From Planctomycetaceae bacterium (GTDB taxonomy: Bacteria > Planctomycetota > Planctomycetia > Planctomycetales > Planctomycetaceae): a stretch of 64,000 bases of DNA. Positions 1 through 64,000 of this stretch are shown here, in pieces. The translations under genes were made by a program, and so were the position numbers. The notes under the pieces were generated by a model that was not told the origin of the DNA, made no database searches, and saw nothing but the letters and a program-made list of their open reading frames with translations. How positions within the stretch are numbered: the stretch's first letter is position 1; each line of letters opens with the position of its first letter. The stretch spans positions 124,001-188,000 of the forward strand of contig JAKFWA010000054.1 in the NCBI GenBank assembly GCA_021732995.1. The letters run 5' to 3'.

Positions 1-2510
1 AGGCACAGATTCTGGTTGCTCAGGGCGAGCATCTCAGCAACGAACTGATCGGCATCGACAGTCAGGCATCGGTGGCCACGAGTGGCTTCGCGCTGCAGTG
101 CCGTTTGACGACGGAAGATCCGACCAACAACTTCCTGCCAGACTACGGCCGCATCACGCACTATCGCTCGGCGAGCGGCATGGGCATTCGCCTCGACGCC
201 GGAACGGCGTTCTCGGGAGCGATGGTCTACCCGTTCTATGACTCGCTGCTCGTGAAAGTGTCTGCTCGCGGTCGTCGGTTCATTGACGCTGTCCGACGAA
301 TGGAACGCTGCCTGTCTGAGTTCCGCGTCCGCGGCGTGAAAACCAACATTCCGTTCCTGCAGAAGCTGCTGAAGCATCCAACCTTCATCGACGGGCAATG
401 CACGACGCGCTTCATTGATGAGAACCGCGAACTCCTGGTGCAGGTCGCGCCGCGCAAGAACCGGGCACAAAAGCTCTTGTCGTTCGTCGGCGACGTGATT
501 GTGAACGGCAACTCGCTGGTCGCGGATCGCGAACCAGCGAAGCGCCGCGAACCGGCTCCGCTGCCAGAATACAACCGCAACGCCGCTCGGCCGGAAGGCA
601 CGCGCGACATCTTGCTGAAGCTCGGTCCGAAGAACTTTGCCGACTGGGTACGTCAGCAGGATCGGCTGCTCATCACCGATACGACGTTCCGCGATGCTCA
701 CCAGTCGTTGCTGGCAACTCGAGTGCGCACGAAGGATCTGGTAGATGTTTGTGAGGCGTATTCGCATCTGGCACCGCAGCTGTTTTCGTTGGAGAACTGG
801 GGCGGAGCGACCTTCGACACCTCGATGCGGTTTCTCAAGGAATGTCCTTGGAATCGACTCGCTGAGATGCGCGAGAAGGCGCCGAACATCCTGTTCCAGA
901 TGCTGCTGCGAGCCTCCAACGCCGTTGGTTACACGAACTATCCGGACAACGTGGTTCGCGAGTTCGTGAAGGAATCTGTGAGCGCGGGCATGGACGTCTT
1001 CCGCATCTTCGACGCCCTGAACTGGGTGCCGAACATGCAGGTGGCGATGGAAGCTGTGCTGGATACCAACAAGGGCATCTGCGAACCCGCGATTTGCTAC
1101 ACCGGCGACATCCTCAATCCGAACCGCACCAAGTACGACCTCAAGTACTACGTCGAGCTGGCCAAGCAACTCGAAAAGATGGGTGCTCACATTCTGGCCA
1201 TCAAGGATATGGCTGGTTTGTGCAAGCCGGCTGCGGCACGGTTGCTGGTCAAGACTTTGAAAGAAGAGATCGGGATTCCGATTCACTTCCATACGCACGA
1301 CACAGCCGGCACTCAGGTCGCGGCGATTCTCGCTGCGGCCGAAGTGGGGCTCGATATCGCCGACGCCGCCATGGCGCCCCTGTCTGGCGGAACGTCGCAA
1401 GTGAATCTCAATACGCTCAGTGAAGCCGTGCGGTTTACTTCGCGTCCGACTGGTCTGGAATCGGAACACCTTGACTCGATCGCGGACTACTGGAGTGCCG
1501 TGCGTGAGTTCTACTCGCCGTTTGAAAGCCTGGTGCTGCCCGGTACTGCCGACCTCTACAACCACGAAATGCCGGGTGGCCAGTACACGAATCTGTACGA
1601 GCAAGCTCGAGCGCTGGGACTGGCTCCCAAGTGGCGTCAGATCTGTCATGCGTACGCAGAAGTGAATCAGATGTTTGGCGACATCGTGAAGGTGACGCCG
1701 ACCTCAAAGGCCGTGGGCGACATGGCCTTGTTCATGGTTGCCAACGACTTGACGGCCGATGCGATTCTCAATGGCGAACGCGATTTCTCCTACCCGGCGT
1801 CTGTCGTCGACCTCATCAGCGGCGCGATGGGTTTCCCGCCAGGGGGCTTCCCCGAACAGGTGAAGCTGCGAGTTCTGAAAGGGAAGCCAGGCTTCTCGGG
1901 ACGTCCGGGCGAGTCGCTGCCTCCGGCTGATTTCGATGCGGAGAAAGAGAAGCTCAAGAAGACGCTGGGCACCGAGCCGACTCACCAGCAAGTGTTGTCG
2001 TCAGTGCTCTATCCGCGCGTCTTCGAAGACTTCGCCAAGCACACGCTGGAGTACAGCGACACCAGCACGTTGCCAACGCCGGTGTTCTTCTACGGCATGC
2101 AACAGGGTGAAGAGATTGCCGTTGATATCGAAGCCGGCAAGACGCTCATTATCCGGTTCCTGACGAAGGGCATCCCGCATGCGGATGGTCGTCGATCGGT
2201 GTTCTTCGAACTCAACGGCCAGCCGCGCGACGTGTTGATTCTGGACCGCGCTCAGGAACCGAAGACGCCGCGTAGCCTCAAGGCCGACGCCGATAACCCG
2301 AAGCATGTGGCGGCGCAGATGCCCGGCATGGTCGTGAACGTGGCGGTGCAAGTCGGGGCGAAGGTCACCAAGGGCCAGAAGCTGATGTCGCTCGAAGCCA
2401 TGAAGATGGAAACCACCGTCTGCGCCGACCGAGACGGCGTTGTTGCCGAGATCCTCGTGAAGACAGGCAACCAAGTCGAAACCGGCGATCTGTTGATCAC
2501 GCTGGAGTAG
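1..2510 (+). CDS. pyc: Pyruvate carboxylase, C-terminal part (5' end outside the window)
   Basis: Biotin enzyme that carboxylates pyruvate to oxaloacetate in the cytoplasm and refills the TCA cycle. The reading frame is open from base 3, and the residues before the first possible internal start (GTG at 72) already match the end of a biotin carboxylase domain, so the true start lies upstream. In order the visible part has the end of biotin carboxylase (to about base 480), a carboxyltransferase TIM barrel opening with DTTFRDAHQS (about 680), the catalytic lysine in AIKDMAGL (codon 1203-1205), the metal ligands in HFHTHDTAG (about 1285), the PC/OADA domain, and a C-terminal biotinyl domain with EAMKMET, whose biotinylated lysine is codon 2403-2405. 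The single-chain order is typical of bacterial pyruvate carboxylase. The stop is TAG. Confidence 0.97.
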   Translation, partial: AQILVAQGEHLSNELIGIDSQASVATSGFALQCRLTTEDPTNNFLPDYGRITHYRSASGMGIRLDAGTAFSGAMVYPFYDSLLVKVSARGRRFIDAVRRMERCLSEFRVRGVKTNIPFLQKLLKHPTFIDGQCTTRFIDENRELLVQVAPRKNRAQKLLSFVGDVIVNGNSLVADREPAKRREPAPLPEYNRNAARPEGTRDILLKLGPKNFADWVRQQDRLLITDTTFRDAHQSLLATRVRTKDLVDVCEAYSHLAPQLFSLENWGGATFDTSMRFLKECPWNRLAEMREKAPNILFQMLLRASNAVGYTNYPDNVVREFVKESVSAGMDVFRIFDALNWVPNMQVAMEAVLDTNKGICEPAICYTGDILNPNRTKYDLKYYVELAKQLEKMGAHILAIKDMAGLCKPAAARLLVKTLKEEIGIPIHFHTHDTAGTQVAAILAAAEVGLDIADAAMAPLSGGTSQVNLNTLSEAVRFTSRPTGLESEHLDSIADYWSAVREFYSPFESLVLPGTADLYNHEMPGGQYTNLYEQARALGLAPKWRQICHAYAEVNQMFGDIVKVTPTSKAVGDMALFMVANDLTADAILNGERDFSYPASVVDLISGAMGFPPGGFPEQVKLRVLKGKPGFSGRPGESLPPADFDAEKEKLKKTLGTEPTHQQVLSSVLYPRVFEDFAKHTLEYSDTSTLPTPVFFYGMQQGEEIAVDIEAGKTLIIRFLTKGIPHADGRRSVFFELNGQPRDVLILDRAQEPKTPRSLKADADNPKHVAAQMPGMVVNVAVQVGAKVTKGQKLMSLEAMKMETTVCADRDGVVAEILVKTGNQVETGDLLITLE

Positions 2511-2535
2511 CTCATTGGGGAACTGCGATCGTGGC

Positions 2536-2552
2536 GGACGCGTCTCGCGTCC
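2536..2552. terminator. Short GC-rich hairpin downstream of pyc
   Basis: A perfect 7-bp stem (GGACGCG / CGCGTCC) with a 3-base loop begins 25 bases after the pyc stop. There is no U-tract, so it may act as a 3' end stabiliser or be a fragment of a dispersed palindrome rather than a classical terminator. Confidence 0.4.
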
Positions 2553-2605
2553 GTACGCTGCAGATCCTGATTGTGAGCATCGTGGGATGTCTGTCGTAGT
2601 AGTCT

Positions 2606-2665
2606 GTAGCATGGACGCCCCGTCCGTGCTGCAGCCATTACGCACGGACGGGGCGTTCATGCTAC
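2606..2665. repeat. Long intergenic palindrome, 24-bp arms
   Basis: Arms 2606-2629 and 2642-2665 are complementary with one mismatch and enclose a 12-base loop. The arms contain GGACGCCCCGTCC-like sequence. It lies between pyc and the aquaporin gene with no coding sense and resembles REP-like palindromes scattered between genes in planctomycete chromosomes. It could also fold in RNA and separate the two transcripts. Confidence 0.7.
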
Positions 2666-2774
2666 GGATCATCGGTGCCTTGGGCCACGAGGTCTCCGCA
2701 AGCTCGCGGGTCTCGCGGGCGTGGCTATATTGCTGGTCACTTCAACTCTGGTGAACCAGTCCACTCACGATGGG

Positions 2775-3539
2775 ATGGCCCGCATGTCTGCATATCTGGC
2801 TGAGTTTCTGGGGACCGCGATCCTGGTGCTGCTCGGAAATGGCGTGGTTGCCAATGTCCTGCTGGAGAAAACCAAAGGTCACGGCGCCGGCTGGATTGTG
2901 ATTACTGCCGGCTGGGCCTTTGCCGTGTTCGTTGGAGTCGCGGGCGTCAATGAATTCAGCGGCGCGCATCTCAACTCAGCGGTCACAATCGGGCTGGTTG
3001 CAGCCGGTAAGTTTGCCGCCGCGAAGGCACCGGGATATCTCGCCGCTCAACTGTCAGGAGCGTTTGTCGGCGCTGTCCTGGTCTATTTGTTTTATCAGGA
3101 CCACTACGACGCCACGTCTGATCCGGACCTTAAGCTGGCAACGTTTTGCACGAGTCCCAACATTCGAAACTTACCTCGCAACTTTTTTTGCGAAGCACTG
3201 GGGACGTTCGTGTTGATGATCACGGTCCTGTTGTTCGTCTCTCCCACATTTCAAATGGGCAACGCGGACGCCAATTCCAAGGTCCAAGTTGGACTTGGTT
3301 CGATCGGAGCGGCGCAAGTCGGGCTGCTGGTGTTCGCTATTGGTCTCTCATTGGGAGGCACGACGGGTTACGCCATTAATCCTGTGCGTGACCTTGGCCC
3401 GCGTTTGGCTCATGCGTTCTTGCCGATCAAAGGCAAACGTGACGCTGATTGGGGATATGCCGCCGTTCCGGTACTGGGACCAATCGTCGGTGCCATCGCT
3501 GCGGCTCTCGTCTACCGCCTGATGTTACCCGCAGCTTAG
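2775..3539 (+). CDS. Aquaglyceroporin (MIP family, GlpF-like) with variant NPA motifs
   Basis: Inner-membrane channel of the major intrinsic protein family, 254 residues, with six hydrophobic segments and two half-helix motifs. The first motif is N67-S-A in GAHLNSAVT and the second N202-P-V in INPVRDLGPR. The asparagines sit where N68 and N203 are in E. coli GlpF, and the Asp after Arg in the second motif is the mark of glycerol-type rather than water-type channels. Both motifs depart from canonical NPA (P to S, A to V). The ATG at 2775 gives the usual short N-terminus; an ATG at 2784 is also possible. No glycerol kinase or dehydrogenase gene is nearby, so the solute is unknown. The family call is firm. 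Confidence 0.9.
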   Translation: MARMSAYLAEFLGTAILVLLGNGVVANVLLEKTKGHGAGWIVITAGWAFAVFVGVAGVNEFSGAHLNSAVTIGLVAAGKFAAAKAPGYLAAQLSGAFVGAVLVYLFYQDHYDATSDPDLKLATFCTSPNIRNLPRNFFCEALGTFVLMITVLLFVSPTFQMGNADANSKVQVGLGSIGAAQVGLLVFAIGLSLGGTTGYAINPVRDLGPRLAHAFLPIKGKRDADWGYAAVPVLGPIVGAIAAALVYRLMLPAA

Positions 3540-3623
3540 GCGGACGTGTGGCCGAGATTCCGTCACTGGCCCGTTGCCGCCTTAGGCACCAATCTTCAAG
3601 TATGCAGAATGAGTGACCTCGCT

Positions 3624-4721
3624 ATGAAACGACGCACCTTCATTCAGAGCGGATTGATCGCGGCGTTGGGCACACCGTTGCTCGCAGCGCTGCGACAGGA
3701 TCGTTTAGACGCCGCAGCGGAGGTGCTGACTCGCGCCACGGCCCAAGGCCAAGTAGCCGCCGCCGTGCTGCATGTGAGCCAGGGGCCAACGTCATTCACG
3801 CGAGCATTCGGGAAAGTTCGTGATGAGCATGCGATGTTCCTGCTCGGGTCGATTTCAAAGCCCATCGCGATGACGGCGCTGATGACGCTCTATGACAAGG
3901 GGGCGTTCAAGCTCGACGACCCGCTGAAGAAGTTCCTGCCAAAATTCACCGGCGAAGGACGTGATGGAGTCACGCTGCGGCATCTGCTGTCTCACGTTTC
4001 GGGGCTGCCTGATCAGTTGCCTGAGAACGATGCGCTGCGAAAGAAGCATGCTCCACTATCTGAATTCGTCGAGCATGCCATTCGCACGCCGCTGAGCTTC
4101 GCTCCCGGTTCGAAGTATCAGTATTCGAGCATGGCCATCTTGCTGGCGGCGCACGTGGCCGAGCTGCTCAGCAATACCGATATTCTGACACTCGTTGATC
4201 GAACCGTCTTTCAACCGCTCGGAATGAAGCATTCGGCTCAAGGCCTGGGCCGGTTCAAACTGGAAGACTTCGTTCCTGCGCAAACGGAGTTCGCAGCGGT
4301 CGAAGCCGGAGGTGGCGATCCGACGGCCAAGGAGTGGGATTGGAACAGCCCGTATTGGCGAAAGCTCGGAGCGCCGTGGGGAGGCACACATGCATCCGCG
4401 CCCGACATCGCGAGTTTCCTCGGCGAGTTTCTTTTCCTGAAAGGAGCCGTCGTGAAACCGGAAACGGCTCGGCTCATGACGACCAACCATAATCCGCCCG
4501 GGCAAACTCAACGCGGGCTGGGATTGAACGTTGGCAAGGCTGCAGGAAACGCAGGTTGCTCGGAGAAGACTTTCGGCCATACGGGGTCGACGGGCACGAT
4601 CGCCTGGGCCGACCCTGTCAGTGAAACAATCTGCGTGGTGCTGACGTCGCTGCCAGCGCGTGCCGTTAAACCACATCCGCGAGACCTCGCCGCCGATAAA
4701 GTCGCGGCCGCAGTCACATAG
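3624..4721 (+). CDS. Exported serine hydrolase, beta-lactamase / class C PBP fold
   Basis: The 365-residue protein starts with a twin-arginine-type leader (KRRTFIQSG followed by a hydrophobic stretch), suggesting Tat export. The fold is that of the class C beta-lactamase/esterase superfamily: the nucleophile motif S-I-S-K lies near residues 76-79, a Tyr-Ser-Ser follows near residue 166 where the family has Y-x-N, and HTGSTG near the C-terminus corresponds to the third active-site box. Such proteins in planctomycetes are usually esterases or D-aminopeptidase-like enzymes; resistance to beta-lactams should not be assumed. The ATG at 3624 was chosen because it begins the signal peptide; earlier in-frame starts add an improbable tail. 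It stands alone, convergent with the next gene. Confidence 0.85.
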   Translation: MKRRTFIQSGLIAALGTPLLAALRQDRLDAAAEVLTRATAQGQVAAAVLHVSQGPTSFTRAFGKVRDEHAMFLLGSISKPIAMTALMTLYDKGAFKLDDPLKKFLPKFTGEGRDGVTLRHLLSHVSGLPDQLPENDALRKKHAPLSEFVEHAIRTPLSFAPGSKYQYSSMAILLAAHVAELLSNTDILTLVDRTVFQPLGMKHSAQGLGRFKLEDFVPAQTEFAAVEAGGGDPTAKEWDWNSPYWRKLGAPWGGTHASAPDIASFLGEFLFLKGAVVKPETARLMTTNHNPPGQTQRGLGLNVGKAAGNAGCSEKTFGHTGSTGTIAWADPVSETICVVLTSLPARAVKPHPRDLAADKVAAAVT

Positions 4722-4733
4722 TCAGAACTATTT

Positions 4734-4764
4734 CTCACGCGAAGGCGCGGAGCCGCGAAGGAAC
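4734..4764. repeat. Short degenerate repeat CACGCGAAGGCGCGGAG type
   Basis: Between two convergent genes lies a run in which CGCGAAGG and CGCGGAG-like units follow each other with about 8-base spacing. It resembles a degenerate unit pattern common in intergenic regions of many environmental bacteria. No coding sense or clear hairpin. Confidence 0.4.
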
Positions 4765-4770
4765 TTTCCG

Positions 4771-5691
4771 TTACCGAATACCAATCGTGTGCAGCCACTG
4801 CAGAGCGTCTTCCGGCCAAGCCTTGGCCTCTTTGGTGCAACGCAGTCCGTAGCCGTGCCCGCCTGTGGGGTAGAGCTTGAAGTCATGCGCCACTTTGGCT
4901 TCGTCGAGTGCCGCATGATAGACCTTGCTGCCGGTGACGTGAGTTTTGTCGTCCTCGCTATGCACGATCAGCGTGGGCGGGATGCTGGCTTTCAAGTTGA
5001 GATTCGACGCTACCTGTCCGTTCTTATCGTCCAGGTAGGCCGGATAAACCAGCACTGCGAAATCAGGACGGCAGCTTTTCTGGTCGACCGCATCAATGAT
5101 CGGATAGGCCCGCGAATCGAACAGAGTGCTGGCTCTGGCGGCGAGATTGCCACCGGCCGAGAAACCGATGACGCCCAGTCGCCTGGAGTCGATGTTCCAG
5201 TCTGCTGCGTGCTCACGAGTGAGACTTAAGGCGCGCTGGATGTCCTGCAGAGCACCGTCGCGGTTATTGGGAGTGCGATACTTCAAGACCAGCGCACTGA
5301 TGCCGTTGGAATTCAGCCACGCTGCGATCTCCGTGCCCTCCTTGTCGTAGACCACATAGCTGTAGCCGCCGCCAGGGCAGACGATCATCGCCGGTGCGGG
5401 CGCATCTTTCTTCGGTGCTGGGAACACCGTCAGGGTAGGGCGGCTGATGTTGGTGATTCGCTGAAATCCATCGCCCTTGGATGGGACGTCCGCTTCTGAT
5501 TCCTTCGCTCCGCGCCCCGGCATCTTCCCGTCTGGCCACACGTTCACAATTGCTGATGGTCGGGGCGAGTCAGTGTTCTGAGCCCAAGCCGTCGGAGTGA
5601 GGAATAGCAGCATCAGAAGGCACGTGGCTTTGCCGATCGCCCTAAAGGATGCGGCTGCACTCACCACGGCATAAGAAAAGTTGATCCTCAT
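4771..5691 (-). CDS. Secreted alpha/beta hydrolase, acetyl-xylan-esterase-like
   Basis: A 306-residue alpha/beta hydrolase of the BD-FAE/xylan esterase type, expected to remove acyl groups from plant or algal polysaccharides in the periplasm or outside the cell. A signal peptide (LLMLLFLTPTAWA) fills the first 35 residues. The oxyanion-hole loop CPGGGYS is near residue 86, the nucleophile is the Ser of GFSAGG (about S168), and HSEDD and HGYG near the C-terminus supply the Asp and His of the triad. The ATG at 5691 is chosen because it begins the signal peptide; longer starts would run into the upstream gene. It lies 109 bases downstream of the Gfo/Idh/MocA gene on the same strand and may be co-transcribed, suggesting carbohydrate catabolism. 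Confidence 0.87.
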   Translation of the reverse strand: MRINFSYAVVSAAASFRAIGKATCLLMLLFLTPTAWAQNTDSPRPSAIVNVWPDGKMPGRGAKESEADVPSKGDGFQRITNISRPTLTVFPAPKKDAPAPAMIVCPGGGYSYVVYDKEGTEIAAWLNSNGISALVLKYRTPNNRDGALQDIQRALSLTREHAADWNIDSRRLGVIGFSAGGNLAARASTLFDSRAYPIIDAVDQKSCRPDFAVLVYPAYLDDKNGQVASNLNLKASIPPTLIVHSEDDKTHVTGSKVYHAALDEAKVAHDFKLYPTGGHGYGLRCTKEAKAWPEDALQWLHTIGIR

Positions 5692-5800
5692 AACGTTCAC
5701 TCCGCCATGACCCGTTGTGGAGCGCAAGCGGCGCTCAGTACGCGGGAGCCAGTGGCACCCCGATTCTTTCTCAAGTTCGCTGACGTCCGCCCTAAGAAGC

Positions 5801-6901
5801 TTAAAGCAATGTGAGCGCGTTCTGCTTGGTCGCCAGTGGCATCGCGACCGGTTTCGCCTGACGATGTGAGTCGAACGTCGCAAGGATCATCTCGATGGCT
5901 CCGCGAGCTTCATACATGCTGCAGAGCGGTTGTCGGTCTTTCTCGATCGCGTCGATGAGGTCCCTCGCTGCCGCCGGGTTGCCGCCTTCGTAGCCTTGAG
6001 CGGTGATTGTTTCGGGCTTATCGACGCCGTTTGATGAAATCACCTGCCACTTGGGTGCCGACCGTGCTGCCATCCAGCCGCTGTCCTTCAGCAGGAAGGC
6101 TGGATTCGCGTAGCCAGAAGTCGTGTCGATGATGCCCTTCGAACCGTAGATGCGCAGGCCGAAGCGGCTGGGATTTCCGCCAGCGGACTTGCGAGACGAA
6201 AAGTATCCCGTGATGCCGTTCTTGAAACGGTACATGGCGTCGACGTGGTCGCCGGCGAACGGTCCCAAGCCTTCGTTTCCGGGGCGGATGTGTTGTTTGG
6301 TGACGCGCTCGCCTTTCTCAAAGAGTGTCGCGAAGCAAGACTCCGGCTCGCCCGATACGGCGCGCATGATGTCGAGCACGTGTGAGCCGAGTACCCAGAG
6401 ATCCTCGGTACCGCCGCGAGCGTCTTCTTTGCCGCGCGCTCGCACTTCCATCACGTCACCGATCTCGCCGCCACGAATCAGGCTCTTGATGATCTGCAGT
6501 TGCGGCGAGTACCGGCTGATGTGAGCGACAGCCAGCTTGATGTGCCGCATTTCGCAGGCTCGAATGATTTCGTCAGCTTCGGCGAGGTCACGGCAGAAGG
6601 GCTTTTCCATGTACATGTGGCAGCCGTGTTCGGCACACGCAATGGCCATGTCGCGATGCTGATCAACCCAGCGCGGACAGACTGCCACGATCTGCGGCTT
6701 CTCTTTCGACAGCATCTCCCGATAGTCGGCGTAGGCTCGTTGAGCCCCCACGATCGGCATTGTTTTGGTGCGGCCCGCCTCATTGTCGTCTGCGATTGCG
6801 ACGACTTCGCAGTTGTCGAGCGTTTTCCAGACGTCGCCCAAACCGTGGCCGTAGTTGCCTCGTCCCGTACTGCCGATGATCGCGACTTTGTACTTGGCCA
6901 T
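5801..6901 (-). CDS. Gfo/Idh/MocA family NAD(P)-dependent oxidoreductase
   Basis: A 366-residue dehydrogenase of the glucose-fructose oxidoreductase / inositol dehydrogenase family. The N-terminal Rossmann fold begins with VAIIGSTGRGNYGHG and reaches an acidic residue in VAIADDN; MEKPFCRD is the family EKP motif carrying the catalytic lysine region. The C-terminal half is the usual alpha/beta substrate domain. These enzymes oxidise or epimerise sugars and cyclitols; the substrate cannot be read here. There is no signal peptide from this start, unlike many planctomycete members. The ATG at 6901 has an AGGAG ribosome site about 7 bases upstream. It is the first gene of a likely two-gene unit with the downstream esterase and diverges from the dehydrogenase gene at 7344. 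Confidence 0.93.
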   Translation of the reverse strand: MAKYKVAIIGSTGRGNYGHGLGDVWKTLDNCEVVAIADDNEAGRTKTMPIVGAQRAYADYREMLSKEKPQIVAVCPRWVDQHRDMAIACAEHGCHMYMEKPFCRDLAEADEIIRACEMRHIKLAVAHISRYSPQLQIIKSLIRGGEIGDVMEVRARGKEDARGGTEDLWVLGSHVLDIMRAVSGEPESCFATLFEKGERVTKQHIRPGNEGLGPFAGDHVDAMYRFKNGITGYFSSRKSAGGNPSRFGLRIYGSKGIIDTTSGYANPAFLLKDSGWMAARSAPKWQVISSNGVDKPETITAQGYEGGNPAAARDLIDAIEKDRQPLCSMYEARGAIEMILATFDSHRQAKPVAMPLATKQNALTLL

Positions 6902-7343
6902 GTCGTGACTCCTGAGAGTTGAGCGTCTGCATTGAGCTAATCTGGCGAACCGACGTGTCCGAAAGTTGAAACGTTGACCGATGCCATCGCAACTCACTCA
7001 ATCAAAAACGACTTGCGAGTTGTCAGGGTTGCGGTGACTGGAACGATTCCGGAAACCTTGATGGGCGATGAAAACGGACCGAATCTTCTTCTGGACTTTC
7101 GGGTCACTCTTTTCAGCCGGTCGCGTGCTGTGCGGGCCGGTGTTTGCCATACTTTCCGTCCCCCTCGTGACCGATGGTTCGGCGCGATCGACAGTCTGCT
7201 GTTGCGGTGGTGAGAAGGGATTTCTCCCTGCTGCGACGGTTCGTCGTTGAATTGCTTGTCGTGCGACGTGATCTGCGTGCAGTGAATTGCTGCCACACGT
7301 CACGACTCACCGCAGCACAAAATCCTCTGGTGGAGCCTGCCTC
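6902..7343. promoter_or_regulatory. Divergent intergenic region
   Basis: 442 bases separate the Gfo/Idh/MocA gene (minus) from the PVC dehydrogenase gene (plus) and must carry both promoters. No convincing -35/-10 pair, operator or RNA gene could be recognised; the short open frames look non-coding. Confidence 0.5.
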
Positions 7344-10112
7344 ATGTTGAAGAAAGCGTTCCTGGCCAGCTTCTTGCTGGTCGCGGCTTCGGCTGCTCAA
7401 GCGTTTGGACTGGAACTCAATAAGGGTGACCATATCTGCATCGTGGGCGGCACTGTTGCCGAACGCATGCAGCACTACGGTTGGCTGGAAGCTCGGTTGC
7501 TGTCGCGGTTTCCCGATCACGAACTGGTCTTCCGCAACCTCGGTTATTCGGGCGATGAGATCGACGGCTTCCGCAACTTCAATTCGCGACTGCGGTCGAT
7601 GTCGTTCGGCTCGCATGACGAATGGCTCAGCGGTAGCGCTCCTTGTCCTCAACCCAGCAAGCTTTCGCCGCGTGACGAAGGCAAGGTTCGCACGAATCGT
7701 TTTGAGCTGACCAACACCAAGGCCGACGTGGTCTTTGCATTCTACGGCTACAACGAATCGCAGGCCGGTGAAGCAGGTCTCGCGAACTTCAAGAAGAACG
7801 CTGAAGACTTCGTCAAGCATACGCTCAGCCAGAAGTACAACGGCAAGTCTGCACCGAAGCTCGTGCTGTTCTCGCCGATTGCTCAGGAATACATCGCCGA
7901 TCCCAACTTGCCGACCAAGGCTCAAGTCGAAGAGTCGAACAAGCGGATCAAGCTGTACTCGGACGCTCTGGCTGAAGTGGCCAAGGCCAACAAGGTCGAG
8001 TTTGTGGATCTCTTCAGCGTCACCGCTGGCGAAGAGAAGCAACCCGGCAAGTCGCTGACGATTAATGGCATCCATCAGAACGATCTGGGCGATGCGCTGA
8101 TCGCTTCTGTGGCTGAGACCGGTTTGTTTCCCAACGGCCCGATGATCAAGCGGGACGGTGCGGCACTCGAGAAGGTGCGAAAGGCCGTCAACGACAAGAA
8201 TTTTTACTGGTACAACCGCTATCGAGTGACTGACGGGTTCTCGACCTATGGCGACCGCGCGTTCCTGAAGTTTTCCGAAGGGGCAGGGGGCTACGGTAAC
8301 GGCCTGTCGAACTACTCAGTCGGGCAGCGTGAACTGGATGTGCTCGATCAACTGACGGCTAATCGCGACAAGGTCACTTGGGCTGTTGCGAAAGGTGGCG
8401 ATGCCAAGGCAGAAGACAACAATCTGTCTGAGTTCATCCCTGTCATCTCGAACAAGCCTGGGCCGCTGCCTGGCGGCAAGCACGTCTTCTTGAAAGGTGG
8501 CGACGAAGCCATCTCGAAAATGACCGTGCATAAGGGCATGAAGGTCGAACTCTTCGCTGACGAGTCGATGTTCCCCGAGCTGACTAAGCCGGTGCAGATG
8601 GCCTTCGACACGAAGGGCCGTTTGTGGGTGGCTTGCTGGCGAACCTATCCGCACTGGAAGCCCACCGAACCGATGGACGACCGGTTGCTCATCCTCGAAG
8701 ACACGAACGGCGACGGTAAAGCCGACGTCTGCAAGACCTTTGCCGGTGACATTCATAACCCGACCGGTTTCGAGTTCTGGAACGGTGGCGTGCTGGTCGC
8801 TCAAGGTCCCGACCTACTGTTCCTCAAGGACACCAACGGCGACGACAAGTACGACGTGAAGGAACGAGTCGCTCACGGTTTTGACACAGCCGACACTCAC
8901 CACACGATCAACAGCTTCGTGATGGATCCGGGTGGAGCGTTCTACATGCAGGAAGGTACGTTCCATCATAGCCAGATCGAAACGCCGTGGGGCGGACCGC
9001 GCCGCGTCGCCAATGGCGGACTGTTCCGCTATGAGCCTCGTTCACAGAAGCTCGACGTCTATGTGTCGTTCGGCTTTGCGAATCCGCACGGCCATATCTT
9101 CGATCGTTGGGGCCAGGACATCGTTTGGGACGGCACCGGATCACAGCCGTACCACGCTGTGCTGTTCTCAGGTGATCTGGATTTCCCCAACAAGCATGGT
9201 CGTCCGCCGCAGGTTTATAACCAACGCACGCGTCCCTGTTCCGGCACTGAAGTGCTCAGCAGCAGCCACTTCCCTGAAGAATTTCGCGGCAATATTCTGG
9301 TGCTGAACGTGATCGGGTTCCAAGGCATGTTGCAATACAAGCCTGCGGACAAGGACTCGAGTTTCACTGCGACCGAAGTTGAACCTGTGGTCTTCTCATC
9401 TGACCCCAGCTTCCGACCTGGCGATGTGGAAGTCGGTCCCGATGGAGCGATCTATTTCACGGACTGGCAGAACCCGATCATCGGCCACATGCAGCACAAC
9501 CTGCGTGACCCCAGCCGCGATCACGATCACGGCCGCGTGTACCGAGTTCGTTACGAAGGCCGCGACTTGCTGAAGCCACTGCCCATTGCCGGTCAGCCGG
9601 TGGACGCTTTGTTGAACGCTCTTAAGGAGAAGGACGACCGAGTCCGTCACCGCGCTCGCATTGAACTGACGGGTCGGCCAACTGCGGAAGTGATTGCCGC
9701 CGCGAAGAAGTGGCTGGCGGGTCTCGACAAGGCTGATGCCGACTACGAGCACCATGTCCTCGAAGGCCTGTGGTTGCATCAGAGCCACAATGTCGTCGAT
9801 GTGGACCTGCTGAAGTCGGTCCTCAAGGCCAAGGACTTCCGAGCCCGCGCCGCAGCAACTCGCGTCCTGACCTACTGGCGAGACCGTGTACCAGCTCCGC
9901 TGGAACTCCTGAGTGCTCAAGTCAACGACGAGCATCCTCGAGTCCGCCTGCAGGCAATTTGGGCCTTGAGCTACTTTAACGGAGCCGACGCCGCGAAAGC
10001 CGCCGAAGTCGCCGTCGAGTCGCTCATCCATCCCCAAGACGCATACCTCAAGCACCAACTCGACGAAACCAACAAGACGTTGGACCGCCGAGTGAAGGCC
10101 GCGAAGAAGTAG
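7344..10112 (+). CDS. PVC-type membrane-bound dehydrogenase-like protein (SGNH-like + beta-propeller + HEAT), lacking a heme domain
   Basis: A 922-residue exported protein of the planctomycete family described as putative membrane-bound dehydrogenase. It has a signal peptide (residues 1-21, ending AAQAFG), an SGNH-hydrolase-like domain (about 22-330, starting GDHICIVGGTVAERM), a six-bladed-propeller-like domain (about 390-760; MAFDTKGRLWVACW, and calcium-type DTNGDGKAD and DTNGDDKYD loops) and C-terminal HEAT-like repeats (about 770-915). In the SGNH domain the usual nucleophile serine is replaced (VGGT), so it is probably inactive as an esterase. The family usually ends in a CxxCH cytochrome; no CxxCH occurs here, and that domain is in the separate gene at 11013. 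The start is the ATG that begins the signal peptide. Substrate unknown; sugar oxidation is an inference. Confidence 0.85.
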   Translation: MLKKAFLASFLLVAASAAQAFGLELNKGDHICIVGGTVAERMQHYGWLEARLLSRFPDHELVFRNLGYSGDEIDGFRNFNSRLRSMSFGSHDEWLSGSAPCPQPSKLSPRDEGKVRTNRFELTNTKADVVFAFYGYNESQAGEAGLANFKKNAEDFVKHTLSQKYNGKSAPKLVLFSPIAQEYIADPNLPTKAQVEESNKRIKLYSDALAEVAKANKVEFVDLFSVTAGEEKQPGKSLTINGIHQNDLGDALIASVAETGLFPNGPMIKRDGAALEKVRKAVNDKNFYWYNRYRVTDGFSTYGDRAFLKFSEGAGGYGNGLSNYSVGQRELDVLDQLTANRDKVTWAVAKGGDAKAEDNNLSEFIPVISNKPGPLPGGKHVFLKGGDEAISKMTVHKGMKVELFADESMFPELTKPVQMAFDTKGRLWVACWRTYPHWKPTEPMDDRLLILEDTNGDGKADVCKTFAGDIHNPTGFEFWNGGVLVAQGPDLLFLKDTNGDDKYDVKERVAHGFDTADTHHTINSFVMDPGGAFYMQEGTFHHSQIETPWGGPRRVANGGLFRYEPRSQKLDVYVSFGFANPHGHIFDRWGQDIVWDGTGSQPYHAVLFSGDLDFPNKHGRPPQVYNQRTRPCSGTEVLSSSHFPEEFRGNILVLNVIGFQGMLQYKPADKDSSFTATEVEPVVFSSDPSFRPGDVEVGPDGAIYFTDWQNPIIGHMQHNLRDPSRDHDHGRVYRVRYEGRDLLKPLPIAGQPVDALLNALKEKDDRVRHRARIELTGRPTAEVIAAAKKWLAGLDKADADYEHHVLEGLWLHQSHNVVDVDLLKSVLKAKDFRARAAATRVLTYWRDRVPAPLELLSAQVNDEHPRVRLQAIWALSYFNGADAAKAAEVAVESLIHPQDAYLKHQLDETNKTLDRRVKAAKK

Positions 10113-10140
10113 GCCCTACGACGGCCGTTCGCTTGAACAA

Positions 10141-10173
10141 GCAGAGCGAGGGGTGCACGGTCCCTCGCTCTGC
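10141..10173. terminator. Hairpin after the PVC dehydrogenase gene
   Basis: A perfect 12-bp stem (arms 10141-10152 and 10162-10173, GCAGAGCGAGGG with its complement) and 9-base loop lie 28 bases after the stop codon. The position suits a transcription end, but there is no T-run, so termination efficiency is uncertain. Confidence 0.55.
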
Positions 10174-10242
10174 CAGGTCGTTCGGCTGGTGACTGGCTCA
10201 GACTAATCTGCGTTCCGTTCTTTTTTGGCGGGAAGTAACTAC

Positions 10243-10473
10243 GTGAAGTCTCCAGGATCAGCTTTTGAACGTCCGGCCTCCGATCGACAAGTGCTCCCGT
10301 TTGTAAAGGTACTCCGCTTAGGGGAGGAGCAGGGGGATCTTGAGTATTGGCTTTCTCAGCCACCGCAGGCACGATGGGACGCAGTCGAAGAGATTCGCCG
10401 CGAGTATCACGGGTGGCAGCATGGGGTTGAGCCGAGACTTCAAAGAGTTTGTACAATCGTTAAACGACAATGA
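10243..10473 (+). CDS. Small protein paired with a nucleotidyltransferase, possible antitoxin-like partner
   Basis: A 76-residue protein with the core LGEEQGDLEYWLSQPPQARWDAV, which I recognise as a small protein commonly encoded directly upstream of DUF6036/AbiEii-like nucleotidyltransferases. Its C-terminus (EPRLQRVCTIVKRQ) is basic. The GTG at 10243 is preferred because GGGAAG lies 7 bases upstream; a TTG at 10225 is possible. It overlaps the next gene by 53 bases in another frame, so the two are translated from one message. A toxin-antitoxin role is suggested by arrangement only; the protein has no visible DNA-binding domain. The gene is short but its conserved DLEYWLS-type core makes it likely to be real. 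Confidence 0.65.
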   Translation: MKSPGSAFERPASDRQVLPFVKVLRLGEEQGDLEYWLSQPPQARWDAVEEIRREYHGWQHGVEPRLQRVCTIVKRQ

Positions 10474-10894
10474 GGTGAGGTATCTCATCGTCGGAGGTTA
10501 CGCCGTCGCTATGCATGGCCACCCGCGATACACAAAAGATCTCGATGTGTGGATTGATCCGACAAAAGCCAATGCCGAGCGAATGATGCGGGCATTGAGA
10601 GATTTTGGATTCGGGTCGTTGGCGATAACTGCTAAAGATTTCACGACTCTCGATCAGGTGATTCAATTGGGTTATCCGCCTCATCGGATTGATCTTCTGA
10701 CGTCGCTGCCCGGAGTTTCGTTTCGGAAGTGCTATCCGCGGCGGACGACCATCGACATTGATTCGGTTTCCGTGAAAGTGATTGATCGAGAGAGTCTCAA
10801 GTCGAATAAACTGGCTGTCGGGAGGCCACAAGACTTGGCGGATGTCGAGAAACTGCAGAAGGAACAGCGGTCAAGCTCGCAGGAAGAATTGTAG
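10421..10894 (+). CDS. Nucleotidyltransferase, DUF6036/AbiEii-like
   Basis: A 157-residue minimal nucleotidyltransferase. LIVGGYAVAMHGHPRYTKDLDVWID contains the family signature: the GG pair at residues 25-26 followed by D40-x-D42, the metal-binding acidic pair of the polymerase-beta fold. A third acid is probably in the HRIDLLTSL segment. Members transfer nucleotides to RNA, protein or small molecules, and some act as toxins (AbiEii, MenT) or housekeeping modifiers. The ATG at 10421 fits the start of the fold and sits inside the upstream small gene. The pair is wedged between the two halves of a PVC dehydrogenase/cytochrome system, which looks like an insertion of an independent module. The substrate is unknown. 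Confidence 0.82.
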   Translation: MGLSRDFKEFVQSLNDNEVRYLIVGGYAVAMHGHPRYTKDLDVWIDPTKANAERMMRALRDFGFGSLAITAKDFTTLDQVIQLGYPPHRIDLLTSLPGVSFRKCYPRRTTIDIDSVSVKVIDRESLKSNKLAVGRPQDLADVEKLQKEQRSSSQEEL

Positions 10895-11012
10895 TCGCGA
10901 GATGAGAGTCTCGAAGGACTTTCTCTCGTTGAAACCTTGGATCAACTTGTCAAAAACGCTGTGGGCTGAGAGCTCGCATTACGAAACTATCTCGAATTGC
11001 TTTGGGTGAGCT

Positions 11013-12818
11013 ATGTTGTTTGCGTTTCGTCGTCAGGTGTGGCTGAGTTGGTGTCTGGCTGCCGTTTTGTTGGCATCGTTGGCTGGTGCGCATCCTGTCT
11101 TGGCCGAAGATCCGCCGAGTGCGGTTGGGCCGTTGATGAAATTGTTTCAGAGCGGGCGATTGCCGGCTGAGCGGCAGGGCACGGTTGTGGAGATGATCTG
11201 CAATCGCGGCAACGAGCACGATTTGAAGGTCGTATTCGATAAGGTCGTACAAGCGGATGGATTTGCTCCCGACTTGCGCCTCAAGGCCATGCAATGGCTG
11301 ACGGACGCGGCGGTAACTCGCAAGGTGAAGCCGACGGGTGAACTTGTTGCGTTGGAGAAGCTCGTCGTGGGTGACGCTGCGGCGAAGGCGCCGGCGGTGC
11401 AGCAGGCGGCGATCAAACTGGCGTCGACTTGGAAAGACGCATCGATTTCTTCCGCGTTACAGGCACTCGCGACTGATCCCAAGACGAAGCCTGATTTGCA
11501 GAAAGTTGCGATTGAGGGATTGGTCGCCATTGGAGACCCCGCCAGCAAAGCCACGCTGCAGAAGCTGGTCTCGAAGAACAACTCGCTGCGGATTCGTATG
11601 CAGGCGGCGGCGGGGTTATCAGGCATGGACTTGCCCGCGGCTTGCGAAGCCGCAGCGGCAATTCTGGCCGACGCGACGCCGAAGGATGATCCCGACGAAA
11701 TGCTGGCAGCGTTCCTGGATCGCAAGACTGGGGCCGATGATCTCGCGAAGGCAATCGCCAAACAGAAGTTGTCGACCGACGTGGCGAAGCGGTCGCTGCG
11801 TTACATGTATTCGGTTGGTCGTAGCGATGCTTCGCTATCAGATGTGTTGAGCAAGGCTGCGGGCATCGCGGCAGACGCTCCACCGCCAACGCCTGAGGAG
11901 GTCTCGCAGATTGCTGCCGACGTCATTTCCAAAGGTGACGCCGTTCGCGGTGAAAAGATCTTTCGTCGGAAGGATCTCAACTGCATGAAGTGTCACAGCG
12001 TCACGCGAGCGGGGGGGCAAGTTGGTCCTGACTTGAGTGCCGTTGGTGGTTCGTCGCCGGTGGATTACGTGGTGAACTCGATTCTGAATCCGAACTTGGC
12101 GGTCAAGGAACAATACGTCACGCGCATCTTCGTGCTAACGACCGGGCGAGTTCTCACCGGAGTGGTCATCGACCGTGATGATGTGCGCGTCAACATGCGC
12201 GACGCGACCGGTCAGATCGTGAAGATCCCGACGGCCGACATCGACGAAGAAGTTGAAGGCAAATCATTGATGCCGCAGGGAATTACGAAATTCCTGACGC
12301 GGGATGAACTGCTGGATCTGGCGAAGTTCATTTCCGAACTCGGCAAGCCCGGTCCTTATGCAGTGCAGCAGGGCAAGGTCATCCAACGCTGGCGAATTCT
12401 GCGAAATGCGCCGCCAGAACTCACCAGCGAAGTGCCGCACCTGGAGCACATCCGGCAGTATGTCCTCGGTAGCCAGCCGGCTGACTGGGAGTCCGCGTAT
12501 GCTCGCCTGGCTGGCGTGTTGCCGTTGGATGAACTGCGTCCTGAGGGTAAACCAGTGACGCTGATCCTGCAGGGCGAGATCAACGTCAGCGCCGCTGGAA
12601 AGGCGACCGTTCATGTGACATCCACGGAAACGGTCCAGACCTGGTTCGACGCGGAAGCCTTCGACACCAAGAAGCAGTTCGACGTTGAACTCACACCCGG
12701 CAAGCACACGGTGACGGTCCGCGTTGAGATCTCTGGCCGCGAAGCACCCGAACTGCGAGTTGAACTGAAGACTCCCGCCGATTCGTCGGCCAACTACGAA
12801 ATCGTCGGTGGTCAATAG
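11013..12818 (+). CDS. PVC-type heme-binding protein: HEAT repeats plus mono-heme cytochrome c domain
   Basis: A 601-residue exported c-type cytochrome. The signal peptide covers residues 1-31 (SLAGAHPVLA). Residues about 40-270 are alanine-rich HEAT-like repeats. The heme site is C324-M-K-C327-H328 (bases 11982-11996), followed by GPDLSAVGG and the segments typical of the PVC heme-binding domain (VVNSILNPNLAVKEQY, GVVIDRD, DIDEEVEGKSLMPQG, the latter with the likely axial Met). The last 130 residues are a beta-rich tail. In most planctomycetes this domain is the C-terminus of a protein like that at 7344; here it is free and has its own signal peptide, so it is probably a separate electron acceptor for the upstream dehydrogenase. 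Confidence 0.9.
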   Translation: MLFAFRRQVWLSWCLAAVLLASLAGAHPVLAEDPPSAVGPLMKLFQSGRLPAERQGTVVEMICNRGNEHDLKVVFDKVVQADGFAPDLRLKAMQWLTDAAVTRKVKPTGELVALEKLVVGDAAAKAPAVQQAAIKLASTWKDASISSALQALATDPKTKPDLQKVAIEGLVAIGDPASKATLQKLVSKNNSLRIRMQAAAGLSGMDLPAACEAAAAILADATPKDDPDEMLAAFLDRKTGADDLAKAIAKQKLSTDVAKRSLRYMYSVGRSDASLSDVLSKAAGIAADAPPPTPEEVSQIAADVISKGDAVRGEKIFRRKDLNCMKCHSVTRAGGQVGPDLSAVGGSSPVDYVVNSILNPNLAVKEQYVTRIFVLTTGRVLTGVVIDRDDVRVNMRDATGQIVKIPTADIDEEVEGKSLMPQGITKFLTRDELLDLAKFISELGKPGPYAVQQGKVIQRWRILRNAPPELTSEVPHLEHIRQYVLGSQPADWESAYARLAGVLPLDELRPEGKPVTLILQGEINVSAAGKATVHVTSTETVQTWFDAEAFDTKKQFDVELTPGKHTVTVRVEISGREAPELRVELKTPADSSANYEIVGGQ

Positions 12819-12905
12819 TTTGAGGTGTTAACGTCGCAGGTCGTTGTCGGTTGGGTTCCTCGTTGAGTTCGTGCTGCGGCACAGGATGTGAAAACGAGGA
12901 CAATC

Positions 12906-13325
12906 ATGACAACGACTGTTGCGACGTATCTGGCGTATGCGGTTCTTTGCGTCTCCATCGCCGTCTGGGTGGGGCGGACTCTGCGGCGTTACGGGAGCAT
13001 CTATCTCTCGGAAGGCCGCGAGGTAAATCGCGATCTCTACGATTCGCTGGCGCACTTGCTGGTGGTCGGCTTCTACCTGGTTAGCTTCGGGGTGATTTGC
13101 TTCGTGCTGCGAGTTGATCGGGCCGTCGCGGATACGCAAGCCGGTATTGAAACGCTGAGCTTCAAGCTCGGCACGGTGCTTGTGATTCTGGGCGGCATTC
13201 ACTTCTGCGTCATGCTGGCCCTGTCCTCAGCCAGACGGCAGGCGAACATTGACGCCTGGTCCACAAGGCGGATTGATCGTCCGGAGAACTCAGGAACGTT
13301 TCCTAACCCGGAAGCTTTCGAGTGA
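12906..13325 (+). CDS. Small three-helix membrane protein, copy 1
   Basis: A 139-residue protein with three predicted membrane helices (about residues 7-25, 48-70 and 88-106) and a polar C-terminal tail. It shares the pattern Y-LAY...VWVG-TL...LLLVGFYL...KLG-VLV-LG-HF with the next gene, so the two are tandem paralogues. The ATG at 12906 is preferred over one at 12888 because GAGGA lies 6 bases upstream. I recognise it as an unknown-function family that usually occurs as adjacent copies. It follows the cytochrome gene by 87 bases in the same direction, so membrane anchoring or electron transfer is possible but unproven. Confidence 0.7.
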   Translation: MTTTVATYLAYAVLCVSIAVWVGRTLRRYGSIYLSEGREVNRDLYDSLAHLLVVGFYLVSFGVICFVLRVDRAVADTQAGIETLSFKLGTVLVILGGIHFCVMLALSSARRQANIDAWSTRRIDRPENSGTFPNPEAFE

Positions 13326-13352
13326 GAGTTCTCCGAGTAGGAGGTCTGAGTC

Positions 13353-13709
13353 ATGACGATTTTTGTGGAGACTTACATCGCCTACTTGAGCATCAGCACG
13401 GCCATCACAGTGTGGGTTGGCTCCACACTGTTCCATCACGGCAGAGTATTCCTGCTGAAGGTGTTTGCTGGCTCAGAGGCACGAGCCGATGCCGTGAATC
13501 GGCTGCTGCTGGTCGGGTTCTATCTGCTGAACCTCGCTGGCGTGCTGTTCAACCTGAAGGCGTGCGGCCTGGTGACGACTCCCGTCGAGAGCTTGAACTT
13601 CATGGCATCGAAGATCGGGCTCGTGCTGGTGGTTCTAGGGGTGATGCACTTCAGCAACTTGGTTGTGCTGGGCGCAGTCTACAGGCGATATGGGCCTTCG
13701 ATTGCCTGA
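13353..13709 (+). CDS. Small three-helix membrane protein, copy 2
   Basis: A 118-residue paralogue of the preceding protein with three hydrophobic helices and the shared motifs VWVGSTL, LLLVGFYL and LGVMHFSNL; one histidine in the last helix is conserved between the copies. It is 27 bases downstream of copy 1 and has a strong AGGAGG ribosome site ahead of ATG 13353, so the two are almost certainly one operon. It lacks the polar tail of copy 1. Function unknown; two adjacent copies suggest a heterodimer. Confidence 0.75.
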   Translation: MTIFVETYIAYLSISTAITVWVGSTLFHHGRVFLLKVFAGSEARADAVNRLLLVGFYLLNLAGVLFNLKACGLVTTPVESLNFMASKIGLVLVVLGVMHFSNLVVLGAVYRRYGPSIA

Positions 13710-13804
13710 GGTTCCGAGCACTCACGCTGAGGACGCTCGGTAAAAGCTCACAGTGGCTTCTTCGGGGCATATGACTGAGGCGCTATTGAAGCCATTGCAA
13801 CGCT

Positions 13805-14437
13805 TCAGTCGGACTCGACAACGAGCAGAGCCGCCGCGCGAGTCTGACCGATCACAGCGATGCCGTTCTGCAAAGCCAGGTCGTAGTCGCCCAAACCAAG
13901 TCCACGGTAGTGGGTTCTTGGAAAGTCGAGGAATGATTCGAAGCGATCAACAAATTCTTCGGCCAATGCTCGATGAATCGTTGCTTGAGTGTGTCCGATC
14001 GCGTTGCCACCCATCAGGGCCTCAACAGCTTCTCGGTGGGCTTTCTCTGCTTCCGTAGTGTAGTCCTCCCAACGATGATTGGCCGGACGTTGGTCTCTGG
14101 GCGGCCATTCCTGATCATCGAAATGCTCGAAGACAGACTCCGCAATATCTTCCTGGCTCCAGTTCTGACGTCTCATTTCCGAGATATCGACGAGCATGAT
14201 CATGTAGTACCCATAGCATCGCCGATACGATCGAATTTCATCTCGGAGCCGTACGAACTCGGGATCATTGACACGTGATAGCTCAGGCGGAAGGGGCTTC
14301 GAGCTATCAATGTGGTCTTGGTGAGGAGAACGATCACCGCCCCCCAAGAAATACCGTAGTCGCTTCAGGAACCCCATCAGTCTCGCCTGGTTCAGAACGC
14401 GCTTTTGATTCGGTCTCGCATTGATCGGCCGCGCCAT
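13805..14437 (-). CDS. Unknown cytoplasmic protein, translationally coupled
   Basis: A 210-residue protein without signal peptide or membrane segments that matches no family I can name. It is rich in charged and aromatic residues (RRCYGYYMIMLVDISEM, EEFVDRFESFLDF) and looks mostly helical; a basic, proline- and arginine-rich N-terminus precedes it. The stop of the upstream gene and this ATG overlap as TGATG at 14435-14439, so translation is probably coupled to the secreted threefold-repeat protein. A GTG one codon earlier and an internal ATG at 14377 are alternative starts. Convergent with the small membrane protein gene at 13353. Confidence 0.6.
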   Translation of the reverse strand: MARPINARPNQKRVLNQARLMGFLKRLRYFLGGGDRSPHQDHIDSSKPLPPELSRVNDPEFVRLRDEIRSYRRCYGYYMIMLVDISEMRRQNWSQEDIAESVFEHFDDQEWPPRDQRPANHRWEDYTTEAEKAHREAVEALMGGNAIGHTQATIHRALAEEFVDRFESFLDFPRTHYRGLGLGDYDLALQNGIAVIGQTRAAALLVVESD

Positions 14438-15711
14438 CACTTGTTAAGCGGGCAGTCCCCGCAACTTTCTTCCTCGTCTGGGATCCATTCCAGCTTCAGT
14501 TTTTGCTTTTCAGCCACGGAGACGAGCCACGGAAACATACCGAAGTAGGGTTCGAATCCCGAGCGTTCGAAGTGCCGATGACCTTCGTAGATCAGCGGGC
14601 AGACAAAGGGGCCTTGCGTCCGAATGCAAACTCGAACTTGGACGACAGCGTCAGGAGGTAACCCGCTGAGCTTATCCATCGCCTGTTTGAAACCTTCAAC
14701 ACCTTTACCCTGTTCGACATCATTCAGAACATAGATTGCAGTCGTTTCCGGTTGTCGCTCGGTTCGCTCTCCGTTTGGAGCACGCTGGGTTTCGTATCCC
14801 TTCCAACTGAATCGCGTCGCATTCGGACTCCGAGGTTCGTCGTGCCGGACAATGCGCCCGGTCGAGACAAATGTTCGACCGCGGCGATCTCCAGCATCCC
14901 ATTGGGCAACAGTAGGATGCTCAGCAACAACCGGCGTGCGCGCAAATCTCTGCCTTCCAGATGTCACTCCAGGCCTTTGGCGGGTCCGTTCAAGCTTTAA
15001 CTTTTGACTTGCGACTGCGCGGTCAAATTCACTCTGTTGATGCGCAAAAGGAACGAGACGCTCAAACTTTGCATTCAAACTTTGGAGGTCGTCAGAATCA
15101 TAGTTCACAGTCTCTGGCCCCGAGATCTTGTACTGCGGAAGGCCTAATTGCGTTTGGGGCTTCAGCTTGTTGAGTTCCAGTATCAGATTGGAGAACCCAC
15201 GATCACCTCGGCCCATAAACTTGCGATTCAAGAGGTAAATTACTTCGTCATGAGGCGTTTCGGGTCCGCGATAATTTTGCCATTCAATCTCCGCACCATC
15301 TGTTGGTTCGATAGCCACCGGCGAGAGGAACGGGCCGGGGTATGTGCTGGATAACGTTAGCCGTCGCTCCGCAACAACCTTTTCAAGGTCAGCCCATTCC
15401 TTTGGATAGAGCGACTTGGCTAAGCACCTGGGCTCTTGTCCGGAACACGATCCGCAACGACCGTAATTTGGCCCCCAGACGATAGACGTTCCGGGCGGCA
15501 ATTGGCCGATGCGACGCAGCACTTCTTGAAACGCTTTTTGCCCCTCGCCAATTTCCTCACCACCGTAAAGAAACTTGGCACTCTCAGGACGTTCGCCGGG
15601 CCTGAACGGCGTTGAGAAGATCACGTCGGCCTCGTCGGCGCCGGTGGCGAGCGCTACTAGCAAACACCAGACGCAGCTCAGACGCGACCAACTCAAGATG
15701 GTCTTGACCAT
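14437..15711 (-). CDS. Secreted protein with a threefold internal repeat, unknown family
   Basis: A 424-residue protein with a signal peptide (about 1-24, VWCLLVALATG). By eye it holds three related units of roughly 90-120 residues. Each starts with a beta strand (VIFST, VIYLLN, AIYVLN), then a G-x-G...F helix, an L-x-x-L-P turn, a strand, and ends in a lysine-rich strand (RRLTLSS, QKLKLER, QKLKLEW). Unit 1 has extra cysteines (RCGSCSG, PRC) and the C-terminus ends in CGDCPLNK, suggesting disulfides or metal. An arginine-rich linker lies between units 2 and 3. GGGAAG 7 bases upstream supports ATG 15711. It heads a coupled pair with the gene at 13805. No function can be assigned. Confidence 0.65.
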   Translation of the reverse strand: MVKTILSWSRLSCVWCLLVALATGADEADVIFSTPFRPGERPESAKFLYGGEEIGEGQKAFQEVLRRIGQLPPGTSIVWGPNYGRCGSCSGQEPRCLAKSLYPKEWADLEKVVAERRLTLSSTYPGPFLSPVAIEPTDGAEIEWQNYRGPETPHDEVIYLLNRKFMGRGDRGFSNLILELNKLKPQTQLGLPQYKISGPETVNYDSDDLQSLNAKFERLVPFAHQQSEFDRAVASQKLKLERTRQRPGVTSGRQRFARTPVVAEHPTVAQWDAGDRRGRTFVSTGRIVRHDEPRSPNATRFSWKGYETQRAPNGERTERQPETTAIYVLNDVEQGKGVEGFKQAMDKLSGLPPDAVVQVRVCIRTQGPFVCPLIYEGHRHFERSGFEPYFGMFPWLVSVAEKQKLKLEWIPDEEESCGDCPLNK

Positions 15712-15897
15712 GTTTCACTTCCCAGAATAAGGCCGCCGCAAGAATGCTCAACGCGTTGATTAAGACCAGTGTGGTGGATCTGACGATTCCCGTTGAAACA
15801 GATCGCCACCGAGAACACAGTGAAGCAGATTTTAGAAGCCGCTTCTCCGTGTCCCGGGTGCCTCCGTCTTGCTGCTATTAGTCAGAGCTTCGCGAAG

Positions 15898-17922
15898 CTA
15901 CTTCAGCTCCTTGATCCGGATGCGGCGGTATTCCATTTGGCCGCGGTCGGCTTCGAGGCCGATGGGGCCTGTGGGTGGGAGTTCGTTCGGGAACTTCAGT
16001 TCTTCGCCGTTGCAGGTGCAGGTGGCGACTTTGCCTTTCACGATGACCTCAATCTCGTTCCAGTCCTGCGGCTTGTAGTTCTTCAACTCTTTGTAGGGAC
16101 CTGCGACGAGGTAATCTCGGCACTGAAGTTGAGGCTTGCGCAGGAAGATGCCGCTGTCGGCGTTGACTCCGGCGCGGAACTCCAACTTCAGGTGGAAGTC
16201 GTGAGGGAACTCACGCGTGGTCCAGAGTTGAGCCAGACCCTTGCCGGGATTGACCACGATGCGTCCATCGCGAGCCGTGTAGCGAGCGTCGCTGGCGTTG
16301 GTCATACCGGCGAACTCGGGGCCGTTGGCATAGTGCCAACCAGTCAGGTCTTTGAGATTCAGCAGCAGTTCGAAGCCTTCTTCCAGCACAAAGGCTCCGT
16401 CAGTCTGGAAGGGAGATGCCGGCAAACCGTCCTTGTTCCACAAGCTGCCTTCCGGCACGTTGGACCAACCATAACGAACCGTTTTGGGGCTGCTCACAGC
16501 ATCGCTGCTGGCGACGATGGTGTCACCGACGATCTCGGCTTTGGCCTCGACGAACTTGCCATCGGCGCCGGCAATCGTGAAGCCCTTGAGTGCTCCTTCC
16601 TTCGCCACGAGACCGCCGCCGACATGCTTGAAGTGCAATGTGGCCTTATTACCGCTGACGCTCATGGCGTCGTAGTCCGGACCGGAGTATTCGATCTTCT
16701 CACCGTATGCGAGTGCTCGCGCACCGAGCGCCAGTCGCTGGCCAATCGGCTGCTTGTCTTTGGGATGGATGTCGGAGGGATGGCCGATGTCGATGGTGAC
16801 GGCCATCGCGGTGTTTTGAGTGGTCTGAACTGTGATCCGCTGAGCTTCACGCACTTCCGGAGACATGCCGTTGTGGGGAGTGATCTGCACGAACAGGAAC
16901 GGGAAATCTCCCTGTCCCCACACCTTGCGCCAGGCGGTGATCAGAGCCGGGAACAGAGTTTGATATTCCTTACCGCGGCTGGAGTTTGATTCGCCCTGAT
17001 ACCAGATAGCTCCACGAATGCCGTACGGGGCCAGTGGTGCGATCGAACCGTTGTAGAGGCCAAACGGGCGATTGTTGTTCGTGGCGGGATCGCCAGGGCC
17101 AGTGGGCTTGCGAGGTTCTGGCTTCTTGTCGGCCTTGGCCTTCGCGACGGCGGCTTCCCACTTCTTGATTTCGTCGGCTTCGATCTTCTTCCAGGCGGCG
17201 AGTTGATCAGGATAAGCCTCCAGCTTCTTGGCTTGCTGATCGAGCAATGTCTTCAACGTGGGGTTTGCTTCGAGGTCGCCCTTCGGTGTCCAGGCTTCGG
17301 CCACCGTGCCACCGACAGCGGACTTGATCAGCCCGACGGGCACACCGAGCTTCGCTCGCAGTTCTTTGCCGAAGAAGTACGCGACAGCCGAGAAGCCGGT
17401 CGCGCTTTGAGCGGAATCCACCGCCCACGCTCCGCCGATGGATTCCTGCGGAGTGTCGACGGCGCGAGCGTGAGCGTTGAACAACCGGAGTTGATTGTCC
17501 CCGGCAGCCGCGATCGCTGCGTCTCCACCGATGGCGCCCTTCAAAGCGAAGCCCATGTTCGACTGGCCGCTGCAGAGCCAGACTTCTCCGACGAGCACGT
17601 CCTTGATCGCGGCTGTTTCAGAACCCGCTTCAGCCTTAACGGTCAGCGTGCGGCTCTCAGGTGAGGCCGTCAGCGGGTCGAGTTTCACGGACCACTTGCC
17701 GTCTTTGTCCGCGATCGCAGGCTTCTCCTGACCGGCAAACTGGACCACCAGTTTCGCTCCGGGTTCGGCCTTGCCCCAAACCGGCACGGGGATATCTCGC
17801 TGCAGGACCGCATGATCGCTGAAGACGCTGCTGAGTGTCAGTTTCTCAGCGGCGTTCAAGGAACTGGAGAGCAGCAACAGAGTCGCTAAGGCGCGCACCG
17901 TTGCTCGAAGATGAAGTTTCAT
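15898..17922 (-). CDS. Sialate O-acetylesterase-like SGNH hydrolase fused to a DUF1080 (3-keto-disaccharide hydrolase) domain
   Basis: A 674-residue exported fusion enzyme. After a signal peptide (1-25) comes a sialate 9-O-acetylesterase-type SGNH domain (about 25-470): GQSNMGF carries the nucleophile serine, YQGESNSS is the conserved second block, and HPSDIHPKDK near residue 400 supplies the catalytic Asp and His. The C-terminal 190 residues form a DUF1080 jelly roll (LTGWHYANG, GIFLRKP, NEIEVIVKG), a concanavalin-like domain now linked to 3-keto-disaccharide hydrolysis. The combination suggests deacetylation and cleavage of complex glycans outside the cytoplasm. The start is the ATG that begins the signal peptide. 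The 186 bases downstream hold no recognisable feature. Confidence 0.9.
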   Translation of the reverse strand: MKLHLRATVRALATLLLLSSSLNAAEKLTLSSVFSDHAVLQRDIPVPVWGKAEPGAKLVVQFAGQEKPAIADKDGKWSVKLDPLTASPESRTLTVKAEAGSETAAIKDVLVGEVWLCSGQSNMGFALKGAIGGDAAIAAAGDNQLRLFNAHARAVDTPQESIGGAWAVDSAQSATGFSAVAYFFGKELRAKLGVPVGLIKSAVGGTVAEAWTPKGDLEANPTLKTLLDQQAKKLEAYPDQLAAWKKIEADEIKKWEAAVAKAKADKKPEPRKPTGPGDPATNNNRPFGLYNGSIAPLAPYGIRGAIWYQGESNSSRGKEYQTLFPALITAWRKVWGQGDFPFLFVQITPHNGMSPEVREAQRITVQTTQNTAMAVTIDIGHPSDIHPKDKQPIGQRLALGARALAYGEKIEYSGPDYDAMSVSGNKATLHFKHVGGGLVAKEGALKGFTIAGADGKFVEAKAEIVGDTIVASSDAVSSPKTVRYGWSNVPEGSLWNKDGLPASPFQTDGAFVLEEGFELLLNLKDLTGWHYANGPEFAGMTNASDARYTARDGRIVVNPGKGLAQLWTTREFPHDFHLKLEFRAGVNADSGIFLRKPQLQCRDYLVAGPYKELKNYKPQDWNEIEVIVKGKVATCTCNGEELKFPNELPPTGPIGLEADRGQMEYRRIRIKELK

Positions 17923-18091
17923 GGGCGTGTGACCTCCAATCGCGAAATCGTCCGCTGGGGGGAAAGCGCGGAGTTGCCAGCGGGAGGGCAGACTCCGAAA
18001 GAGTGGCGGCGAGTGTAGACCGCGAAGTTCGAGCACGCACCGCAGCCGCAGGTGTCACGCCCAGTACGTCGAAGGAGCGTCACTCATGAAC

Positions 18092-18868
18092 TCAGCCGAT
18101 GGCTGCGGAGTTGGTCCGCTCGGAGTTGCGGCGTTCCATGTCAGCGAATGTGTTCCAACACTCATCGGGTGTCAGGGCGGCCAGCGATCGCGCGAAGATG
18201 ATTTGAACGCAGGCCGCGATCGTGAATGCTGCTGCAAAGAGCCATGCGTATTGTCCGGTGACAATTGCTACGAAAACAAGTGGTCCACCAACGACAAACA
18301 CGTGCAGGAAAGGTGGTCCACACCAACCGAGAAAGTCATTCTGCTTCTGCGAGCAAACACGATCCCAGTTGTTGGCTCTGCGAGACGTGTGCAGGCTGGG
18401 GTCAAGCCACGCATGAATGCGGTGCTGGGAAAGAGCCGAGCAGCCAATCGTCATCAGCAGGAAGCCCAGCACCCATCCAATCGGCAGGATCACGGTGCCC
18501 ATCATGAGCATTTGCCGCGCTTGCGGGTCTTGAACTCCTTGCTGTGTGAAGTTGGCGACGACGGCGCCGAGCAACGAAATCAAGGTGCCACCCAAAGCCA
18601 TCAAGAAGCAGCCATGCGCTGCGAGCACCCAGCTCAGGCTCTTGCCACGTTCAGGAATTGGATCGGAACGCAGCCATTGAGCCGTCAGGAAATCATTCCA
18701 ACCAAACTTGATGCAGACGATGAAGAGACCCACCCACAGCGGTGTTCCGAGTTCCAGGGCGATGACGCCGACGACCGGAAAGACCCAGGCCACGAAGTCC
18801 GACCAACGCTTGGCGGACTGTTGAGCTTGCGTGTCCTCGATCTCAAATACTGCGTCACCGGTTGTCAT
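18092..18868 (-). CDS. Multi-pass membrane protein of unknown function
   Basis: A 258-residue protein with about five to six hydrophobic helices (around residues 25-50, 82-110, 125-155, 190-230) and a cytosolic N-terminus. No motif of a known transporter or enzyme was recognised; YIP1-like or DUF-type integral proteins look similar. The ATG at 18868 (MTTGDAVF) is preferred to one five codons upstream. It is followed after 169 bases by the sialate esterase gene and diverges from the cyclase gene; an open frame on the opposite strand over the same DNA lacks protein-like composition. Confidence 0.6.
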   Translation of the reverse strand: MTTGDAVFEIEDTQAQQSAKRWSDFVAWVFPVVGVIALELGTPLWVGLFIVCIKFGWNDFLTAQWLRSDPIPERGKSLSWVLAAHGCFLMALGGTLISLLGAVVANFTQQGVQDPQARQMLMMGTVILPIGWVLGFLLMTIGCSALSQHRIHAWLDPSLHTSRRANNWDRVCSQKQNDFLGWCGPPFLHVFVVGGPLVFVAIVTGQYAWLFAAAFTIAACVQIIFARSLAALTPDECWNTFADMERRNSERTNSAAIG

Positions 18869-19073
18869 GGCTTTCCACAGCACGGTTGCAGGGAAGATGC
18901 ATCACCGGAGACATGCTAACCAAGCCGTGCGGTCTTCCCTAATCCAATTTTGGAGATGATTTCGCGGTTGATGAACACTGGATTGATAACGCCCGCGAGC
19001 CAGCTAACGTGCTCGCTCATGCGTGTGCTTGCGATCGATCCGGTTCCTCATGACGCTCTGGGAGAATGCTGCG

Positions 19074-20780
19074 ATGGTCCTGAAGAAGCTGCTCGCTGCG
19101 GGGCTTGTTGCCGGTGTGTGTGGTTCCGCGCAAGCTCAGGTTTCACCCGGGCATGTCAAAGATCTGTCGCTGCTGGTCGCTCCGGACATGCCTTGCGTGT
19201 GGCCGGTGGGCATGACTCCGATCGCCGTGATTCCCACCAAAACATTCGGATTGAGTCCAGTGCATCGCGATTTGATTGTCATCGATGAGCACACGGGAAC
19301 TCAGTGGGACGCGCCGGCACACTTCGTTCCACCACCGGGTTCTGGAGCGGATGGTGCTGGACCGAACGGGCTCATCACCAACGAAAAAGTGCCCGCCTGG
19401 CAGTTCTGCGGCGAGGCGTGCGTGATCGACATCACCAAACATTGCGATGAGGCTCGTGACGGCAGCAGTTTCTTGATTGGGCCGGACATTGTGAAAGCTT
19501 GGGAAGAGAAACATCGTTCGCTCAAGTTTGGGGACGTCGTACTGTTCCGTAGTGATTACAGCGACCGCTACTACAAGCCCTTCCCGGCTGGTGAGCGATT
19601 CGTTGCGTCTGCATTGCGGAAGGATACTGCAGGTTGGCCGGCGCCCACTCCAGAGACGATGGCGTATCTCGCGAGCAAGGGTGTCATGACCTTGGGGCTC
19701 GACGGTGCCAGCATGGGGCCGCTGCCTGATCTGGCTGTAGCCACTCATCAAGCCGGTGGCCAACGCGGCATGATCTGGACTGAATGCGCGACGAACCTGG
19801 GATCACTGCCGACAACGGGATCCTTCTACGCACTGCTGGCTGCGAAGCATGCGGGTGGATCGGGCGGCGAATGTCGGTGCATCGCGATTACCGAACCATC
19901 GCTGGCGCCGAAGCTCATTGCCGCCGCTCGCAAGAAGCAGGTGGTCGATCTATCGGTCACACTGCACGAGGACTATCCCATCACGTGGCCGGGCTATGGT
20001 CCCGGCGAGGAAGCCAGCCGATACGTTTCGAAGACCTTGAACGCCTTCAGCAAAGCGCGCGGGCCGTACTTTGCGATGACTCATCTGCTGGACAGCCAGG
20101 TGGGAACCCACGTCGTGCTACCGAGCTTTTCGCGACCGGATGAAGAATTCCGTGCCGAGAACTACAGCGACGCCGTTCAAGCTTCTCTGAAGAAGTTCGA
20201 AGGTAAGTTCGGGCCGCTGGGACGAGCGACCATCACCATCGATCAGGCAGGGCTCGATCAGACACTGGGGCGGACTCACGTGATCGACGTCCGCAGTCTG
20301 GTCGGTTCCACCAAGGCGACCGAATGGCCAGCGTCACCGCAGATCACGGTCGAGTTCCTGAAGCAGCATGAGGCTAAGCATCCGATTCGGCCGAGTGAGG
20401 TTGTGGTCTTCTACTCGGGTTATTCGGACAAGCATTTCAAGTCGCTGCCTGCTGCGCCTGAGCTAGATTCGATGTTTGCGGCTCCGTTGGCCGGCAAGTC
20501 GGAAGGTTGGCCGGCGGTGACTCCTGAGGCCGTTTCTTACCTTGCCGACAAGGGCATTCGTTGCATTGGAACTGATGGTCCGACGCTGGGCGGAGTTGGT
20601 CGCGAACAGGCTCTCTTCAGCACCTGGATGGCCGCAGCACGCGGCATGTTCGTGGTGGAGTACCTGACGAACGTCGGCGCGATTGCGGACAAGCCGTCGT
20701 TCTTCCTGTTCGCTCCGATCAAGATCAAAGGCACCCGCGGCGGGTACGGCCGAGCGTTGGCGGTCCTATTGGACCAATAG
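19074..20780 (+). CDS. Exported tandem cyclase-family protein with a degenerate second domain
   Basis: A 568-residue secreted protein with a signal peptide (1-22) and two consecutive cyclase (PF04199, kynurenine-formamidase-like) domains, about 25-285 and 295-555. Both repeat the same landmarks (DLSLLVAPDMP / DLSVTLHEDYP, VVLFRSDYSDRYYK / VVVFYSGYSDKHFK, GLDGASMGP / GTDGPTLGG). The metal signature HxGTHxDxPxHF is present in domain 1 as HTGTQWDAPAHF but reduced in domain 2 to VGTHVVLPSF (residues about 343-352), which lacks the Asp and His ligands. Domain 1 is therefore the likely zinc- or manganese-dependent hydrolase and domain 2 structural. The ATG at 19074 starts the signal peptide. The gene ends inside a 9-bp repeat array. 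Substrate unknown. Confidence 0.88.
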   Translation: MVLKKLLAAGLVAGVCGSAQAQVSPGHVKDLSLLVAPDMPCVWPVGMTPIAVIPTKTFGLSPVHRDLIVIDEHTGTQWDAPAHFVPPPGSGADGAGPNGLITNEKVPAWQFCGEACVIDITKHCDEARDGSSFLIGPDIVKAWEEKHRSLKFGDVVLFRSDYSDRYYKPFPAGERFVASALRKDTAGWPAPTPETMAYLASKGVMTLGLDGASMGPLPDLAVATHQAGGQRGMIWTECATNLGSLPTTGSFYALLAAKHAGGSGGECRCIAITEPSLAPKLIAAARKKQVVDLSVTLHEDYPITWPGYGPGEEASRYVSKTLNAFSKARGPYFAMTHLLDSQVGTHVVLPSFSRPDEEFRAENYSDAVQASLKKFEGKFGPLGRATITIDQAGLDQTLGRTHVIDVRSLVGSTKATEWPASPQITVEFLKQHEAKHPIRPSEVVVFYSGYSDKHFKSLPAAPELDSMFAAPLAGKSEGWPAVTPEAVSYLADKGIRCIGTDGPTLGGVGREQALFSTWMAAARGMFVVEYLTNVGAIADKPSFFLFAPIKIKGTRGGYGRALAVLLDQ

Positions 20781-20819
20781 GACTTATTGGACCCATAAGA
20801 CCTCTAGGACCAGTAAGAC
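20766..20819. repeat. Array of six degenerate 9-bp units
   Basis: Six consecutive 9-base units with consensus close to NNATNGGAC run from 20766 to 20819 (CTATTGGAC, CAATAGGAC, TTATTGGAC, CCATAAGAC, CTCTAGGAC, CAGTAAGAC). The stop codon of the cyclase gene (20778-20780) is inside unit 2, so the array forms the last codons and the 3' untranslated region. The GAC at each unit end is invariant. Confidence 0.85.
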
Positions 20820-20941
20820 GCCTTACAACCTGATCGTGGAGCTGAATTTGACCACTCTTTCTCCGTTGTTTTCTGGTAGCATCTGTGGTCTGTGACGTTC
20901 CTGAGTGACGCCGCGTCCTGCGGTACAGAGCGGGCAGTTTT

Positions 20942-22291
20942 ATGATTGATGTTGGTTCATTTCGGGCCCAGTCGTGTCGAGGCCTTTCGCGTCGGTCGTT
21001 TTTGCGACTCGGCGCCGCGGTTCCTGCGGCTTTGGGCGCGACCGGCTTGCTGGCACCACAACAGACAGCGTTGGCGAACGCGAAGGCGCGGGCGAAGTCG
21101 ACGATACTGGTGTGGTTATGGGGGGCTCCGTCGCACGTCGATACGCTGGATCCAAAACCGGACGCACTGGCTCAGTATCGAGGTCCGTTCGCTCCGATCG
21201 CCACCAAGACGCCCGGCGTGTTCTATTCCGAGCTGCTGCCGAAGCTTGCTCAGCGCAGCGATCGCTACACGCTCGTGCGCAGCAATGTGTCCACGATGCC
21301 GGGTCACCCTGATGCCGGCACGCTGGGCCTGACGGGTTTTCCGGAGAAGCCCGAACCCGTGCAGCCGAATTTTGGTTCGATCATCGCGAAGCACCGCGGA
21401 CATCATGGTTCGCTGCCGCCGTTCGTGATGGTGGGGACCGGTATTCCGCGTGACGTGGTGCGGAAGGTGGATGGCTACGGTGGCGGAACGCTCGGCAAAC
21501 TGTGGGATCCGTTTCCGGTCAGTTGTTCAGACACCGGTCAGGTCAGCATCCCCGCTCTGCAACTGCTGGATGGCCTGAACCCGAACCGCATTGCTGACCG
21601 CAAGTCTCTATTGGGTCAGGTTGATGCTGCGGAGCGGCAACTCAAGCAAGCTGGGTTTGAAGACTGGAACCGCCAATACCAGCAGGCGTATGGCTTGCTG
21701 ACGAATGCGCAGGCGCGAGCAGCCTTTGATCTCACCCAAGAACTCGAAGGCACGCGCGATGAGTACGGTCAAACGACCTTCGGTCAGAGCTGCCTGATGG
21801 CACGGCGGTTGGTTGAGGCACGAGTCCCGTACGTGCAGGTCAACTGGAGCGAGTACGTCGAATCGATCACACCGAACTGCGACTTCGGCTGGGACACTCA
21901 CATCTATAACTTTGAAATGCTGCAGGACACTCACTGTCCGATCTTCGATCGAGCGTTCTCGGCACTGCTGGATGATCTGGAACGGCGCGGCTTGCTGGAT
22001 ACGACCTTGGTTGTGGCGATGGGCGAGTTCGGTCGCACGCCGCGCATCAACTCGCGAGCAGCTCGAGATCACTGGCCGCAGTGCTATTTTTCAATTTGGG
22101 CAGGAGCTGGTTTGCCGCGCGGTCGAGTGATCGGGCAAAGCGACAAGTACGGCGAGAACCCGGTGACGGATCCAATTACTCCGTTGATGGTCGGAACGAC
22201 CATGTGCGAACTCGCGGGACTGGATACTCAAGCTCGAGCCGAGCTCAATGTCCTGAACGGCGGTCGCGTGATTCATGAGTTGATGAGTTAG
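20942..22291 (+). CDS. DUF1501 family protein, Tat-exported, sulfatase/phosphatase-like fold
   Basis: A 449-residue member of the DUF1501 family, abundant in planctomycetes and related to the alkaline phosphatase/sulfatase superfamily. The N-terminus has the twin-arginine motif RRSFLRLGAA and a long hydrophobic segment, so it is probably exported folded. Typical landmarks are WLWGAPSHVDTLDPKP, HPDAGTLGLTG, DFGWDTH and GEFGRTPRIN followed by DHWPQCYF. In planctomycetes these genes commonly pair with DUF1549/cytochrome genes; here no partner is adjacent. The substrate is unknown. The ATG at 20942 is the only start that keeps the Tat motif near the N-terminus. Confidence 0.93.
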   Translation: MIDVGSFRAQSCRGLSRRSFLRLGAAVPAALGATGLLAPQQTALANAKARAKSTILVWLWGAPSHVDTLDPKPDALAQYRGPFAPIATKTPGVFYSELLPKLAQRSDRYTLVRSNVSTMPGHPDAGTLGLTGFPEKPEPVQPNFGSIIAKHRGHHGSLPPFVMVGTGIPRDVVRKVDGYGGGTLGKLWDPFPVSCSDTGQVSIPALQLLDGLNPNRIADRKSLLGQVDAAERQLKQAGFEDWNRQYQQAYGLLTNAQARAAFDLTQELEGTRDEYGQTTFGQSCLMARRLVEARVPYVQVNWSEYVESITPNCDFGWDTHIYNFEMLQDTHCPIFDRAFSALLDDLERRGLLDTTLVVAMGEFGRTPRINSRAARDHWPQCYFSIWAGAGLPRGRVIGQSDKYGENPVTDPITPLMVGTTMCELAGLDTQARAELNVLNGGRVIHELMS

Positions 22292-22306
22292 TGGTTCATC
22301 AGGCTT

Positions 22307-22353
22307 GCAGGTCGGACAATCCTGTCTGACAGCCGGGCCATTGTCCGGCCCGC
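22307..22353. repeat. Intergenic palindrome GGTCGGACAAT type, copy 1
   Basis: Arms 22310-22320 (GGTCGGACAAT) and 22340-22350 (ATTGTCCGGCC) pair with one G-T wobble around an inner region that contains TGTCTGAC. The second copy at 23313 is very similar (GGTCGGACAATCCTGTC is shared), so this is a dispersed repeat rather than a chance terminator. Confidence 0.75.
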
Positions 22354-22418
22354 TTGTCATTTCAGTTCGGATGGCCCACCACGTCCAGGTTTGTCTCACT
22401 CGAACGAACGGTTCGACG

Positions 22419-23294
22419 ATGCGATATGCAGTTGGCGCGATTGCGATTTCTCTGGTGTTGAGCGGCGCGGCTGCGAGCAACGCTGACGAACCTCGCAGGC
22501 TTACGATTGATGGGCATGTGAAGCGCGATCCCGTCTTCGCGAAGGCCGACGGTTCTGAGTTGATCTTCACCATGCTGGAGAAGCCGACGCAGTTGCGGCT
22601 CATGAAGTTGAACCTCAAGACTCAGCAGGTGGCGGCGGTGCATCCCGAGGAGACTCGGTCGGAGTTTGAAGCGACGGTTTCTGCCGATGGCCGGTACCTC
22701 GCGTTTGTGCAGAATCGAGGGAACCTCAGCCTGGCGCTGGTGATCAAGGATCTGGCTGAGAACAAGCAGGCTGATATTCCGCCGCAGGGTGGTTTCTCTG
22801 GTATGCACTGCCCGGCGATTGCTCCCGACCTGTCGCGAGTGATCTACAGTTACCCCGAGGACGGACGGCAGCATCTGTTTGAATGCAACTTGCGAGCAGA
22901 ACAGCGTCGGCGATTGGTCGACTCTGAGGGCGTCAACAACTGGCCCCACTTTGCCGCAGATGGGAGTCGAGTTGTGTTCGGTTCTTCACGGGATGATGAC
23001 TACGAGATTTATGTCATGCGCCCGGACGGCACGGATGCTCGGCGACTGACGCACAGCCCGGGTCAGGATATCCGCCCGAAGTTCTCGCCAGACGGCAAGC
23101 GGATTGCGTTCACAAGCAACCGCGACGGCAACTACGAGATCTACCTGATGCAGGCCGATGGTTCGGGCGTGCAACGGCTGACAAACAACCCTGAGCAGGA
23201 TGACTGCGCGTGCTGGCACCCAGATGGACGAAGTTTGATTGTCGTCAGCGAACGCAAGGGTCGGCACGATCTCTATCAGATCGCCGTGCCGTGA
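22419..23294 (+). CDS. Exported TolB-like beta-propeller (PD40/WD40-like) protein
   Basis: A 291-residue protein with a signal peptide (1-22, ending SNADEP) and five or six propeller blades. The clearest PD40 repeats are VVFGSSRDDDYEIYVMRPDG, IAFTSNRDGNYEIYLMQADG and the preceding/following SPDGKRI and HPDGRSL strands. TolB-type propellers bind partner proteins or peptides in the periplasm; this one has no Pal-binding N-terminal domain and no tol genes nearby, so it is not TolB itself. The start is the ATG that begins the signal peptide. It is flanked on both sides by copies of one palindromic repeat. Confidence 0.88.
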   Translation: MRYAVGAIAISLVLSGAAASNADEPRRLTIDGHVKRDPVFAKADGSELIFTMLEKPTQLRLMKLNLKTQQVAAVHPEETRSEFEATVSADGRYLAFVQNRGNLSLALVIKDLAENKQADIPPQGGFSGMHCPAIAPDLSRVIYSYPEDGRQHLFECNLRAEQRRRLVDSEGVNNWPHFAADGSRVVFGSSRDDDYEIYVMRPDGTDARRLTHSPGQDIRPKFSPDGKRIAFTSNRDGNYEIYLMQADGSGVQRLTNNPEQDDCACWHPDGRSLIVVSERKGRHDLYQIAVP

Positions 23295-23312
23295 ACTTCA
23301 CGACGCAGGTTT

Positions 23313-23360
23313 GTAGGTCGGACAATCCTGTCCGACGCCGGACAAGATTGTCCGGCCTAC
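23313..23360. repeat. Intergenic palindrome GGTCGGACAAT type, copy 2
   Basis: Arms 23313-23327 and 23346-23360 (GTAGGTCGGACAATC and GATTGTCCGGCCTAC) pair with a single G-T wobble, and the interior folds further (TGTCCG with CGGACA). It begins 18 bases after the propeller gene's stop and lies before the convergent epimerase gene. It is more complete than copy 1 at 22307. Confidence 0.85.
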
Positions 23361-23385
23361 TTGTTATTTCGGCTCGCATGGTCTT

Positions 23386-24393
23386 TTAGCGGCGAGCTAG
23401 TGCTCGAAGCTCAGGTTCCAGTCGTCGCAGGCCTTCTTCGACTGTCACTAATGGTTCGTAGCCGAAGTCGCGGCGCGCGGCGTCGATGCGGTAGCTATGT
23501 GATGAACTGAGCTGCGAGGCCAGGAAGCGGGTCATCGGCGGCTCGCTCTGCAGCTTAAGCGCGGAGTAGATCGACTCCAGCACCCCGCCGATTCGCGTGG
23601 CGGTTTGCGCGCTGATGCTGCGACGCACGGGCTTGAGCCCGGCCAGTTGCAGCAAAGTGTCGATCCAACCCCAGCAACTGACGGGTGTCGGCTCGTTGAT
23701 GAAGTAGGCTCGCCCGGCGTGTGGAGTCCCGATCTCCAGCTTGCTCGCAGCTTGCAAATGTGCGGACGCGACGTTCTCCACATAAGCCATCGAGATCTCG
23801 TTGGTGGCATCGCCGACTCGCACCAGACGACCCGATCGCGCGCGGCGAATCAATCGCGGAATGAGCTGGTTGTCGCGCGGTCCCCAAATGAGATGTGGCC
23901 TGAGGGCACAAGTCGCCAAGCCTTGAATGCCGTTCGCCGCCAGCACCGCTTGCTCGGCCAGCGCCTTCGTGTGGGGGTAGTGGCACGGGTACGTTTGCGG
24001 GTAAGGCAAAGACTCGTCTGCGTTGATATGGTCGTGCCCGTCGAATACGACGCTGGGGGAACTGGTGTAAATCAGCTTCCTCACGCCTTGCCGATGGCAG
24101 GCTTCAATCACGTTCTGAGTGCCCTGCGTGTTGATGCCATGAAACATTTCCCAGGAACCCCAGATGCCGGGCACGGCCGCGACATGGAAGACGGCCTGCA
24201 TATCGAGGCACGCAGCTTGCACCTGTTCGGCGTTTCGAATGTCTGCTTGATGAATCTCAACTCCGAGCTTGCGAAGCTGGGGGTAGTCACCACGACAAAG
24301 GACTCGGACCTTCCAACCTTCTGCCAGGAGTTGTTCGACAATGTAGAGCCCCAGGAATCCACCACCACCGGTAACGAGAGCTGTTCGTGTCAT
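23386..24393 (-). CDS. NAD-dependent epimerase/dehydratase, 3beta-HSD-like
   Basis: A 335-residue extended short-chain dehydrogenase. The nucleotide-binding glycines are in [10 protein letters not shown] (residues 8-17), the catalytic Tyr139-x-x-x-Lys143 is in YPHTKALAE, and the SSPSVVF strand supplies the catalytic Ser. The overall pattern ([28 protein letters not shown]) fits the 3-beta-hydroxysteroid dehydrogenase / HpnA-like branch that acts on sterols, hopanoids or sugar nucleotides. No hopanoid or lipid gene is next to it, so the substrate is open. ATG 24393 begins right at the Rossmann strand. It diverges from serC across 158 bases that must hold both promoters. Confidence 0.9.
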
Positions 24394-24551
24394 AAAAGAA
24401 TCAATCGGATTGCCGACTCATTTCAAATCGGTGAGTGCTGTTGTGTTGGTCCGCTCGTTGACGGTCCGGCTGCGGCCCAATATATGCCGCTCGCGAAAAT
24501 CAGCGCAGCTTCGAAACTTACTTCTCTCGCTCGTGAGGAATTGTCGCCGTT

Positions 24552-25634
24552 ATGACGCAACGCATTTTTAACTTCTCCGCTGGTCCAGCCGTATTGCCAC
24601 CTGAAGTATTGGAGGAAGCTCGCGAAGACATTCTGAACTTGCGAGGTTCAGGAATCGGCATTCTGGAGCATTCGCATCGCGGCAAACCTTTCATGGAAGT
24701 TCGCGACGAGACAGAGAGGTTAATTCGTGAACTCGGCGAAATCCCCGAGGACTATCACGTGCTGTTCCTGCAGGGCGGAGCCTCGATGCAGTTCTCCATG
24801 ATCCCGATGAACTTCTTGAAGGCGGGAGCGACGGCGGACTATCTGGTCACCGGCCACTGGGCGAAGCTGGCGGCGAAGGAAGCGGCGACGCTGGGGACAG
24901 TGCACACAGCTTGTTCAAGCGAAGACCACAACTTCAACTACATTCCCAAGAACTGTCACATCAGTGCACATCCCGCCTACGCGCACTACACGTCCAACAA
25001 CACGATTTTCGGCACTCAGTTCAAGTCTCTGCCGAATGTTCCGGCAAGTGTGCCACTTGTCTGTGATGCCAGCAGCGACATCTTCTCGCGACCGATCGAT
25101 GTTTCCAAACACGCTTTGATTTACGCGGGTGCCCAGAAGAACCTGGGGCCGGCGGGCGTCACTGTCGTGATTGTTCGCGATGAACTCGTGAAACGCGGCG
25201 CCCCTAATCTCCCGACCATGCTGCGTTACAGCACTTATGCTGAGAATCAGTCGCTCTACAACACTGGTCCGACGTTTGCGATCTATCTGGTGGGCCGGGT
25301 GTGTGCCTGGATCATGCGCAATGGCGGTCTGGAGGCGATGGCACGGAAGAACGAGGCCAAAGCCGCGAAGCTTTATAACTACCTGGACAGCAGCAAGCTG
25401 TTCAGGGGAACGGCCGAGAAGGAGTCTCGATCGTTGATGAACGTAACCTTCGTGACGGGAAACCCAGAGCTGGACGAGAAATTCATTAAGGAGGCGACTC
25501 GCAACGGGCTGGATGGGCTGAAGGGGCATCGCAGCGTCGGTGGCGTGCGAGCCAGCATCTACAACGCATTTCCATCGGCAGGTGTCGATGCGTTGGTGCA
25601 GTTGATGCGTGACTTTGAGGCGAAGCACGGCTGA
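24552..25634 (+). CDS. serC: Phosphoserine aminotransferase
   Basis: A 360-residue fold-type I PLP enzyme that converts 3-phosphohydroxypyruvate and glutamate to phosphoserine in serine synthesis, and also serves pyridoxal phosphate synthesis. [18 protein letters not shown] at the N-terminus, the substrate loop HRGKPFMEV and the PLP lysine K196 in [12 protein letters not shown] are diagnostic; the conserved [12 protein letters not shown] supplies the cofactor Asp. Length and C-terminal motif ([18 protein letters not shown]) match bacterial SerC. It is monocistronic or the first gene of the hpf/PTS block; a hairpin 8 bases after the stop favours the former. Confidence 0.98.
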
Positions 25635-25641
25635 CGTTCGC

Positions 25642-25666
25642 GTGGCTGGAGTCACTCTTCAGCCAC
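25642..25666. terminator. Hairpin downstream of serC
   Basis: A 10-bp stem (GTGGCTGGAG with CTTCAGCCAC, one G-T pair) and 5-base loop start 8 bases after the serC stop. No T-run follows, so it may be a weak or factor-assisted terminator. Confidence 0.5.
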
Positions 25667-25795
25667 CACTAAGATCCGGGCGGGGCGAATTGGATCTGTG
25701 TTGCCAACTCTTCACGGCAACTCAGGATCTGTGAATGCTCACTCAGAGTTCTTCATCCAGAGTTTTTGCAACCGGACGCGGCAGGGAGCCTACCA

Positions 25796-26113
25796 GTGCA
25801 GATCAACATCGCGAGTCGTCACGGAACTGTTCATGCGGAAGACCAGACTCACATTCGTGAGAAGGCCGACAAGCTGACGACATATTTTGAACGGGTGACT
25901 CAGATTAACGTGACGGTGGACTTCGGTCACAACGCCGCCAAAGTCGAAATTCAGGTCGATGCCGAGCACAAACACGACTTTGTCGCGATTGCAGAGGACT
26001 CGACGGTGGCGGTGGCGTTTGACACCGCTCTCGCCAAGATGGAGCACCAGATCAAAAAATATAAGGACCGGGTCCAAGATCACCGTCGAGATATCTCGAT
26101 GAGCGGTGAATAA
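25796..26113 (+). CDS. hpf: Ribosome hibernation-promoting factor, short form
   Basis: A 105-residue HPF/RaiA protein that binds the decoding centre of idle ribosomes and stabilises them in stationary phase. The beta-alpha-beta-beta-beta-alpha fold is clear: VQINIASRHG strand, helix EDQTHIREKADKLTTYF, then INVTVDF and KVEIQVDAE strands and the C-terminal helix TALAKMEHQIKKYKDRVQDH. It lacks the C-terminal dimerisation domain of long HPF. The GTG at 25796 is chosen because GGGAG lies 7 bases upstream and the first strand follows directly; a TTG at 25766 would add ten residues. It precedes ptsN by 49 bases, an order also seen at the rpoN-hpf-ptsN locus of proteobacteria. Confidence 0.95.
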   Translation: MQINIASRHGTVHAEDQTHIREKADKLTTYFERVTQINVTVDFGHNAAKVEIQVDAEHKHDFVAIAEDSTVAVAFDTALAKMEHQIKKYKDRVQDHRRDISMSGE

Positions 26114-26162
26114 CTTAACTACTGAATACAAACGCAACGTTCTCTTCCTGGAGAAGTAATCC

Positions 26163-26630
26163 ATGAAACTGACGGAGTTCGTCGTTCGCGAGGCAATTCT
26201 GACTGACCTCGTGGCCAAGACGAAAGCAGACGCGATTCGAGCGATGGTCGGAAGCTTGAAGAAGGCCGGGATGATTCCCGAAGCTGACGAAGATGGCATT
26301 GTCGCCGCAATCATGAAGCGAGAGGAACTCGGTTCTACAGGTATTGGCAACGGAGTTGCGGTTCCGCACACGAAGCATCCGTCAGTGACCCGTCTGGTTG
26401 CGACGGTTGCGGTGTCGAAGGCCGGCGTGGACTTCGCCAGCCTTGATGGTGAAGACGTTTTCATTCTGTTCCTGCTGGTTTCTCCACCTGATCGCCCCGG
26501 CGATCACCTACGTGGGCTGGAAACCATCTCACGTCATTTGCGTGAGCAGACGTTCTGCAGCTTCCTTAAGCAGTCGAACACCGCTGATGATGTGTTCGAA
26601 CTTCTCAAGGAAGTGGACGAAGCGAGCTAG
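26163..26630 (+). CDS. ptsN: PTS EIIA-Ntr-type phosphocarrier
   Basis: A 155-residue EIIA of the fructose/nitrogen type. [10 protein letters not shown] carries the phosphorylated histidine H69 in the exact context of PtsN, and helices and strands follow the family pattern ([23 protein letters not shown]). A good ribosome site (GGAGA) precedes ATG 26163. Together with the HPr-like protein and enzyme I just downstream, and with no EIIB or EIIC in the window, it should work as a regulatory phosphorelay that reports metabolic state to other proteins rather than as a sugar transporter. Neighbour hpf supports a stress or stationary-phase role. Confidence 0.94.
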
Positions 26631-26639
26631 CGGTTGCAC

Positions 26640-26666
26640 GCGGGCCTTTGTGCCCGCCTGTTCTTT
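26640..26666 (+). terminator. Hairpin with T-rich tail between ptsN and the HPr gene
   Basis: GCGGGC and GCCCGC (26640-26645 and 26652-26657) form a 6-bp stem around CTTTGT, followed by CTGTTCTTT. It lies 10 bases past the ptsN stop and ends 33 bases before the HPr start, so it may attenuate transcription between them. Confidence 0.55.
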
Positions 26667-26698
26667 GCATCTTCTGGGATTTCAGGTGGCGGTCGCCC

Positions 26699-26992
26699 AT
26701 GAGCGAGCCTGTTCGGCAAACAATCACAGTGAAGAACGAAAACGGACTACACTTGGTGCCGTGTTCGTTGATCACTCGCGCCGCCACCGGTTTTGCCTGC
26801 CAGGTTGAGATTCACAGCGCTACCCGAAAGGCAGATGCCAAGAATATTTTCGATCTGATGGGTTTGGGGGCCGCTTGTGGTACTGAGCTAACCCTGATCG
26901 CGAATGGCGATGGTGCTGCGGATGCCATTCAAAAGCTGGTGGAGTTGTTTGAGTCCGGGTTGGAAGCTTCCAGTCGTCGCCCGAATTCCTGA
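26699..26992 (+). CDS. ptsH: HPr-like phosphocarrier with an altered active-site loop
   Basis: A 97-residue HPr-fold protein: TITVKNENGLHLVPCSLITRAA is the first strand and active-site loop, and FACQVEIHS and the C-terminal helix AADAIQKLVELFESGLE follow as in HPr. The phosphorylated histidine is present (H18), but the canonical loop G-L-H-A-R-P is here G-L-H-L-V-P, so the arginine that assists phosphotransfer (Arg17 in other HPrs) is replaced by Val. The regulatory Ser46 region reads KNIFDLMGLGA, with Asn where HPr kinase would find Ser. It is probably an Npr-type regulatory HPr. ATG 26699 removes an implausible upstream tail. Enzyme I starts 81 bases downstream. Confidence 0.88.
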   Translation: MSEPVRQTITVKNENGLHLVPCSLITRAATGFACQVEIHSATRKADAKNIFDLMGLGAACGTELTLIANGDGAADAIQKLVELFESGLEASSRRPNS

Positions 26993-27072
26993 TGTCGGTT
27001 GTTCTCTCTTAGAAACGAAGTTTGCACGTTGAGCGGCAGTCTCGTGAAAGGCCATCCCTGAGCGGGAACGCG

Positions 27073-28827
27073 ATGAAGACGAAGAGCGGAATACCGGTTT
27101 CTCCTGGTGTGGCCATCGGCCCCGCGATGCTGTTTGGCGCTCGGGGCTTTCGTATTCCGCAACGCTTTGTGAGTGTCGATGCCGTTGAGTCCGAGATTGG
27201 TCGGTTCCGCGGTGCACTTCACAAAGTCGCTCAGGCGATCGAGGAAAATCAGCACGTTGCCAGCCAGCGGCTGGGCGAAGAATATGCTGCGATTTTTGGC
27301 GCTCATCTGCTCATGGTGCGCGATCCGAAGTTGCTGGGTGAAATCGAAACGCTGATTCGCTCCAAGTGTTTTTCGCCCGAGTTCGCCGCCAGTCGCGTGT
27401 TTCGTAACTACGCGAAGGCGTTTCAGAATCTCGGCAACGCTTATCTGGCAGAGCGTGCAACCGATGTGTTCGATCTGGAAAAACGCGTTCTGCACGCGTT
27501 GCTGGGGGAAGATCGCCCGGAACTCACGCATCTGACCGAGTCGGTGGTGATTCTGGCGCACAACCTGACGCCGAGTGAGACTGCTGGCTTGGATCGCGAG
27601 AAGGTGCTGGGCTTCGCCACTGAGGTCGGCGGTCGCACCAGTCACACCGCGATTCTGGCGGGAGCGTTGGAACTGCCAGCTGTCGTGGGTGTGGGCGGGT
27701 TTCTCGCTGATGTCTCTGCTGGCGATATCGTCATTATCGACGGCTATCGCGGCGAGATCATCATCGACCCTGATGAAGAAACCTTGTCGCGCTACAAGCT
27801 GGTGCTTGAGCAGTACAAGTCCGACAAGCAGCGACTGGCTAAGCTGACGTCAGCAGAAGCCATCACCACTGACAGCGTGCGAATTCAGGTGCTGGGAAAC
27901 ATCGAGTTTCCTCAGGAAGTCGAACACTGCATGGAGCGTGGTGCCGACGGCATCGGGCTCTACCGCACCGAGTTTCTCTACCTCGGCACGAACCAGATTC
28001 CTTCTGAGGAAGACCACTACGAAGCCTACTGCAAGGTGGTTAAAGCCTGTGGCAACCACCCGGTTGTGATTCGCACGCTCGACTTGGGCTCGGATAAAGT
28101 TCCGGCGAACGAGACTGAGTTCGTCAGCAGTTGCGACAATCCCGCTCTCGGTCTGCGAAGCATCCGTCTGAGCCTTAACAACCTGCCGTTGTTCAAGGTT
28201 CAGTTGCGGGCGATTCTGCGCGCTGCGGTGTACGGCGATGTGCGGATCATGTTCCCGCTGATTACATCCCTGCTGGAACTACGCAAAGCCAAGATGGTTT
28301 TGAACGACGTGATGGACGACCTCGACGAGGCCGGAATTCCGTTCAAACGCGACGTGCGAGTGGGGATGATGGTCGAGGTTCCAGCAGCGGCGCTGCTGGC
28401 CGATCAGTTCGCTCCGGAAGTGGATTTTTTCTCGATCGGGACGAACGATCTGATCCAATACACACTTGCCGTCGACCGTGCTGATCCCAGTGTGGCCAAC
28501 TTGTACTGGGCGGGAGATCCCTCTATTCTGCGACTCATTCGGATGGTTGTTGATGCGGGCAGAACGCACGGAATTCCGGTGACTGTCTGCGGCCAAATGA
28601 GCTCCGAACCGCGCTTTATTCCGCTACTGGTCGGATTGGGACTTCGCCATCTTAGCGTCACCCCAATCGCGATTCCTGAGGTTAAGGATCTGATTCGTCA
28701 CCTGAGTTCGTCGCAAAGTGAAGAGATCGCAAGGCATGCCCTTACGCTGGATATCGCTCGCGACGTCGAAAACTATCTTCGAGGTGAAGTGGATCGGATC
28801 TATCCCGATGGCAGCATTGCGGAATAA
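27073..28827 (+). CDS. ptsI: Phosphoenolpyruvate-protein phosphotransferase (PTS enzyme I)
   Basis: A 584-residue enzyme I that takes phosphate from PEP and passes it to HPr. The N-terminal half has the phosphorylated H191 in GGRTSHTAILAG; the C-terminal TIM barrel has GIGLYRTEFLY, SIGTNDLIQY and the catalytic Cys in TVCGQMSSEP (CGEMA in most family members). There is no GAF domain, so it is of EI rather than PtsP type in length. ATG 27073 begins just before the first strand (SGIPVSPGVAIGPA). It is the last gene of the hpf-ptsN-HPr-EI group. Its product should phosphorylate the HPr-like protein encoded upstream, despite that protein's altered loop. Confidence 0.96.
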   Translation: MKTKSGIPVSPGVAIGPAMLFGARGFRIPQRFVSVDAVESEIGRFRGALHKVAQAIEENQHVASQRLGEEYAAIFGAHLLMVRDPKLLGEIETLIRSKCFSPEFAASRVFRNYAKAFQNLGNAYLAERATDVFDLEKRVLHALLGEDRPELTHLTESVVILAHNLTPSETAGLDREKVLGFATEVGGRTSHTAILAGALELPAVVGVGGFLADVSAGDIVIIDGYRGEIIIDPDEETLSRYKLVLEQYKSDKQRLAKLTSAEAITTDSVRIQVLGNIEFPQEVEHCMERGADGIGLYRTEFLYLGTNQIPSEEDHYEAYCKVVKACGNHPVVIRTLDLGSDKVPANETEFVSSCDNPALGLRSIRLSLNNLPLFKVQLRAILRAAVYGDVRIMFPLITSLLELRKAKMVLNDVMDDLDEAGIPFKRDVRVGMMVEVPAAALLADQFAPEVDFFSIGTNDLIQYTLAVDRADPSVANLYWAGDPSILRLIRMVVDAGRTHGIPVTVCGQMSSEPRFIPLLVGLGLRHLSVTPIAIPEVKDLIRHLSSSQSEEIARHALTLDIARDVENYLRGEVDRIYPDGSIAE

Positions 28828-29295
28828 CCACAGGTTCACGGCCGCTTTTGCTGAGACAATTTCGACCGATCAAACTACTTACACTCGGGGTGTTCAACCC
28901 TATTTTGCCTGGTGAAAGACCAAGTCCGGAAGGCCGACTAGTGTCTGGGATGTGCCTGAAGTCCTCCGCCGAAAGCGCGAATCGACGCCGAAACTGCTCG
29001 ATTGGGACCTGTCATCGAAGCACATCGCTCAGGCTTGCTGATCGCCGCCCCCAACTGTGCGACCGACTGCTGAATTTGCCCAATGTGGGGAGTTCTCTCA
29101 GTTTTTCCCGGAGCGATTGGCTCTTGGAAATAAATCGCTGCAGTTCCAGGGTCGAGGCTGGCTCGCAAGCTCCACTCGTACACAAATCAGTCTTCCCGCC
29201 TGGAGTGGCTCCTTTGTTCGCTGTTGCTGTCGAACGGCCCAGTGTTCTCACCGGTGTGGAATTGGGACGAACTCTCCCTACGAAAGGGATTGTTC
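28828..29295 (+). promoter_or_regulatory. 468-base gap and likely long leader of the RNase E/G gene
   Basis: No protein-like open frame fits between enzyme I and the RNase E/G start. An open frame at 28848-29396 overlaps the nuclease gene in another frame and has an arginine/serine-rich, non-family composition. In E. coli the rne message has a several-hundred-base leader through which the enzyme cleaves its own mRNA, so a long structured leader here would make sense; I could not fold it by eye. Confidence 0.45.
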
Positions 29296-30873
29296 ATGAA
29301 GAAAGAAATGCTGATCAATGCGCGTCAGCCCGAAGAGACGCGCATTGGGGTCATCGAAGATGGGGTTCTCGAAGAACTCTATGTCGAACGAAATAGCCTC
29401 GAAAGCTACGTCGGCAACATCTATCGAGGCCGCGTAGTTAACCTTGAGCCGAGTATTCAGGCGGCGTTTGTGGACTTCGGGGTCGGACGCAACGGTTTCC
29501 TCCATGTGAGCGACGTTGAGTATCAGTACTACAAGCATCTGGTCGATCCAGATGCTGAATCGAAGGCCCGCAAGGCTGGCAAGCGTTTCAACGAGCGCAG
29601 CGTCCGCAACAAGCCGCCGATTCAGGAGATTTTCCGCCGCGGCAGTGAAGTGCTCGTGCAGTGCATCAAGGAAGGCATCGGAGCCAAAGGCCCGACGCTC
29701 TCGACCTATATCAGCATTCCGGGACGCTACCTGGTGTTGATGCCCGGTCTGCAACGCGTGGGCGTCAGCCGTAAGATTGATGACGACGATTCGCGCTTCC
29801 GCCTGCGGAAGCTGCTGAATGAACTGGCTCCGCCGCCAGGGCTGGGTTTCATCATCCGCACGGCGGGACTAGATCGTCCGAAAGAGGACCTGGAGCGCGA
29901 TCTCAACTATCTGATCCGCTTGTGGAAGGTCATTGTGCGTCGGCTGCAGAAGCCGTCCGGGCCGGGCGATGTCTATCAAGACAGCGACATGGTCATCCGC
30001 ACAATCCGCGATATCTACACGGGCGATATCGACGCGATCTACCTCGACGAACCGGCCGCTTTTGAACGGGCTCGTGAGTTCATGAACGTGATCATGCCGA
30101 ATCACGTGAACCGCGTGAACTTCTACGAAGGCCAGGAATCGATCTTCCACAAGTACAAGATCGAAGACGAAATCACTCGCATTCAGCACCGCAAGGTGCC
30201 GCTGAAGGGCGGCGGTTCGATTGTTATCGACCAGACGGAAGCTCTGGTGGCGATTGACGTTAACAGCGGCAACTGCCGCGTCGACGACAATGCCGAAGAG
30301 ACCGCGTATCAGGTCAACCTGCGAGCGGCCGAAGAAATTTGCCGTCAGGTTCGCCTGCGCGATATCGGCGGCGTGATCGTCTGTGACTTCATCGACATGC
30401 GGGAGGAAAAGCATCGTCGTGGTGTCGAACGAGCCCTGCACAATGCGATGCAGCGTGACCGGGCACGTTCAAAGGTCCTGCGGATGAGCCCGTTTGGCCT
30501 GATCGAGATGACTCGGCAGCGAATTCGACCCTCGTTGCGCCGCAGCATTTATCGGGAATGCCCGAGCTGCGCGGGTACCGGTCTGGTCAAGACGGCGGAA
30601 AGCGTGGCTATTGAAGTCATGCGAGTGCTGATTACCGCCAGCTCTCAAACAGACGTTGAGCAGTTGATTGTGGAAGTCGAGCACGACGTGGCCCACTACT
30701 TGGCCAATGCTAAACGTCGTGAAATCAACGGTTTAGAAGATGCGGTCAAGATCACGATCAGCATTCGTGGTCGTGCGGACGTGAACCCGAACCACGTGGT
30801 TATCGAGCGGGTGGACGCTGCTGGACACCACACAAGGATTCCGTTGCCGGGTGACTCGCAAACGGGAAAATGA
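29296..30873 (+). CDS. rng: Ribonuclease E/G
   Basis: A 525-residue endoribonuclease of the RNase E/G family, acting on mRNA and rRNA precursors. It has the S1 RNA-binding domain (about 38-125; YRGRVVNLEPSIQAAFVDFG) with an inserted lysine/arginine-rich segment, the DNase I-like catalytic domain with the metal-binding D321 in AIDVNSGNC and D364 in VCDFIDM (offset by the same number of residues from E. coli D303 and D346), and the zinc-link CPSCAGTG. There is no long C-terminal degradosome scaffold, so RNase G-like architecture. GAAAGGGA precedes ATG 29296. It is followed by rplU, a common gene order. Confidence 0.95.
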   Translation: MKKEMLINARQPEETRIGVIEDGVLEELYVERNSLESYVGNIYRGRVVNLEPSIQAAFVDFGVGRNGFLHVSDVEYQYYKHLVDPDAESKARKAGKRFNERSVRNKPPIQEIFRRGSEVLVQCIKEGIGAKGPTLSTYISIPGRYLVLMPGLQRVGVSRKIDDDDSRFRLRKLLNELAPPPGLGFIIRTAGLDRPKEDLERDLNYLIRLWKVIVRRLQKPSGPGDVYQDSDMVIRTIRDIYTGDIDAIYLDEPAAFERAREFMNVIMPNHVNRVNFYEGQESIFHKYKIEDEITRIQHRKVPLKGGGSIVIDQTEALVAIDVNSGNCRVDDNAEETAYQVNLRAAEEICRQVRLRDIGGVIVCDFIDMREEKHRRGVERALHNAMQRDRARSKVLRMSPFGLIEMTRQRIRPSLRRSIYRECPSCAGTGLVKTAESVAIEVMRVLITASSQTDVEQLIVEVEHDVAHYLANAKRREINGLEDAVKITISIRGRADVNPNHVVIERVDAAGHHTRIPLPGDSQTGK

Positions 30874-31006
30874 GCAGTTATCTTGCCCGCTTCTGGCGCG
30901 AGGTTTCCCTTGTGCCAGTGAAGTCGGACGCGACGGATGCGTCCTGAAGTTGCACCGGCAACTTGGGTTATCAGGTGTTTGAATCGAATCACAGGTGATG
31001 TCTTTT

Positions 31007-31333
31007 ATGTTCGCGATCATTGAAGATGGCAGCCGCCAGTACCGCGTGGAAGTCGGCGACAATCTGGTGGTGGATTTCCGTGATGGAACGGAAAACGGCC
31101 AGTCGTTGAAGTTTGAGAAGGTTCTGCTGGTCAACAACGAGGGTGGCAGCAAGATCGGCCGCCCGGTTCTGGAAGGCGTGACGGTGACTGGAGAGATCGT
31201 GCATGCTCTCTTCAAAGGCCCGAAGCTGGAAATCCAGAAGTTCCGCCGCCGCAAGAACTATCGTCGTCACACCGGTCACCGCCAGAAGCACACGGTTGTG
31301 AAGATCACATCGATCGACCTGCCAACCGCGTAG
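31007..31333 (+). CDS. rplU: 50S ribosomal protein L21
   Basis: A 108-residue L21 that binds 23S rRNA. MFAIIEDGSRQYRVEVGD is the canonical opening (AIIE.G.RQYRV), and the C-terminus KFRRRKNYRRHTGHRQKHT is the rRNA-binding loop. The ATG at 31007 matches the usual start; ATG 30998 and GTG 30995 add four residues. In most bacteria rpmA (L27) follows rplU; here a strong terminator comes 30 bases after the stop and no L27 gene is in the next 30 kb. The RNase E/G gene is upstream. Confidence 0.97.
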   Translation: MFAIIEDGSRQYRVEVGDNLVVDFRDGTENGQSLKFEKVLLVNNEGGSKIGRPVLEGVTVTGEIVHALFKGPKLEIQKFRRRKNYRRHTGHRQKHTVVKITSIDLPTA

Positions 31334-31362
31334 TTGGTGTTGAATCGTGTTGAGTTATTGAG

Positions 31363-31406
31363 AACGCCTGCAGACTCCACTTGTGAGTCGGCAGGCGTTT
31401 TCTTTT
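31363..31406 (+). terminator. Rho-independent terminator of rplU
   Basis: Arms 31363-31377 and 31385-31399 form a 14-bp stem with one mismatch and a 7-base loop, followed by a T-rich run (GTTTTCTTTT). It is the strongest terminator in the window and lies 30 bases after the rplU stop. Confidence 0.93.
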
Positions 31407-31451
31407 GCGGGGCGGGCCGGTTTCCGAATCTGGATCAACGCAGGAGCGGCT

Positions 31452-32981
31452 GTGAAGGCGTCGTTGTGGATGGTCTTGGCGTGGCTCGCGCTCGGGATGG
31501 TTTGCCCCAGCTTTGCGGATGAGTTGTCCGACACCGAGCGGGCCGCTCAGACGATTACGCAGGATGAACTCAAGCAGTTCGTGACGTTTCTGGCCAGCGA
31601 CTCTTTACAAGGGCGCGAAGCGGGTACGGCGGGCAGTCAGGCCGCCGGAGCGTTCCTGGTCTCCGAGTTGAAACGCTCGAAGCTGAAACCTGACGGAGAT
31701 GGCGGAGATTGGTTTCAAACCTTTAGCGGCGCGTATCGCAACATCGTCGCTGTGCTGCCGGGATCAGACGACAAGCTGAAGCATGAATTTATTCTCGTCG
31801 GTGCGCACTACGACCATGTGGGTTTCGGAACTCCCCGAAACAGCAAAGGCCCGATTGGCTTCGTTCATAACGGGGCTGATGACAACGCCAGCGGCTGCGC
31901 GGCGGTGCTGGAACTGATCGAAGCGCTTGACGAGCTGAAAACGAAGCCGCGCCGGTCTCTGCTGTTCGTTTTTTGGGACGGTGAGGAGAAGGGGCTGCTG
32001 GGCTCGCGTCATTTTGTGTCTCAGCCGACGCACCCACTGAGTACCATTCGGTTCACGTTGAACGCCGACATGATGGGGCGTCTGCCTGCGAGCGGGCTCC
32101 AGCTTCAAGGCTGGCGGACGGCAACGGGGTTGCGGCAGTTCTTCGCGCAGTGCAACACGGATCTGATGACGCTCGATTTCGATCGGCGCTATGTCCCCGA
32201 CAGTGACCATTGGCCGTTCTTCGAACGCGGCATTCCCAGCATCATGCTGCATACGGACAAGCACGAGGACTATCATCGTCCCTCGGACGACGCTGAGAAG
32301 ATCAACTATGTTGGTCTGCGCGATGGAGCGAAGTTTCTATTTCGCTGCGCAGTGGAACTCGCCAACGCGGAGGAAACGCCCGCCTTTCGCGAACTGTACA
32401 AATCCGAAATCAACAACCTCAGTCTGCAACCGGGCTGGATGCGCGCGCCGAAGTTGATTCGCCCGGCTCCCGCACGATTGGGTGTGTCCTACGATCCTGA
32501 GCTTGCCGAGAAAGGCCTCGTGCGAATTACTCGCGTCGAGCCTGGCAGTCCCAGCGCGTTGGGCGGCATCGAGAGTGGCGACGAGATCATGGAGTTCGCA
32601 GGTCAGGTGGTGAAAGACTGGCCGGAGTTTCGCACGCTGGTCGTCACCGCAGACTCCGAGACGGACGCCGTCTTGAAACGCGGTGATGAAATGAAGACGG
32701 TGAAGCTCAAGCTGCGGGGCGAGCCGATTCGCGTTGGATGTAAGACTCAAACCGACGAGGCCGAGCCGGGATGTGCGATCGTCACCGAGGTCACGGCAGG
32801 AACTCCGGCGGATGTGGCTGGCCTGCGAGTCGGTCAGCGCATCTGGCAGATCGCCGGAGAGCCGATGTCGAAGCCCGATTCGGCTGCCGCGCTCTTTACG
32901 GCAGCCAGTCCCGTTGAGGTTCAGATCGAGGAATCTGGTCGAATCCGAACGCTGATGCTCAAACGTGTTAAAAAGCGTTGA
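31452..32981 (+). CDS. Exported M28 aminopeptidase with two PDZ domains
   Basis: A 509-residue zinc peptidase of the M28 family. A signal peptide (1-22) ends in CPSFADEL. Residues about 30-300 form the peptidase: the metal ligands are His in GAHYDHVG, Asp in NGADDNASG, the catalytic Glu pair in WDGEEKGLLGS, Asp in NADMMGR and His in HTDKHEDYH. Two PDZ domains follow (about 330-415, ARLGVSYD..RVEPGSPSALGGIESGDEI; and 420-505, AGTPADVAGLRVGQRIWQI), which usually bind C-termini or regulate access. The GTG at 31452 has AGGAG 5 bases upstream; an earlier GTG at 31383 lies in the rplU terminator and is unlikely. Confidence 0.9.
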   Translation: MKASLWMVLAWLALGMVCPSFADELSDTERAAQTITQDELKQFVTFLASDSLQGREAGTAGSQAAGAFLVSELKRSKLKPDGDGGDWFQTFSGAYRNIVAVLPGSDDKLKHEFILVGAHYDHVGFGTPRNSKGPIGFVHNGADDNASGCAAVLELIEALDELKTKPRRSLLFVFWDGEEKGLLGSRHFVSQPTHPLSTIRFTLNADMMGRLPASGLQLQGWRTATGLRQFFAQCNTDLMTLDFDRRYVPDSDHWPFFERGIPSIMLHTDKHEDYHRPSDDAEKINYVGLRDGAKFLFRCAVELANAEETPAFRELYKSEINNLSLQPGWMRAPKLIRPAPARLGVSYDPELAEKGLVRITRVEPGSPSALGGIESGDEIMEFAGQVVKDWPEFRTLVVTADSETDAVLKRGDEMKTVKLKLRGEPIRVGCKTQTDEAEPGCAIVTEVTAGTPADVAGLRVGQRIWQIAGEPMSKPDSAAALFTAASPVEVQIEESGRIRTLMLKRVKKR

Positions 32982-33113
32982 TGGTCTAAAGTCGATCTTT
33001 GCAGGACTTACGGCTTTTCCAGAAATTCTTGTACGGGGCAGCGACCGAACTCCCACTAATAAAGCGTGAAAATAATCGCGTGACGCGAAACGACGCTTTC
33101 GAGGAATTCGGCC

Positions 33114-35327
33114 ATGAGACTTACTTTACGGACATTGCTCGCTTATCTGGACGATGTGCTCGAACCCGAGCATGCCCGCGAGATTGGCAATAAGGTGAAC
33201 GAGAGCGGTTACGCGTCAATGCTGATGAACCGCATCCGCGAAGTGACTCGCCGCCGCCGCCTGCTGGCTCCGGATCTAACGGGGCCGCAGATGGGCCTTG
33301 ATCCGAACACGGTAGCGGAATACCTCGACAGTACGCTTGGTGCGGAGTTCGTGGCTGACGTCGAAAAGGTCTGCCTGGATTCGGACATGCACTTGGCCGA
33401 GGTCGCGGCGACGCATCAGATCCTGACGCTGGTGCTGGGCGAGCCGGTTGATGTTCCGGCCCGCACCCGCGAACGCATCTACGCGTTGGGGCCTCGCGGG
33501 TCTACGTCTGTGACCGTCGGTGATGCCCCGTCGGCGCAAACTACTGCCGCGGCCGTAGTCGCCGAACCGGTTGTTGTGAAACCCGCAGCTCAGGTCCATC
33601 CGGCAACGCGCGTCGCGCGAGACGATATTGATACCACCGTTCCGGACTATTTACGTCCCGCGCCGTTCTGGCAGCGCTTCGCACCGCTCGCGTTGGCCGT
33701 AATTGTGCTCGGCGGCTGGGCTGCCATGATGTATCGCGAGGTCGCTCCCAAGAAGCCAGCTGAGTCCGACGTCGCTTCCCGGTCCACCTCAGAGAGTAAA
33801 GAGCCTTCAACGGAAGTAACTTCGGACGCGACGACCGAAAAGCCCGGCGAGTCTACTGCAGTTGCTGCAACGACACCTGCTGTGGATTCAACATCCACCG
33901 AGCCGATCGCTCCATTCGTGCGCAAGCCAGCGAACGGCGCTACTGATCCTGCAACTGTTGCTGAGACCACATCTCGGACGACCGAGCCTTCCACCACCGT
34001 GGCCGCGACAACCACGCGTCCGATGCCAACCGATACTCAGGTGGCGTCAGCGACAACCAGCAAGCCCACGGTTGACCCGCTACCTCTAACTCCGGTGAAT
34101 GAAAACAAGGTCGAGCCCGCATTTGAACCCAAGGTGGTGCCGACTCCACCAGCACCGGCTGAACCCGTCGTGCCACTGCCGGAGATGTTTTATTCATCCC
34201 GTACCGGCCTGATGGCTCAATCTTCTAACAAGGGCTGGCTGATCATGCCCAAGCGTGCCACGGTTCGTTCCGGCGACCGACTGGCAACTCCGGTTCCGTT
34301 TACTTCGACACTGGAAGCGCCGGCTCTGGGATTGACGCTTGAACTTGCTCCTGGGACCGCGATCGATGTTCTGGGGGCTACTTCCAAAGAAGCGATTACG
34401 CTGCGGATTCTTAGAGGTCGTGTAGCCTTCAAGCGTGCGGCACGCGCAGACGATGAACCGCTGACGATCGGTCTGGTTCTCCACAATGAACCCTGCCAGT
34501 TGACGTTGCTGAGTTCGAAGTCGCTGTGTGGTGTTGAAATCACTCCGCGCGAGCCCAACTCGTTTGAAGCTGATCTGAAGGATGATACTTATCAAGGTAA
34601 CCTCGCCGTGGTTGAAGGCGACGTGAAGTTCGTCGGCACGCTCGGCGGCAATCAATCTTTCAAGGCTCAGACGTGGACTTCGATTTCAGTGCGCGATCGT
34701 CGCATGATGGACCCGTCCAGTGGCGATTCTCCGCTATTGGTTGTCCCGGATTGGCTTGACCCCAACAAGCCGAAGATGACGGCGACCGAACGCACGAATT
34801 CGGTGCGTTTCGAGAAGGAAATCGGTGGTGACTTGCCACTCCGCGAAACGGTTCCGGCTGTTATCGATTCGAACGTGCCGACATTGGCCACGTTTGCCGT
34901 AAGGACGCTGGCTACCCTGGATCATTATCCAGAACTCGTGCAGGCGATGACTCGCGTGGAGTTCGAAGAGACTCGTATGGCCGCGATCAGCGGACTGCGA
35001 CAATGGTTGCCTCAGAACCCGCAGAATCGAGTGCTGTTGCAGGAAGAACTGAAGAAGAATTTCCCCGAGGACGTTGCCAGCGACATCTATCGCATGCTGT
35101 GGGGCTTTGACGAAGCGGATGCACGTAACCCGGTGACATCGCGCAAGCTGGTGGAACATCTGAAGAGCGAAAACGTCGTGATTCGTAATCTCGCCATTTG
35201 GCACCTCGCTCGTCTCACCGGTCAGAAGTACGACTACCGGGTTACCAACCCGCAGCCGCAACGTCACGCATCAATCGAGCGTTGGCAGAATCACCTTGAG
35301 CGCCACAAGGGAGCACTGCTGGAGTAG
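33114..35327 (+). CDS. Membrane-anchored FecR-like protein with a Ser/Thr/Pro-rich linker
   Basis: A 737-residue single-pass protein. Residues 1-180 are cytoplasmic and helical and carry repeated LAYLDD/AEYLDST patterns, resembling a planctomycete zinc-finger-less anti-sigma-like N-terminus. One membrane helix (about 187-210, LALAVIVLGGWAAMMY) is followed by about 150 residues of Thr, Ser, Pro and Ala (low complexity). Residues 360-560 are beta-rich and contain FecR-like segments (TLRILRGRVAF, NLAVVEGDVKF, TSISVRDRRM). The last 150 residues are helical (HEAT-like). No sigma factor gene is adjacent. It may sense envelope state or support a polymer layer; the family is not named. Confidence 0.75.
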   Translation: MRLTLRTLLAYLDDVLEPEHAREIGNKVNESGYASMLMNRIREVTRRRRLLAPDLTGPQMGLDPNTVAEYLDSTLGAEFVADVEKVCLDSDMHLAEVAATHQILTLVLGEPVDVPARTRERIYALGPRGSTSVTVGDAPSAQTTAAAVVAEPVVVKPAAQVHPATRVARDDIDTTVPDYLRPAPFWQRFAPLALAVIVLGGWAAMMYREVAPKKPAESDVASRSTSESKEPSTEVTSDATTEKPGESTAVAATTPAVDSTSTEPIAPFVRKPANGATDPATVAETTSRTTEPSTTVAATTTRPMPTDTQVASATTSKPTVDPLPLTPVNENKVEPAFEPKVVPTPPAPAEPVVPLPEMFYSSRTGLMAQSSNKGWLIMPKRATVRSGDRLATPVPFTSTLEAPALGLTLELAPGTAIDVLGATSKEAITLRILRGRVAFKRAARADDEPLTIGLVLHNEPCQLTLLSSKSLCGVEITPREPNSFEADLKDDTYQGNLAVVEGDVKFVGTLGGNQSFKAQTWTSISVRDRRMMDPSSGDSPLLVVPDWLDPNKPKMTATERTNSVRFEKEIGGDLPLRETVPAVIDSNVPTLATFAVRTLATLDHYPELVQAMTRVEFEETRMAAISGLRQWLPQNPQNRVLLQEELKKNFPEDVASDIYRMLWGFDEADARNPVTSRKLVEHLKSENVVIRNLAIWHLARLTGQKYDYRVTNPQPQRHASIERWQNHLERHKGALLE

Positions 35328-35370
35328 CTGAGACGACGAATTGCTCCGACACTTTCAATGAAATGAAACA

Positions 35371-35424
35371 ACGCGAGCCATCGATCACTGTTCTGAAGAC
35401 AGAATCGATGGCTCGCGTTTTTGT
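35371..35424. terminator. Bidirectional terminator between convergent genes
   Basis: Arms 35371-35385 and 35404-35418 (ACGCGAGCCATCGAT and its perfect complement) form a 15-bp stem; a small inner stem sits in the loop. TTTTTGTT follows on the plus side, and on the minus side GTTTCATTTCATT provides a T-rich stretch. It serves the FecR-like gene and probably the convergent phoH gene. Confidence 0.92.
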
Positions 35425-35436
35425 TGAGATGGTCAA

Positions 35437-36777
35437 CTACAGAAGATTGCTGGCGAGTTCCGCCAATTCGCTGCGTTCGCCCTTCTCCAATGAAACGTGT
35501 CCGTACAGAGGTTGCCCCACCATGCGGTTGATGAGGTAGCTCAGGCCATTTGAGAGCGAATCCAGATAAGGGTGATCGATCTGATGAATGTCACCCGTGA
35601 AGACGATCTTGGTGCCTTCACCGGCACGAGTGATGATCGTCTTGATCTCGTGCGGTGTGAGGTTCTGAGCCTCATCGACAATGAAGAAGACCCGCTGCAG
35701 ACTGCGTCCGCGAATGTAGGCTAGCGGAGTCACTTCAACGTGGTGGGCTGCAAGTAATTCAGGTCCGCGTTGATAGCCGTTCGCTTCGCCAACGGGATGC
35801 TTCATCACAGCCAGGTTGTCGTATAGTGGCTGCATGTAAGGATCGAGCTTCGCGTCGATGTCGCCGGGAAGGAAACCGAGGTCGCGGTTGCTCAACGGCA
35901 CTGCCGGACGTGCCAGCAGGATCTGGCGATAGCGTGAGCGGCATTCCATCGCGGCGGCCAACGCCAGCAAGGTCTTTCCGGACCCCGCCTTGCCTGTCAG
36001 TGACACGAGTTTCAGTTGGTCGTCCATCAAGGCTCGCAGCGCGAAGGATTGCTCGGCGTTGCGAGGGCTGATACCTGATGCGGTCAGGCGATCGATGCGC
36101 ACAAACGATCGTTCGTTGGCGTTATAGGTCGCGAGTACGGACTTCGAACCGTTTCGCAGAATGAAGTTTTCGTTGGCGATTGGTTTCTCGACGCAGTCCA
36201 ACTCGTCAAGCGGCACATGACCGCCATTATTGAAAAACTGGCCCACGGAATCACTCGAAAGCCCGCCCACCAATCTTTTGCCGGTGTAGAGCTTGTCGAA
36301 GCTCTCGACCTTGTCAGTGCTATAATCTTGGGCGGTCAAGCCAAGTGATTTGGCTTTCATCCGCAGATTGGTGTCCTTGGAAACGAGGACGACCGGGCGG
36401 GGCGACTCGTGCTGCTGCAGGGTCAGAGCGACGTTCAGAATGCGATGATCGGGGCAATCGACCAGGAAGGCATCCTTTAGACGCTGGTTGTTCTCGGCCT
36501 CCAGAATCACGCGGATGGAGCCTAAACCATCTCCCAGTGAAGCACCTTCGGGTGAGAGCACGTCGCCGGTGAGTTCGTCGACGCGCCGCAGAAACGCCCG
36601 AGCTTGAAAGTTGATGTCGTCGTTGCCCTTTTTAAAGCGGTCCAGTTCTTCCAGCACAGTGATGGGGACGGCAACGTCGTTTTCTTCGAAGTTTCTTAAG
36701 CACCCTGCGTCATGCAGGATCACGTTAGTGTCAATGACAAACAACTTCGGGGAACAACCTGCGTGGGTCACTGGCAT
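35437..36777 (-). CDS. PIN-PhoH fusion ATPase/ribonuclease (PhoH2-like)
   Basis: A 446-residue protein joining an N-terminal PIN nuclease domain (residues 10-150; [10 protein letters not shown] with D16, further acidic residues at E43 and in DHRILNVAL) to a C-terminal PhoH ATPase (about 225-446). Walker A is GKAGSGKT near 245 and Walker B is FFIVDEAQN; the [16 protein letters not shown] and [10 protein letters not shown] motifs are typical. PhoH2 proteins of this order unwind and cleave RNA. No phosphate regulon gene is next to it. ATG 36777 is the conserved start of the PIN strand. It is the last gene before the bidirectional terminator. Confidence 0.95.
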
Positions 36778-36957
36778 CGCATCCTCCCTGAGTGAATGAC
36801 AGAGAACGAACCGGCCTGATTCGCCAACGTCGGGACGCTACCCCCGTTATCGGCAATCGGTCAATGTCGGTGGAGAGAGCGGTTTCCGTGCCAAACGCGT
36901 TTCACATCGTTTTTTCACTTGGCGCAACTCCGCACGCTCTCCGGCCCAGACGCCTGC

Positions 36958-37446
36958 CTACGCTTGCTTGAGGATTGCGATTTTTTGCTTGATAGCGCCG
37001 AGGTGATAAGCGACATGTGTCACTGCGGCGATGGCTCCTCCGACCTGCAGGGCCTCGGACGAGTTGTGTGACTTGATCGCGCGGCGCAAGTCGTCGTAAG
37101 CCGTTCGAAGTTCCGCCTGCAGCCGTTTCCAGCCCGCTTCGTCGAGTACGGAAACCTGCCAACTCTTCTGCCAGCGCTCCAATCCCGGCTGCTCCATGTT
37201 GCCGCGGATAAAGCCTGCGGTCGCATGCATGGCGAACGTGACATGCTTGACCTGCGCTGCGATGGATGTGTTAGCCACCTGCCGCGCGGCGACAGCGGCA
37301 TCCAGCTTCGCCAGCGTTCCGAAATAGCCCGAGTCAGGCTCCGGGTCGGTGAAGTACGTAAATGGTTTCTGCGGGTGCTCGAACGCTTCGTCGAGAACTC
37401 CGAGAAGCTGATCGACCACCGCATTTGGCGATTTAACAGTCGTCAT
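36958..37446 (-). CDS. DinB-like four-helix protein
   Basis: A 162-residue protein of the DinB/YfiT four-helix-bundle type. Helical segments carry the histidines VKHVTFAMHATAGFI and THVAYHLGAIKQK, spaced as in the metal-binding triad of this family. Members in other bacteria use a divalent metal for thiol transferase or unknown roles. ATG 37446 has a GAGGAGAG-type ribosome site. Its product is not obviously linked to the nearby Ada, although both sit on the minus strand 165 bases apart. Confidence in the fold is moderate; the function is open. Confidence 0.7.
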   Translation of the reverse strand: MTTVKSPNAVVDQLLGVLDEAFEHPQKPFTYFTDPEPDSGYFGTLAKLDAAVAARQVANTSIAAQVKHVTFAMHATAGFIRGNMEQPGLERWQKSWQVSVLDEAGWKRLQAELRTAYDDLRRAIKSHNSSEALQVGGAIAAVTHVAYHLGAIKQKIAILKQA

Positions 37447-37610
37447 AATTCGCTCTCCTCACCTCAATCAATGTCCTACATCTTTTGTTCCACGCGAGTT
37501 TCTCTGAGTACGAATCTGAGGGGCTTCATCAGAACAACACGTCAAAAGCACACCTCGATTGCGGCAAGTAGCTGGTCGGCGAGGATTCGAAGGCCTTACT
37601 TCAAAGGCTT

Positions 37611-38726
37611 TCAGCGCGAACTTTTAGGAGAATTGACAGCCTCATCAGGCCGTTGCTCAAGCTGAAGGAGAGCTGCCTTGCGTTCAACTCCCCACCGGTA
37701 ACCGGCCAGTGAACCGTCGCGGCGCACGACTCGATGGCAGGGGATTGCGATGGCGATCTGGTTCGCTGCACACGCACTGGCAACAGCTCGCACGGCTTCA
37801 GGTTTGCCGAGTTGCTCTGCAAGTTCCGTGTAGGTGGTGGTCTGTCCGCAAGGAATCCGGGTCAGCAGTTTCCACACGCGTTGCTGGAAGGCCGTGCCCT
37901 GAATGTCGAGTGGCAGTTTGAGCCCGGTTGCTGGCAGTTCAATCAGAGCGATAGCTTGAGCGACGTGAGTTTCGAAGCTGGCATCGCCGCCGATGAGCTC
38001 GGCCAGTGAGAACCGATCTTCAAGTTCTTTGACGAGAACTGCGGGATCATCACCGAGCGAGATTGCGCAGACACCAACTTCGGAAGCTGCAACCAAGATC
38101 GAGCCCAGCGAACACTCACCAACCGCGAATCGAATCACAGCGTTCTTTCCTTTGCGGCGCACTTGGGTCGGAGTCATGCCGAGCGTCTTGGTGGATGTTT
38201 CATAAAGACGACTCTGCGAACGAAAGCCCGCATTGAGCGCCGCCGTTGTGATGGTCGTGTTTCCGCCGATCTGATCCCTCAGACGCTGAGCGCGATGCGC
38301 TGTCGCATATTGTTTTGGAGTTAATCCCGTAGCGGCTTTGAAGACGCGATGTAGATGCGAAGGACTGAGCGAAACCGTCTCGGCCAACTCATCCAGTCCA
38401 AGGGTTTCATCTACAGTTTCCAACAGGCGACACGCGCGTGCGACGGCGTCTTGATGCTGCTCGCTCAGTGAACGGTCTTTAGGATGGCAGCGTTTGCAGG
38501 CGCGGAACCCGGCTCGCTCCGCGTCTGACGGCGTGGTGAAGAATCGCACGTGCTCACGCTTTGCCAGTTTGGCCGAGCATGAGGGGCGACAATAGATCCC
38601 CGTCGTCTTGACCGCGTACACAAAGCTGGCGTCGGCGCGCCGATCACGTCCCGCAACTGCCTGCCAGCGATCCTCAGCGGTTTGAAAGCAGGGAGTTAAA
38701 TCGGGCGACTCAGAACTTGTTCTCAC
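37611..38726 (-). CDS. ada: Bifunctional Ada: methylphosphotriester / O6-methylguanine methyltransferase and AraC-type regulator
   Basis: A 371-residue full-length Ada that repairs alkylated DNA and induces its own regulon. The N-terminal domain has zinc cysteines C46, C50, C77 and C80 (TGIYCRPSC, CKRC), the first being the methyl acceptor from phosphotriesters. Residues 85-190 contain two AraC helix-turn-helix motifs (LAETVSLSPSHLHRVFK, TTAALNAGFRSQSRLYE). The C-terminal alkyltransferase ends with IPCHRVV, whose cysteine (about C330) accepts methyl from O6-methylguanine. The start matches the family and no partner gene (AlkA, AlkB) follows in the operon. All catalytic residues are intact. 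Confidence 0.97.
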   Translation of the reverse strand: MRTSSESPDLTPCFQTAEDRWQAVAGRDRRADASFVYAVKTTGIYCRPSCSAKLAKREHVRFFTTPSDAERAGFRACKRCHPKDRSLSEQHQDAVARACRLLETVDETLGLDELAETVSLSPSHLHRVFKAATGLTPKQYATAHRAQRLRDQIGGNTTITTAALNAGFRSQSRLYETSTKTLGMTPTQVRRKGKNAVIRFAVGECSLGSILVAASEVGVCAISLGDDPAVLVKELEDRFSLAELIGGDASFETHVAQAIALIELPATGLKLPLDIQGTAFQQRVWKLLTRIPCGQTTTYTELAEQLGKPEAVRAVASACAANQIAIAIPCHRVVRRDGSLAGYRWGVERKAALLQLEQRPDEAVNSPKSSR

Positions 38727-38865
38727 CGGTAAATCCCAACGCGATTCTCACGCTGCGATGCAGCCCGCACAGAGAGGCTGAAAAACACCTTTGCAGTCCA
38801 AGAAGTCTACGGGTAACCGACCGGCGCGGGCGCTCTGGTTCTTACTTTCAAATTCGGTTTGTCGA

Positions 38866-40716
38866 TCAGTCTTTCGCACGACTTGAGGCTGCGTCGTTTG
38901 TTTCCGGCGGCGACCACTTTTCACCAGTGTGCTCAAGCAACGTCAGTTCTCGAGTGGCGTCGAGATCGCGCCAAACCTCGGAATGATGGCTCGACCAGTG
39001 CACGATGAGTTCATCAATCACTTGCGACTGGCCAACGGACAACAGGCAACGAGGATCGTGGCTGGCGGCAAAGCTGCCACCTGATGGAATGTGTGTGGTG
39101 GCTGTCTTGTCGCCACAGCGGTAGCTCAAGCTGATCCCCAGCGGCGTTCGCGCTGCGGATTGCCCAATCAGCCTGAGCCGCACGCTACTGCCGCGACGCT
39201 CGCTGGCGTTATGAACGACCGCCGCAGGACGGATCAGATGGGTGACAAGCAGGTCCGGCAGTCCGTCGTGATCGAGGTCGCTAGTCGCGGCGGCTCGACC
39301 GAGCCACTTGTCTTCGAAGTAATCACCCGCCGTGCGGGATACGTCATGAAACCGTCGACCCTGATCGTTCCAGAACAACTGCTGGGGCATCGCGTATTGA
39401 TGACCGAAACCCAGCGGGGTCAGATCCCAGATATGGCCATTGGCGACGAAGAGATCCGGCCACTGGTCCAGATCAAAATCGGCTCCGATCGTTCCGAAGC
39501 TCAGCAACGGTCGCGATGTCGTATCCAGCCCCATCGCTCCGCTCCGATGAACGAACGCCGTCGGGGCGACATGGTCGTAGTAGTCCTTCAGCGAGTTTTC
39601 AAAGTTAGTGACGAACAGGTCGAACCAGCCGTTGCCGTCGAAGTCAGCGCAGGCGATGCCCATTGAGGATTCAGCACCGCCATCAGCGCCAACAGCTACG
39701 CCGCTGACGACACCTTGCTCAGAAAAACGTAGCCCGCCTTCATTCAGAAATAGAAAATTAGGACTGGTGTCGTTGGCTACGTAAACATCGAGCCGCCGGT
39801 CTCCATTCAGGTCGACGATTTCCACGGCGAGGCCCTTGCCCGGCTCGACAGCTCGAATGCCCGTCGGCTCGCTGACATTGAGAAACGTGCCATCGCTGCG
39901 GTTCTCCCACAGCGTATCGTGCTGGGCGACTCGCCCGATCGGTCCGCAGGAGATCATCACCGGAGGCCGGTGTTCTGTGAGGCAGGGCGGGTCCGTAGAT
40001 GCGTATTCGACGTAGTTCGTGACGTACAAGTCCAGATCGCCGTCGTCGTCCAGATCGGCGAAAGCCGCTCCCGCAGACCAGGAAGCGTCGGCGATGTTTG
40101 CTGAATTACTCATGTGATGAAAGGTGCCGTCTCCAGCGTTCTGCCATAGCTCGATCCGGCCGTAGTAGCAGATGCAGAGATCGGGAAATCCGTCGTTGTC
40201 GAAGTCACCTGCGGCGACTCCCATTCCGAAGCCGCTCACAGCAAGTTGGCTGGGTCGCGAGACGTTCTCGAACCGGATGCCGCCTGCCGAGCTGACATTG
40301 CGTGCGAGCTGATGAACGGCTCCCTTGTTCTCGGCCGGATGCGTGAAGTCGGACCCATTCGTGAGAAACGCGTCGCACCAGCCGTCCTGGTCGTAGTCAA
40401 ACAGTGCGACACCGCCGCCGTTCTGCTCGGTCATGTAGTGCTTGGGGCTGGGGTTGCCGTAGTAGGTGAAATCCAAACCGCTGTTCTTGATCAGTTCAAA
40501 ACGAAAAGGGCGACGTGCGGGTTGATCGTCAATCGGATCAGGCTGAGAGAGCAGGCTTTGAGGTGCACTCGGCAAAGTGGCCGTTGCTGCACTCGGCGGC
40601 GCGTCGGCTGTACTGCAACCAATCAATCCGCTGGCCAGCCAGCCGCAGATGCACATGGCGATTCGATACCCGCCACTGCTGTGCGAGCGACAAGCAGATT
40701 CGAGTGGAGTGCTCAC
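38866..40716 (-). CDS. FG-GAP/VCBS repeat lipoprotein with C-terminal ASPIC/UnbV domain
   Basis: A 616-residue secreted lipoprotein of the CRTAC1-like family. The N-terminal signal ends in a lipobox (LASGLIGC) and the mature protein should be anchored by lipid. Seven calcium-binding FG-GAP blades are visible, each with D-x-D-x-D-G-type loops (DYDQDGWCD, DFDNDGFPD, DLDDDGDLD, DLNGDRRLD, DFDGNGWFD, DFDLDQWPD, DLDHDGLPD). The last 120 residues match the ASPIC/UnbV domain (TPLGISLSYR, IDELIVHWSS). The start GTG 40716 overlaps the stop of the upstream gene as GTGA, so translation is coupled. It closes the minus-strand operon with the SGNH and GT-C/TPR genes. Adhesive or scaffold role inferred. Confidence 0.88.
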   Translation of the reverse strand: MSTPLESACRSHSSGGYRIAMCICGWLASGLIGCSTADAPPSAATATLPSAPQSLLSQPDPIDDQPARRPFRFELIKNSGLDFTYYGNPSPKHYMTEQNGGGVALFDYDQDGWCDAFLTNGSDFTHPAENKGAVHQLARNVSSAGGIRFENVSRPSQLAVSGFGMGVAAGDFDNDGFPDLCICYYGRIELWQNAGDGTFHHMSNSANIADASWSAGAAFADLDDDGDLDLYVTNYVEYASTDPPCLTEHRPPVMISCGPIGRVAQHDTLWENRSDGTFLNVSEPTGIRAVEPGKGLAVEIVDLNGDRRLDVYVANDTSPNFLFLNEGGLRFSEQGVVSGVAVGADGGAESSMGIACADFDGNGWFDLFVTNFENSLKDYYDHVAPTAFVHRSGAMGLDTTSRPLLSFGTIGADFDLDQWPDLFVANGHIWDLTPLGFGHQYAMPQQLFWNDQGRRFHDVSRTAGDYFEDKWLGRAAATSDLDHDGLPDLLVTHLIRPAAVVHNASERRGSSVRLRLIGQSAARTPLGISLSYRCGDKTATTHIPSGGSFAASHDPRCLLSVGQSQVIDELIVHWSSHHSEVWRDLDATRELTLLEHTGEKWSPPETNDAASSRAKD

Positions 40717-41948
40717 AGTGCTTGCTCCATAACGAAATCGGGCTGAGCTTGTCGCAACCACTTGAGGATCGCCTCTGCCGCCATGCGGTGGGCTGTGCCA
40801 TTCGGGTGATGGTCCGTTGCATCGACCCAGAGCTTCGATGTGGATTGGCCAGTAAACGTGGGCGCGAGATCCAGCGCTGGCAGTGACGCCTCGCCAGCCA
40901 TCTTTAGGAGCACATCGTGAACGGGTTGCAGCGGATATTGCTGCTCCAGGCTCTCCAGCAATGGATAAATGACCAGAACAACGCGAGCGTCGGTTCGTTG
41001 AGCTGCCGCAATCATCTGCAGCTTGAGTTGATGCAAGTTGTAGCCGTTCTCGTTCGGACTGTAACAGGACAGATACCAGTTGAGCGTGTCCTGTCGAATG
41101 CGTGCCAGTTCAAAGGGCGTTGCCGTGAGATCCAGCAAACGAGGGCGACCGAGCAGCCAGCCGCGTTGTCGCTCCTGCTCGAGGTAGCGATCACGCAGCA
41201 GGACGAAATCGTTGATGTATTTCTGCTGGCGAGCGAGCGCTGGAGTCAGAGTCACATCGTTGGGGATCAAAACCCAGATCACGCGCCGGCACTCAGCATG
41301 CTGAATCAGCGCATCCATGATGCCCTGTTGTTGCTCGGCGTTGGATCCCACCTGACCGCCGTTAACGCAATCCATCGAGTGTTTGAGCTGCCGCTCCAAC
41401 TGGCGGGGCAGACTGAGCGGCTCAGGAACGCCTTCGCCGAACACGAATGAGTCTCCGACGATGGCGAGGCGCTCGCGATCGTCAGGTTGGCGAGGCGGGT
41501 ATTCGCGATCGCGAATGCCCTTCGACGAATGGCGATATTCGACGCACCAAGGGGTTTCAGACAGTCGGGAGAGCGGTAGCTCCCGGGCTTCGAAGGTGTA
41601 TTCCTGCAGCAGCCAGGAACCCTGAGTGACATCTGGAGTCAGCGAAAGCTCGCTTGAGGGGTTGTCAGCATAGCAGTGATAGAACAGAGGCGATGTTTCA
41701 TCGTTCTTGACCAGTTGCCGCTTGGTGACGAATCGAGCGGGTTCGATGGCCCACGCTCGCACAATGACCTCGGCGATGATCAGCCCCACCAGCAGGCCAG
41801 TCAGCAACGCTCCGAGCTTGAACCACCATGGCCGCGGCGTTTTGCAAGTGGACGCTGGCGCTGTCGACGGTGCGGATTCGCTGGCGAGGTTGTTTGTGAT
41901 TGCTGCGAGTGATGGTTCGGGAGTGATGTTGTTGAGCGCGAGTGTCAT
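40713..41948 (-). CDS. Membrane-anchored SGNH hydrolase / acyltransferase-like protein
   Basis: A 411-residue protein with one N-terminal membrane helix (about 44-66) after a 40-residue polar tail. The exported part has the SGNH blocks: VGDSFVFGEG with D166-S167 as the nucleophile block and DHHPNGTAH with D379 and H381 (the D-x-H-P-N motif). The family includes AlgJ/AlgX-type O-acetyltransferases and cell-surface esterases, and an O-acyl transferase acting on a glycan is a fair guess given the neighbours. It overlaps the FG-GAP gene by 4 bases and lies 21 bases from the GT-C/TPR gene upstream. ATG 41948 is the start. Confidence 0.85.
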   Translation of the reverse strand: MTLALNNITPEPSLAAITNNLASESAPSTAPASTCKTPRPWWFKLGALLTGLLVGLIIAEVIVRAWAIEPARFVTKRQLVKNDETSPLFYHCYADNPSSELSLTPDVTQGSWLLQEYTFEARELPLSRLSETPWCVEYRHSSKGIRDREYPPRQPDDRERLAIVGDSFVFGEGVPEPLSLPRQLERQLKHSMDCVNGGQVGSNAEQQQGIMDALIQHAECRRVIWVLIPNDVTLTPALARQQKYINDFVLLRDRYLEQERQRGWLLGRPRLLDLTATPFELARIRQDTLNWYLSCYSPNENGYNLHQLKLQMIAAAQRTDARVVLVIYPLLESLEQQYPLQPVHDVLLKMAGEASLPALDLAPTFTGQSTSKLWVDATDHHPNGTAHRMAAEAILKWLRQAQPDFVMEQAL

Positions 41949-41969
41949 TCGATTGTGCTGCGTGAAGTT

Positions 41970-44336
41970 CTATCTGGGCGGCGGTGCGGCCCGAACTGTT
42001 CGGGAACGCAAAGCCGACAATTGTTGTTTAACGTCGTTGACTGCGGGTGAGTCGGGAGGAACTAAGGCCAGCGTTTGCTCGAACGCCTGCTTCGCTCGGG
42101 GGAACTCGCCTTGCGCTGCGAGCGCCCGTCCGAGATTGAAGTATCCCGCAGCGAACGTCGGGTCGAGCTCCAGTGCTGCTTGAAACGCACTTTCTGCTTC
42201 AGTCCATTGCTGCTGCTCCAGGGCCGAGTTGCCTTGCGAATTGTGAGCGACAACCAACTCCCTGGTCACTGCCGCTTGCAAAGTGGAATTTTTGTGCCGC
42301 ACTGCCAGAGCACGAGCTTCGCTCAAGGCGGAAACTGACTCTTTGAGTCGGCCGACACGAGCGAGCATCAAACCATACTGGAATCGGATCTCTGGACGTT
42401 GTGGATGGTCCGTCAGCAGAGTCTCGATTCCATCAAGGGCCTCGTCGTGTTGGCCGCGATTTTGAAGCTGCAATGCAAGGTTCACCTTTGCTTGCCAATA
42501 GGTCGGATCCGCTTGTACGGCTCGCGCGAACAACTCGATTGCTGTCTGCGAACGATTCGTTCTGGCGTACCATTCGCCGACTTCAGTAAGAACTTGAGGG
42601 CTCTTTGGAGCTAATTCTAACGATCGGTCGAATGCAGCGTCGGCCGCTGCGTGATCACCGTTCGCCAGGTTTTGAGCCAGCGCCAGGTGAATGTCGACGT
42701 TGTCAGGTTCAATTGCTGCTCCCTGCCGAAGTGCATCAATCGCGTCCGCAGTTTGGCCGTTGGCTCTCAGGCAGACTGCGAGGTTCAACCACGCTTGCGG
42801 ATATCGCGGCCTCAACTGCAGCACATGGCGAAGCTGACGGATCGCACGGGGGTAGTCACCAGACTTCGCGAAGAGACTGGCTTGATTGTGCAGTGCGATC
42901 CAGCTGTGAGGATTCACTTCCAACGCTTGAGCATACAGAGTCGCGCTGTCTCGCCAGATCCCAGCCGCGTTCCACGCAATCAGCGAAAGTACTGCCAGTC
43001 CGAAGGTGAACGCACGGCGAAAGTTCAACGAGTTCCATCGGTCCCAGGCAACTGCCGCTGCCAGAGCTGGTCCCAGCATTGCAACGTAGATGTACCGGTC
43101 AGCGACCGTCGAGATCTCCTGAAAGCCGAAAGACACAATACCCAGTACGGGTGCCAGTCCCGCGACAAACCAGAGAGCTGCCATCCAGATACGCCGCTCC
43201 GCCTTGATCCACCACAGGCCCGGAAGCAGCATCAGGGGAATAGCCAGCAGTCCATAGTCCAAACCGTTTTGCCACAGGGATCGCGGGCTGCGGCCATAGT
43301 CTATGCTGAGATTCAGCGGCCAGCAGAACTTCACGAGGTACCATCCCAAGGAATCAAGTGCGATGGCGGGACGGAACCAGAGCGGGACGGCGGTTGTGCT
43401 CTCACCCGAGGGCTGGAGCGTGCGAGTGACCAAAACGATTGCCAGCGTCGCAATCCCGAAGAGAGCCATCGTGACTGCTGCCTGCTTCCACGAACGTCGC
43501 AGCCAGATGAGGTCATGGCACACCACGATCAGTGCGATCGCGGCGATTGACGGTTTCGAGAGCAGCGCCAGTAACAGGGCGATCAATGCACCCGCTGACC
43601 AATTGAACTTGCGAGCGGTGGGCTCCTGCGATCTCAAGTGACACCAAAGGGCGGTCAGCCCGAGGCTTGTCGCCAACAGGCCTCGGGTTTCGCTCGTCCA
43701 GGCAACGCTCTCAACCTGCAGTGGATGTACGGCGAACACTATCGCTCCCGCGAGCGCGCTTCCCCACCTCACGCCGACGCGCGTCATCAGTACGAACACC
43801 AACACGCAGTTCAACCAGTGCAGGCCCAGGCTGGCGGACCGGAAGATCGGCGTGGACTCGATTGCGCCGCTGGCGTCGCGAGAAAACAGCAGGTCAGTTA
43901 ACGCGACTTCGGCGGCAAATAAGCTGTAGGAGACGGGTATGTACAAGTTCTCGTAAGGGGCTTGCCAAAACTTAGACAGGCTGTGCCAGGTGAGCGGATT
44001 GAAGGCTGGGTTCGCGGTGATGTGGATATCATCATCCCACGTCAGCAACTGGTGAGTCAGCGTGCGGCCGAAGACCGTCAGAATAAGTGTGGCTAGGACC
44101 AGCACTGAGATGGCGAATTTTCTGAGAGAGTCGCTTTGATCTTTCGACGCAGCATTTTCAGGCTCAGGGAGCACGGTCTGAACTTTGCTCGGATTCCCGG
44201 CAGTATCTGACGTCGTCTTGTCACAGGTCTGGGATGCAATGTCCTCGGAAAGCACATCAACAGCTTCGCAGAATCCTTCTCGCAAACTTCGCTGGGTAGT
44301 GTTGGCGGCGGTTGGACTTTGCGTTCCCGCAGGCAT
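41970..44336 (-). CDS. Multi-pass GT-C/TMTC-like glycosyltransferase with C-terminal TPR repeats
   Basis: A 788-residue membrane protein. About ten hydrophobic helices cover residues 72-460; the first extracytoplasmic loop carries WDDDIHI (D101-D103) and NLYIPVSY, which is the GT-C acidic motif of the O-mannosyltransferase TMTC/PMT type. Residues 470-770 hold about seven TPRs (NPHSWIALHNQASLFAKSGD, PRYPQAWLNLAVCLRANGQ). Such proteins transfer a sugar from a lipid carrier onto exported proteins or glycans. The first 75 residues overlap the divergent gene at 44239 (to base 44336), so a later GTG (44255 or 44174) may be the true start. It heads the operon with the SGNH and FG-GAP genes. Confidence 0.85.
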   Translation of the reverse strand: MPAGTQSPTAANTTQRSLREGFCEAVDVLSEDIASQTCDKTTSDTAGNPSKVQTVLPEPENAASKDQSDSLRKFAISVLVLATLILTVFGRTLTHQLLTWDDDIHITANPAFNPLTWHSLSKFWQAPYENLYIPVSYSLFAAEVALTDLLFSRDASGAIESTPIFRSASLGLHWLNCVLVFVLMTRVGVRWGSALAGAIVFAVHPLQVESVAWTSETRGLLATSLGLTALWCHLRSQEPTARKFNWSAGALIALLLALLSKPSIAAIALIVVCHDLIWLRRSWKQAAVTMALFGIATLAIVLVTRTLQPSGESTTAVPLWFRPAIALDSLGWYLVKFCWPLNLSIDYGRSPRSLWQNGLDYGLLAIPLMLLPGLWWIKAERRIWMAALWFVAGLAPVLGIVSFGFQEISTVADRYIYVAMLGPALAAAVAWDRWNSLNFRRAFTFGLAVLSLIAWNAAGIWRDSATLYAQALEVNPHSWIALHNQASLFAKSGDYPRAIRQLRHVLQLRPRYPQAWLNLAVCLRANGQTADAIDALRQGAAIEPDNVDIHLALAQNLANGDHAAADAAFDRSLELAPKSPQVLTEVGEWYARTNRSQTAIELFARAVQADPTYWQAKVNLALQLQNRGQHDEALDGIETLLTDHPQRPEIRFQYGLMLARVGRLKESVSALSEARALAVRHKNSTLQAAVTRELVVAHNSQGNSALEQQQWTEAESAFQAALELDPTFAAGYFNLGRALAAQGEFPRAKQAFEQTLALVPPDSPAVNDVKQQLSALRSRTVRAAPPPR

Positions 44337-45432
44337 GGTCTGGACTTTCGGGAGCAGAACTCCCTCGTTGCGCGACGTGGAAATGAGTTGGCATCTTAGT
44401 GATCCCGCCTCTGCACGGCAGATGGCTCAGCAAATTGTGAACCGGGATGCATCGAATGGAGCAGGATGGCTGTGGTTGGGACGATCCTGCGAGAAGCTCC
44501 GCGACTTTGACGCGGCCGCCGAGGCCTATAGCCGGGCGAGTGCGATCCCGGAATCCGGCGCTGAGGCGGTAGGCCGTCGGGGTTTCTGCCTGCTGAACGC
44601 CGGTCGCTTGGGCGAAGCAGAGGACGCTTTCCACACGGCCTTGAAGCGTAACCCGTCAGATGAAGCCGTGCAGACTGAGCTACAGTGGCTGCTGTTCAAT
44701 CAGCTTCGCGAACGGGAACTGGAAGTCTTTCTGGAAGGCCTGTTGGATCGCGAGCCGAACAAGTTTCGGATCTTGTATCACATCCTCTACAGCAGTCAGC
44801 GCCGTCCCAATCCGCGCGAGGCTGTGGGACGATTGGAGCAAGTTGAGCAACTCAAGCCGGGACAACCCCAAGTTCAATTGGCGCTGGGACATTGCTACTG
44901 GAAGCTTGGCGATATCAACAAGGCGACGCGATTTCTGGAAGCTGCGCTGCAGCAGCGACCCGCTGATGTAGAAACCGCGCTGCTCGTCACCGAGTTTTAT
45001 ATCGAGCAAGACAACCTTGATCTGGCGCAATCGCTGATTGAGCCCTTGAAGTTCCAGCTTGTTATGGACGATCGCTGGTGGTGGCTGCTGGCACAACTTC
45101 AACACCGCCAGGCGAAGACCGACGACGCTATCGACGCACTCAAAGAAGCGATCCGTTTGCGTCCGAGTGAAGTTCGATATCTGCAGACAATTGCCACCTG
45201 GTATCAAGCGAAAAACCTCACGATGGAATCCAGGGATTACCATCGCGAGGTTCAATTGCTTCGCAAGGTCAACGAAGAACTGTACGTAATTGTGAGTCGA
45301 GGTGATCTGGATAAGCCGAACTCGACAACCTTTAAAATACTTGGCGAATTATTCGCACGCGCGAAACGCCCGAAATTGAAACAAGCTTGGGAACAATTGG
45401 CGGCACCGAGCAACCTGACAGAATCTCGATAG
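44239..45432 (+). CDS. Membrane-anchored TPR protein
   Basis: A 397-residue protein with a short polar tail, one membrane helix (about 18-38, WVVLAAVGLCVPAGMVWTF) and then at least eight TPR-like helical pairs (GWLWLGRSCEKLRDFDAA, VQLALGHCYWKLGDINKA, WWWLLAQLQHRQAKTDDA). TPRs dock other proteins; this one lies divergent to the TPR/GT-C gene and is probably its partner. ATG 44239 is preferred because it keeps the membrane helix; ATG 44335 would lose it. The N-terminal 98 bases overlap the 5' end of the divergent gene if both starts are right. It converges with the DUF1559 gene, 30 bases between the stops. Confidence 0.85.
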   Translation: MSSESTSTASQNPSRKLRWVVLAAVGLCVPAGMVWTFGSRTPSLRDVEMSWHLSDPASARQMAQQIVNRDASNGAGWLWLGRSCEKLRDFDAAAEAYSRASAIPESGAEAVGRRGFCLLNAGRLGEAEDAFHTALKRNPSDEAVQTELQWLLFNQLRERELEVFLEGLLDREPNKFRILYHILYSSQRRPNPREAVGRLEQVEQLKPGQPQVQLALGHCYWKLGDINKATRFLEAALQQRPADVETALLVTEFYIEQDNLDLAQSLIEPLKFQLVMDDRWWWLLAQLQHRQAKTDDAIDALKEAIRLRPSEVRYLQTIATWYQAKNLTMESRDYHREVQLLRKVNEELYVIVSRGDLDKPNSTTFKILGELFARAKRPKLKQAWEQLAAPSNLTESR

Positions 45433-45462
45433 ACCGCCAATGCCTGATTAACACCATCGGTG

Positions 45463-46446
45463 TTACTCGCCCATCACGTTCCCGTCAATTACGTTGCCGT
45501 CTTCGATATTGCCCAAGTAAGTCCAGTTCGGGCCGTGGATCGAGTCTGACACGAAGCGAACCGCACCGTCCATCAAAGCGATGTGCACGCCTCCCGAATG
45601 CCAGCTGCGAGCGATTCCGGTGTTTGAACCGCTGAAGCTCAGAGAGTTGCAGCGATTCGGTCCAGAGATACTCAGTGTTGTGAAGGATGTGCCACCAATC
45701 GCAGGCTGTGCCCAACCAAACTTGGCTTGATTGTCACCTGCCCCGGTACACGCTTTGGTATCCTGTGCGAACTCGGAGAAGCACATGGTGTTTGACATGC
45801 CGTCTGTAATCATCTTGAGGCGAACCCAAGGTGAAATGAGTCCTGTGCCGGCTGAGTTTTCCAGACCCTGCTTTTCAGCGAACACAGTGTTAAAGCTGCC
45901 GTGCTGGTTGCAGAATCCGTAGGGATGATCTGATCCCGTGCCGGGGTAATTGTGTACGGCGAACGCCATGGTAGAACCGTTATCTGACGCGGTCCATGTG
46001 GCAAATTCTGTTTTGCCGCTGTCGCTTGGGCAAAGGTACGACGAAATTCTCGTCTTCACCGCATTGGCGTGCGACGAATGGTCATATCGCAGATTCAAGT
46101 TCATCTGATCGTACAAGTTCTGCTGATCGATAAACGGTAGCAACATGGTGTGCACAGTGTGCATCGTCCATGGCCCAGGGTGCGATGCATGCGCGGCAAC
46201 ATTTCCATAGTTACCGCAGCAGCAGGGGGTTGCCAGTGGCGACATGGTGGCTCGGGGCAAATACTCGCCGAACTGCTCGGTATAGTTCGCCAGTGCGAGT
46301 CCAAGCTGCTTGAGATTGTTCTTGCATTGGGACCGTCGGGCGGATTCGCGTGCTTGCTGAACTGCGGGCAGCAGCAACGCAACCAATACCGCAATGATTG
46401 CGATAACCACGAGTAATTCGATCAGTGTAAACGCTCGCCTGCGCAT
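45463..46446 (-). CDS. DUF1559 prepilin-like protein, copy 1
   Basis: A 327-residue DUF1559 protein. The N-terminus is a type IV prepilin / pseudopilin signal ([16 protein letters not shown]), to be cut after the basic leader by a prepilin peptidase, and the hydrophobic helix continues to [16 protein letters not shown]. The C-terminal part has the DUF1559 signature [19 protein letters not shown] (H-x9-DG type). DUF1559 proteins are numerous in planctomycetes and presumably build extracellular fibres or pili. ATG 46446 begins the leader; the ATG 6 codons upstream is less likely. A lipoprotein gene lies directly upstream; the second such module is at 52449-54004. Confidence 0.93.
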
Positions 46447-46510
46447 TTTTGACTCTCTAAGCATGAGGGTAGTATGTCGGAACGTGTCGTCAGAACTGGT
46501 GAAGAAAAAG

Positions 46511-46957
46511 CTATCTGCTGGTCAGGTTGAATGAAAAATCGCGCTGGCTTTCTTGTACCTCCGCGGTCAGTCCGCTGGCCTCTGAGCCATACTTGACGTA
46601 AGGGCCAGAATCGAAGGCGAGAATCTGCTGCGGATCTTCTTGTTTTATTTCCGTGACGCGTACCAGATAATTTGCTGGATATACCCCTGGCAGCTTGTAG
46701 TCGCCGTTCTCGTCCGTTTTGGCCATGAAGTCGCGGTCCTTGGCACCACCTCCTGGGGTGGTACGCGTCAGTAGGACCTGCACTCCAGCAGACGGTTTGC
46801 CATCCATGGTGACTTTGCCGGAGATCTCAACTGGCTTACCAAGGTCGGGTCCGCCTTTGCCACATCCGGCGAGTGTGATAGGGGCGAGCAACAGCGCTGT
46901 GGCTAGAAGTTTCGCTGGGGTTCGGGGGCCTGTGAGTGAGTTCCGAACAGAGGTCAT
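46511..46957 (-). CDS. Lipoprotein with transthyretin-like/carboxypeptidase-regulatory fold
   Basis: A 148-residue lipoprotein. The signal peptide ends in LAGC (lipobox) and the mature protein begins [11 protein letters not shown]. The rest is a beta-sandwich with the pattern [21 protein letters not shown]...[23 protein letters not shown], characteristic of carboxypeptidase-regulatory or transthyretin-like domains that bind proteins or sugars at the cell surface. AAGGGA precedes ATG 46957. It is the first gene of a lipoprotein-DUF1559 pair; the same two families recur at 52449-54004 in the opposite order. It probably supports assembly or anchoring of the DUF1559 protein. Confidence 0.85.
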
Positions 46958-47396
46958 ATAATTCCCTTCCAATCCGAGGTGATACTAGGACCGGTCGCGG
47001 CCATGACTGTTTCCGCGACTTCTACCACCTGTAGCCTTCAAGGCTTCGGCGTTCCCTGGATTGCACGGCGAGGCAATGGATGTGCCGCCCGATCGGGCGC
47101 AACCCATGAAAAGGGGCTGACACGGGGTAAATCTCAGGTCCAAGAGGCCTCGGCGAAATCAACCGACTGAAGAAGGGCGAACATTTGGTGGCTCGAGCCC
47201 TTCAATCGCGGTAAGCCGTACGCGAGGTGCCGCCGACATCACGAGCAGGTATGCGCTATTCTCGCGCAATGTTTCGCTCAACGCGGTGGCGTATTTACGC
47301 CGGGATTCAGGGCGAATTCACTTTCGCGAAGTCGCGCGGCGCGCATTCAGATGAAGCGCGCTGGCGCGGAGATGCGGCTCACGATCGTCTTGGTCG
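46958..47396. other. 439-base intergenic region
   Basis: It separates the lipoprotein gene from the 3' end of the DUF1015 gene, both on the minus strand. It must hold the promoter of the lipoprotein-DUF1559 pair. Only a short 6-bp hairpin around GGCGTATTTACGCC (near 47286-47299) is visible; I see no gene in it. Confidence 0.4.
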
Positions 47397-48686
47397 TTAG
47401 TGCGTGTGGAACACGAGCCCGGTGAGCAGCTTGGGGTAGAAGTAGGTGCTCTTCGGCGGCATCTTTTCGAGTTTAGAGGCGATGTCGCGTACGTGCTCGA
47501 TCTGAGCTGGATTGACCAGGCATGCCAGTTGGCAGGTCTTGGCTTTTACAGAATCAAGCACTTCGTCCATGAGGTGCACGAACTTGAAGGTTGGTTTAGC
47601 TTCGGGGAAGCGGCCGCAGATCAAGTGATCGAGGATCAGTTTGTGCAGCAGACTGACGCCGAGACCTCGCCATTCTTCGGATTGCTGACTGGCGAGCGTC
47701 GCCATCGGGCTCGTGTCCGTCGCGCGGGCCAGAATCCACTTTCCATCAGCGGGCGTGCCGAGGCCAAAGATGTTTTGAGCACCATCGGCACTCATCAGTT
47801 CCCAAGCTTCTTCGGCACTGTCGACGGCTTCGATGCTGAAGTTTTTCTCCAACGCGGCGCGGACATCCTCGATCTTCAGGTTTGGCAGACCGGAAACGAG
47901 TCGGTGCGTCGGCAGAATGGCCAGCCCGGGATCTTCCATCCCGATGAACATCATGAGGTTGTAGTTCGCGCCGGATGACTCCGTGATTTCGCCTTTAGCG
48001 GCGAGTTCGTTGCGGTAATTGCAGGCTGTTTCGTAGCGGTGGTGGCCGTCAGCAATGAAAATCGGCTTGTCAGCCAGCGAAGCGCAAACCTTGTTGATGA
48101 CAGCGCGATCGGTGACCGGCCACAGCTTGTGAATGACGCCGAGATGATCTTTGGCGACGATCGGTGTCAGCTTGAGGATGGCATCTTCCAGCGGCTGCTG
48201 AGCAGCATTCTCCGGATCAGGATAGAGGCCGAAGACGGGTGACAGATTGGCCTTCGTTGCGCGCATCAGATCGAGTCGGTCCTGTTTTGGACCGGACAGG
48301 GTCTGCTCGTGGGGGAATACCGTGCCCTTGCCGAACTCTTCCAGCTTGATGCGACCGAGAAACCCCTTGCGGACGTAGTGTTTGCCTTCCCAGTCGAATT
48401 CCTGGTGATAGACGTACAGAGCGTCCTCGTGTTCGCGAATCAGCACGCCTTCCTTCTGCCATTGACGGAAGAACTTCTCGGCTCGAACGTAGCGGTCTTG
48501 TGTGCCAGCATCATCGGATTCCGGGCGATTGAAATCGACTCGGACGACGTTGCAGGGGTGCTGCTTATAGAGTCGATCGAGGAACGCCGGATCGATGACG
48601 TCGTACGGCGGGGCGATGACGTCCGACAAATCGCCCACTTGGCCGAGGTCGTAACGGAGTCCGGAGAATGCTTGAACTTGAGCCAT
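47397..48686 (-). CDS. DUF1015 family protein
   Basis: A 429-residue cytoplasmic protein of the DUF1015 family, widely distributed in bacteria and without an established general reaction. Conserved landmarks are VIAPPYDVID near the N-terminus, HEQTLSGPKQDRLDLM, ADGHHRYETA and the C-terminal VDLMDEV-like helix (HLMDEVLDSV). Length matches the family. ATG 48686 (MAQVQAFSGLRYD) is the only sensible start. It lies 106 bases upstream-side of trpF on the same strand, which probably is a separate transcript or a loose operon. No signal peptide or membrane segment is seen. Confidence 0.93.
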   Translation of the reverse strand: MAQVQAFSGLRYDLGQVGDLSDVIAPPYDVIDPAFLDRLYKQHPCNVVRVDFNRPESDDAGTQDRYVRAEKFFRQWQKEGVLIREHEDALYVYHQEFDWEGKHYVRKGFLGRIKLEEFGKGTVFPHEQTLSGPKQDRLDLMRATKANLSPVFGLYPDPENAAQQPLEDAILKLTPIVAKDHLGVIHKLWPVTDRAVINKVCASLADKPIFIADGHHRYETACNYRNELAAKGEITESSGANYNLMMFIGMEDPGLAILPTHRLVSGLPNLKIEDVRAALEKNFSIEAVDSAEEAWELMSADGAQNIFGLGTPADGKWILARATDTSPMATLASQQSEEWRGLGVSLLHKLILDHLICGRFPEAKPTFKFVHLMDEVLDSVKAKTCQLACLVNPAQIEHVRDIASKLEKMPPKSTYFYPKLLTGLVFHTH

Positions 48687-48792
48687 TGCTTCAATCCTTG
48701 AGGTGAGCCTGAGTTGCGGTGACTGCGACGACTCAGGTTATGGTTTGCCGTTGGTCAGCGACCGGCGATTCATTGCTCGCCGTTGGCCGAAC

Positions 48793-49446
48793 CTATCGAC
48801 GGGCGGCGGCGATGAATCGCTGCACCAGCGACAGATCCTTGGTGCCGGGAGCCGATTCGACGCCGCTCGCGACATCGACGCCGAAGGGCAGGGTTTTGGA
48901 GATCGCCTCGGCGACGTTCGCCGGATTGAGTCCCCCTGCCACGATCAGATGCGGCCAGCGGGCGGAATCATACTGATCTGCAATTAAATCCCAAGGAGCC
49001 GTGTGGCCGGTACCGCCATAAACTCCGTCGACCCTGGCGTCGATTAAGCAACCGCTGATGCAAACCTGCAATCGGCGGCATTCTTCGAGGTACTTGGCGA
49101 CATCGCGGCAGCCTTCTGAGCCGATGCGAAACGCTCGGAGGACTTTCAACGACGGTTGTTCTGCCTTGAGCTGAGCCAGGAACTCAGGTGGTTCGTCACC
49201 GTGGATCTGAACGGCTTTGAGGCCGCAATGGGTTGCTGTGTCCAGGACGTCGTGAAGTTCGTGATTGACGAACAGACCGATGGACTCAACGGATGGCGGG
49301 AGGTTGGCGGCGATCTCTTTGGCGGTTGCGAGATCAACGAATCGCGGACTCTTGCTGAAAAAGTTCAGGCCGATGGCATCCGGTCCAAGTTCCGCAACTG
49401 ATTGAGCGGTCGGGAGGTCACGGATACCACAGACTTTGATCCACAT
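48793..49446 (-). CDS. trpF: Phosphoribosylanthranilate isomerase
   Basis: A 217-residue TIM barrel that converts N-(5-phosphoribosyl)anthranilate to the enol form in tryptophan synthesis. The catalytic Cys is in WIKVCGIRD; GLNFFSKSPRFV, VQIHGDEP, LIDARVDGVYGGTG (with the catalytic Asp) and VAGGLNPANV follow in the usual order, ending with the phosphate site GVDVASGVES. ATG 49446 begins the first strand. No other trp gene is in the window, so the pathway is scattered, as is common in planctomycetes. Confidence 0.97.
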   Translation of the reverse strand: MWIKVCGIRDLPTAQSVAELGPDAIGLNFFSKSPRFVDLATAKEIAANLPPSVESIGLFVNHELHDVLDTATHCGLKAVQIHGDEPPEFLAQLKAEQPSLKVLRAFRIGSEGCRDVAKYLEECRRLQVCISGCLIDARVDGVYGGTGHTAPWDLIADQYDSARWPHLIVAGGLNPANVAEAISKTLPFGVDVASGVESAPGTKDLSLVQRFIAAARR

Positions 49447-49586
49447 GCCAGACTCATCTGCCGGTCAAGGCAGGTTGAAAGAAAAACTAGGACTTGCTGA
49501 TGACAACTGGATGAGGCATCGCGTTCGCTCGATTGAGCTTGGCGTGAACTTGGTTGGCGAAGATCGCTGGCGGGGCTTCAATCGCC

Positions 49587-49634
49587 CCTCACCCTCACCC
49601 CCAGCCCCTCTCCCCGCTGGGCGGGGCGAGGGGA
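49587..49634. repeat. GC-rich intergenic repeat CCCTCACCC...GGGGCGAGGGG
   Basis: A pyrimidine-rich run (CCCTCACCCTCACCCCCAGC) leads into arms 49605-49617 and 49621-49633 that pair with one mismatch around a 3-base loop. This element type recurs between genes in many bacteria. It lies between trpF and the TIM-barrel isomerase gene. Confidence 0.7.
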
Positions 49635-49650
49635 GCGATATCCGCAATGG

Positions 49651-50586
49651 TTACACGTCGCAGAGTGTCACTGCTTGTTGCAGGCCAGCCAGCGGGTTGC
49701 GAGTTGGGATGAACTCGTGGCCGACGTAGCCCTTGTAGCCAATCTCAACGATCTTCCGCATGATCGGCGGGTAGTTGATCTCCTGGTTATCGTCGAGCTC
49801 GCCGCGACCTGGGTTTCCGGCGGTGTGGATGTGGCCGATCACGTCCTTGCATTCGTCGAGGCGGCGAATGACGTCGCCGTTCATGATCTGCACGTGATAG
49901 ATATCGAACAGAATCTTCATGCGGTCCGACCCGACCTTGCGGGCGATATTAGCCACGTAGTCGATGTCGTCGCCCTGATAGCCGGGATGGCCCTTCATCG
50001 GATGGCTGCCGTCGCGGGAATTCAGGTGCTCGATGCTGATCGTGACCTTCTTCTTTTCCGCATGACCGATGATCTGCTTCAGGCCTTTGACGCAGTTGTC
50101 GGCACCTTCTTCGAGCGAGATCTCGCCGCTCTTCGGATCATCGGCGTCACGCCATTTGTAGCCGGTGAAGGCGATCACGTTGTTGATGCCAGCGTCCGCA
50201 CAGTCATCAATCATCTTCTTGGTCGTGCTGATGACTTGCTCGTGATAGGCCGGGTTGTTGAAGCCCTTCATGAAGGGGGCTCCGGGCATGCCATTGGGGG
50301 CGATCGCGCAGGTCAGGCCGTGTTTCTTCAGGCTGCCCCAGGTTTCTGGACCTGACAGCTCAACGGACTTGCAACCAAGTTGCTTGGCGACCTGGCAGGT
50401 CTTGTCCATGTCCCACTTCTCGCCGCTGACATTGAAGCACCAGAAAACGATGGAGTGATTGATGTGACCTTTAAGCACGGCCGGTCCTTCCGCAGCATGT
50501 GTGTTTGTCAATGAAACCCCTGCGGCGAAAGTGCCCAGGGCAACAGCAGTTTGTAGTGCATCGCGACGGTTCATGAGGTCTGACAT
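49651..50586 (-). CDS. Tat-exported TIM-barrel sugar phosphate isomerase / hydroxypyruvate isomerase-like
   Basis: A 311-residue member of the AP endonuclease 2-like TIM barrel family (hydroxypyruvate isomerase type). The N-terminus has a twin-arginine motif (MNRRDALQTAVALG) and an Ala-rich segment, so it should be exported, which is unusual outside planctomycetes. Metal ligands are in SIEHLNSRDGSH (Glu and following residues), LFDIYHVQ and GHIHTAGNPGR and GHEFIP near the C-terminus. ATG 50586 (MSDLMNRRD) has GGGAG 8 bases upstream; ATG 50598 adds four residues. It lies 45 bases downstream of the sulfatase gene, so the two are probably one operon for catabolism of sulfated sugars. Confidence 0.9.
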   Translation of the reverse strand: MSDLMNRRDALQTAVALGTFAAGVSLTNTHAAEGPAVLKGHINHSIVFWCFNVSGEKWDMDKTCQVAKQLGCKSVELSGPETWGSLKKHGLTCAIAPNGMPGAPFMKGFNNPAYHEQVISTTKKMIDDCADAGINNVIAFTGYKWRDADDPKSGEISLEEGADNCVKGLKQIIGHAEKKKVTISIEHLNSRDGSHPMKGHPGYQGDDIDYVANIARKVGSDRMKILFDIYHVQIMNGDVIRRLDECKDVIGHIHTAGNPGRGELDDNQEINYPPIMRKIVEIGYKGYVGHEFIPTRNPLAGLQQAVTLCDV

Positions 50587-50631
50587 GACAGCTCCCAATG
50601 AGGTGATTTTCAGAATTCAGATTCGGAACAG

Positions 50632-52140
50632 CTAGCGGATCTTCTGGTCGGGCAGTTCCGCTTTGACGCCTTCGTCGAGCGGCATTTTGTCTTCCACGAT
50701 CCCCGTGCTGACCGTCAGCCGTTGAAGTTCGGCCTGCAACTCTTTGATCCTGGCCGCGTGTTGCGGATCGTTGATCAGGTTGCGCCGTTCCTCGGGATCG
50801 GCGGAGAGATGATACAGCTCGCCCATGTGGCGGTCAGGTTTGCCATCGCCGTGCGGATAATGGATGTACTTCCAGGCGGCCGTACGAACCCCGCGCACGT
50901 TGGGCGTGTACGGGAACTGTTTCTCGTAGTTGTAGTGATAGAAGAACGAGCGGCGCCAGTCGGGATCGCCTCCCTGAACGAGCCTCTTCCACGATCGGCC
51001 GTGCAGGCCAGCTGGTACTTGAGAGCCGCAGAGTTCCAGCAGACTCGGTGCCATGTCCACGGTGAGGACTTGCTCTGAGACTGATTTGGGATGAGCAGGA
51101 TCGACCAGTTTCGGATAGCGCACGATCAGCGGAATGCGAATGCTGGCTTCGTGCATGGTGCGTTTGTCGACCATGCCGTGCTCACCGTTCAATAGACCAT
51201 TGTCGCCCATGAAGACGAAAATGGTGTTGTCGAGTTGTCCCGATTTTTCCAGCAGGGCATACAGCCGCCCGACGCTGTCGTCGACGGACAGGATGGTACC
51301 CCAGTAGGCACGGGTCATCGCCGCGAAATCCTTCACCGCTTCCGGGCGGGTGTCAGGAAATTTCTTGCGCCATTCGAACAGCGGGCCATAGATGCCGTGC
51401 CAAGTTGTCAGACGATGTTTAATCCAGGCGGGCTTGTCGTCGAGTTTAAACGCGGTGTCCGGGTACTGGATGTCGACGTTGTCGAAGGCATGCTCGTACT
51501 TCTTCTCGGGGAAGTAGAAGCTGTGCGGGGCCTTGTGGCCGAGCATCAGCACGAACGGCTTCGTGCGTGATCTTTGCAGCCAATCAGCGGCTAGATCGGT
51601 TACGACATGTGTGTAGTAGCCCGGCAGAACCTTGCGTTCGCCATCCACATTGAACTCGGTGTCGAAGTACTTCCCCTGACCTTTGTGGGTGGCGAAGTAG
51701 TCGAAACCGGGACGCTTTTCATCGTTGTCCTCGCCCATGTGCCATTTGCCGATGTAACCGGTTTCGTAACCGGCCGCTTGCAGCAGCTTGGGGAAGCTCG
51801 GCAGCGGGGCAGGGTACTCGGTGAAGTTGTTGGTGACTCCGTGAGCATGCGCGTACAGGCCGCTCAGAATCGAAGCCCGGCTCGGCGAGCACAGCGACGT
51901 CGTACAGAACGTGTTCTGGAAGTGGACACCCTCTTTCGCCAAACGATCGATGTTGGGCGTCTTCACATACTTGTTGCCCGAGCAGCTCAGGGCATCCCAG
52001 CGCAAATCGTCGCACAAGATGAACAGCACGTTCGGGCGATCTTGCGCGGATGCCGATTGGGAACCGGCCAATAGCACCATTGCCGCGACGAATGCGAGCG
52101 CACGAACGAGTTTCAATCCAAGTGACCGGGAAGAACGCAT
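50632..52140 (-). CDS. Secreted sulfatase (formylglycine-dependent)
   Basis: A 502-residue type I sulfatase. After a signal peptide (about 1-33) the metal site [13 protein letters not shown] (D44-D45) and the formylglycine motif C84-S-P-S-R in [13 protein letters not shown] are present; further conserved parts are [29 protein letters not shown] and [15 protein letters not shown]. The likely substrate is a sulfated polysaccharide or its fragments, common food of planctomycetes. ATG 52140 begins the signal peptide. No maturation enzyme is adjacent. It is the first gene of an operon with the isomerase downstream. Confidence 0.95.
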
Positions 52141-52448
52141 GCCGGAGACCTCCAATTTGTATGGCAGGCGGCATCAGACCGCGCGCACTAGCGAAACGCA
52201 AACTAAGACAGGAACGCGATAACGAGGCTGCTTGACTAAGGGGGCGCCGAGAGAATCGGGGAAAACGGAAAACATCGTCACGCGAACACGTGGCTGGTGC
52301 GGAGCGGAATCGTGCTGGTGACAGCAGGGGCCGAGCAGTTAGGCTCGACACATCGCAGCTTGGCGATGTGTGCTGTTTGAAGAAGATGCACGAAATTGTT
52401 CGTCAATTTGCGATTGAGATCGCCCTTGTCCATCAGAGGAGCTGGCAG
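52141..52448. promoter_or_regulatory. Divergent region with an inverted repeat
   Basis: 308 bases separate the sulfatase (minus) from the second DUF1559 gene (plus). A perfect 9-bp inverted repeat ACACATCGC/GCGATGTGT with a 6-base centre lies at 52348-52371, 77 bases before the DUF1559 start. It could be an operator or an mRNA hairpin; no other gene is seen. Confidence 0.5.
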
Positions 52449-53435
52449 ATGCAGCGTGGAGTGCGGGTGAAGCGGCGTGGATTTACCTTGATCGAGTTGC
52501 TGGTCGTTATCGCGATTATCGCGGTGCTGGTGGCGTTGCTGCTGCCGGCGGTGCAGCAGGCCCGCGAGTCAGCGCGACGCACTCAGTGCCGCAACAACCT
52601 CAAGCAGATCGGGCTGGCGATCTTTAATTATGAAGAGATGACCGGTTGCTTTCCGGCCTCGGCTCTTCCGTCGCGAGGACCGGGAACCTGGGCGTGGGGG
52701 CCTGCCTGGGCGGTCGCAGTGATGACTTTCATGGACCAGGAGGGGCTCCGTGGTGCTTACGATTTTCACGGTGTGAATAGCATTCACACGGGGCTCGTAT
52801 ATACGGGCTACAACGTCGATAACGGTCGTCTGTTGAGTGGTCTCCGGATGAGCTGGATGTTCTGCCCTTCGTCACCAGTCAACAAAATGGGGCTGCTGGG
52901 CCAAACCACGCCAGCCAATGGAGTGCAATCGATTACCTACACCGCCGTGACTGGGGCGAGTAATCACTCGTCGACAGTGAACTACGACGCCAACACGAAC
53001 ATTCATGCGGCAACGGGCCGACAATCAACCGGTGGCGTTCTGATTCCTTTTCGGTGCTTGAAGATGCGTGACGTGACGGACGGAACGTCATCAACCATCC
53101 TGGTTGGCGAGCAATCCGACTTCTGCGTGCGGTCTGATGGGTCGCTCGTGGACTGCCGCAGCGATCATGGCCACGGCTTCCCGATGGGGGTTGCGTTCAC
53201 CGACACACGATACTTCAACAGCACAACGGTTCGGCATCCCGTGAATACGAAGTCTTACACGGCCACTGGGGTTGTCTTCTACGGAGCGAATAACCCCATT
53301 CAGTCGGCGCACCATGGTGGTGCTCACGTCTTGCTCGGCGATGGCTCGGTGCGATTTCTCAGCGAGTCTTTGAACTTGCAGACGTTCTACGATCTCAGCA
53401 ACCGAGACGACTCGAACCCGATAGGCGACTTCTGA
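52449..53435 (+). CDS. DUF1559 prepilin-like protein, copy 2
   Basis: A 328-residue paralogue of the protein at 45463. The prepilin leader ([15 protein letters not shown]) and the following helix have nearly the same amino acids as copy 1, but with many synonymous base differences. The middle diverges, and the C-terminus has [20 protein letters not shown], the DUF1559 H-x-DG signature. Cysteines are scattered. GAGGA 8 bases upstream supports ATG 52449. The lipoprotein gene at 53546 follows in the same direction, forming a DUF1559-lipoprotein pair like the one at 45463-46957 but in reverse order. Confidence 0.92.
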
Positions 53436-53545
53436 AGTGAACCTGCTCGCCGCCGATGCATGCTTGTGCCGCGCGCGGCTACTTCGACGACAGATATATA
53501 CTTACTCGAATGAGAACCACAGGGATGTCCTACGATGTTTTGTGC

Positions 53546-54004
53546 ATGAACCGCAGTCATCCCTTGTGTTGCTGGACCGCGGGCGTGTTGGGGTTGTTGC
53601 TGTGTGGTGTGCTCAGTGGTTGCGGAGATTCGCGACCGAAGGTCGAACGCGGCATTGTTCGTGGCACGGTCAAATTTGGCGACAAACCGGTCACTGACGG
53701 AATCGTGCGCTTTGAAAGCGCGAAGGGCGTCTCTCAAGGGGCGGAACTCGGACCAGACGGCAAGTACGAAGTGAAGACTCACGAGTCCGTCGGGCTGCCG
53801 CCCGATACGTATCAAGTCTCCATCGTGCCGCGGATTGGTCCGGCGCCGGGTGAGGTCCTACTGGTCCAAGAACCGCCTCAGGCGAGCGATGAGAAAGAAT
53901 TTCCTCACATCCCCCCGAAGGTGCGAGATTTTGCGACCAGCGGGCTCAGCATCACCGTCTCGGTTGGCGAAAACCCCGCGTTCGACTTTGATCTCTCCCA
54001 GTGA
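53546..54004 (+). CDS. Lipoprotein partner of DUF1559 copy 2
   Basis: A 152-residue lipoprotein with a hydrophobic signal and lipobox LSGC, and a beta-sandwich domain with GTVKFGDKPVTDGIVRFES...GPDGKYEVKT...LPPDTYQVSIVP, the same transthyretin-like pattern as the lipoprotein at 46511 though sequences differ. ATG 53546 (MNRSHPLCC) is one of four in-frame ATGs (53456, 53510, 53525); it gives the most compact lipoprotein signal but the true start is uncertain. It ends 4 bases into the open frame of the next gene, whose real start is 51 bases further on. Confidence 0.8.
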   Translation: MNRSHPLCCWTAGVLGLLLCGVLSGCGDSRPKVERGIVRGTVKFGDKPVTDGIVRFESAKGVSQGAELGPDGKYEVKTHESVGLPPDTYQVSIVPRIGPAPGEVLLVQEPPQASDEKEFPHIPPKVRDFATSGLSITVSVGENPAFDFDLSQ

Positions 54005-54054
54005 GTCCGCTTAGCTCACGGAGTGGGCTTTTGAATCATTCAGGGGAGTCGGTC

Positions 54055-55509
54055 ATGCGAGCGATGGCAGTGAAGTTGTGTGCTCTCGTTGTGATCCTGC
54101 TGGTCGCACCGCTGGTAAAGGCGGCCGACCCGATCTTTCGAGCGGGAGCGGCCGTGGCTGATATCACCCCGCAGAAGTGGCCGGTCGAGCTGATTGGCAG
54201 CTTCGAGCGGCGCGACGCGATGCGAGCCTGGGATCCGCTGTCAGCGCGGGCTCTGGTACTGGACGACGGGCAAACACAGCTCGGGATTGTCATCGTCGAC
54301 AGTTGTTTTTGTCCGCGATCCCTGTTCGATGAAGCGAAGCGGCGAGCTCAGGAAATCACGGGGATTAAGGCCGATCATCTCCTGATGGCGGCCACGCACA
54401 CGCATACGGCGCCGCCGTCCAAAGACCGTCGCGATAACAAGGCAGATCCGGATTACGTCGAACATTTGACGCGCGGAATTGTATCGGCGCTGCAGCAGGC
54501 TCATGCGAATCTGGCACCGGCTCATATCGCGTTCGGGAGTGCCCAGGTGCCGGAAGAGGTCCACAACCGCCGCTGGTACTTGCAACCGGGGACGATGCCG
54601 GTCAACCCCTTCGGCGAAACCACCGATCAGGTGAAGATGAATCCGCCGCGCGGCTCGAAGATTCTGGATCGGCCCTCGGGTCCGACTGATCCAGAAGTCG
54701 CGTTTCTGTCCGTAAAGACTCCCAACGGGCGACCGATTGCGCTGCTGGCGAACTACTCGCTGCACTATGTCGGCGGGCAGCCGTCCGCTGGTGTGTCAGC
54801 CGATTACTTTGGCGAGTTCGCAAAGCAACTTGCGGCCAAGTTGTTTCCGGAGGGCCAGGTGGATGCTCTGCCAGCCTTCGTGGGGATCATGTCGAATGGC
54901 ACGAGTGGCAACATCAACAACATCAACTTTCGTGAGCCTCAACCGGCTAAGCCGCCGTTTCAACAGATGCAGTTCGTTGCCGGTCGAGTCGCTGAACGCG
55001 TGTTAGAGAAACTGCCGAACGTTGACTATCGCCCCTACATGAGTCTCGGAGCAGCGCAGTCAGAATTGACCTTGAAGATCCGCAAACCCACGGAAGAACA
55101 GATCGCACGGGCAAGACGATTCCTCGACGAACCCGACGCCAAGAAGCTGCCGCCGCTGGCGAAATCCTATGCAAACCGAACGCTCGAACTGGTGGATCGA
55201 CCTGAGACCGAGACGATCGTCATGCAGGCGCTGCGCATTGGTGAGATCGGTATTACCGCGATTCCTTGCGAGACGTTTGTGGAGACCGGGCTGCGTCTGA
55301 AACAGGACAGTCCGCTGAAACCAAACTTCACGATCGAGCTGGCGAACGGTCACTACGGTTACCTGCCGACTCCTGACCATCATCGACTCGGTGGCTATGA
55401 GACCTGGCTGGGCACGAATATTCTGGAAGTCGAAGCTTCGGACAAAATCGAAGCTGAACTCCTGAAACTGCTGAGCGAGTTGAAGACGCGAGCATCAGCC
55501 GCTCGCTAG
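54055..55509 (+). CDS. Secreted neutral/alkaline ceramidase-like protein
   Basis: A 484-residue exported protein with a signal peptide (1-24) and homology to the N-terminal domain of neutral/alkaline non-lysosomal ceramidase. Landmarks are FRAGAAVADITPQKW, AATHTHTAPPSKD (probable zinc histidines), YSLHYVGG and SNGTSGNINNINF (probable nucleophile region). Related planctomycete proteins have been found in polysaccharide loci, so the substrate need not be ceramide. ATG 54055 (MRAMAVKL) has GGGGAG 6-8 bases upstream. It is followed by the ThuA and DUF58 genes in the same direction. Confidence 0.87.
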   Translation: MRAMAVKLCALVVILLVAPLVKAADPIFRAGAAVADITPQKWPVELIGSFERRDAMRAWDPLSARALVLDDGQTQLGIVIVDSCFCPRSLFDEAKRRAQEITGIKADHLLMAATHTHTAPPSKDRRDNKADPDYVEHLTRGIVSALQQAHANLAPAHIAFGSAQVPEEVHNRRWYLQPGTMPVNPFGETTDQVKMNPPRGSKILDRPSGPTDPEVAFLSVKTPNGRPIALLANYSLHYVGGQPSAGVSADYFGEFAKQLAAKLFPEGQVDALPAFVGIMSNGTSGNINNINFREPQPAKPPFQQMQFVAGRVAERVLEKLPNVDYRPYMSLGAAQSELTLKIRKPTEEQIARARRFLDEPDAKKLPPLAKSYANRTLELVDRPETETIVMQALRIGEIGITAIPCETFVETGLRLKQDSPLKPNFTIELANGHYGYLPTPDHHRLGGYETWLGTNILEVEASDKIEAELLKLLSELKTRASAAR

Positions 55510-55611
55510 GCCGGTTGCTGGTCTCGCTCGGACGCTTGAAGAACGAGCCGCGCTGCAGGAACTTCTGCCGTCGGAACTGCGAATCTGAATGACATCTGGA
55601 GAATCTTGATA

Positions 55612-56544
55612 ATGCACTGGCGATGTTGGCTCGGCGTGGCGTTGGCTGTGTTGTCCCTCGGGATTACGAGTGAGTCTCAGGGCAAGACTCCGGATGGCAA
55701 GCACAAGCTAGTACTGGTTGCCGGCCGGCCCTCGCACCCGCCGCGTATGCATGAATTCAACGCGGGCACACAACTCATGGCGAAGTGCCTGCAGAATACG
55801 AAGGGGCTGCACGTCGATGTGTCGTTGAACGGCTGGCCGAAGGATGACGCCCTGTTCGACGGTGCGGATGCCGTCGTCTTCTACATGGACGGCGGACGAG
55901 GTCATGAAGTCGTGCAGGAGAACGGTCGGCGCATGAAGTTGGTCGACGAGTGGACCAAGAAGGGCGTGGGCATCGGGTGCATGCATTACGGAGTGGAGAT
56001 TGTTCCCGATCAGGCCGGTGCTGAGTTCAAACGCTGGATCGGCGGGCACTACGAGCACATGTTCTCGTGCAATCCGATTTGGGAACCGAAGTTTGATTCG
56101 TTTCCCAAGCACTCGATCACTCAGGGCGTTGGCCCGTTTCAGGTGAAGGACGAGTGGTATTTCAACATGCGGTTCGTGGAAGGTTTCAGTGCTGCCGCTC
56201 CGGCGAAGCAGGAAGGCACTCAGTTCTGGCCGATCCTGGTGGCAAAGCCCAGCGATGAAGTTCGTAACGGTCCTTATGTCTATCCGCGCGGACCGTATCC
56301 TCACATTCAAGCGGCCAAGGGGCGCGAAGAGGCCATGATGTGGGCCGTTCAGCGAACGGATGGCGGACGCGGTTTCGGCTTCACGGGCGGTCACTTTCAT
56401 GACAACTGGAGCAACGACAACTATCGCAAGGTCGTACTCAACGCCTGCGTCTGGCTGACCGGCATGGAAGTCCCCGAGAAGGGTGTCGAGTCGTCGGTGA
56501 CTTCGGCCGATATCGACGCCAATCTGGATCCGAAGAAGAAGTAG
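55612..56544 (+). CDS. Secreted ThuA-like protein
   Basis: A 310-residue exported protein of the ThuA (trehalose utilisation) family with a class I glutamine-amidotransferase-like fold. Signal peptide 1-26 (LGITSESQG). The fold is marked by LVLVAGRPSHPPRMHEFNAG, AVVFYMDGGRGH, GVGIGCMHYGVEI (with the Cys in place of the glutaminase nucleophile) and GFTGGHFHDNW. ThuA domains are linked to sugar catabolism, and in planctomycetes often to 3-keto sugar metabolism. GGAGA precedes ATG 55612. It lies 102 bases downstream of the ceramidase-like gene and 34 bases upstream of the DUF58 gene. Confidence 0.9.
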   Translation: MHWRCWLGVALAVLSLGITSESQGKTPDGKHKLVLVAGRPSHPPRMHEFNAGTQLMAKCLQNTKGLHVDVSLNGWPKDDALFDGADAVVFYMDGGRGHEVVQENGRRMKLVDEWTKKGVGIGCMHYGVEIVPDQAGAEFKRWIGGHYEHMFSCNPIWEPKFDSFPKHSITQGVGPFQVKDEWYFNMRFVEGFSAAAPAKQEGTQFWPILVAKPSDEVRNGPYVYPRGPYPHIQAAKGREEAMMWAVQRTDGGRGFGFTGGHFHDNWSNDNYRKVVLNACVWLTGMEVPEKGVESSVTSADIDANLDPKKK

Positions 56545-56578
56545 CTGACTGCTCTGCCGCGTATCGAGAAAGAGTGTT

Positions 56579-57466
56579 GTGGCCGATCAGCCAAACTACC
56601 TGCAGCCCGAAGTGCTCGCGAAACTGACGGGGCTGGACTTGAAGGCGCGGATGATTGTGGAGGGCTTCGTAACAGGCCTGCACAAAAGCCCGTTTCAAGG
56701 CTTCTCCGTCGAGTTCGCCGAGCACCGGGAATACGTACCCGGCGACGACCTGCGGCATGTTGACTGGAAGGTGTTCGGCAAGAGCGACCGCATCTACGTC
56801 AAGCAGTACGAAGAAGAGACCAACTTCGCGTGTCATGTGGTGGTCGATGCCAGTGACTCGATGTCTTATCGATCGCGCGGCGCGGCGATGTCCAAGCTGG
56901 AGTACGCGAAGCACATTGCGGCGGTGCTGGCTTACGTCATCGTGCAGCAGCAGGACGCGGTGGGCCTCGTGACCGTGGGCGACCGAGTGCTGGATTTCAT
57001 CCGCGCGTCGACTCAGCCTTCGCATCTGAAGCAACTGCATCATGTGCTGGAGCAGGCTCAACCGGCCGGTGAAACCGCCCTTGGTCCGGTGTTGCACGAC
57101 ATCGCCGAACGCATTCGCAAACGCGGCTTGATTATTGTCCTCAGCGACTTCTTTGATGATCCGGAATCGCTGCTGCTGGGTCTGAAGCATTTACACCATC
57201 GGCGTCACGACGTCCGGCTGCTGCAGGTGATCGACCCGGCCGAGCAGGATTTTCCGTTCGAAGATCCGACGCTATTCAAGGGGCTGGAAGTACCGACTCA
57301 ACTCTTATCCGAGCCGAGATCGATTCGTCGCGCCTACCGCAACGAGTTCGATGCCTTCCTGAAAACCATTCAGCGGCAAGCGCATGATCTCAATATGGAA
57401 TATGTTCTGTTGAGATCAGACATGCCTCTGGACGCTGCTCTAACTCACGTGCTGCGAACAGCATAG
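56579..57466 (+). CDS. DUF58 domain protein with vWA-like fold
   Basis: A 295-residue cytoplasmic DUF58 protein. The core motif REYVPGDDLRHVDWKVFGKSDRIYVKQYEE is diagnostic, and a von Willebrand A-like fold follows with a MIDAS-type motif VVDASDSM and RGLIIVLSDFFDD. DUF58 proteins usually accompany MoxR ATPases and transglutaminase or vWA membrane proteins; none is next to it here. The GTG at 56579 (MADQPNYL) has GAAAGAG about 4-6 bases upstream. The role is probably in folding or metal insertion chaperoning, by analogy. Confidence 0.92.
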   Translation: MADQPNYLQPEVLAKLTGLDLKARMIVEGFVTGLHKSPFQGFSVEFAEHREYVPGDDLRHVDWKVFGKSDRIYVKQYEEETNFACHVVVDASDSMSYRSRGAAMSKLEYAKHIAAVLAYVIVQQQDAVGLVTVGDRVLDFIRASTQPSHLKQLHHVLEQAQPAGETALGPVLHDIAERIRKRGLIIVLSDFFDDPESLLLGLKHLHHRRHDVRLLQVIDPAEQDFPFEDPTLFKGLEVPTQLLSEPRSIRRAYRNEFDAFLKTIQRQAHDLNMEYVLLRSDMPLDAALTHVLRTA

Positions 57467-57578
57467 GTCTTCTCTGTCGAGTGCCGCGTCCGCTGTGTAA
57501 CGGTCTGGCGTATGTCATTCGGGCAGCGTTGAGTTCTCTGCGGGAGTTGGAAACCTGAACTTCAGAGATGGTCGCGGC

Positions 57579-58229
57579 ATGGCATCTAACGACTTAGCAC
57601 CTGATCTCGGCGCGCGCTTACGGGCCGGGGATGAAGACGTTCTGGCGGATATTCTGCATGCGCACGGGCCGCCGATTACTGCACTACTCAAGGTTCGCCT
57701 GAGCTGGCAGCTAACGACGGTGGATCTCGAAGATGTGCTGGCGACGGCCTTATTTCGGTTGTGGCAGCATCGCGAGCGATTCGATGCCTCGAAGGCGTCG
57801 CTGCGGGTGTGGTTCTTCCGTATTGCAGAGAACATAGCCCGCGATGTCTTTAAACATGGCTGGCATAAGGCCCGGCAACTTGAGCGAATCGTCGAGCCGG
57901 ACACGCTGGCCGACATCGTTGATTCTCGACCACCAGTCGTAGCGTCCGAGCCTGAGCCGGTGCTGTCGTTGCCGATTCAGCAACTGCGTGAGCTGATCGC
58001 GCTGCTGCCGGATGCTCAACGGCAGATTGTTCTGGCTGATGCGGCGTCACGTGACGGTGTCGTTCCGAGCCAGCAGCTTTCGCAGGAGTTGGGCATTCCG
58101 GCGTCGACGGTGCGTGTCTACCGGCGTCGTGCTTTGGAGCGCTTGCGCAAGGCGCTTGTGGCTGGTTCCGCGAGCGGTTCTGGCAGTGAACCGACTGCTG
58201 ACTCGCTGGATGCCGCAACGCTGTCGTGA
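57579..58229 (+). CDS. ECF-like RNA polymerase sigma factor
   Basis: A 216-residue sigma-70 family factor with region 2 (residues 20-95; LEDVLATALFRLWQHRERFD and LRVWFFRIAENIARD) and region 4 (about 135-190; LRELIALLPDAQRQIVLAD and the helix-turn-helix SQELGIPASTVRVYRRRALERLRKAL). No region 1 or 3 is seen. The C-terminal tail is Ser/Ala/Thr rich. The downstream FecR-VIT gene begins 66 bases further and carries a FecR domain, the usual partner of such sigma factors. It is probably controlled by that membrane protein and drives it. Confidence 0.9.
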   Translation: MASNDLAPDLGARLRAGDEDVLADILHAHGPPITALLKVRLSWQLTTVDLEDVLATALFRLWQHRERFDASKASLRVWFFRIAENIARDVFKHGWHKARQLERIVEPDTLADIVDSRPPVVASEPEPVLSLPIQQLRELIALLPDAQRQIVLADAASRDGVVPSQQLSQELGIPASTVRVYRRRALERLRKALVAGSASGSGSEPTADSLDAATLS

Positions 58230-58295
58230 GCGTGCAGCGCAGTCTCAAAAGTTTGGTGTGGGTTGAAGCAACCTGATACTTGGATTTGAACCATC

Positions 58296-61200
58296 ATGTC
58301 CGATGACATTTTTCGGAATCGAATAGCGGCGGCATTACGTGATCTGGACGTGTTTGAGTCCGACGCGGATATCGAGACGGCTCTGGACGCGGTTGACGTT
58401 GAGCCGCTGAGTCCTGCCGTGTCGCAGCGGATCCTGGGGCAAGTGCGCTCGCTGATCGCTGCCTCGGCTAGGCCTGCGGTGAACGGCGTGAAGGTCACGA
58501 TCGTGCGTGAGCCTTCGCAGCGGCCTGCCGAGCGTGCTCAACGCTGGATGGTAGCGGTGTGCCTCGCCGTGATGTGTGTGGCGGTGGGGTTGCTCGTTGT
58601 GGCCAGTCCTCCGGGGCGTTCAGGGTTGGACGGAGAGAATGCTGTTGTCACGGTGGGCACGCCTCCTGTTGTGGATCGGCCACCCGGCGACAGGCAGCCT
58701 CAACCCGTCGTCGAGCAACTGCACTCGAAGATTGGTGAGACGATCAGCACCGGGGCTCAGGAACGACGTCGGGTGACTCTGGATGACGGTTCAATTCTCT
58801 ACGTCAACGAACAGACGACGGTTACGTTGGCTGCGGCCCGGCGCGTGAAGCTGACCAAGGGCGAAGTCTTTGTGGAGGTTGTGCCTGCATCGCTGTTGAA
58901 GGCGTCGTCGAGCGACGATCGCTTTATCGTTGAGACGCCGAAGCGGACGGTGACTGCGTTGGGAACCAAGTTCATAGTCAAGGCAGCGGACAAGCAGACG
59001 AACGTCGTGGTGACTCAAGGCAAGGTACAGGTCAGCGGTGTGCCCGAGGTGGTGACCGCAGGTCAGGAGTTGCTGGAAGATCTGACTCAAGGAGTGTCGC
59101 CGGAACTGAAGCCCGCCAAACGATCGGCGTATGTCGTCGAATGGGTGAAGGACCTGATGCTCGCGGCGAACTCGGCGATTGTGCCCGCCAGCGAGCATGC
59201 CGGCGGTGCTTTGGTGGTGGTTGATCCGTCCGGGCAACAGATGCAGTTATCGCTGCGGAAGTTTCATGTCGACGTGCATATCGAAGATGGCTTTGCCCGG
59301 ACGACGATTGATCAAACCTACTTCAATCACACCTGGCAGCAACTGGAAGGCACGTTCAAGTTTCCATTGCCGGCGGATGCGTCGCTGTCGCGGCTGGCGA
59401 TGTACGTGAACGGCAAGCTGATGGAAGGCGGGATGGTCGAGCGTGATCATGGCCGCAATGTCTTCGAACAGATTCGACACACGCGTCGCGATCCGGCCTT
59501 GCTGGAATGGGTGGACGGCAGCACGTTCCAGATGCGGGTGTTTCCTCTGGAAGCCCGGCAAGAGAAACGCATCCTGCTGAGCTATACGCAACGATTGCCG
59601 AATGACTATGGCAAGAGCGTCTATCGCTTTCCCGCAGGTCACAATCTGGAAGGCGTGCGTGAATGGTCGACTCACATTGTGGCCAAGGGCGCGGCAGAGA
59701 AGCAGTGGCACTCGCCCTCGCACTTGCTGACATCCCGCAAAGTTGATGGCGACCTCGTGCTGGATGGCTCGGGCCAGCATGTCGAATTGAGCGACGATCT
59801 GGTTGTCGAGTTGGTTGAAACGGATGCAATCAGTGGTGCTGCTAAGTCCGCCGCGCCTCGCGTCTCCGTTTTCGAGCAGGATGGCTCCCGGTATGCGATG
59901 CTGCGGTATCGTCCCGAACTCAAGAGCACTGAGAAGCGAGGGCAACGCAACTGGATCTTCCTGGTTGAGAACTCGGCAGATCGCAACGACGTCCTGACAC
60001 GCACGCAGACCGAGGTCGTGCGTACGTTGCTGGAGAACGCCGAGCACGATGACACGTTCTCGGTGGTGCGAGCAGCCGCACGTTCGAAGCCATTTCGTCA
60101 GCGACCTGTGCCGTGCACTGCAACCAACATTCAGGCGGCGTTGAAGTTTCTGGAAGACGTGAAGCCCTTGGGAGCATTGGATCTTGAGCAGGCACTCACC
60201 GAATGTCAGCGGCATGTGCGCGGTCGAGAGGACGTCTGGCTCGTGCATCTGGGGGCTGGAGTGCCAGTCCTGGGCGAGTCGGATCCGACAGTGCTGCAAC
60301 GGCGATTTTTGAAGGACGTGCGCTATGTCGGCGTGGCTGTGGGCAAACGCTGGTCGAAGACGTTCATGCAGCCGGCTGCTTCGCGGACCGGCGGCTACGT
60401 GACTCAGATCAATCCCGATGAGAACGTCGCGTGGCGTGCCTTTGATTTGTACTCCACATTGAACGCTCCACGTTTAACGGAGATCGAACTGCGCGGCGTC
60501 GCGAATGGGGCGAACGGACCGTCGGCCGCTCAATTCCTGATCTGGTCGAACACGTTGGCTCAAGGACAGGAACTTGCCGCGATCACGCGTCTGCCCGCCG
60601 GAGTGGCGATTCCTCAGCAAGTCACCGTCAGCGGCAAGCTGAACGGCAAGGAGTTTTCCGAGTCGATGGACCTGTCGTCCGTGCCGAAATCGGAAGAGAG
60701 AACCAGTCATCTGCCGCGCAGTTGGGCTCGACTGGAGATTGATCGACTGGTGGCTCTGGGCGCGGAAGAGCACAAGCAGCAGATCATCGAACTCAGCAAG
60801 GCGATGTATGTGATGTCGCCGTTCACGTCGTTGCTCGTGCTTGAGACCGAGGCGATGTATGAGCAGTTCAAAGTAGATCGCGGTCGCAAGGATCATTGGG
60901 CGATGTATGCCGCGCCCGAGCAGATTCCCGTCGTGACCGATCATGGACCGAAACAGGCGACTCCACTGGAGAATGTTCAAGAGCGCCTGAAGCAGGCTCA
61001 AAGTCAGTTAGAAGTCACCAAGACGAATCACACTCGCAGTGTGGAAGCGAAGCGCCCGGCACGAGACATCGCACGGCTGGACCGGCTCCTGAAGTCTCAA
61101 GAGGCCGAAGTGCGACTCGTTGAAGCCGAACTCAAGCGACTGAAGCAACTCGATGGGGACGTTGTCCGCAATGTTCAACGTAGTGTGCTCTACCGTCGTC

Positions 61201-64000
61201 CGCTGTGGCCTGGCCACTACGTGCAGCATGGGTACCCGCACTGGAAGTTTCAGATGAATCAGAATCAACCACTGTGGTTGGAAAGCGGCGGCGGTAATGT
61301 CCGCGCACCGCTGGGTTGGGCGAGCCCGCAACTCTGGTTTGACGACGGTAACTGGAACACCGCGTGGGGGAGTGTGAGCTTGAATGGCCGTCGGTCTTAT
61401 TGGGCGCGTGGTGATTTCGGCGCGATTACTGGTGGCAGCGGCGGTGGATTCGGCGGGTCAGTCGATGGTCGATTCCGCGGGCTCGTTCCGAGTCGCAACT
61501 TCGTCACGTTGAGTGATGAACCGCAACTGCTTCAGTACGCCTTTGAAATGCCAACTGAGTTTTCCGGCGCGATCGACGCCCGATCTTTGATCTGGACGGG
61601 GAGTGGTGGTCAAGTTGCCGCTCAACCGATGCTCTACGGCGACGACTTCTCCACTGACGTCTACTTTGATTGGTCGCTCAGGACACCGATCAGCGGAGGA
61701 ATTCAACGATTGCCGCGATTGTTAGTAGAAGAGGAGCGATTCGCCGAGAGCCTGCCTGCGTTGGGAGTCGTTGCCGATGGCATAGCTCCAACGGACTGGT
61801 CAAAGAGGATGAGCGTTCGTGGTCGCCCCGGAATACTGAACTTGAATGCCATAAAAAATCCTCAAGTTCTTGCCGCACTCATTGATGATTCTGCAGCTTT
61901 GTGGCCCGAGGGCCAGTTTTCTGGTAGCCAAAACCTGGGAGCGATTGAGCTGGAAGGGCTTATCTCTCAGGCCCAGACCGGACGTTTGATGTTCGACGTT
62001 GGTGTGAATCCCGATCCTGTCACATTCTCCCGTCAGCTTTTTGGCGAGGATCGTGCGGACTTCCGTTTCGGGAATACAGCCAATTTTGGACGCCGCACAC
62101 TCTATCGACGGTACGCGAAAGGGCTGCAGACGGAATTCGATGTTGACCTCAACGGCATTGTGGACATTCAGGATGGCGACAGGCTGTTGGGTTTGAGTCA
62201 TTCGGTGCAAGGCATCCCCACCCGGATGGTGAGGCTTACGGCTCCGAAGGCGTATTACCTTTCCGTCGGTTCGCCGGATGTTGATTACGACGAAATCTCG
62301 AAGCTGACTTTGGACGACGTCGCACCACTTTATGTGGTTCCCATGGATGGCTACGCCTACGTTCCCATGGTCCAAGGTGCTCCGCATGATCTGACGACTC
62401 ATGCTCCAGGTCTGCAGACGTGGCCGAGTGACGTCATGGGGGTCGTCGAACGCGAGGCCGCTGGCAAAGTGAAGGTTGTGCGCGGCGACGTCGATCCGGA
62501 CGCTCGCAGGCTCATTGAGAAAGCCCGCTCGCATGGTTGGGAACGAGTCCAACTGAAACGCAGCGAATTGAAAGCTCTGACGGCGAAGGACTCTGCTACC
62601 GATCGCGCTGCGGCAACTGCTAACAGCCAACCCGCTGGGAACTCCGCTGACCTGCGTACGCTCACTGTGCTGATGGACGGCTCTGGCCGCTTTGCCTTCG
62701 AACGTGAGGTGTCGGAAGGCCTGAAAGAGAAGGTCTTCTGTGACGGCTCGACGTTATGGCATGTTTATCCAGAAATCGGCCTCGCGGCCAAGCGACCCTT
62801 CACGCGGTTCCATCACGCGACGTTGCAGTCGCTGGTACCCTGGTTCGTACCGAGTGCTGATGATTTGAGCGTCGGTGCAGACCTCAAGCTGGTAGCGGAA
62901 CGCACGGTGCGAATCACCGCCAAGCCGAAGGACTCCGTGCAGGCGAGTGATGCTGCAAGTCAAGCTGTCCGCGTCGCCGTTGATCTGGTGTTCGCCGAGG
63001 ATGGCCGCTTGAGCGAAGTGCGATTGATGGACCTCAAAGAGCAGAAGGTCATCGCGAAGCAAACGATCGCCAGGAACGGGCTGCTGCAGGTCTTCAACCG
63101 GGATGACAAGTTAGTTGTTGAGCACCAATTCGATCGTGAGCCCGTCGCTGCCCCGGACGCGAAGCCTGATACTCGTGGACTGGTCGTGCTGGCGCTGCCG
63201 TATCGCACCAGTGAGAAATGTCCGGTCAGTATCCCGGTCAATCTGACGACTAACGCACCGGACTGGGGCAAAGTTTCTGACGACGACGCCAGCCACTTAC
63301 TCGCGACGTACTTTGCGGAAGGACGCTGGTCCGAGATGATGGCGCTCATCAAGGGGCGGTTCCAGGACCGTGTCGACAACCGGATTGGCTTCTATGTTCT
63401 GATGCAGGCGTTGAACTTGAATGCCTCCGAATTTTGGAATCCAACCGCACACTTCCCCGTCGATCCGCTGGCCGCGTATCTGGAGCAATCACGCGACGCG
63501 GTCTTGTCGAACCCGTCTCGGATGCTGACGCTGCCGGAGACGGCGGGGCCTTTCCTCAAGCGACTGGCCGCTCAGCACAACGTGGCTGCGACCTGGACGA
63601 ATCAGAATGAGATTGCCGCGAAGAACGAGGGGCAGATTGCGGACACTCTGAAGGCTGCCCGGCAGGCGATTGCGGAAACGCGGTCGGCGACCACTGCTCA
63701 ACGTCTACTGGAGCTGATGAACAACGCGCTGGTGCAACATCCTGAATTGTTGAAGCCAGCGACGGCGCGAACGCTCGCAGAGTTCGCTGATTCATTCGAG
63801 ACACGTTTTGGCTGGTGGCCGACCCTGCGTGAGCATCAGATTCGCTGGCTGGCTGCGTCCGGTCAGATTGACCGAGCGTTGAAGCTTTGGGACGAACATC
63901 TGCGCGGCCTGGTGATCTCAGGACTGCAGCCTCGAATTCCGCAGGAACTCTGGACGGCGATCCAGAATCACTATGGTCAAAAGGCCGGTGAGCATTGCGA
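58296..64000 (+). CDS. Giant membrane-anchored FecR-VIT protein, 3' end outside the window
   Basis: An open frame of at least 1,901 codons from ATG 58296 to the right edge, in one phase without a stop. Residues 1-83 are cytoplasmic and helical, then one membrane helix (about 85-105). A FecR domain follows (about 150-260; VTLDDGSILYVNEQT, VTALGTKFIVK), then a VIT domain (about 318-435; VHIEDGFARTTIDQTYFN, FKFPLPADASLSRLAMYVNG). A vWA-like region (about 545-700) has a poor MIDAS (FLVENSADRN instead of DxSxS). A coiled coil lies near 895-957, then glycine-rich and beta-rich parts and a helical end. It is the likely anti-sigma/signal receptor for the sigma factor upstream and may also build a surface structure. 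Confidence 0.85.
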   Translation, partial: MSDDIFRNRIAAALRDLDVFESDADIETALDAVDVEPLSPAVSQRILGQVRSLIAASARPAVNGVKVTIVREPSQRPAERAQRWMVAVCLAVMCVAVGLLVVASPPGRSGLDGENAVVTVGTPPVVDRPPGDRQPQPVVEQLHSKIGETISTGAQERRRVTLDDGSILYVNEQTTVTLAAARRVKLTKGEVFVEVVPASLLKASSSDDRFIVETPKRTVTALGTKFIVKAADKQTNVVVTQGKVQVSGVPEVVTAGQELLEDLTQGVSPELKPAKRSAYVVEWVKDLMLAANSAIVPASEHAGGALVVVDPSGQQMQLSLRKFHVDVHIEDGFARTTIDQTYFNHTWQQLEGTFKFPLPADASLSRLAMYVNGKLMEGGMVERDHGRNVFEQIRHTRRDPALLEWVDGSTFQMRVFPLEARQEKRILLSYTQRLPNDYGKSVYRFPAGHNLEGVREWSTHIVAKGAAEKQWHSPSHLLTSRKVDGDLVLDGSGQHVELSDDLVVELVETDAISGAAKSAAPRVSVFEQDGSRYAMLRYRPELKSTEKRGQRNWIFLVENSADRNDVLTRTQTEVVRTLLENAEHDDTFSVVRAAARSKPFRQRPVPCTATNIQAALKFLEDVKPLGALDLEQALTECQRHVRGREDVWLVHLGAGVPVLGESDPTVLQRRFLKDVRYVGVAVGKRWSKTFMQPAASRTGGYVTQINPDENVAWRAFDLYSTLNAPRLTEIELRGVANGANGPSAAQFLIWSNTLAQGQELAAITRLPAGVAIPQQVTVSGKLNGKEFSESMDLSSVPKSEERTSHLPRSWARLEIDRLVALGAEEHKQQIIELSKAMYVMSPFTSLLVLETEAMYEQFKVDRGRKDHWAMYAAPEQIPVVTDHGPKQATPLENVQERLKQAQSQLEVTKTNHTRSVEAKRPARDIARLDRLLKSQEAEVRLVEAELKRLKQLDGDVVRNVQRSVLYRRPLWPGHYVQHGYPHWKFQMNQNQPLWLESGGGNVRAPLGWASPQLWFDDGNWNTAWGSVSLNGRRSYWARGDFGAITGGSGGGFGGSVDGRFRGLVPSRNFVTLSDEPQLLQYAFEMPTEFSGAIDARSLIWTGSGGQVAAQPMLYGDDFSTDVYFDWSLRTPISGGIQRLPRLLVEEERFAESLPALGVVADGIAPTDWSKRMSVRGRPGILNLNAIKNPQVLAALIDDSAALWPEGQFSGSQNLGAIELEGLISQAQTGRLMFDVGVNPDPVTFSRQLFGEDRADFRFGNTANFGRRTLYRRYAKGLQTEFDVDLNGIVDIQDGDRLLGLSHSVQGIPTRMVRLTAPKAYYLSVGSPDVDYDEISKLTLDDVAPLYVVPMDGYAYVPMVQGAPHDLTTHAPGLQTWPSDVMGVVEREAAGKVKVVRGDVDPDARRLIEKARSHGWERVQLKRSELKALTAKDSATDRAAATANSQPAGNSADLRTLTVLMDGSGRFAFEREVSEGLKEKVFCDGSTLWHVYPEIGLAAKRPFTRFHHATLQSLVPWFVPSADDLSVGADLKLVAERTVRITAKPKDSVQASDAASQAVRVAVDLVFAEDGRLSEVRLMDLKEQKVIAKQTIARNGLLQVFNRDDKLVVEHQFDREPVAAPDAKPDTRGLVVLALPYRTSEKCPVSIPVNLTTNAPDWGKVSDDDASHLLATYFAEGRWSEMMALIKGRFQDRVDNRIGFYVLMQALNLNASEFWNPTAHFPVDPLAAYLEQSRDAVLSNPSRMLTLPETAGPFLKRLAAQHNVAATWTNQNEIAAKNEGQIADTLKAARQAIAETRSATTAQRLLELMNNALVQHPELLKPATARTLAEFADSFETRFGWWPTLREHQIRWLAASGQIDRALKLWDEHLRGLVISGLQPRIPQELWTAIQNHYGQKAGEHC

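Follow-up and report, generated by a model that had tools for sequence, protein, structure and literature searches.

A probable DUF1559, TPR and calcium-propeller gene module with an inserted GT-C/SGNH pair in a planctomycete genome, and its possible likeness to PilY1

A common origin has been argued for the calcium blades of integrins and PilY1, and cartilage acidic protein is counted among the carriers of such blades (in the passages of PMC3123361 drawn on here). DUF1559 proteins have been described as solute-binding (passages of PMC2754498 and PMC4807772), and responses of their genes to salt and temperature are recorded in the first of these. Section 18 of PMC8567305 treats the N_methyl motif as a signal of T2SS and T4P pilin proteins and states that DUF1559 genes often have, on their flanks, genes whose products carry type-I or type-II signal peptides. 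The role of the family is thus unsettled in these excerpts, between solute binding (PMC2754498, PMC4807772) and a pilin-like signal (PMC8567305). A TPR-propeller partner of DUF1559 is not named in the excerpts used from PMC8567305 (section 18), PMC10632474, PMC2754498 and PMC4807772. Animal TMTC proteins, with which one gene of the present locus had been compared, are O-mannosyltransferases of family GT105 (excerpts of PMC7801869 and PMC6801728).

The genes analyzed here (Table 1) lie in a window, by which we mean the whole stretch of 64,000 nucleotides taken from a Planctomycetaceae genome. A sequence-only reading of the window had proposed a surface module of four genes, namely the first four in the table. 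All four open reading frames are where it had placed them, the GT-C/TPR gene is indeed 21 bases from the SGNH gene, and the SGNH stop overlaps, by the four bases GTGA, the FG-GAP/UnbV gene at its GTG start (40716). This start has GGAG upstream and a lipobox, LIGC (read from the sequence), downstream; the longest open frame of this gene begins at 40761 and not at the GTGA, which corrects the earlier description. If the GT-C gene started at the ATG at 44336, it would share 98 bases with the divergent TPR gene (ATG 44239), so a later codon, for example GTG 44174, is the likelier start. Open reading frames were taken from a simple script and not from trained gene prediction. A DUF1559 gene, missing from the earlier gene set, lies 30 bases past the end of the TPR gene; the two are convergent and belong to separate transcripts. 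Upstream of the DUF1559 gene and on the same strand is a further small gene, the product of which matches CarboxypepD_reg in Pfam (34.3 bits, cut-off 32.3).

Table 1. Genes of the locus, with positions counted from the first letter of the window.
Feature	Coordinates	Strand	Place in the locus and basis
FG-GAP/UnbV (CRTAC1-like) lipoprotein	38866..40716	-	Core; Pfam, motifs, start, match to CRTAC1 9etn
Membrane-anchored SGNH protein	40713..41948	-	Accessory; invariant residues and fold matches
GT-C glycosyltransferase with C-terminal TPRs	41970..44336	-	Accessory; AlphaFold fold, conserved sites
Membrane-anchored TPR protein, split-off propeller partner	44239..45432	+	Core; Pfam TPR, context of relatives
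DUF1559 (SBP_bac_10) protein with prepilin-type N_methyl motif	45463..46464	-	Core in this class; beyond the coordinates of the four genes
Small protein, lipoprotein-like by reading, with carboxypeptidase-regulatory-like domain	46511..46972	-	Pfam

The FG-GAP/UnbV identity of the lipoprotein holds up well. Matches to FG-GAP_3 (123.6 bits), FG-GAP (48.1 bits) and UnbV_ASPIC (28.1 bits) are all above their Pfam cut-offs, the protein carries seven Dx[DN]xDG-type motifs, and it matches the solved CRTAC1 structure 9etn with E 2.6e-9. Pfam likewise bears out the TPRs of the 788- and 397-residue proteins.

The genomic context was read for 81 propeller genes from 57 loci in 35 genomes, which include the window's own genome (L110, L249) but not the window locus. 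Since the regions were the best-ranked among the similarity matches listed, the sample leans to closer relatives; three of its 81 open reading frames are shorter than 450 residues. A TPR partner is fused to the propeller in 29 cases and encoded by a TPR gene within 500 bp in 40, which leaves 12 with neither. Of the 40 adjacent TPR genes, one represents half of a fusion gene that is broken; 38 of the other 39 are on the same strand as the propeller gene. A hydrophobic stretch is present within the first 120 residues of 27 of the 29 fusions and 31 of the 39 adjacent TPR proteins. Relatives of the TPR protein outside the window give a matching picture, with 14 of 15 tied to a propeller gene (13 beside it, one fused). 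In a phylum-wide draw, 18 of 28 propeller loci had a TPR partner, as did 16 of the 25 loci not from the window's family; a search of named genomes with the propeller as query confirmed no relative. Judged by gene content, the recurrent unit is an FG-GAP/UnbV propeller with a TPR partner, and comparison with relatives shows the TPR and propeller genes of the window to be, at the level of sequence, the split form of a chain that is single in many of them. Given this split/fused relation and the hydrophobic N-terminal stretch, the two proteins probably work on the same outer membrane face and touch.

Two other candidate associations of the propeller genes were discarded. A multihaem cytochrome as general partner was seen at one of 35 scanned close neighbors (35 of 41 open reading frames, six short or overlapping ones being left out). 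A special tie to other GT-C proteins came down to a single weak PMT_2 neighbor, a 620-residue protein with 20.2 bits (cut-off 26.1), 98 bases from the L096 propeller.

The DUF1559 protein of the window matches PF07596 with 150.6 bits and N_methyl with 31.8 bits, both above cut-offs, and a prepilin N_methyl motif occurs in 11 of the 35 scanned propeller neighbors. A DUF1559 gene is found within 1 kb of the TPR-propeller unit at 37 of the 57 loci and in 28 of the 35 genomes, as against 4 of 82 GT-C control genes (Fisher 7e-15 by locus; distances run from the TPR-propeller unit for propellers and from the gene itself for controls). These controls include a fragment of the window's own GT-C gene (L134) and the propeller-near L118, L170, L178 and L186, with L170 supplying one of the four DUF1559 matches. 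In the window's genome, 6 of 10 UnbV genes have a DUF1559 neighbor, for which the chance is about 2e-9. The window's DUF1559 groups on the tree with DUF1559s beside relatives of the window propeller in G038, G032 and G072 (SH-aLRT 96). Linked DUF1559s cluster on this tree, with 14 label changes compared with 32.8 in shuffles and none of 500 shuffles as low, the tree holding near-copies and, possibly, rows from short loci mislabelled as unlinked. Propeller and DUF1559 distances correlate at 0.358, compared with 0.254 in within-genome shuffles, of which 2 in 5000 reach the observed value. Linkage and phylogeny together show that, so far as sequence comparison can tell, members of this class inherit the TPR-propeller unit together with a DUF1559 gene dedicated to it. 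At 20 of the 57 loci, among them the locus of the propeller's nearest relative (L095), no DUF1559 gene lies within 1 kb; for seven of these, less than 1 kb of sequence is available on one side of the unit, which is not so for the other 13. Strong full-length matches, among the matches listed, all came from five genomes of the window's family, and in the phylum-wide draw DUF1559 accompanied the pair at one of 28 loci, that one also from the window's family. As the TPR-propeller pair occurs outside the class without it, DUF1559 is not needed for the general function of TPR-propeller proteins.

Our preferred reading, to which we assign a probability of roughly 0.55, is a conserved surface module of DUF1559, TPR and calcium-propeller proteins, with an inserted GT-C/SGNH pair and a mechanism resembling that of PilY1. 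The DUF1559 protein would be processed and assembled as a pilin-like subunit, and the membrane-anchored TPR protein would hold or deliver the propeller. Much like PilY1 in type IV pili, the propeller itself may serve the pilin-like assembly as a tip, cap or receptor that depends on calcium. The genes for the GT-C and SGNH proteins appear as an accessory pair inserted in this genome and not as part of the core. The GT-C enzyme probably takes its sugar from a polyprenyl carrier and passes it to an exported acceptor; the SGNH protein may add or remove an acyl group. Candidate acceptors are a glycan, the propeller and the pilin-like protein.

By model and conserved residues, the 788-residue protein is a GT-C glycosyltransferase with TPRs. 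Its AlphaFold model has a pLDDT of 90.7, and the membrane part (model residues 4-414) resembles STT3/AglB with Z of about 20 in the VIA-align list: 8agb_A (Z 20.6, rmsd 4.4 over 317), 3waj (Z 20.0, rmsd 4.4 over 316) and 7oci_F (Z 19.9, rmsd 4.9 over 331). An acidic motif in the first outer loop is nearly invariant (D101 in 47 and D102 in 48 of 48 sequences). K261 is conserved in 48 of 48 and is followed in the window protein by proline, compared with KE(T/Q)xxT in TMTC; D413 (47/48), R414 (43/48) and Y417 (43/48) compare with ERxxY. The fold and the acidic, lysine and arginine sites rule out a pure TPR transport protein, so that the GT-C assignment of the sequence-only reading stands. DUF1736, the accession of which we take to be PF08409, had no match in the membrane part (42972-44156) among families up to E 10. 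The best 50 Foldseek matches of the model are TPR and other helical-repeat proteins.

In the SGNH protein, G165, D166 and S167, N230 and D231, and D379 and H381 show no variation across 24 aligned sequences, of which the window's is one; in the GDS / block III / DxH naming, N230 is presumably the block-III asparagine. The model is only fair (pLDDT 67.3). It aligns with CgnD 8a2n (Z 19.7, rmsd 4.7 over 220) and the GDSL-like lipase 1vjg (Z 17.1, rmsd 3.2 over 184), and the closest folds, among the matches listed, are generic esterases. Structures of AlgX or AlgJ are absent from the best 50 fold matches, which still leaves room for such a likeness. Up to E 10, AlgX (PF16822) gave no Pfam match, and the only ones obtained were Lipase_GDSL_2 (24.3 bits, cut-off 32.9) and DUF6473 (11.1 bits).

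The GT-C and SGNH genes adjoin again in G055 (L112, L118) and G040 (L114). In L114 and in L112, the latter a 4.4-kb contig, the pair stands without a propeller in view, and on another contig of the window's genome (L113) a relative of the SGNH protein adjoins a YfhO-type membrane protein. Together with the presence of carbohydrate esterases among the nearest folds, these contexts make it credible that the pair modifies an exported polysaccharide or a lipid-linked glycan and merely shares a locus with the propeller module. We nevertheless lean against this explanation, because in this genome the GTGA overlap couples the SGNH and propeller genes translationally and looser GT-C/propeller neighborhoods are found elsewhere too.

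Such neighborhoods bear also on the system originally proposed, where the FG-GAP lipoprotein, as substrate or scaffold, would be glycosylated by the GT-C enzyme and acylated by the SGNH protein with help from the TPR anchor. The tight spacing and the GTGA overlap in the window are in keeping with it, as are several other loci. G037 (L178) has, on a single strand, a TPR-propeller fusion, a GT-C/TPR gene, a YfhO-AlgX fusion and a family-2 glycosyltransferase, separated by 74, 175 and 21 bases, and G034 (L186) has propeller, TPR and GT-C genes that likewise share a strand and are 9 and 47 bases apart. G055 (L118) holds a GT-C gene, two SGNH genes and a TPR-propeller fusion inside 11 kb; in G069 (L170), GT-C, DUF1559, FG-GAP and TPR genes are all on one strand. 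Close same-strand neighbors of GT-C genes include Lipase_GDSL_2 (3), AlgX (2) and Acyl_transf_3 (2) among 53 scanned of 65 listed, neighboring GT-C genes, one repeat and the window's own being left out. The linkage counts, however, speak against a dedicated system. For the 81 propeller genes retrieved by propeller similarity, no GT-C/TPR gene lies within 6 kb in the sequence available, which covers 6 kb to either side of 30 of them and at least 1.5 kb to either side of 67. Conversely, of the 78 further GT-C genes, counted as distinct genes in the large regions retrieved rather than from all GT-C sequence matches, 4 have a propeller gene within 6 kb, little above the 1.27 expected (P 0.04) from the density of UnbV matches in the 95 genomes having any. 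The FG-GAP gene of L170 has no UnbV match and is absent from that density; without it the count is 3 of 78 (P 0.14). Propellers both close and on the same strand number 2 of 78 against 0.16 expected (P 0.011), and the gene order of the window recurs at none of the 78. The four genes and their spacing are thus real, but across genomes they mostly scatter, an outcome that the sequence-only reading had itself named as refuting its proposal, and a conserved four-gene module is rejected on these counts; it is TPR, propeller and DUF1559 genes that stay together instead. With GT-C neighbors somewhat above chance, some room is left for a dedicated decorating system, which we regard as doubtful.

The module might also be real but devoted to the capture of solutes or ligands, DUF1559 binding solutes and the TPR-propeller protein acting as surface receptor, with no pilus-like assembly. 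The Pfam name SBP_bac_10, the solute-binding label and the salt and temperature responses in the excerpts cited above fit this explanation, whereas the prepilin N_methyl motif, a T2SS/T4P pilin signal in section 18 of PMC8567305, does not, and we consider it unlikely. Very improbable is that the DUF1559 link reflects mere gene abundance or a general tendency of the genome to cluster genes for surface proteins: DUF1559 forms the largest paralog group of P. limnophila, with 68 copies (excerpt of PMC10632474), and the window's genome has about 70 such genes, most unlinked to propellers, but the linkage rates are far above the density in the same genomes, linked DUF1559s cluster on the tree and the within-genome matrices agree.

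Under the preferred reading, DUF1559 function becomes directly testable through a co-inherited cognate partner, namely a calcium propeller with a TPR domain. More speculatively, members of the class may carry several parallel PilY1-like machines per genome, each TPR-held propeller with its dedicated DUF1559 pilin-like subunit, and some, the window's among them, may have gained GT-C/SGNH enzymes of their own that decorate the pilin or the propeller. If so, partners and a role would be at hand for part of the group's most expanded unexplained protein family.

Compared with known systems, the 788-residue protein, which had been called TMTC-like, shares with TMTC proteins (as described in the excerpts of PMC7801869 and PMC6801728) the GT-C membrane part, C-terminal TPRs, the first-loop DD and, perhaps, the conserved lysine and R..Y sites; unlike them, it has no DUF1736 match and, by reading, no M2 histidine/lysine or M4 glutamate. 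The AlgJ/AlgX label of the SGNH protein is also partly retained: fold, serine and DxH residues and membrane anchor are those of AlgX/AlgJ acetyltransferases, whereas an AlgX Pfam match is lacking and the nearest listed folds are generic esterases. The window's DUF1559 gene is a member, with N_methyl motif, of the expanded planctomycete DUF1559/SBP_bac_10 family. FG-GAP repeats, a UnbV domain and detectable sequence similarity connect the propeller with CRTAC1 (ASPIC-UnbV, 9etn), from which it differs as a bacterial lipoprotein with TPR and DUF1559 partners. The three families that Pfam lists up to E 0.1 for the window propeller do not include PilC/PilY1 (PF05567 in PMC3123361), and unlike PilY1 as portrayed in that excerpt, the window's proteins are membrane-anchored or lipoproteins and involve a TPR partner or fusion. 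Like PilY1 there, the propeller has Dx[DN]xDG calcium motifs, and its gene shows linkage to a prepilin-motif gene. The co-inheritance of propeller and DUF1559 suggests that pilin-like subunits and calcium propellers have been paired in a second lineage besides PilY1.

The four genes described in the sequence-only reading are all present as claimed in the window, which comes from a genome of 9.39 Mb in 135 contigs. On the minus strand, the gene for a 788-residue GT-C/TPR protein is separated by 21 bases from that for a 411-residue SGNH protein, the stop of which overlaps by four bases the GTG start, preceded by GGAG, of an FG-GAP/UnbV lipoprotein (hereafter, propeller). Running divergently from the GT-C gene is one that encodes a TPR protein of 397 residues with a single membrane anchor. 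Because the annotated starts of these two genes would overlap by 98 bases, the true GT-C start is probably later. The Ada-type gene downstream of the propeller gene looks unrelated.

Features in the window and in loci (L) fetched from other genomes (G); positions after an L-number are within that locus
Feature	Location	Position (strand)	Remark
Ada-type methyltransferase/regulator	window	37611-38726 (-)	
FG-GAP/UnbV propeller	window	38866-40716 (-)	
SGNH protein	window	40713-41948 (-)	
GT-C/TPR protein	window	41970-44336 (-)	
TPR protein	window	44239-45432 (+)	
DUF1559	window	45463-46464	30 bases from TPR gene, convergent with it
Second DUF1559	window	52290-53435 (+)	
Looser version	L178 (G037)	2519-17679	TPR-propeller fusion, GT-C, YfhO-AlgX fusion, family-2 glycosyltransferase
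Looser version	L186 (G034)		
Looser version	L118 (G055)		
Looser version	L170 (G069)		FG-GAP gene without UnbV match
GT-C and propeller lipoprotein genes	L305 (G147)	1-3084	divergent, starts overlapping; phylum sample, outside window's class
GT-C/TPR genes	L116 (G084)	6054-12614	three, near tandem
GT-C/TPR genes	L117 (G080)	6351-13932	three, near tandem
Multi-pass protein	L119	6886-8037	adjoins GT-C/TPR gene
Multi-pass protein	L122	5267-6532	adjoins GT-C/TPR gene

Searches with each of the four proteins against 119 genomes, the window's own included, gave matches in 86 genomes for the propeller, 25 for the SGNH protein and 13 for the TPR protein (all at E 1e-10), and in 55 for the GT-C part (1e-6). 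The proposal that the four genes form one conserved unit had to be given up because of neighbourhood counts in both directions. No GT-C/TPR gene was found within 6 kb of any of 81 propeller genes, a similarity-ranked sample, in the sequence available around them (6 kb on both sides for 30 of the 81). Conversely, a propeller lies within 6 kb of 5 of 79 GT-C genes in the large fetched regions, or 4 of 78 without the window (1.27 expected, P = 0.04); the SGNH counts are the same, 5/79 and 4/78. When L170 is removed as well, 3/78 remain (P = 0.14), and a propeller both close and on the same strand was seen in 2/78 (0.16 expected, P = 0.011). Looser GT-C/propeller neighbourhoods recur at four loci (table). 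At one of them, L178, two TPR-propeller fusions stand back to back; one is followed by the tabulated genes, including GT-C/TPR, and after the second comes a gene for a multihaem cytochrome.

The GT-C/TPR model (AlphaFold, 48 sequences; mean pLDDT 90.7, pTM 0.85) matches in its membrane part the yeast (8agb_A; Z 20.6, rmsd 4.4 over 317) and archaeal (3waj; Z 20.0, rmsd 4.4 over 316) OST structures, and its remainder resembles TPR proteins. A first-loop acidic pair (47/48 and 48/48), a lysine (48/48) and a D-R-x-x-Y site (D 47/48, R and Y each 43/48) are conserved in the alignment, and the same kinds of sites appear in the TMTC motif scheme, in the part of the source consulted (PMC7801869). Fold and conserved sites together argue that the protein works like a GT-C enzyme. 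Of its earlier label, TMTC-like glycosyltransferase, the GT-C fold and the TPRs stand, and the TMTC/GT105 assignment is not adopted: a Pfam scan of the membrane part found no DUF1736 match, and the M2 histidine-lysine and M4 glutamate of TMTC are, by reading, missing. Best GT-C matches in the other 118 genomes belong to other families of the class (G108 at 40% identity); L116 and L117, each from another family, hold some of the closest relatives of the domain. A pooled family scan of GT-C/TPR neighbours contains two Acyl_transf_3/OpgC members, probably the L119 and L122 proteins; if so, GT-C plus acyltransferase would be a recurrent pairing. The SGNH protein has invariant serine, asparagine and DxH sites in 24 aligned sequences, and its model, only fair in quality, resembles generic SGNH esterases, including carbohydrate esterases; it may be either an acyltransferase or an esterase. 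Apart from the window's copy, one match is nearly full-length (G055, 28%), the others covering at most about two thirds.

The propeller has a more constant partner in the TPR protein. The 81 propeller genes come from 57 loci in 35 genomes: 29 carry a fused TPR domain, 40 are no more than 500 bases from a TPR gene, and for 12 there is neither. One of the 40 represents half of a fusion gene that has broken up; in 38 of the remaining 39 both genes share a strand. For the window's TPR protein 15 relatives were found elsewhere, 13 of them encoded next to a propeller gene and one fused with a propeller; for the fifteenth (L136, G015) no propeller was seen in a 3.0-kb locus reaching only 476 bases past the TPR gene on one side. 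A phylum-wide draw of 28 propeller loci gave 16 TPR neighbours, two fusions and ten with neither, and outside the window's family a TPR neighbour occurs in 16/25. Given the fused and adjacent counts, the likeliest reading is that the two genes encode, in separate pieces, what is commonly one protein. In the window, the GT-C and SGNH genes would have come to lie between the two, and the TPR gene would have been inverted; in L095, the locus of the closest propeller relative among the matches listed, the TPR gene is likewise inverted, convergent with the propeller.

A third member is DUF1559 (SBP_bac_10). Among 35 close same-strand neighbours of propeller genes scanned, TPR and propeller genes aside, DUF1559 was found in 12 and the prepilin N_methyl motif in 11, versus one DUF1559 listed for 53 GT-C neighbours chosen likewise. 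With both strands considered, 49/81 propeller genes have a DUF1559 gene no more than 1 kb from their propeller-TPR unit, versus 4/82 GT-C genes; the former corresponds to 37/57 loci (Fisher 7e-15) and 28/35 genomes. L095 is among the 20 loci lacking it; seven of these 20 are cut off less than 1 kb from the unit. In the window's genome, with about 70 DUF1559 genes, one lies within about 1 kb of 6/10 UnbV genes (chance about 2e-9), or 5/9 without the window locus (9e-8). DUF1559 is present in all 59 genomes searched from the window's class, Planctomycetia, and its link to the propeller is specific to that class, since it occurs at 1/28 phylum-sample propeller loci, in a member of the window's own family (G028). 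Some PF07596 match is found in 50/99 phylum-sample genomes; among the matches listed, strong full-length ones are all in five same-family genomes, and the others are weaker and, except in G165 (near full-length, 57 bits), align to only a section of the profile, usually its beginning.

In a phylogeny of 98 DUF1559 proteins, 51 of them propeller-linked, the linked label changes 14 times versus 32.8 in shuffles (0/500 as low). The window's protein groups with those beside propellers in G038, G032 and G072 (SH-aLRT 96). For 43 propeller/DUF1559 pairs from 29 genomes, the distance correlation is 0.358; swaps of partners within genomes only (11 have more than one pair) average 0.254, and 2/5000 of them reach 0.358. 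In only 16/43 pairs do both members find their nearest relative from another genome in one and the same pair. The second DUF1559 in the window also groups with propeller-adjacent ones (SH-aLRT 97), no FG-GAP gene was seen near it, and it is perhaps an orphaned partner.

Together, DUF1559 would be a pilin-like subunit, the TPR domain a membrane-held adaptor and the propeller a tip or receptor, its seven Dx[DN]xDG-type motifs predicting calcium binding. Earlier descriptions of DUF1559 as solute-binding, in PMC2754498 and PMC4807772, speak against the pilin-like reading. In the part consulted, PMC8567305 describes N_methyl plus SBP_bac_10 genes as often flanked by signal-peptide genes, which fits the linkage seen here, and assigns the majority of the proteins to the detergent-soluble fractions. 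In the planctomycete literature we found no paper joining DUF1559/SBP_bac_10, UnbV/ASPIC (CRTAC1, FG-GAP) and TPR families; TPR and UnbV domains are mentioned separately in the portion seen of PMC3909097. PMC3123361 links calcium blades of this kind in PilY1, a pilus factor, with those in integrins, and lists cartilage acidic protein as another carrier. The pairing of a prepilin-motif protein and its cognate calcium propeller would resemble PilY1 and its pilins.
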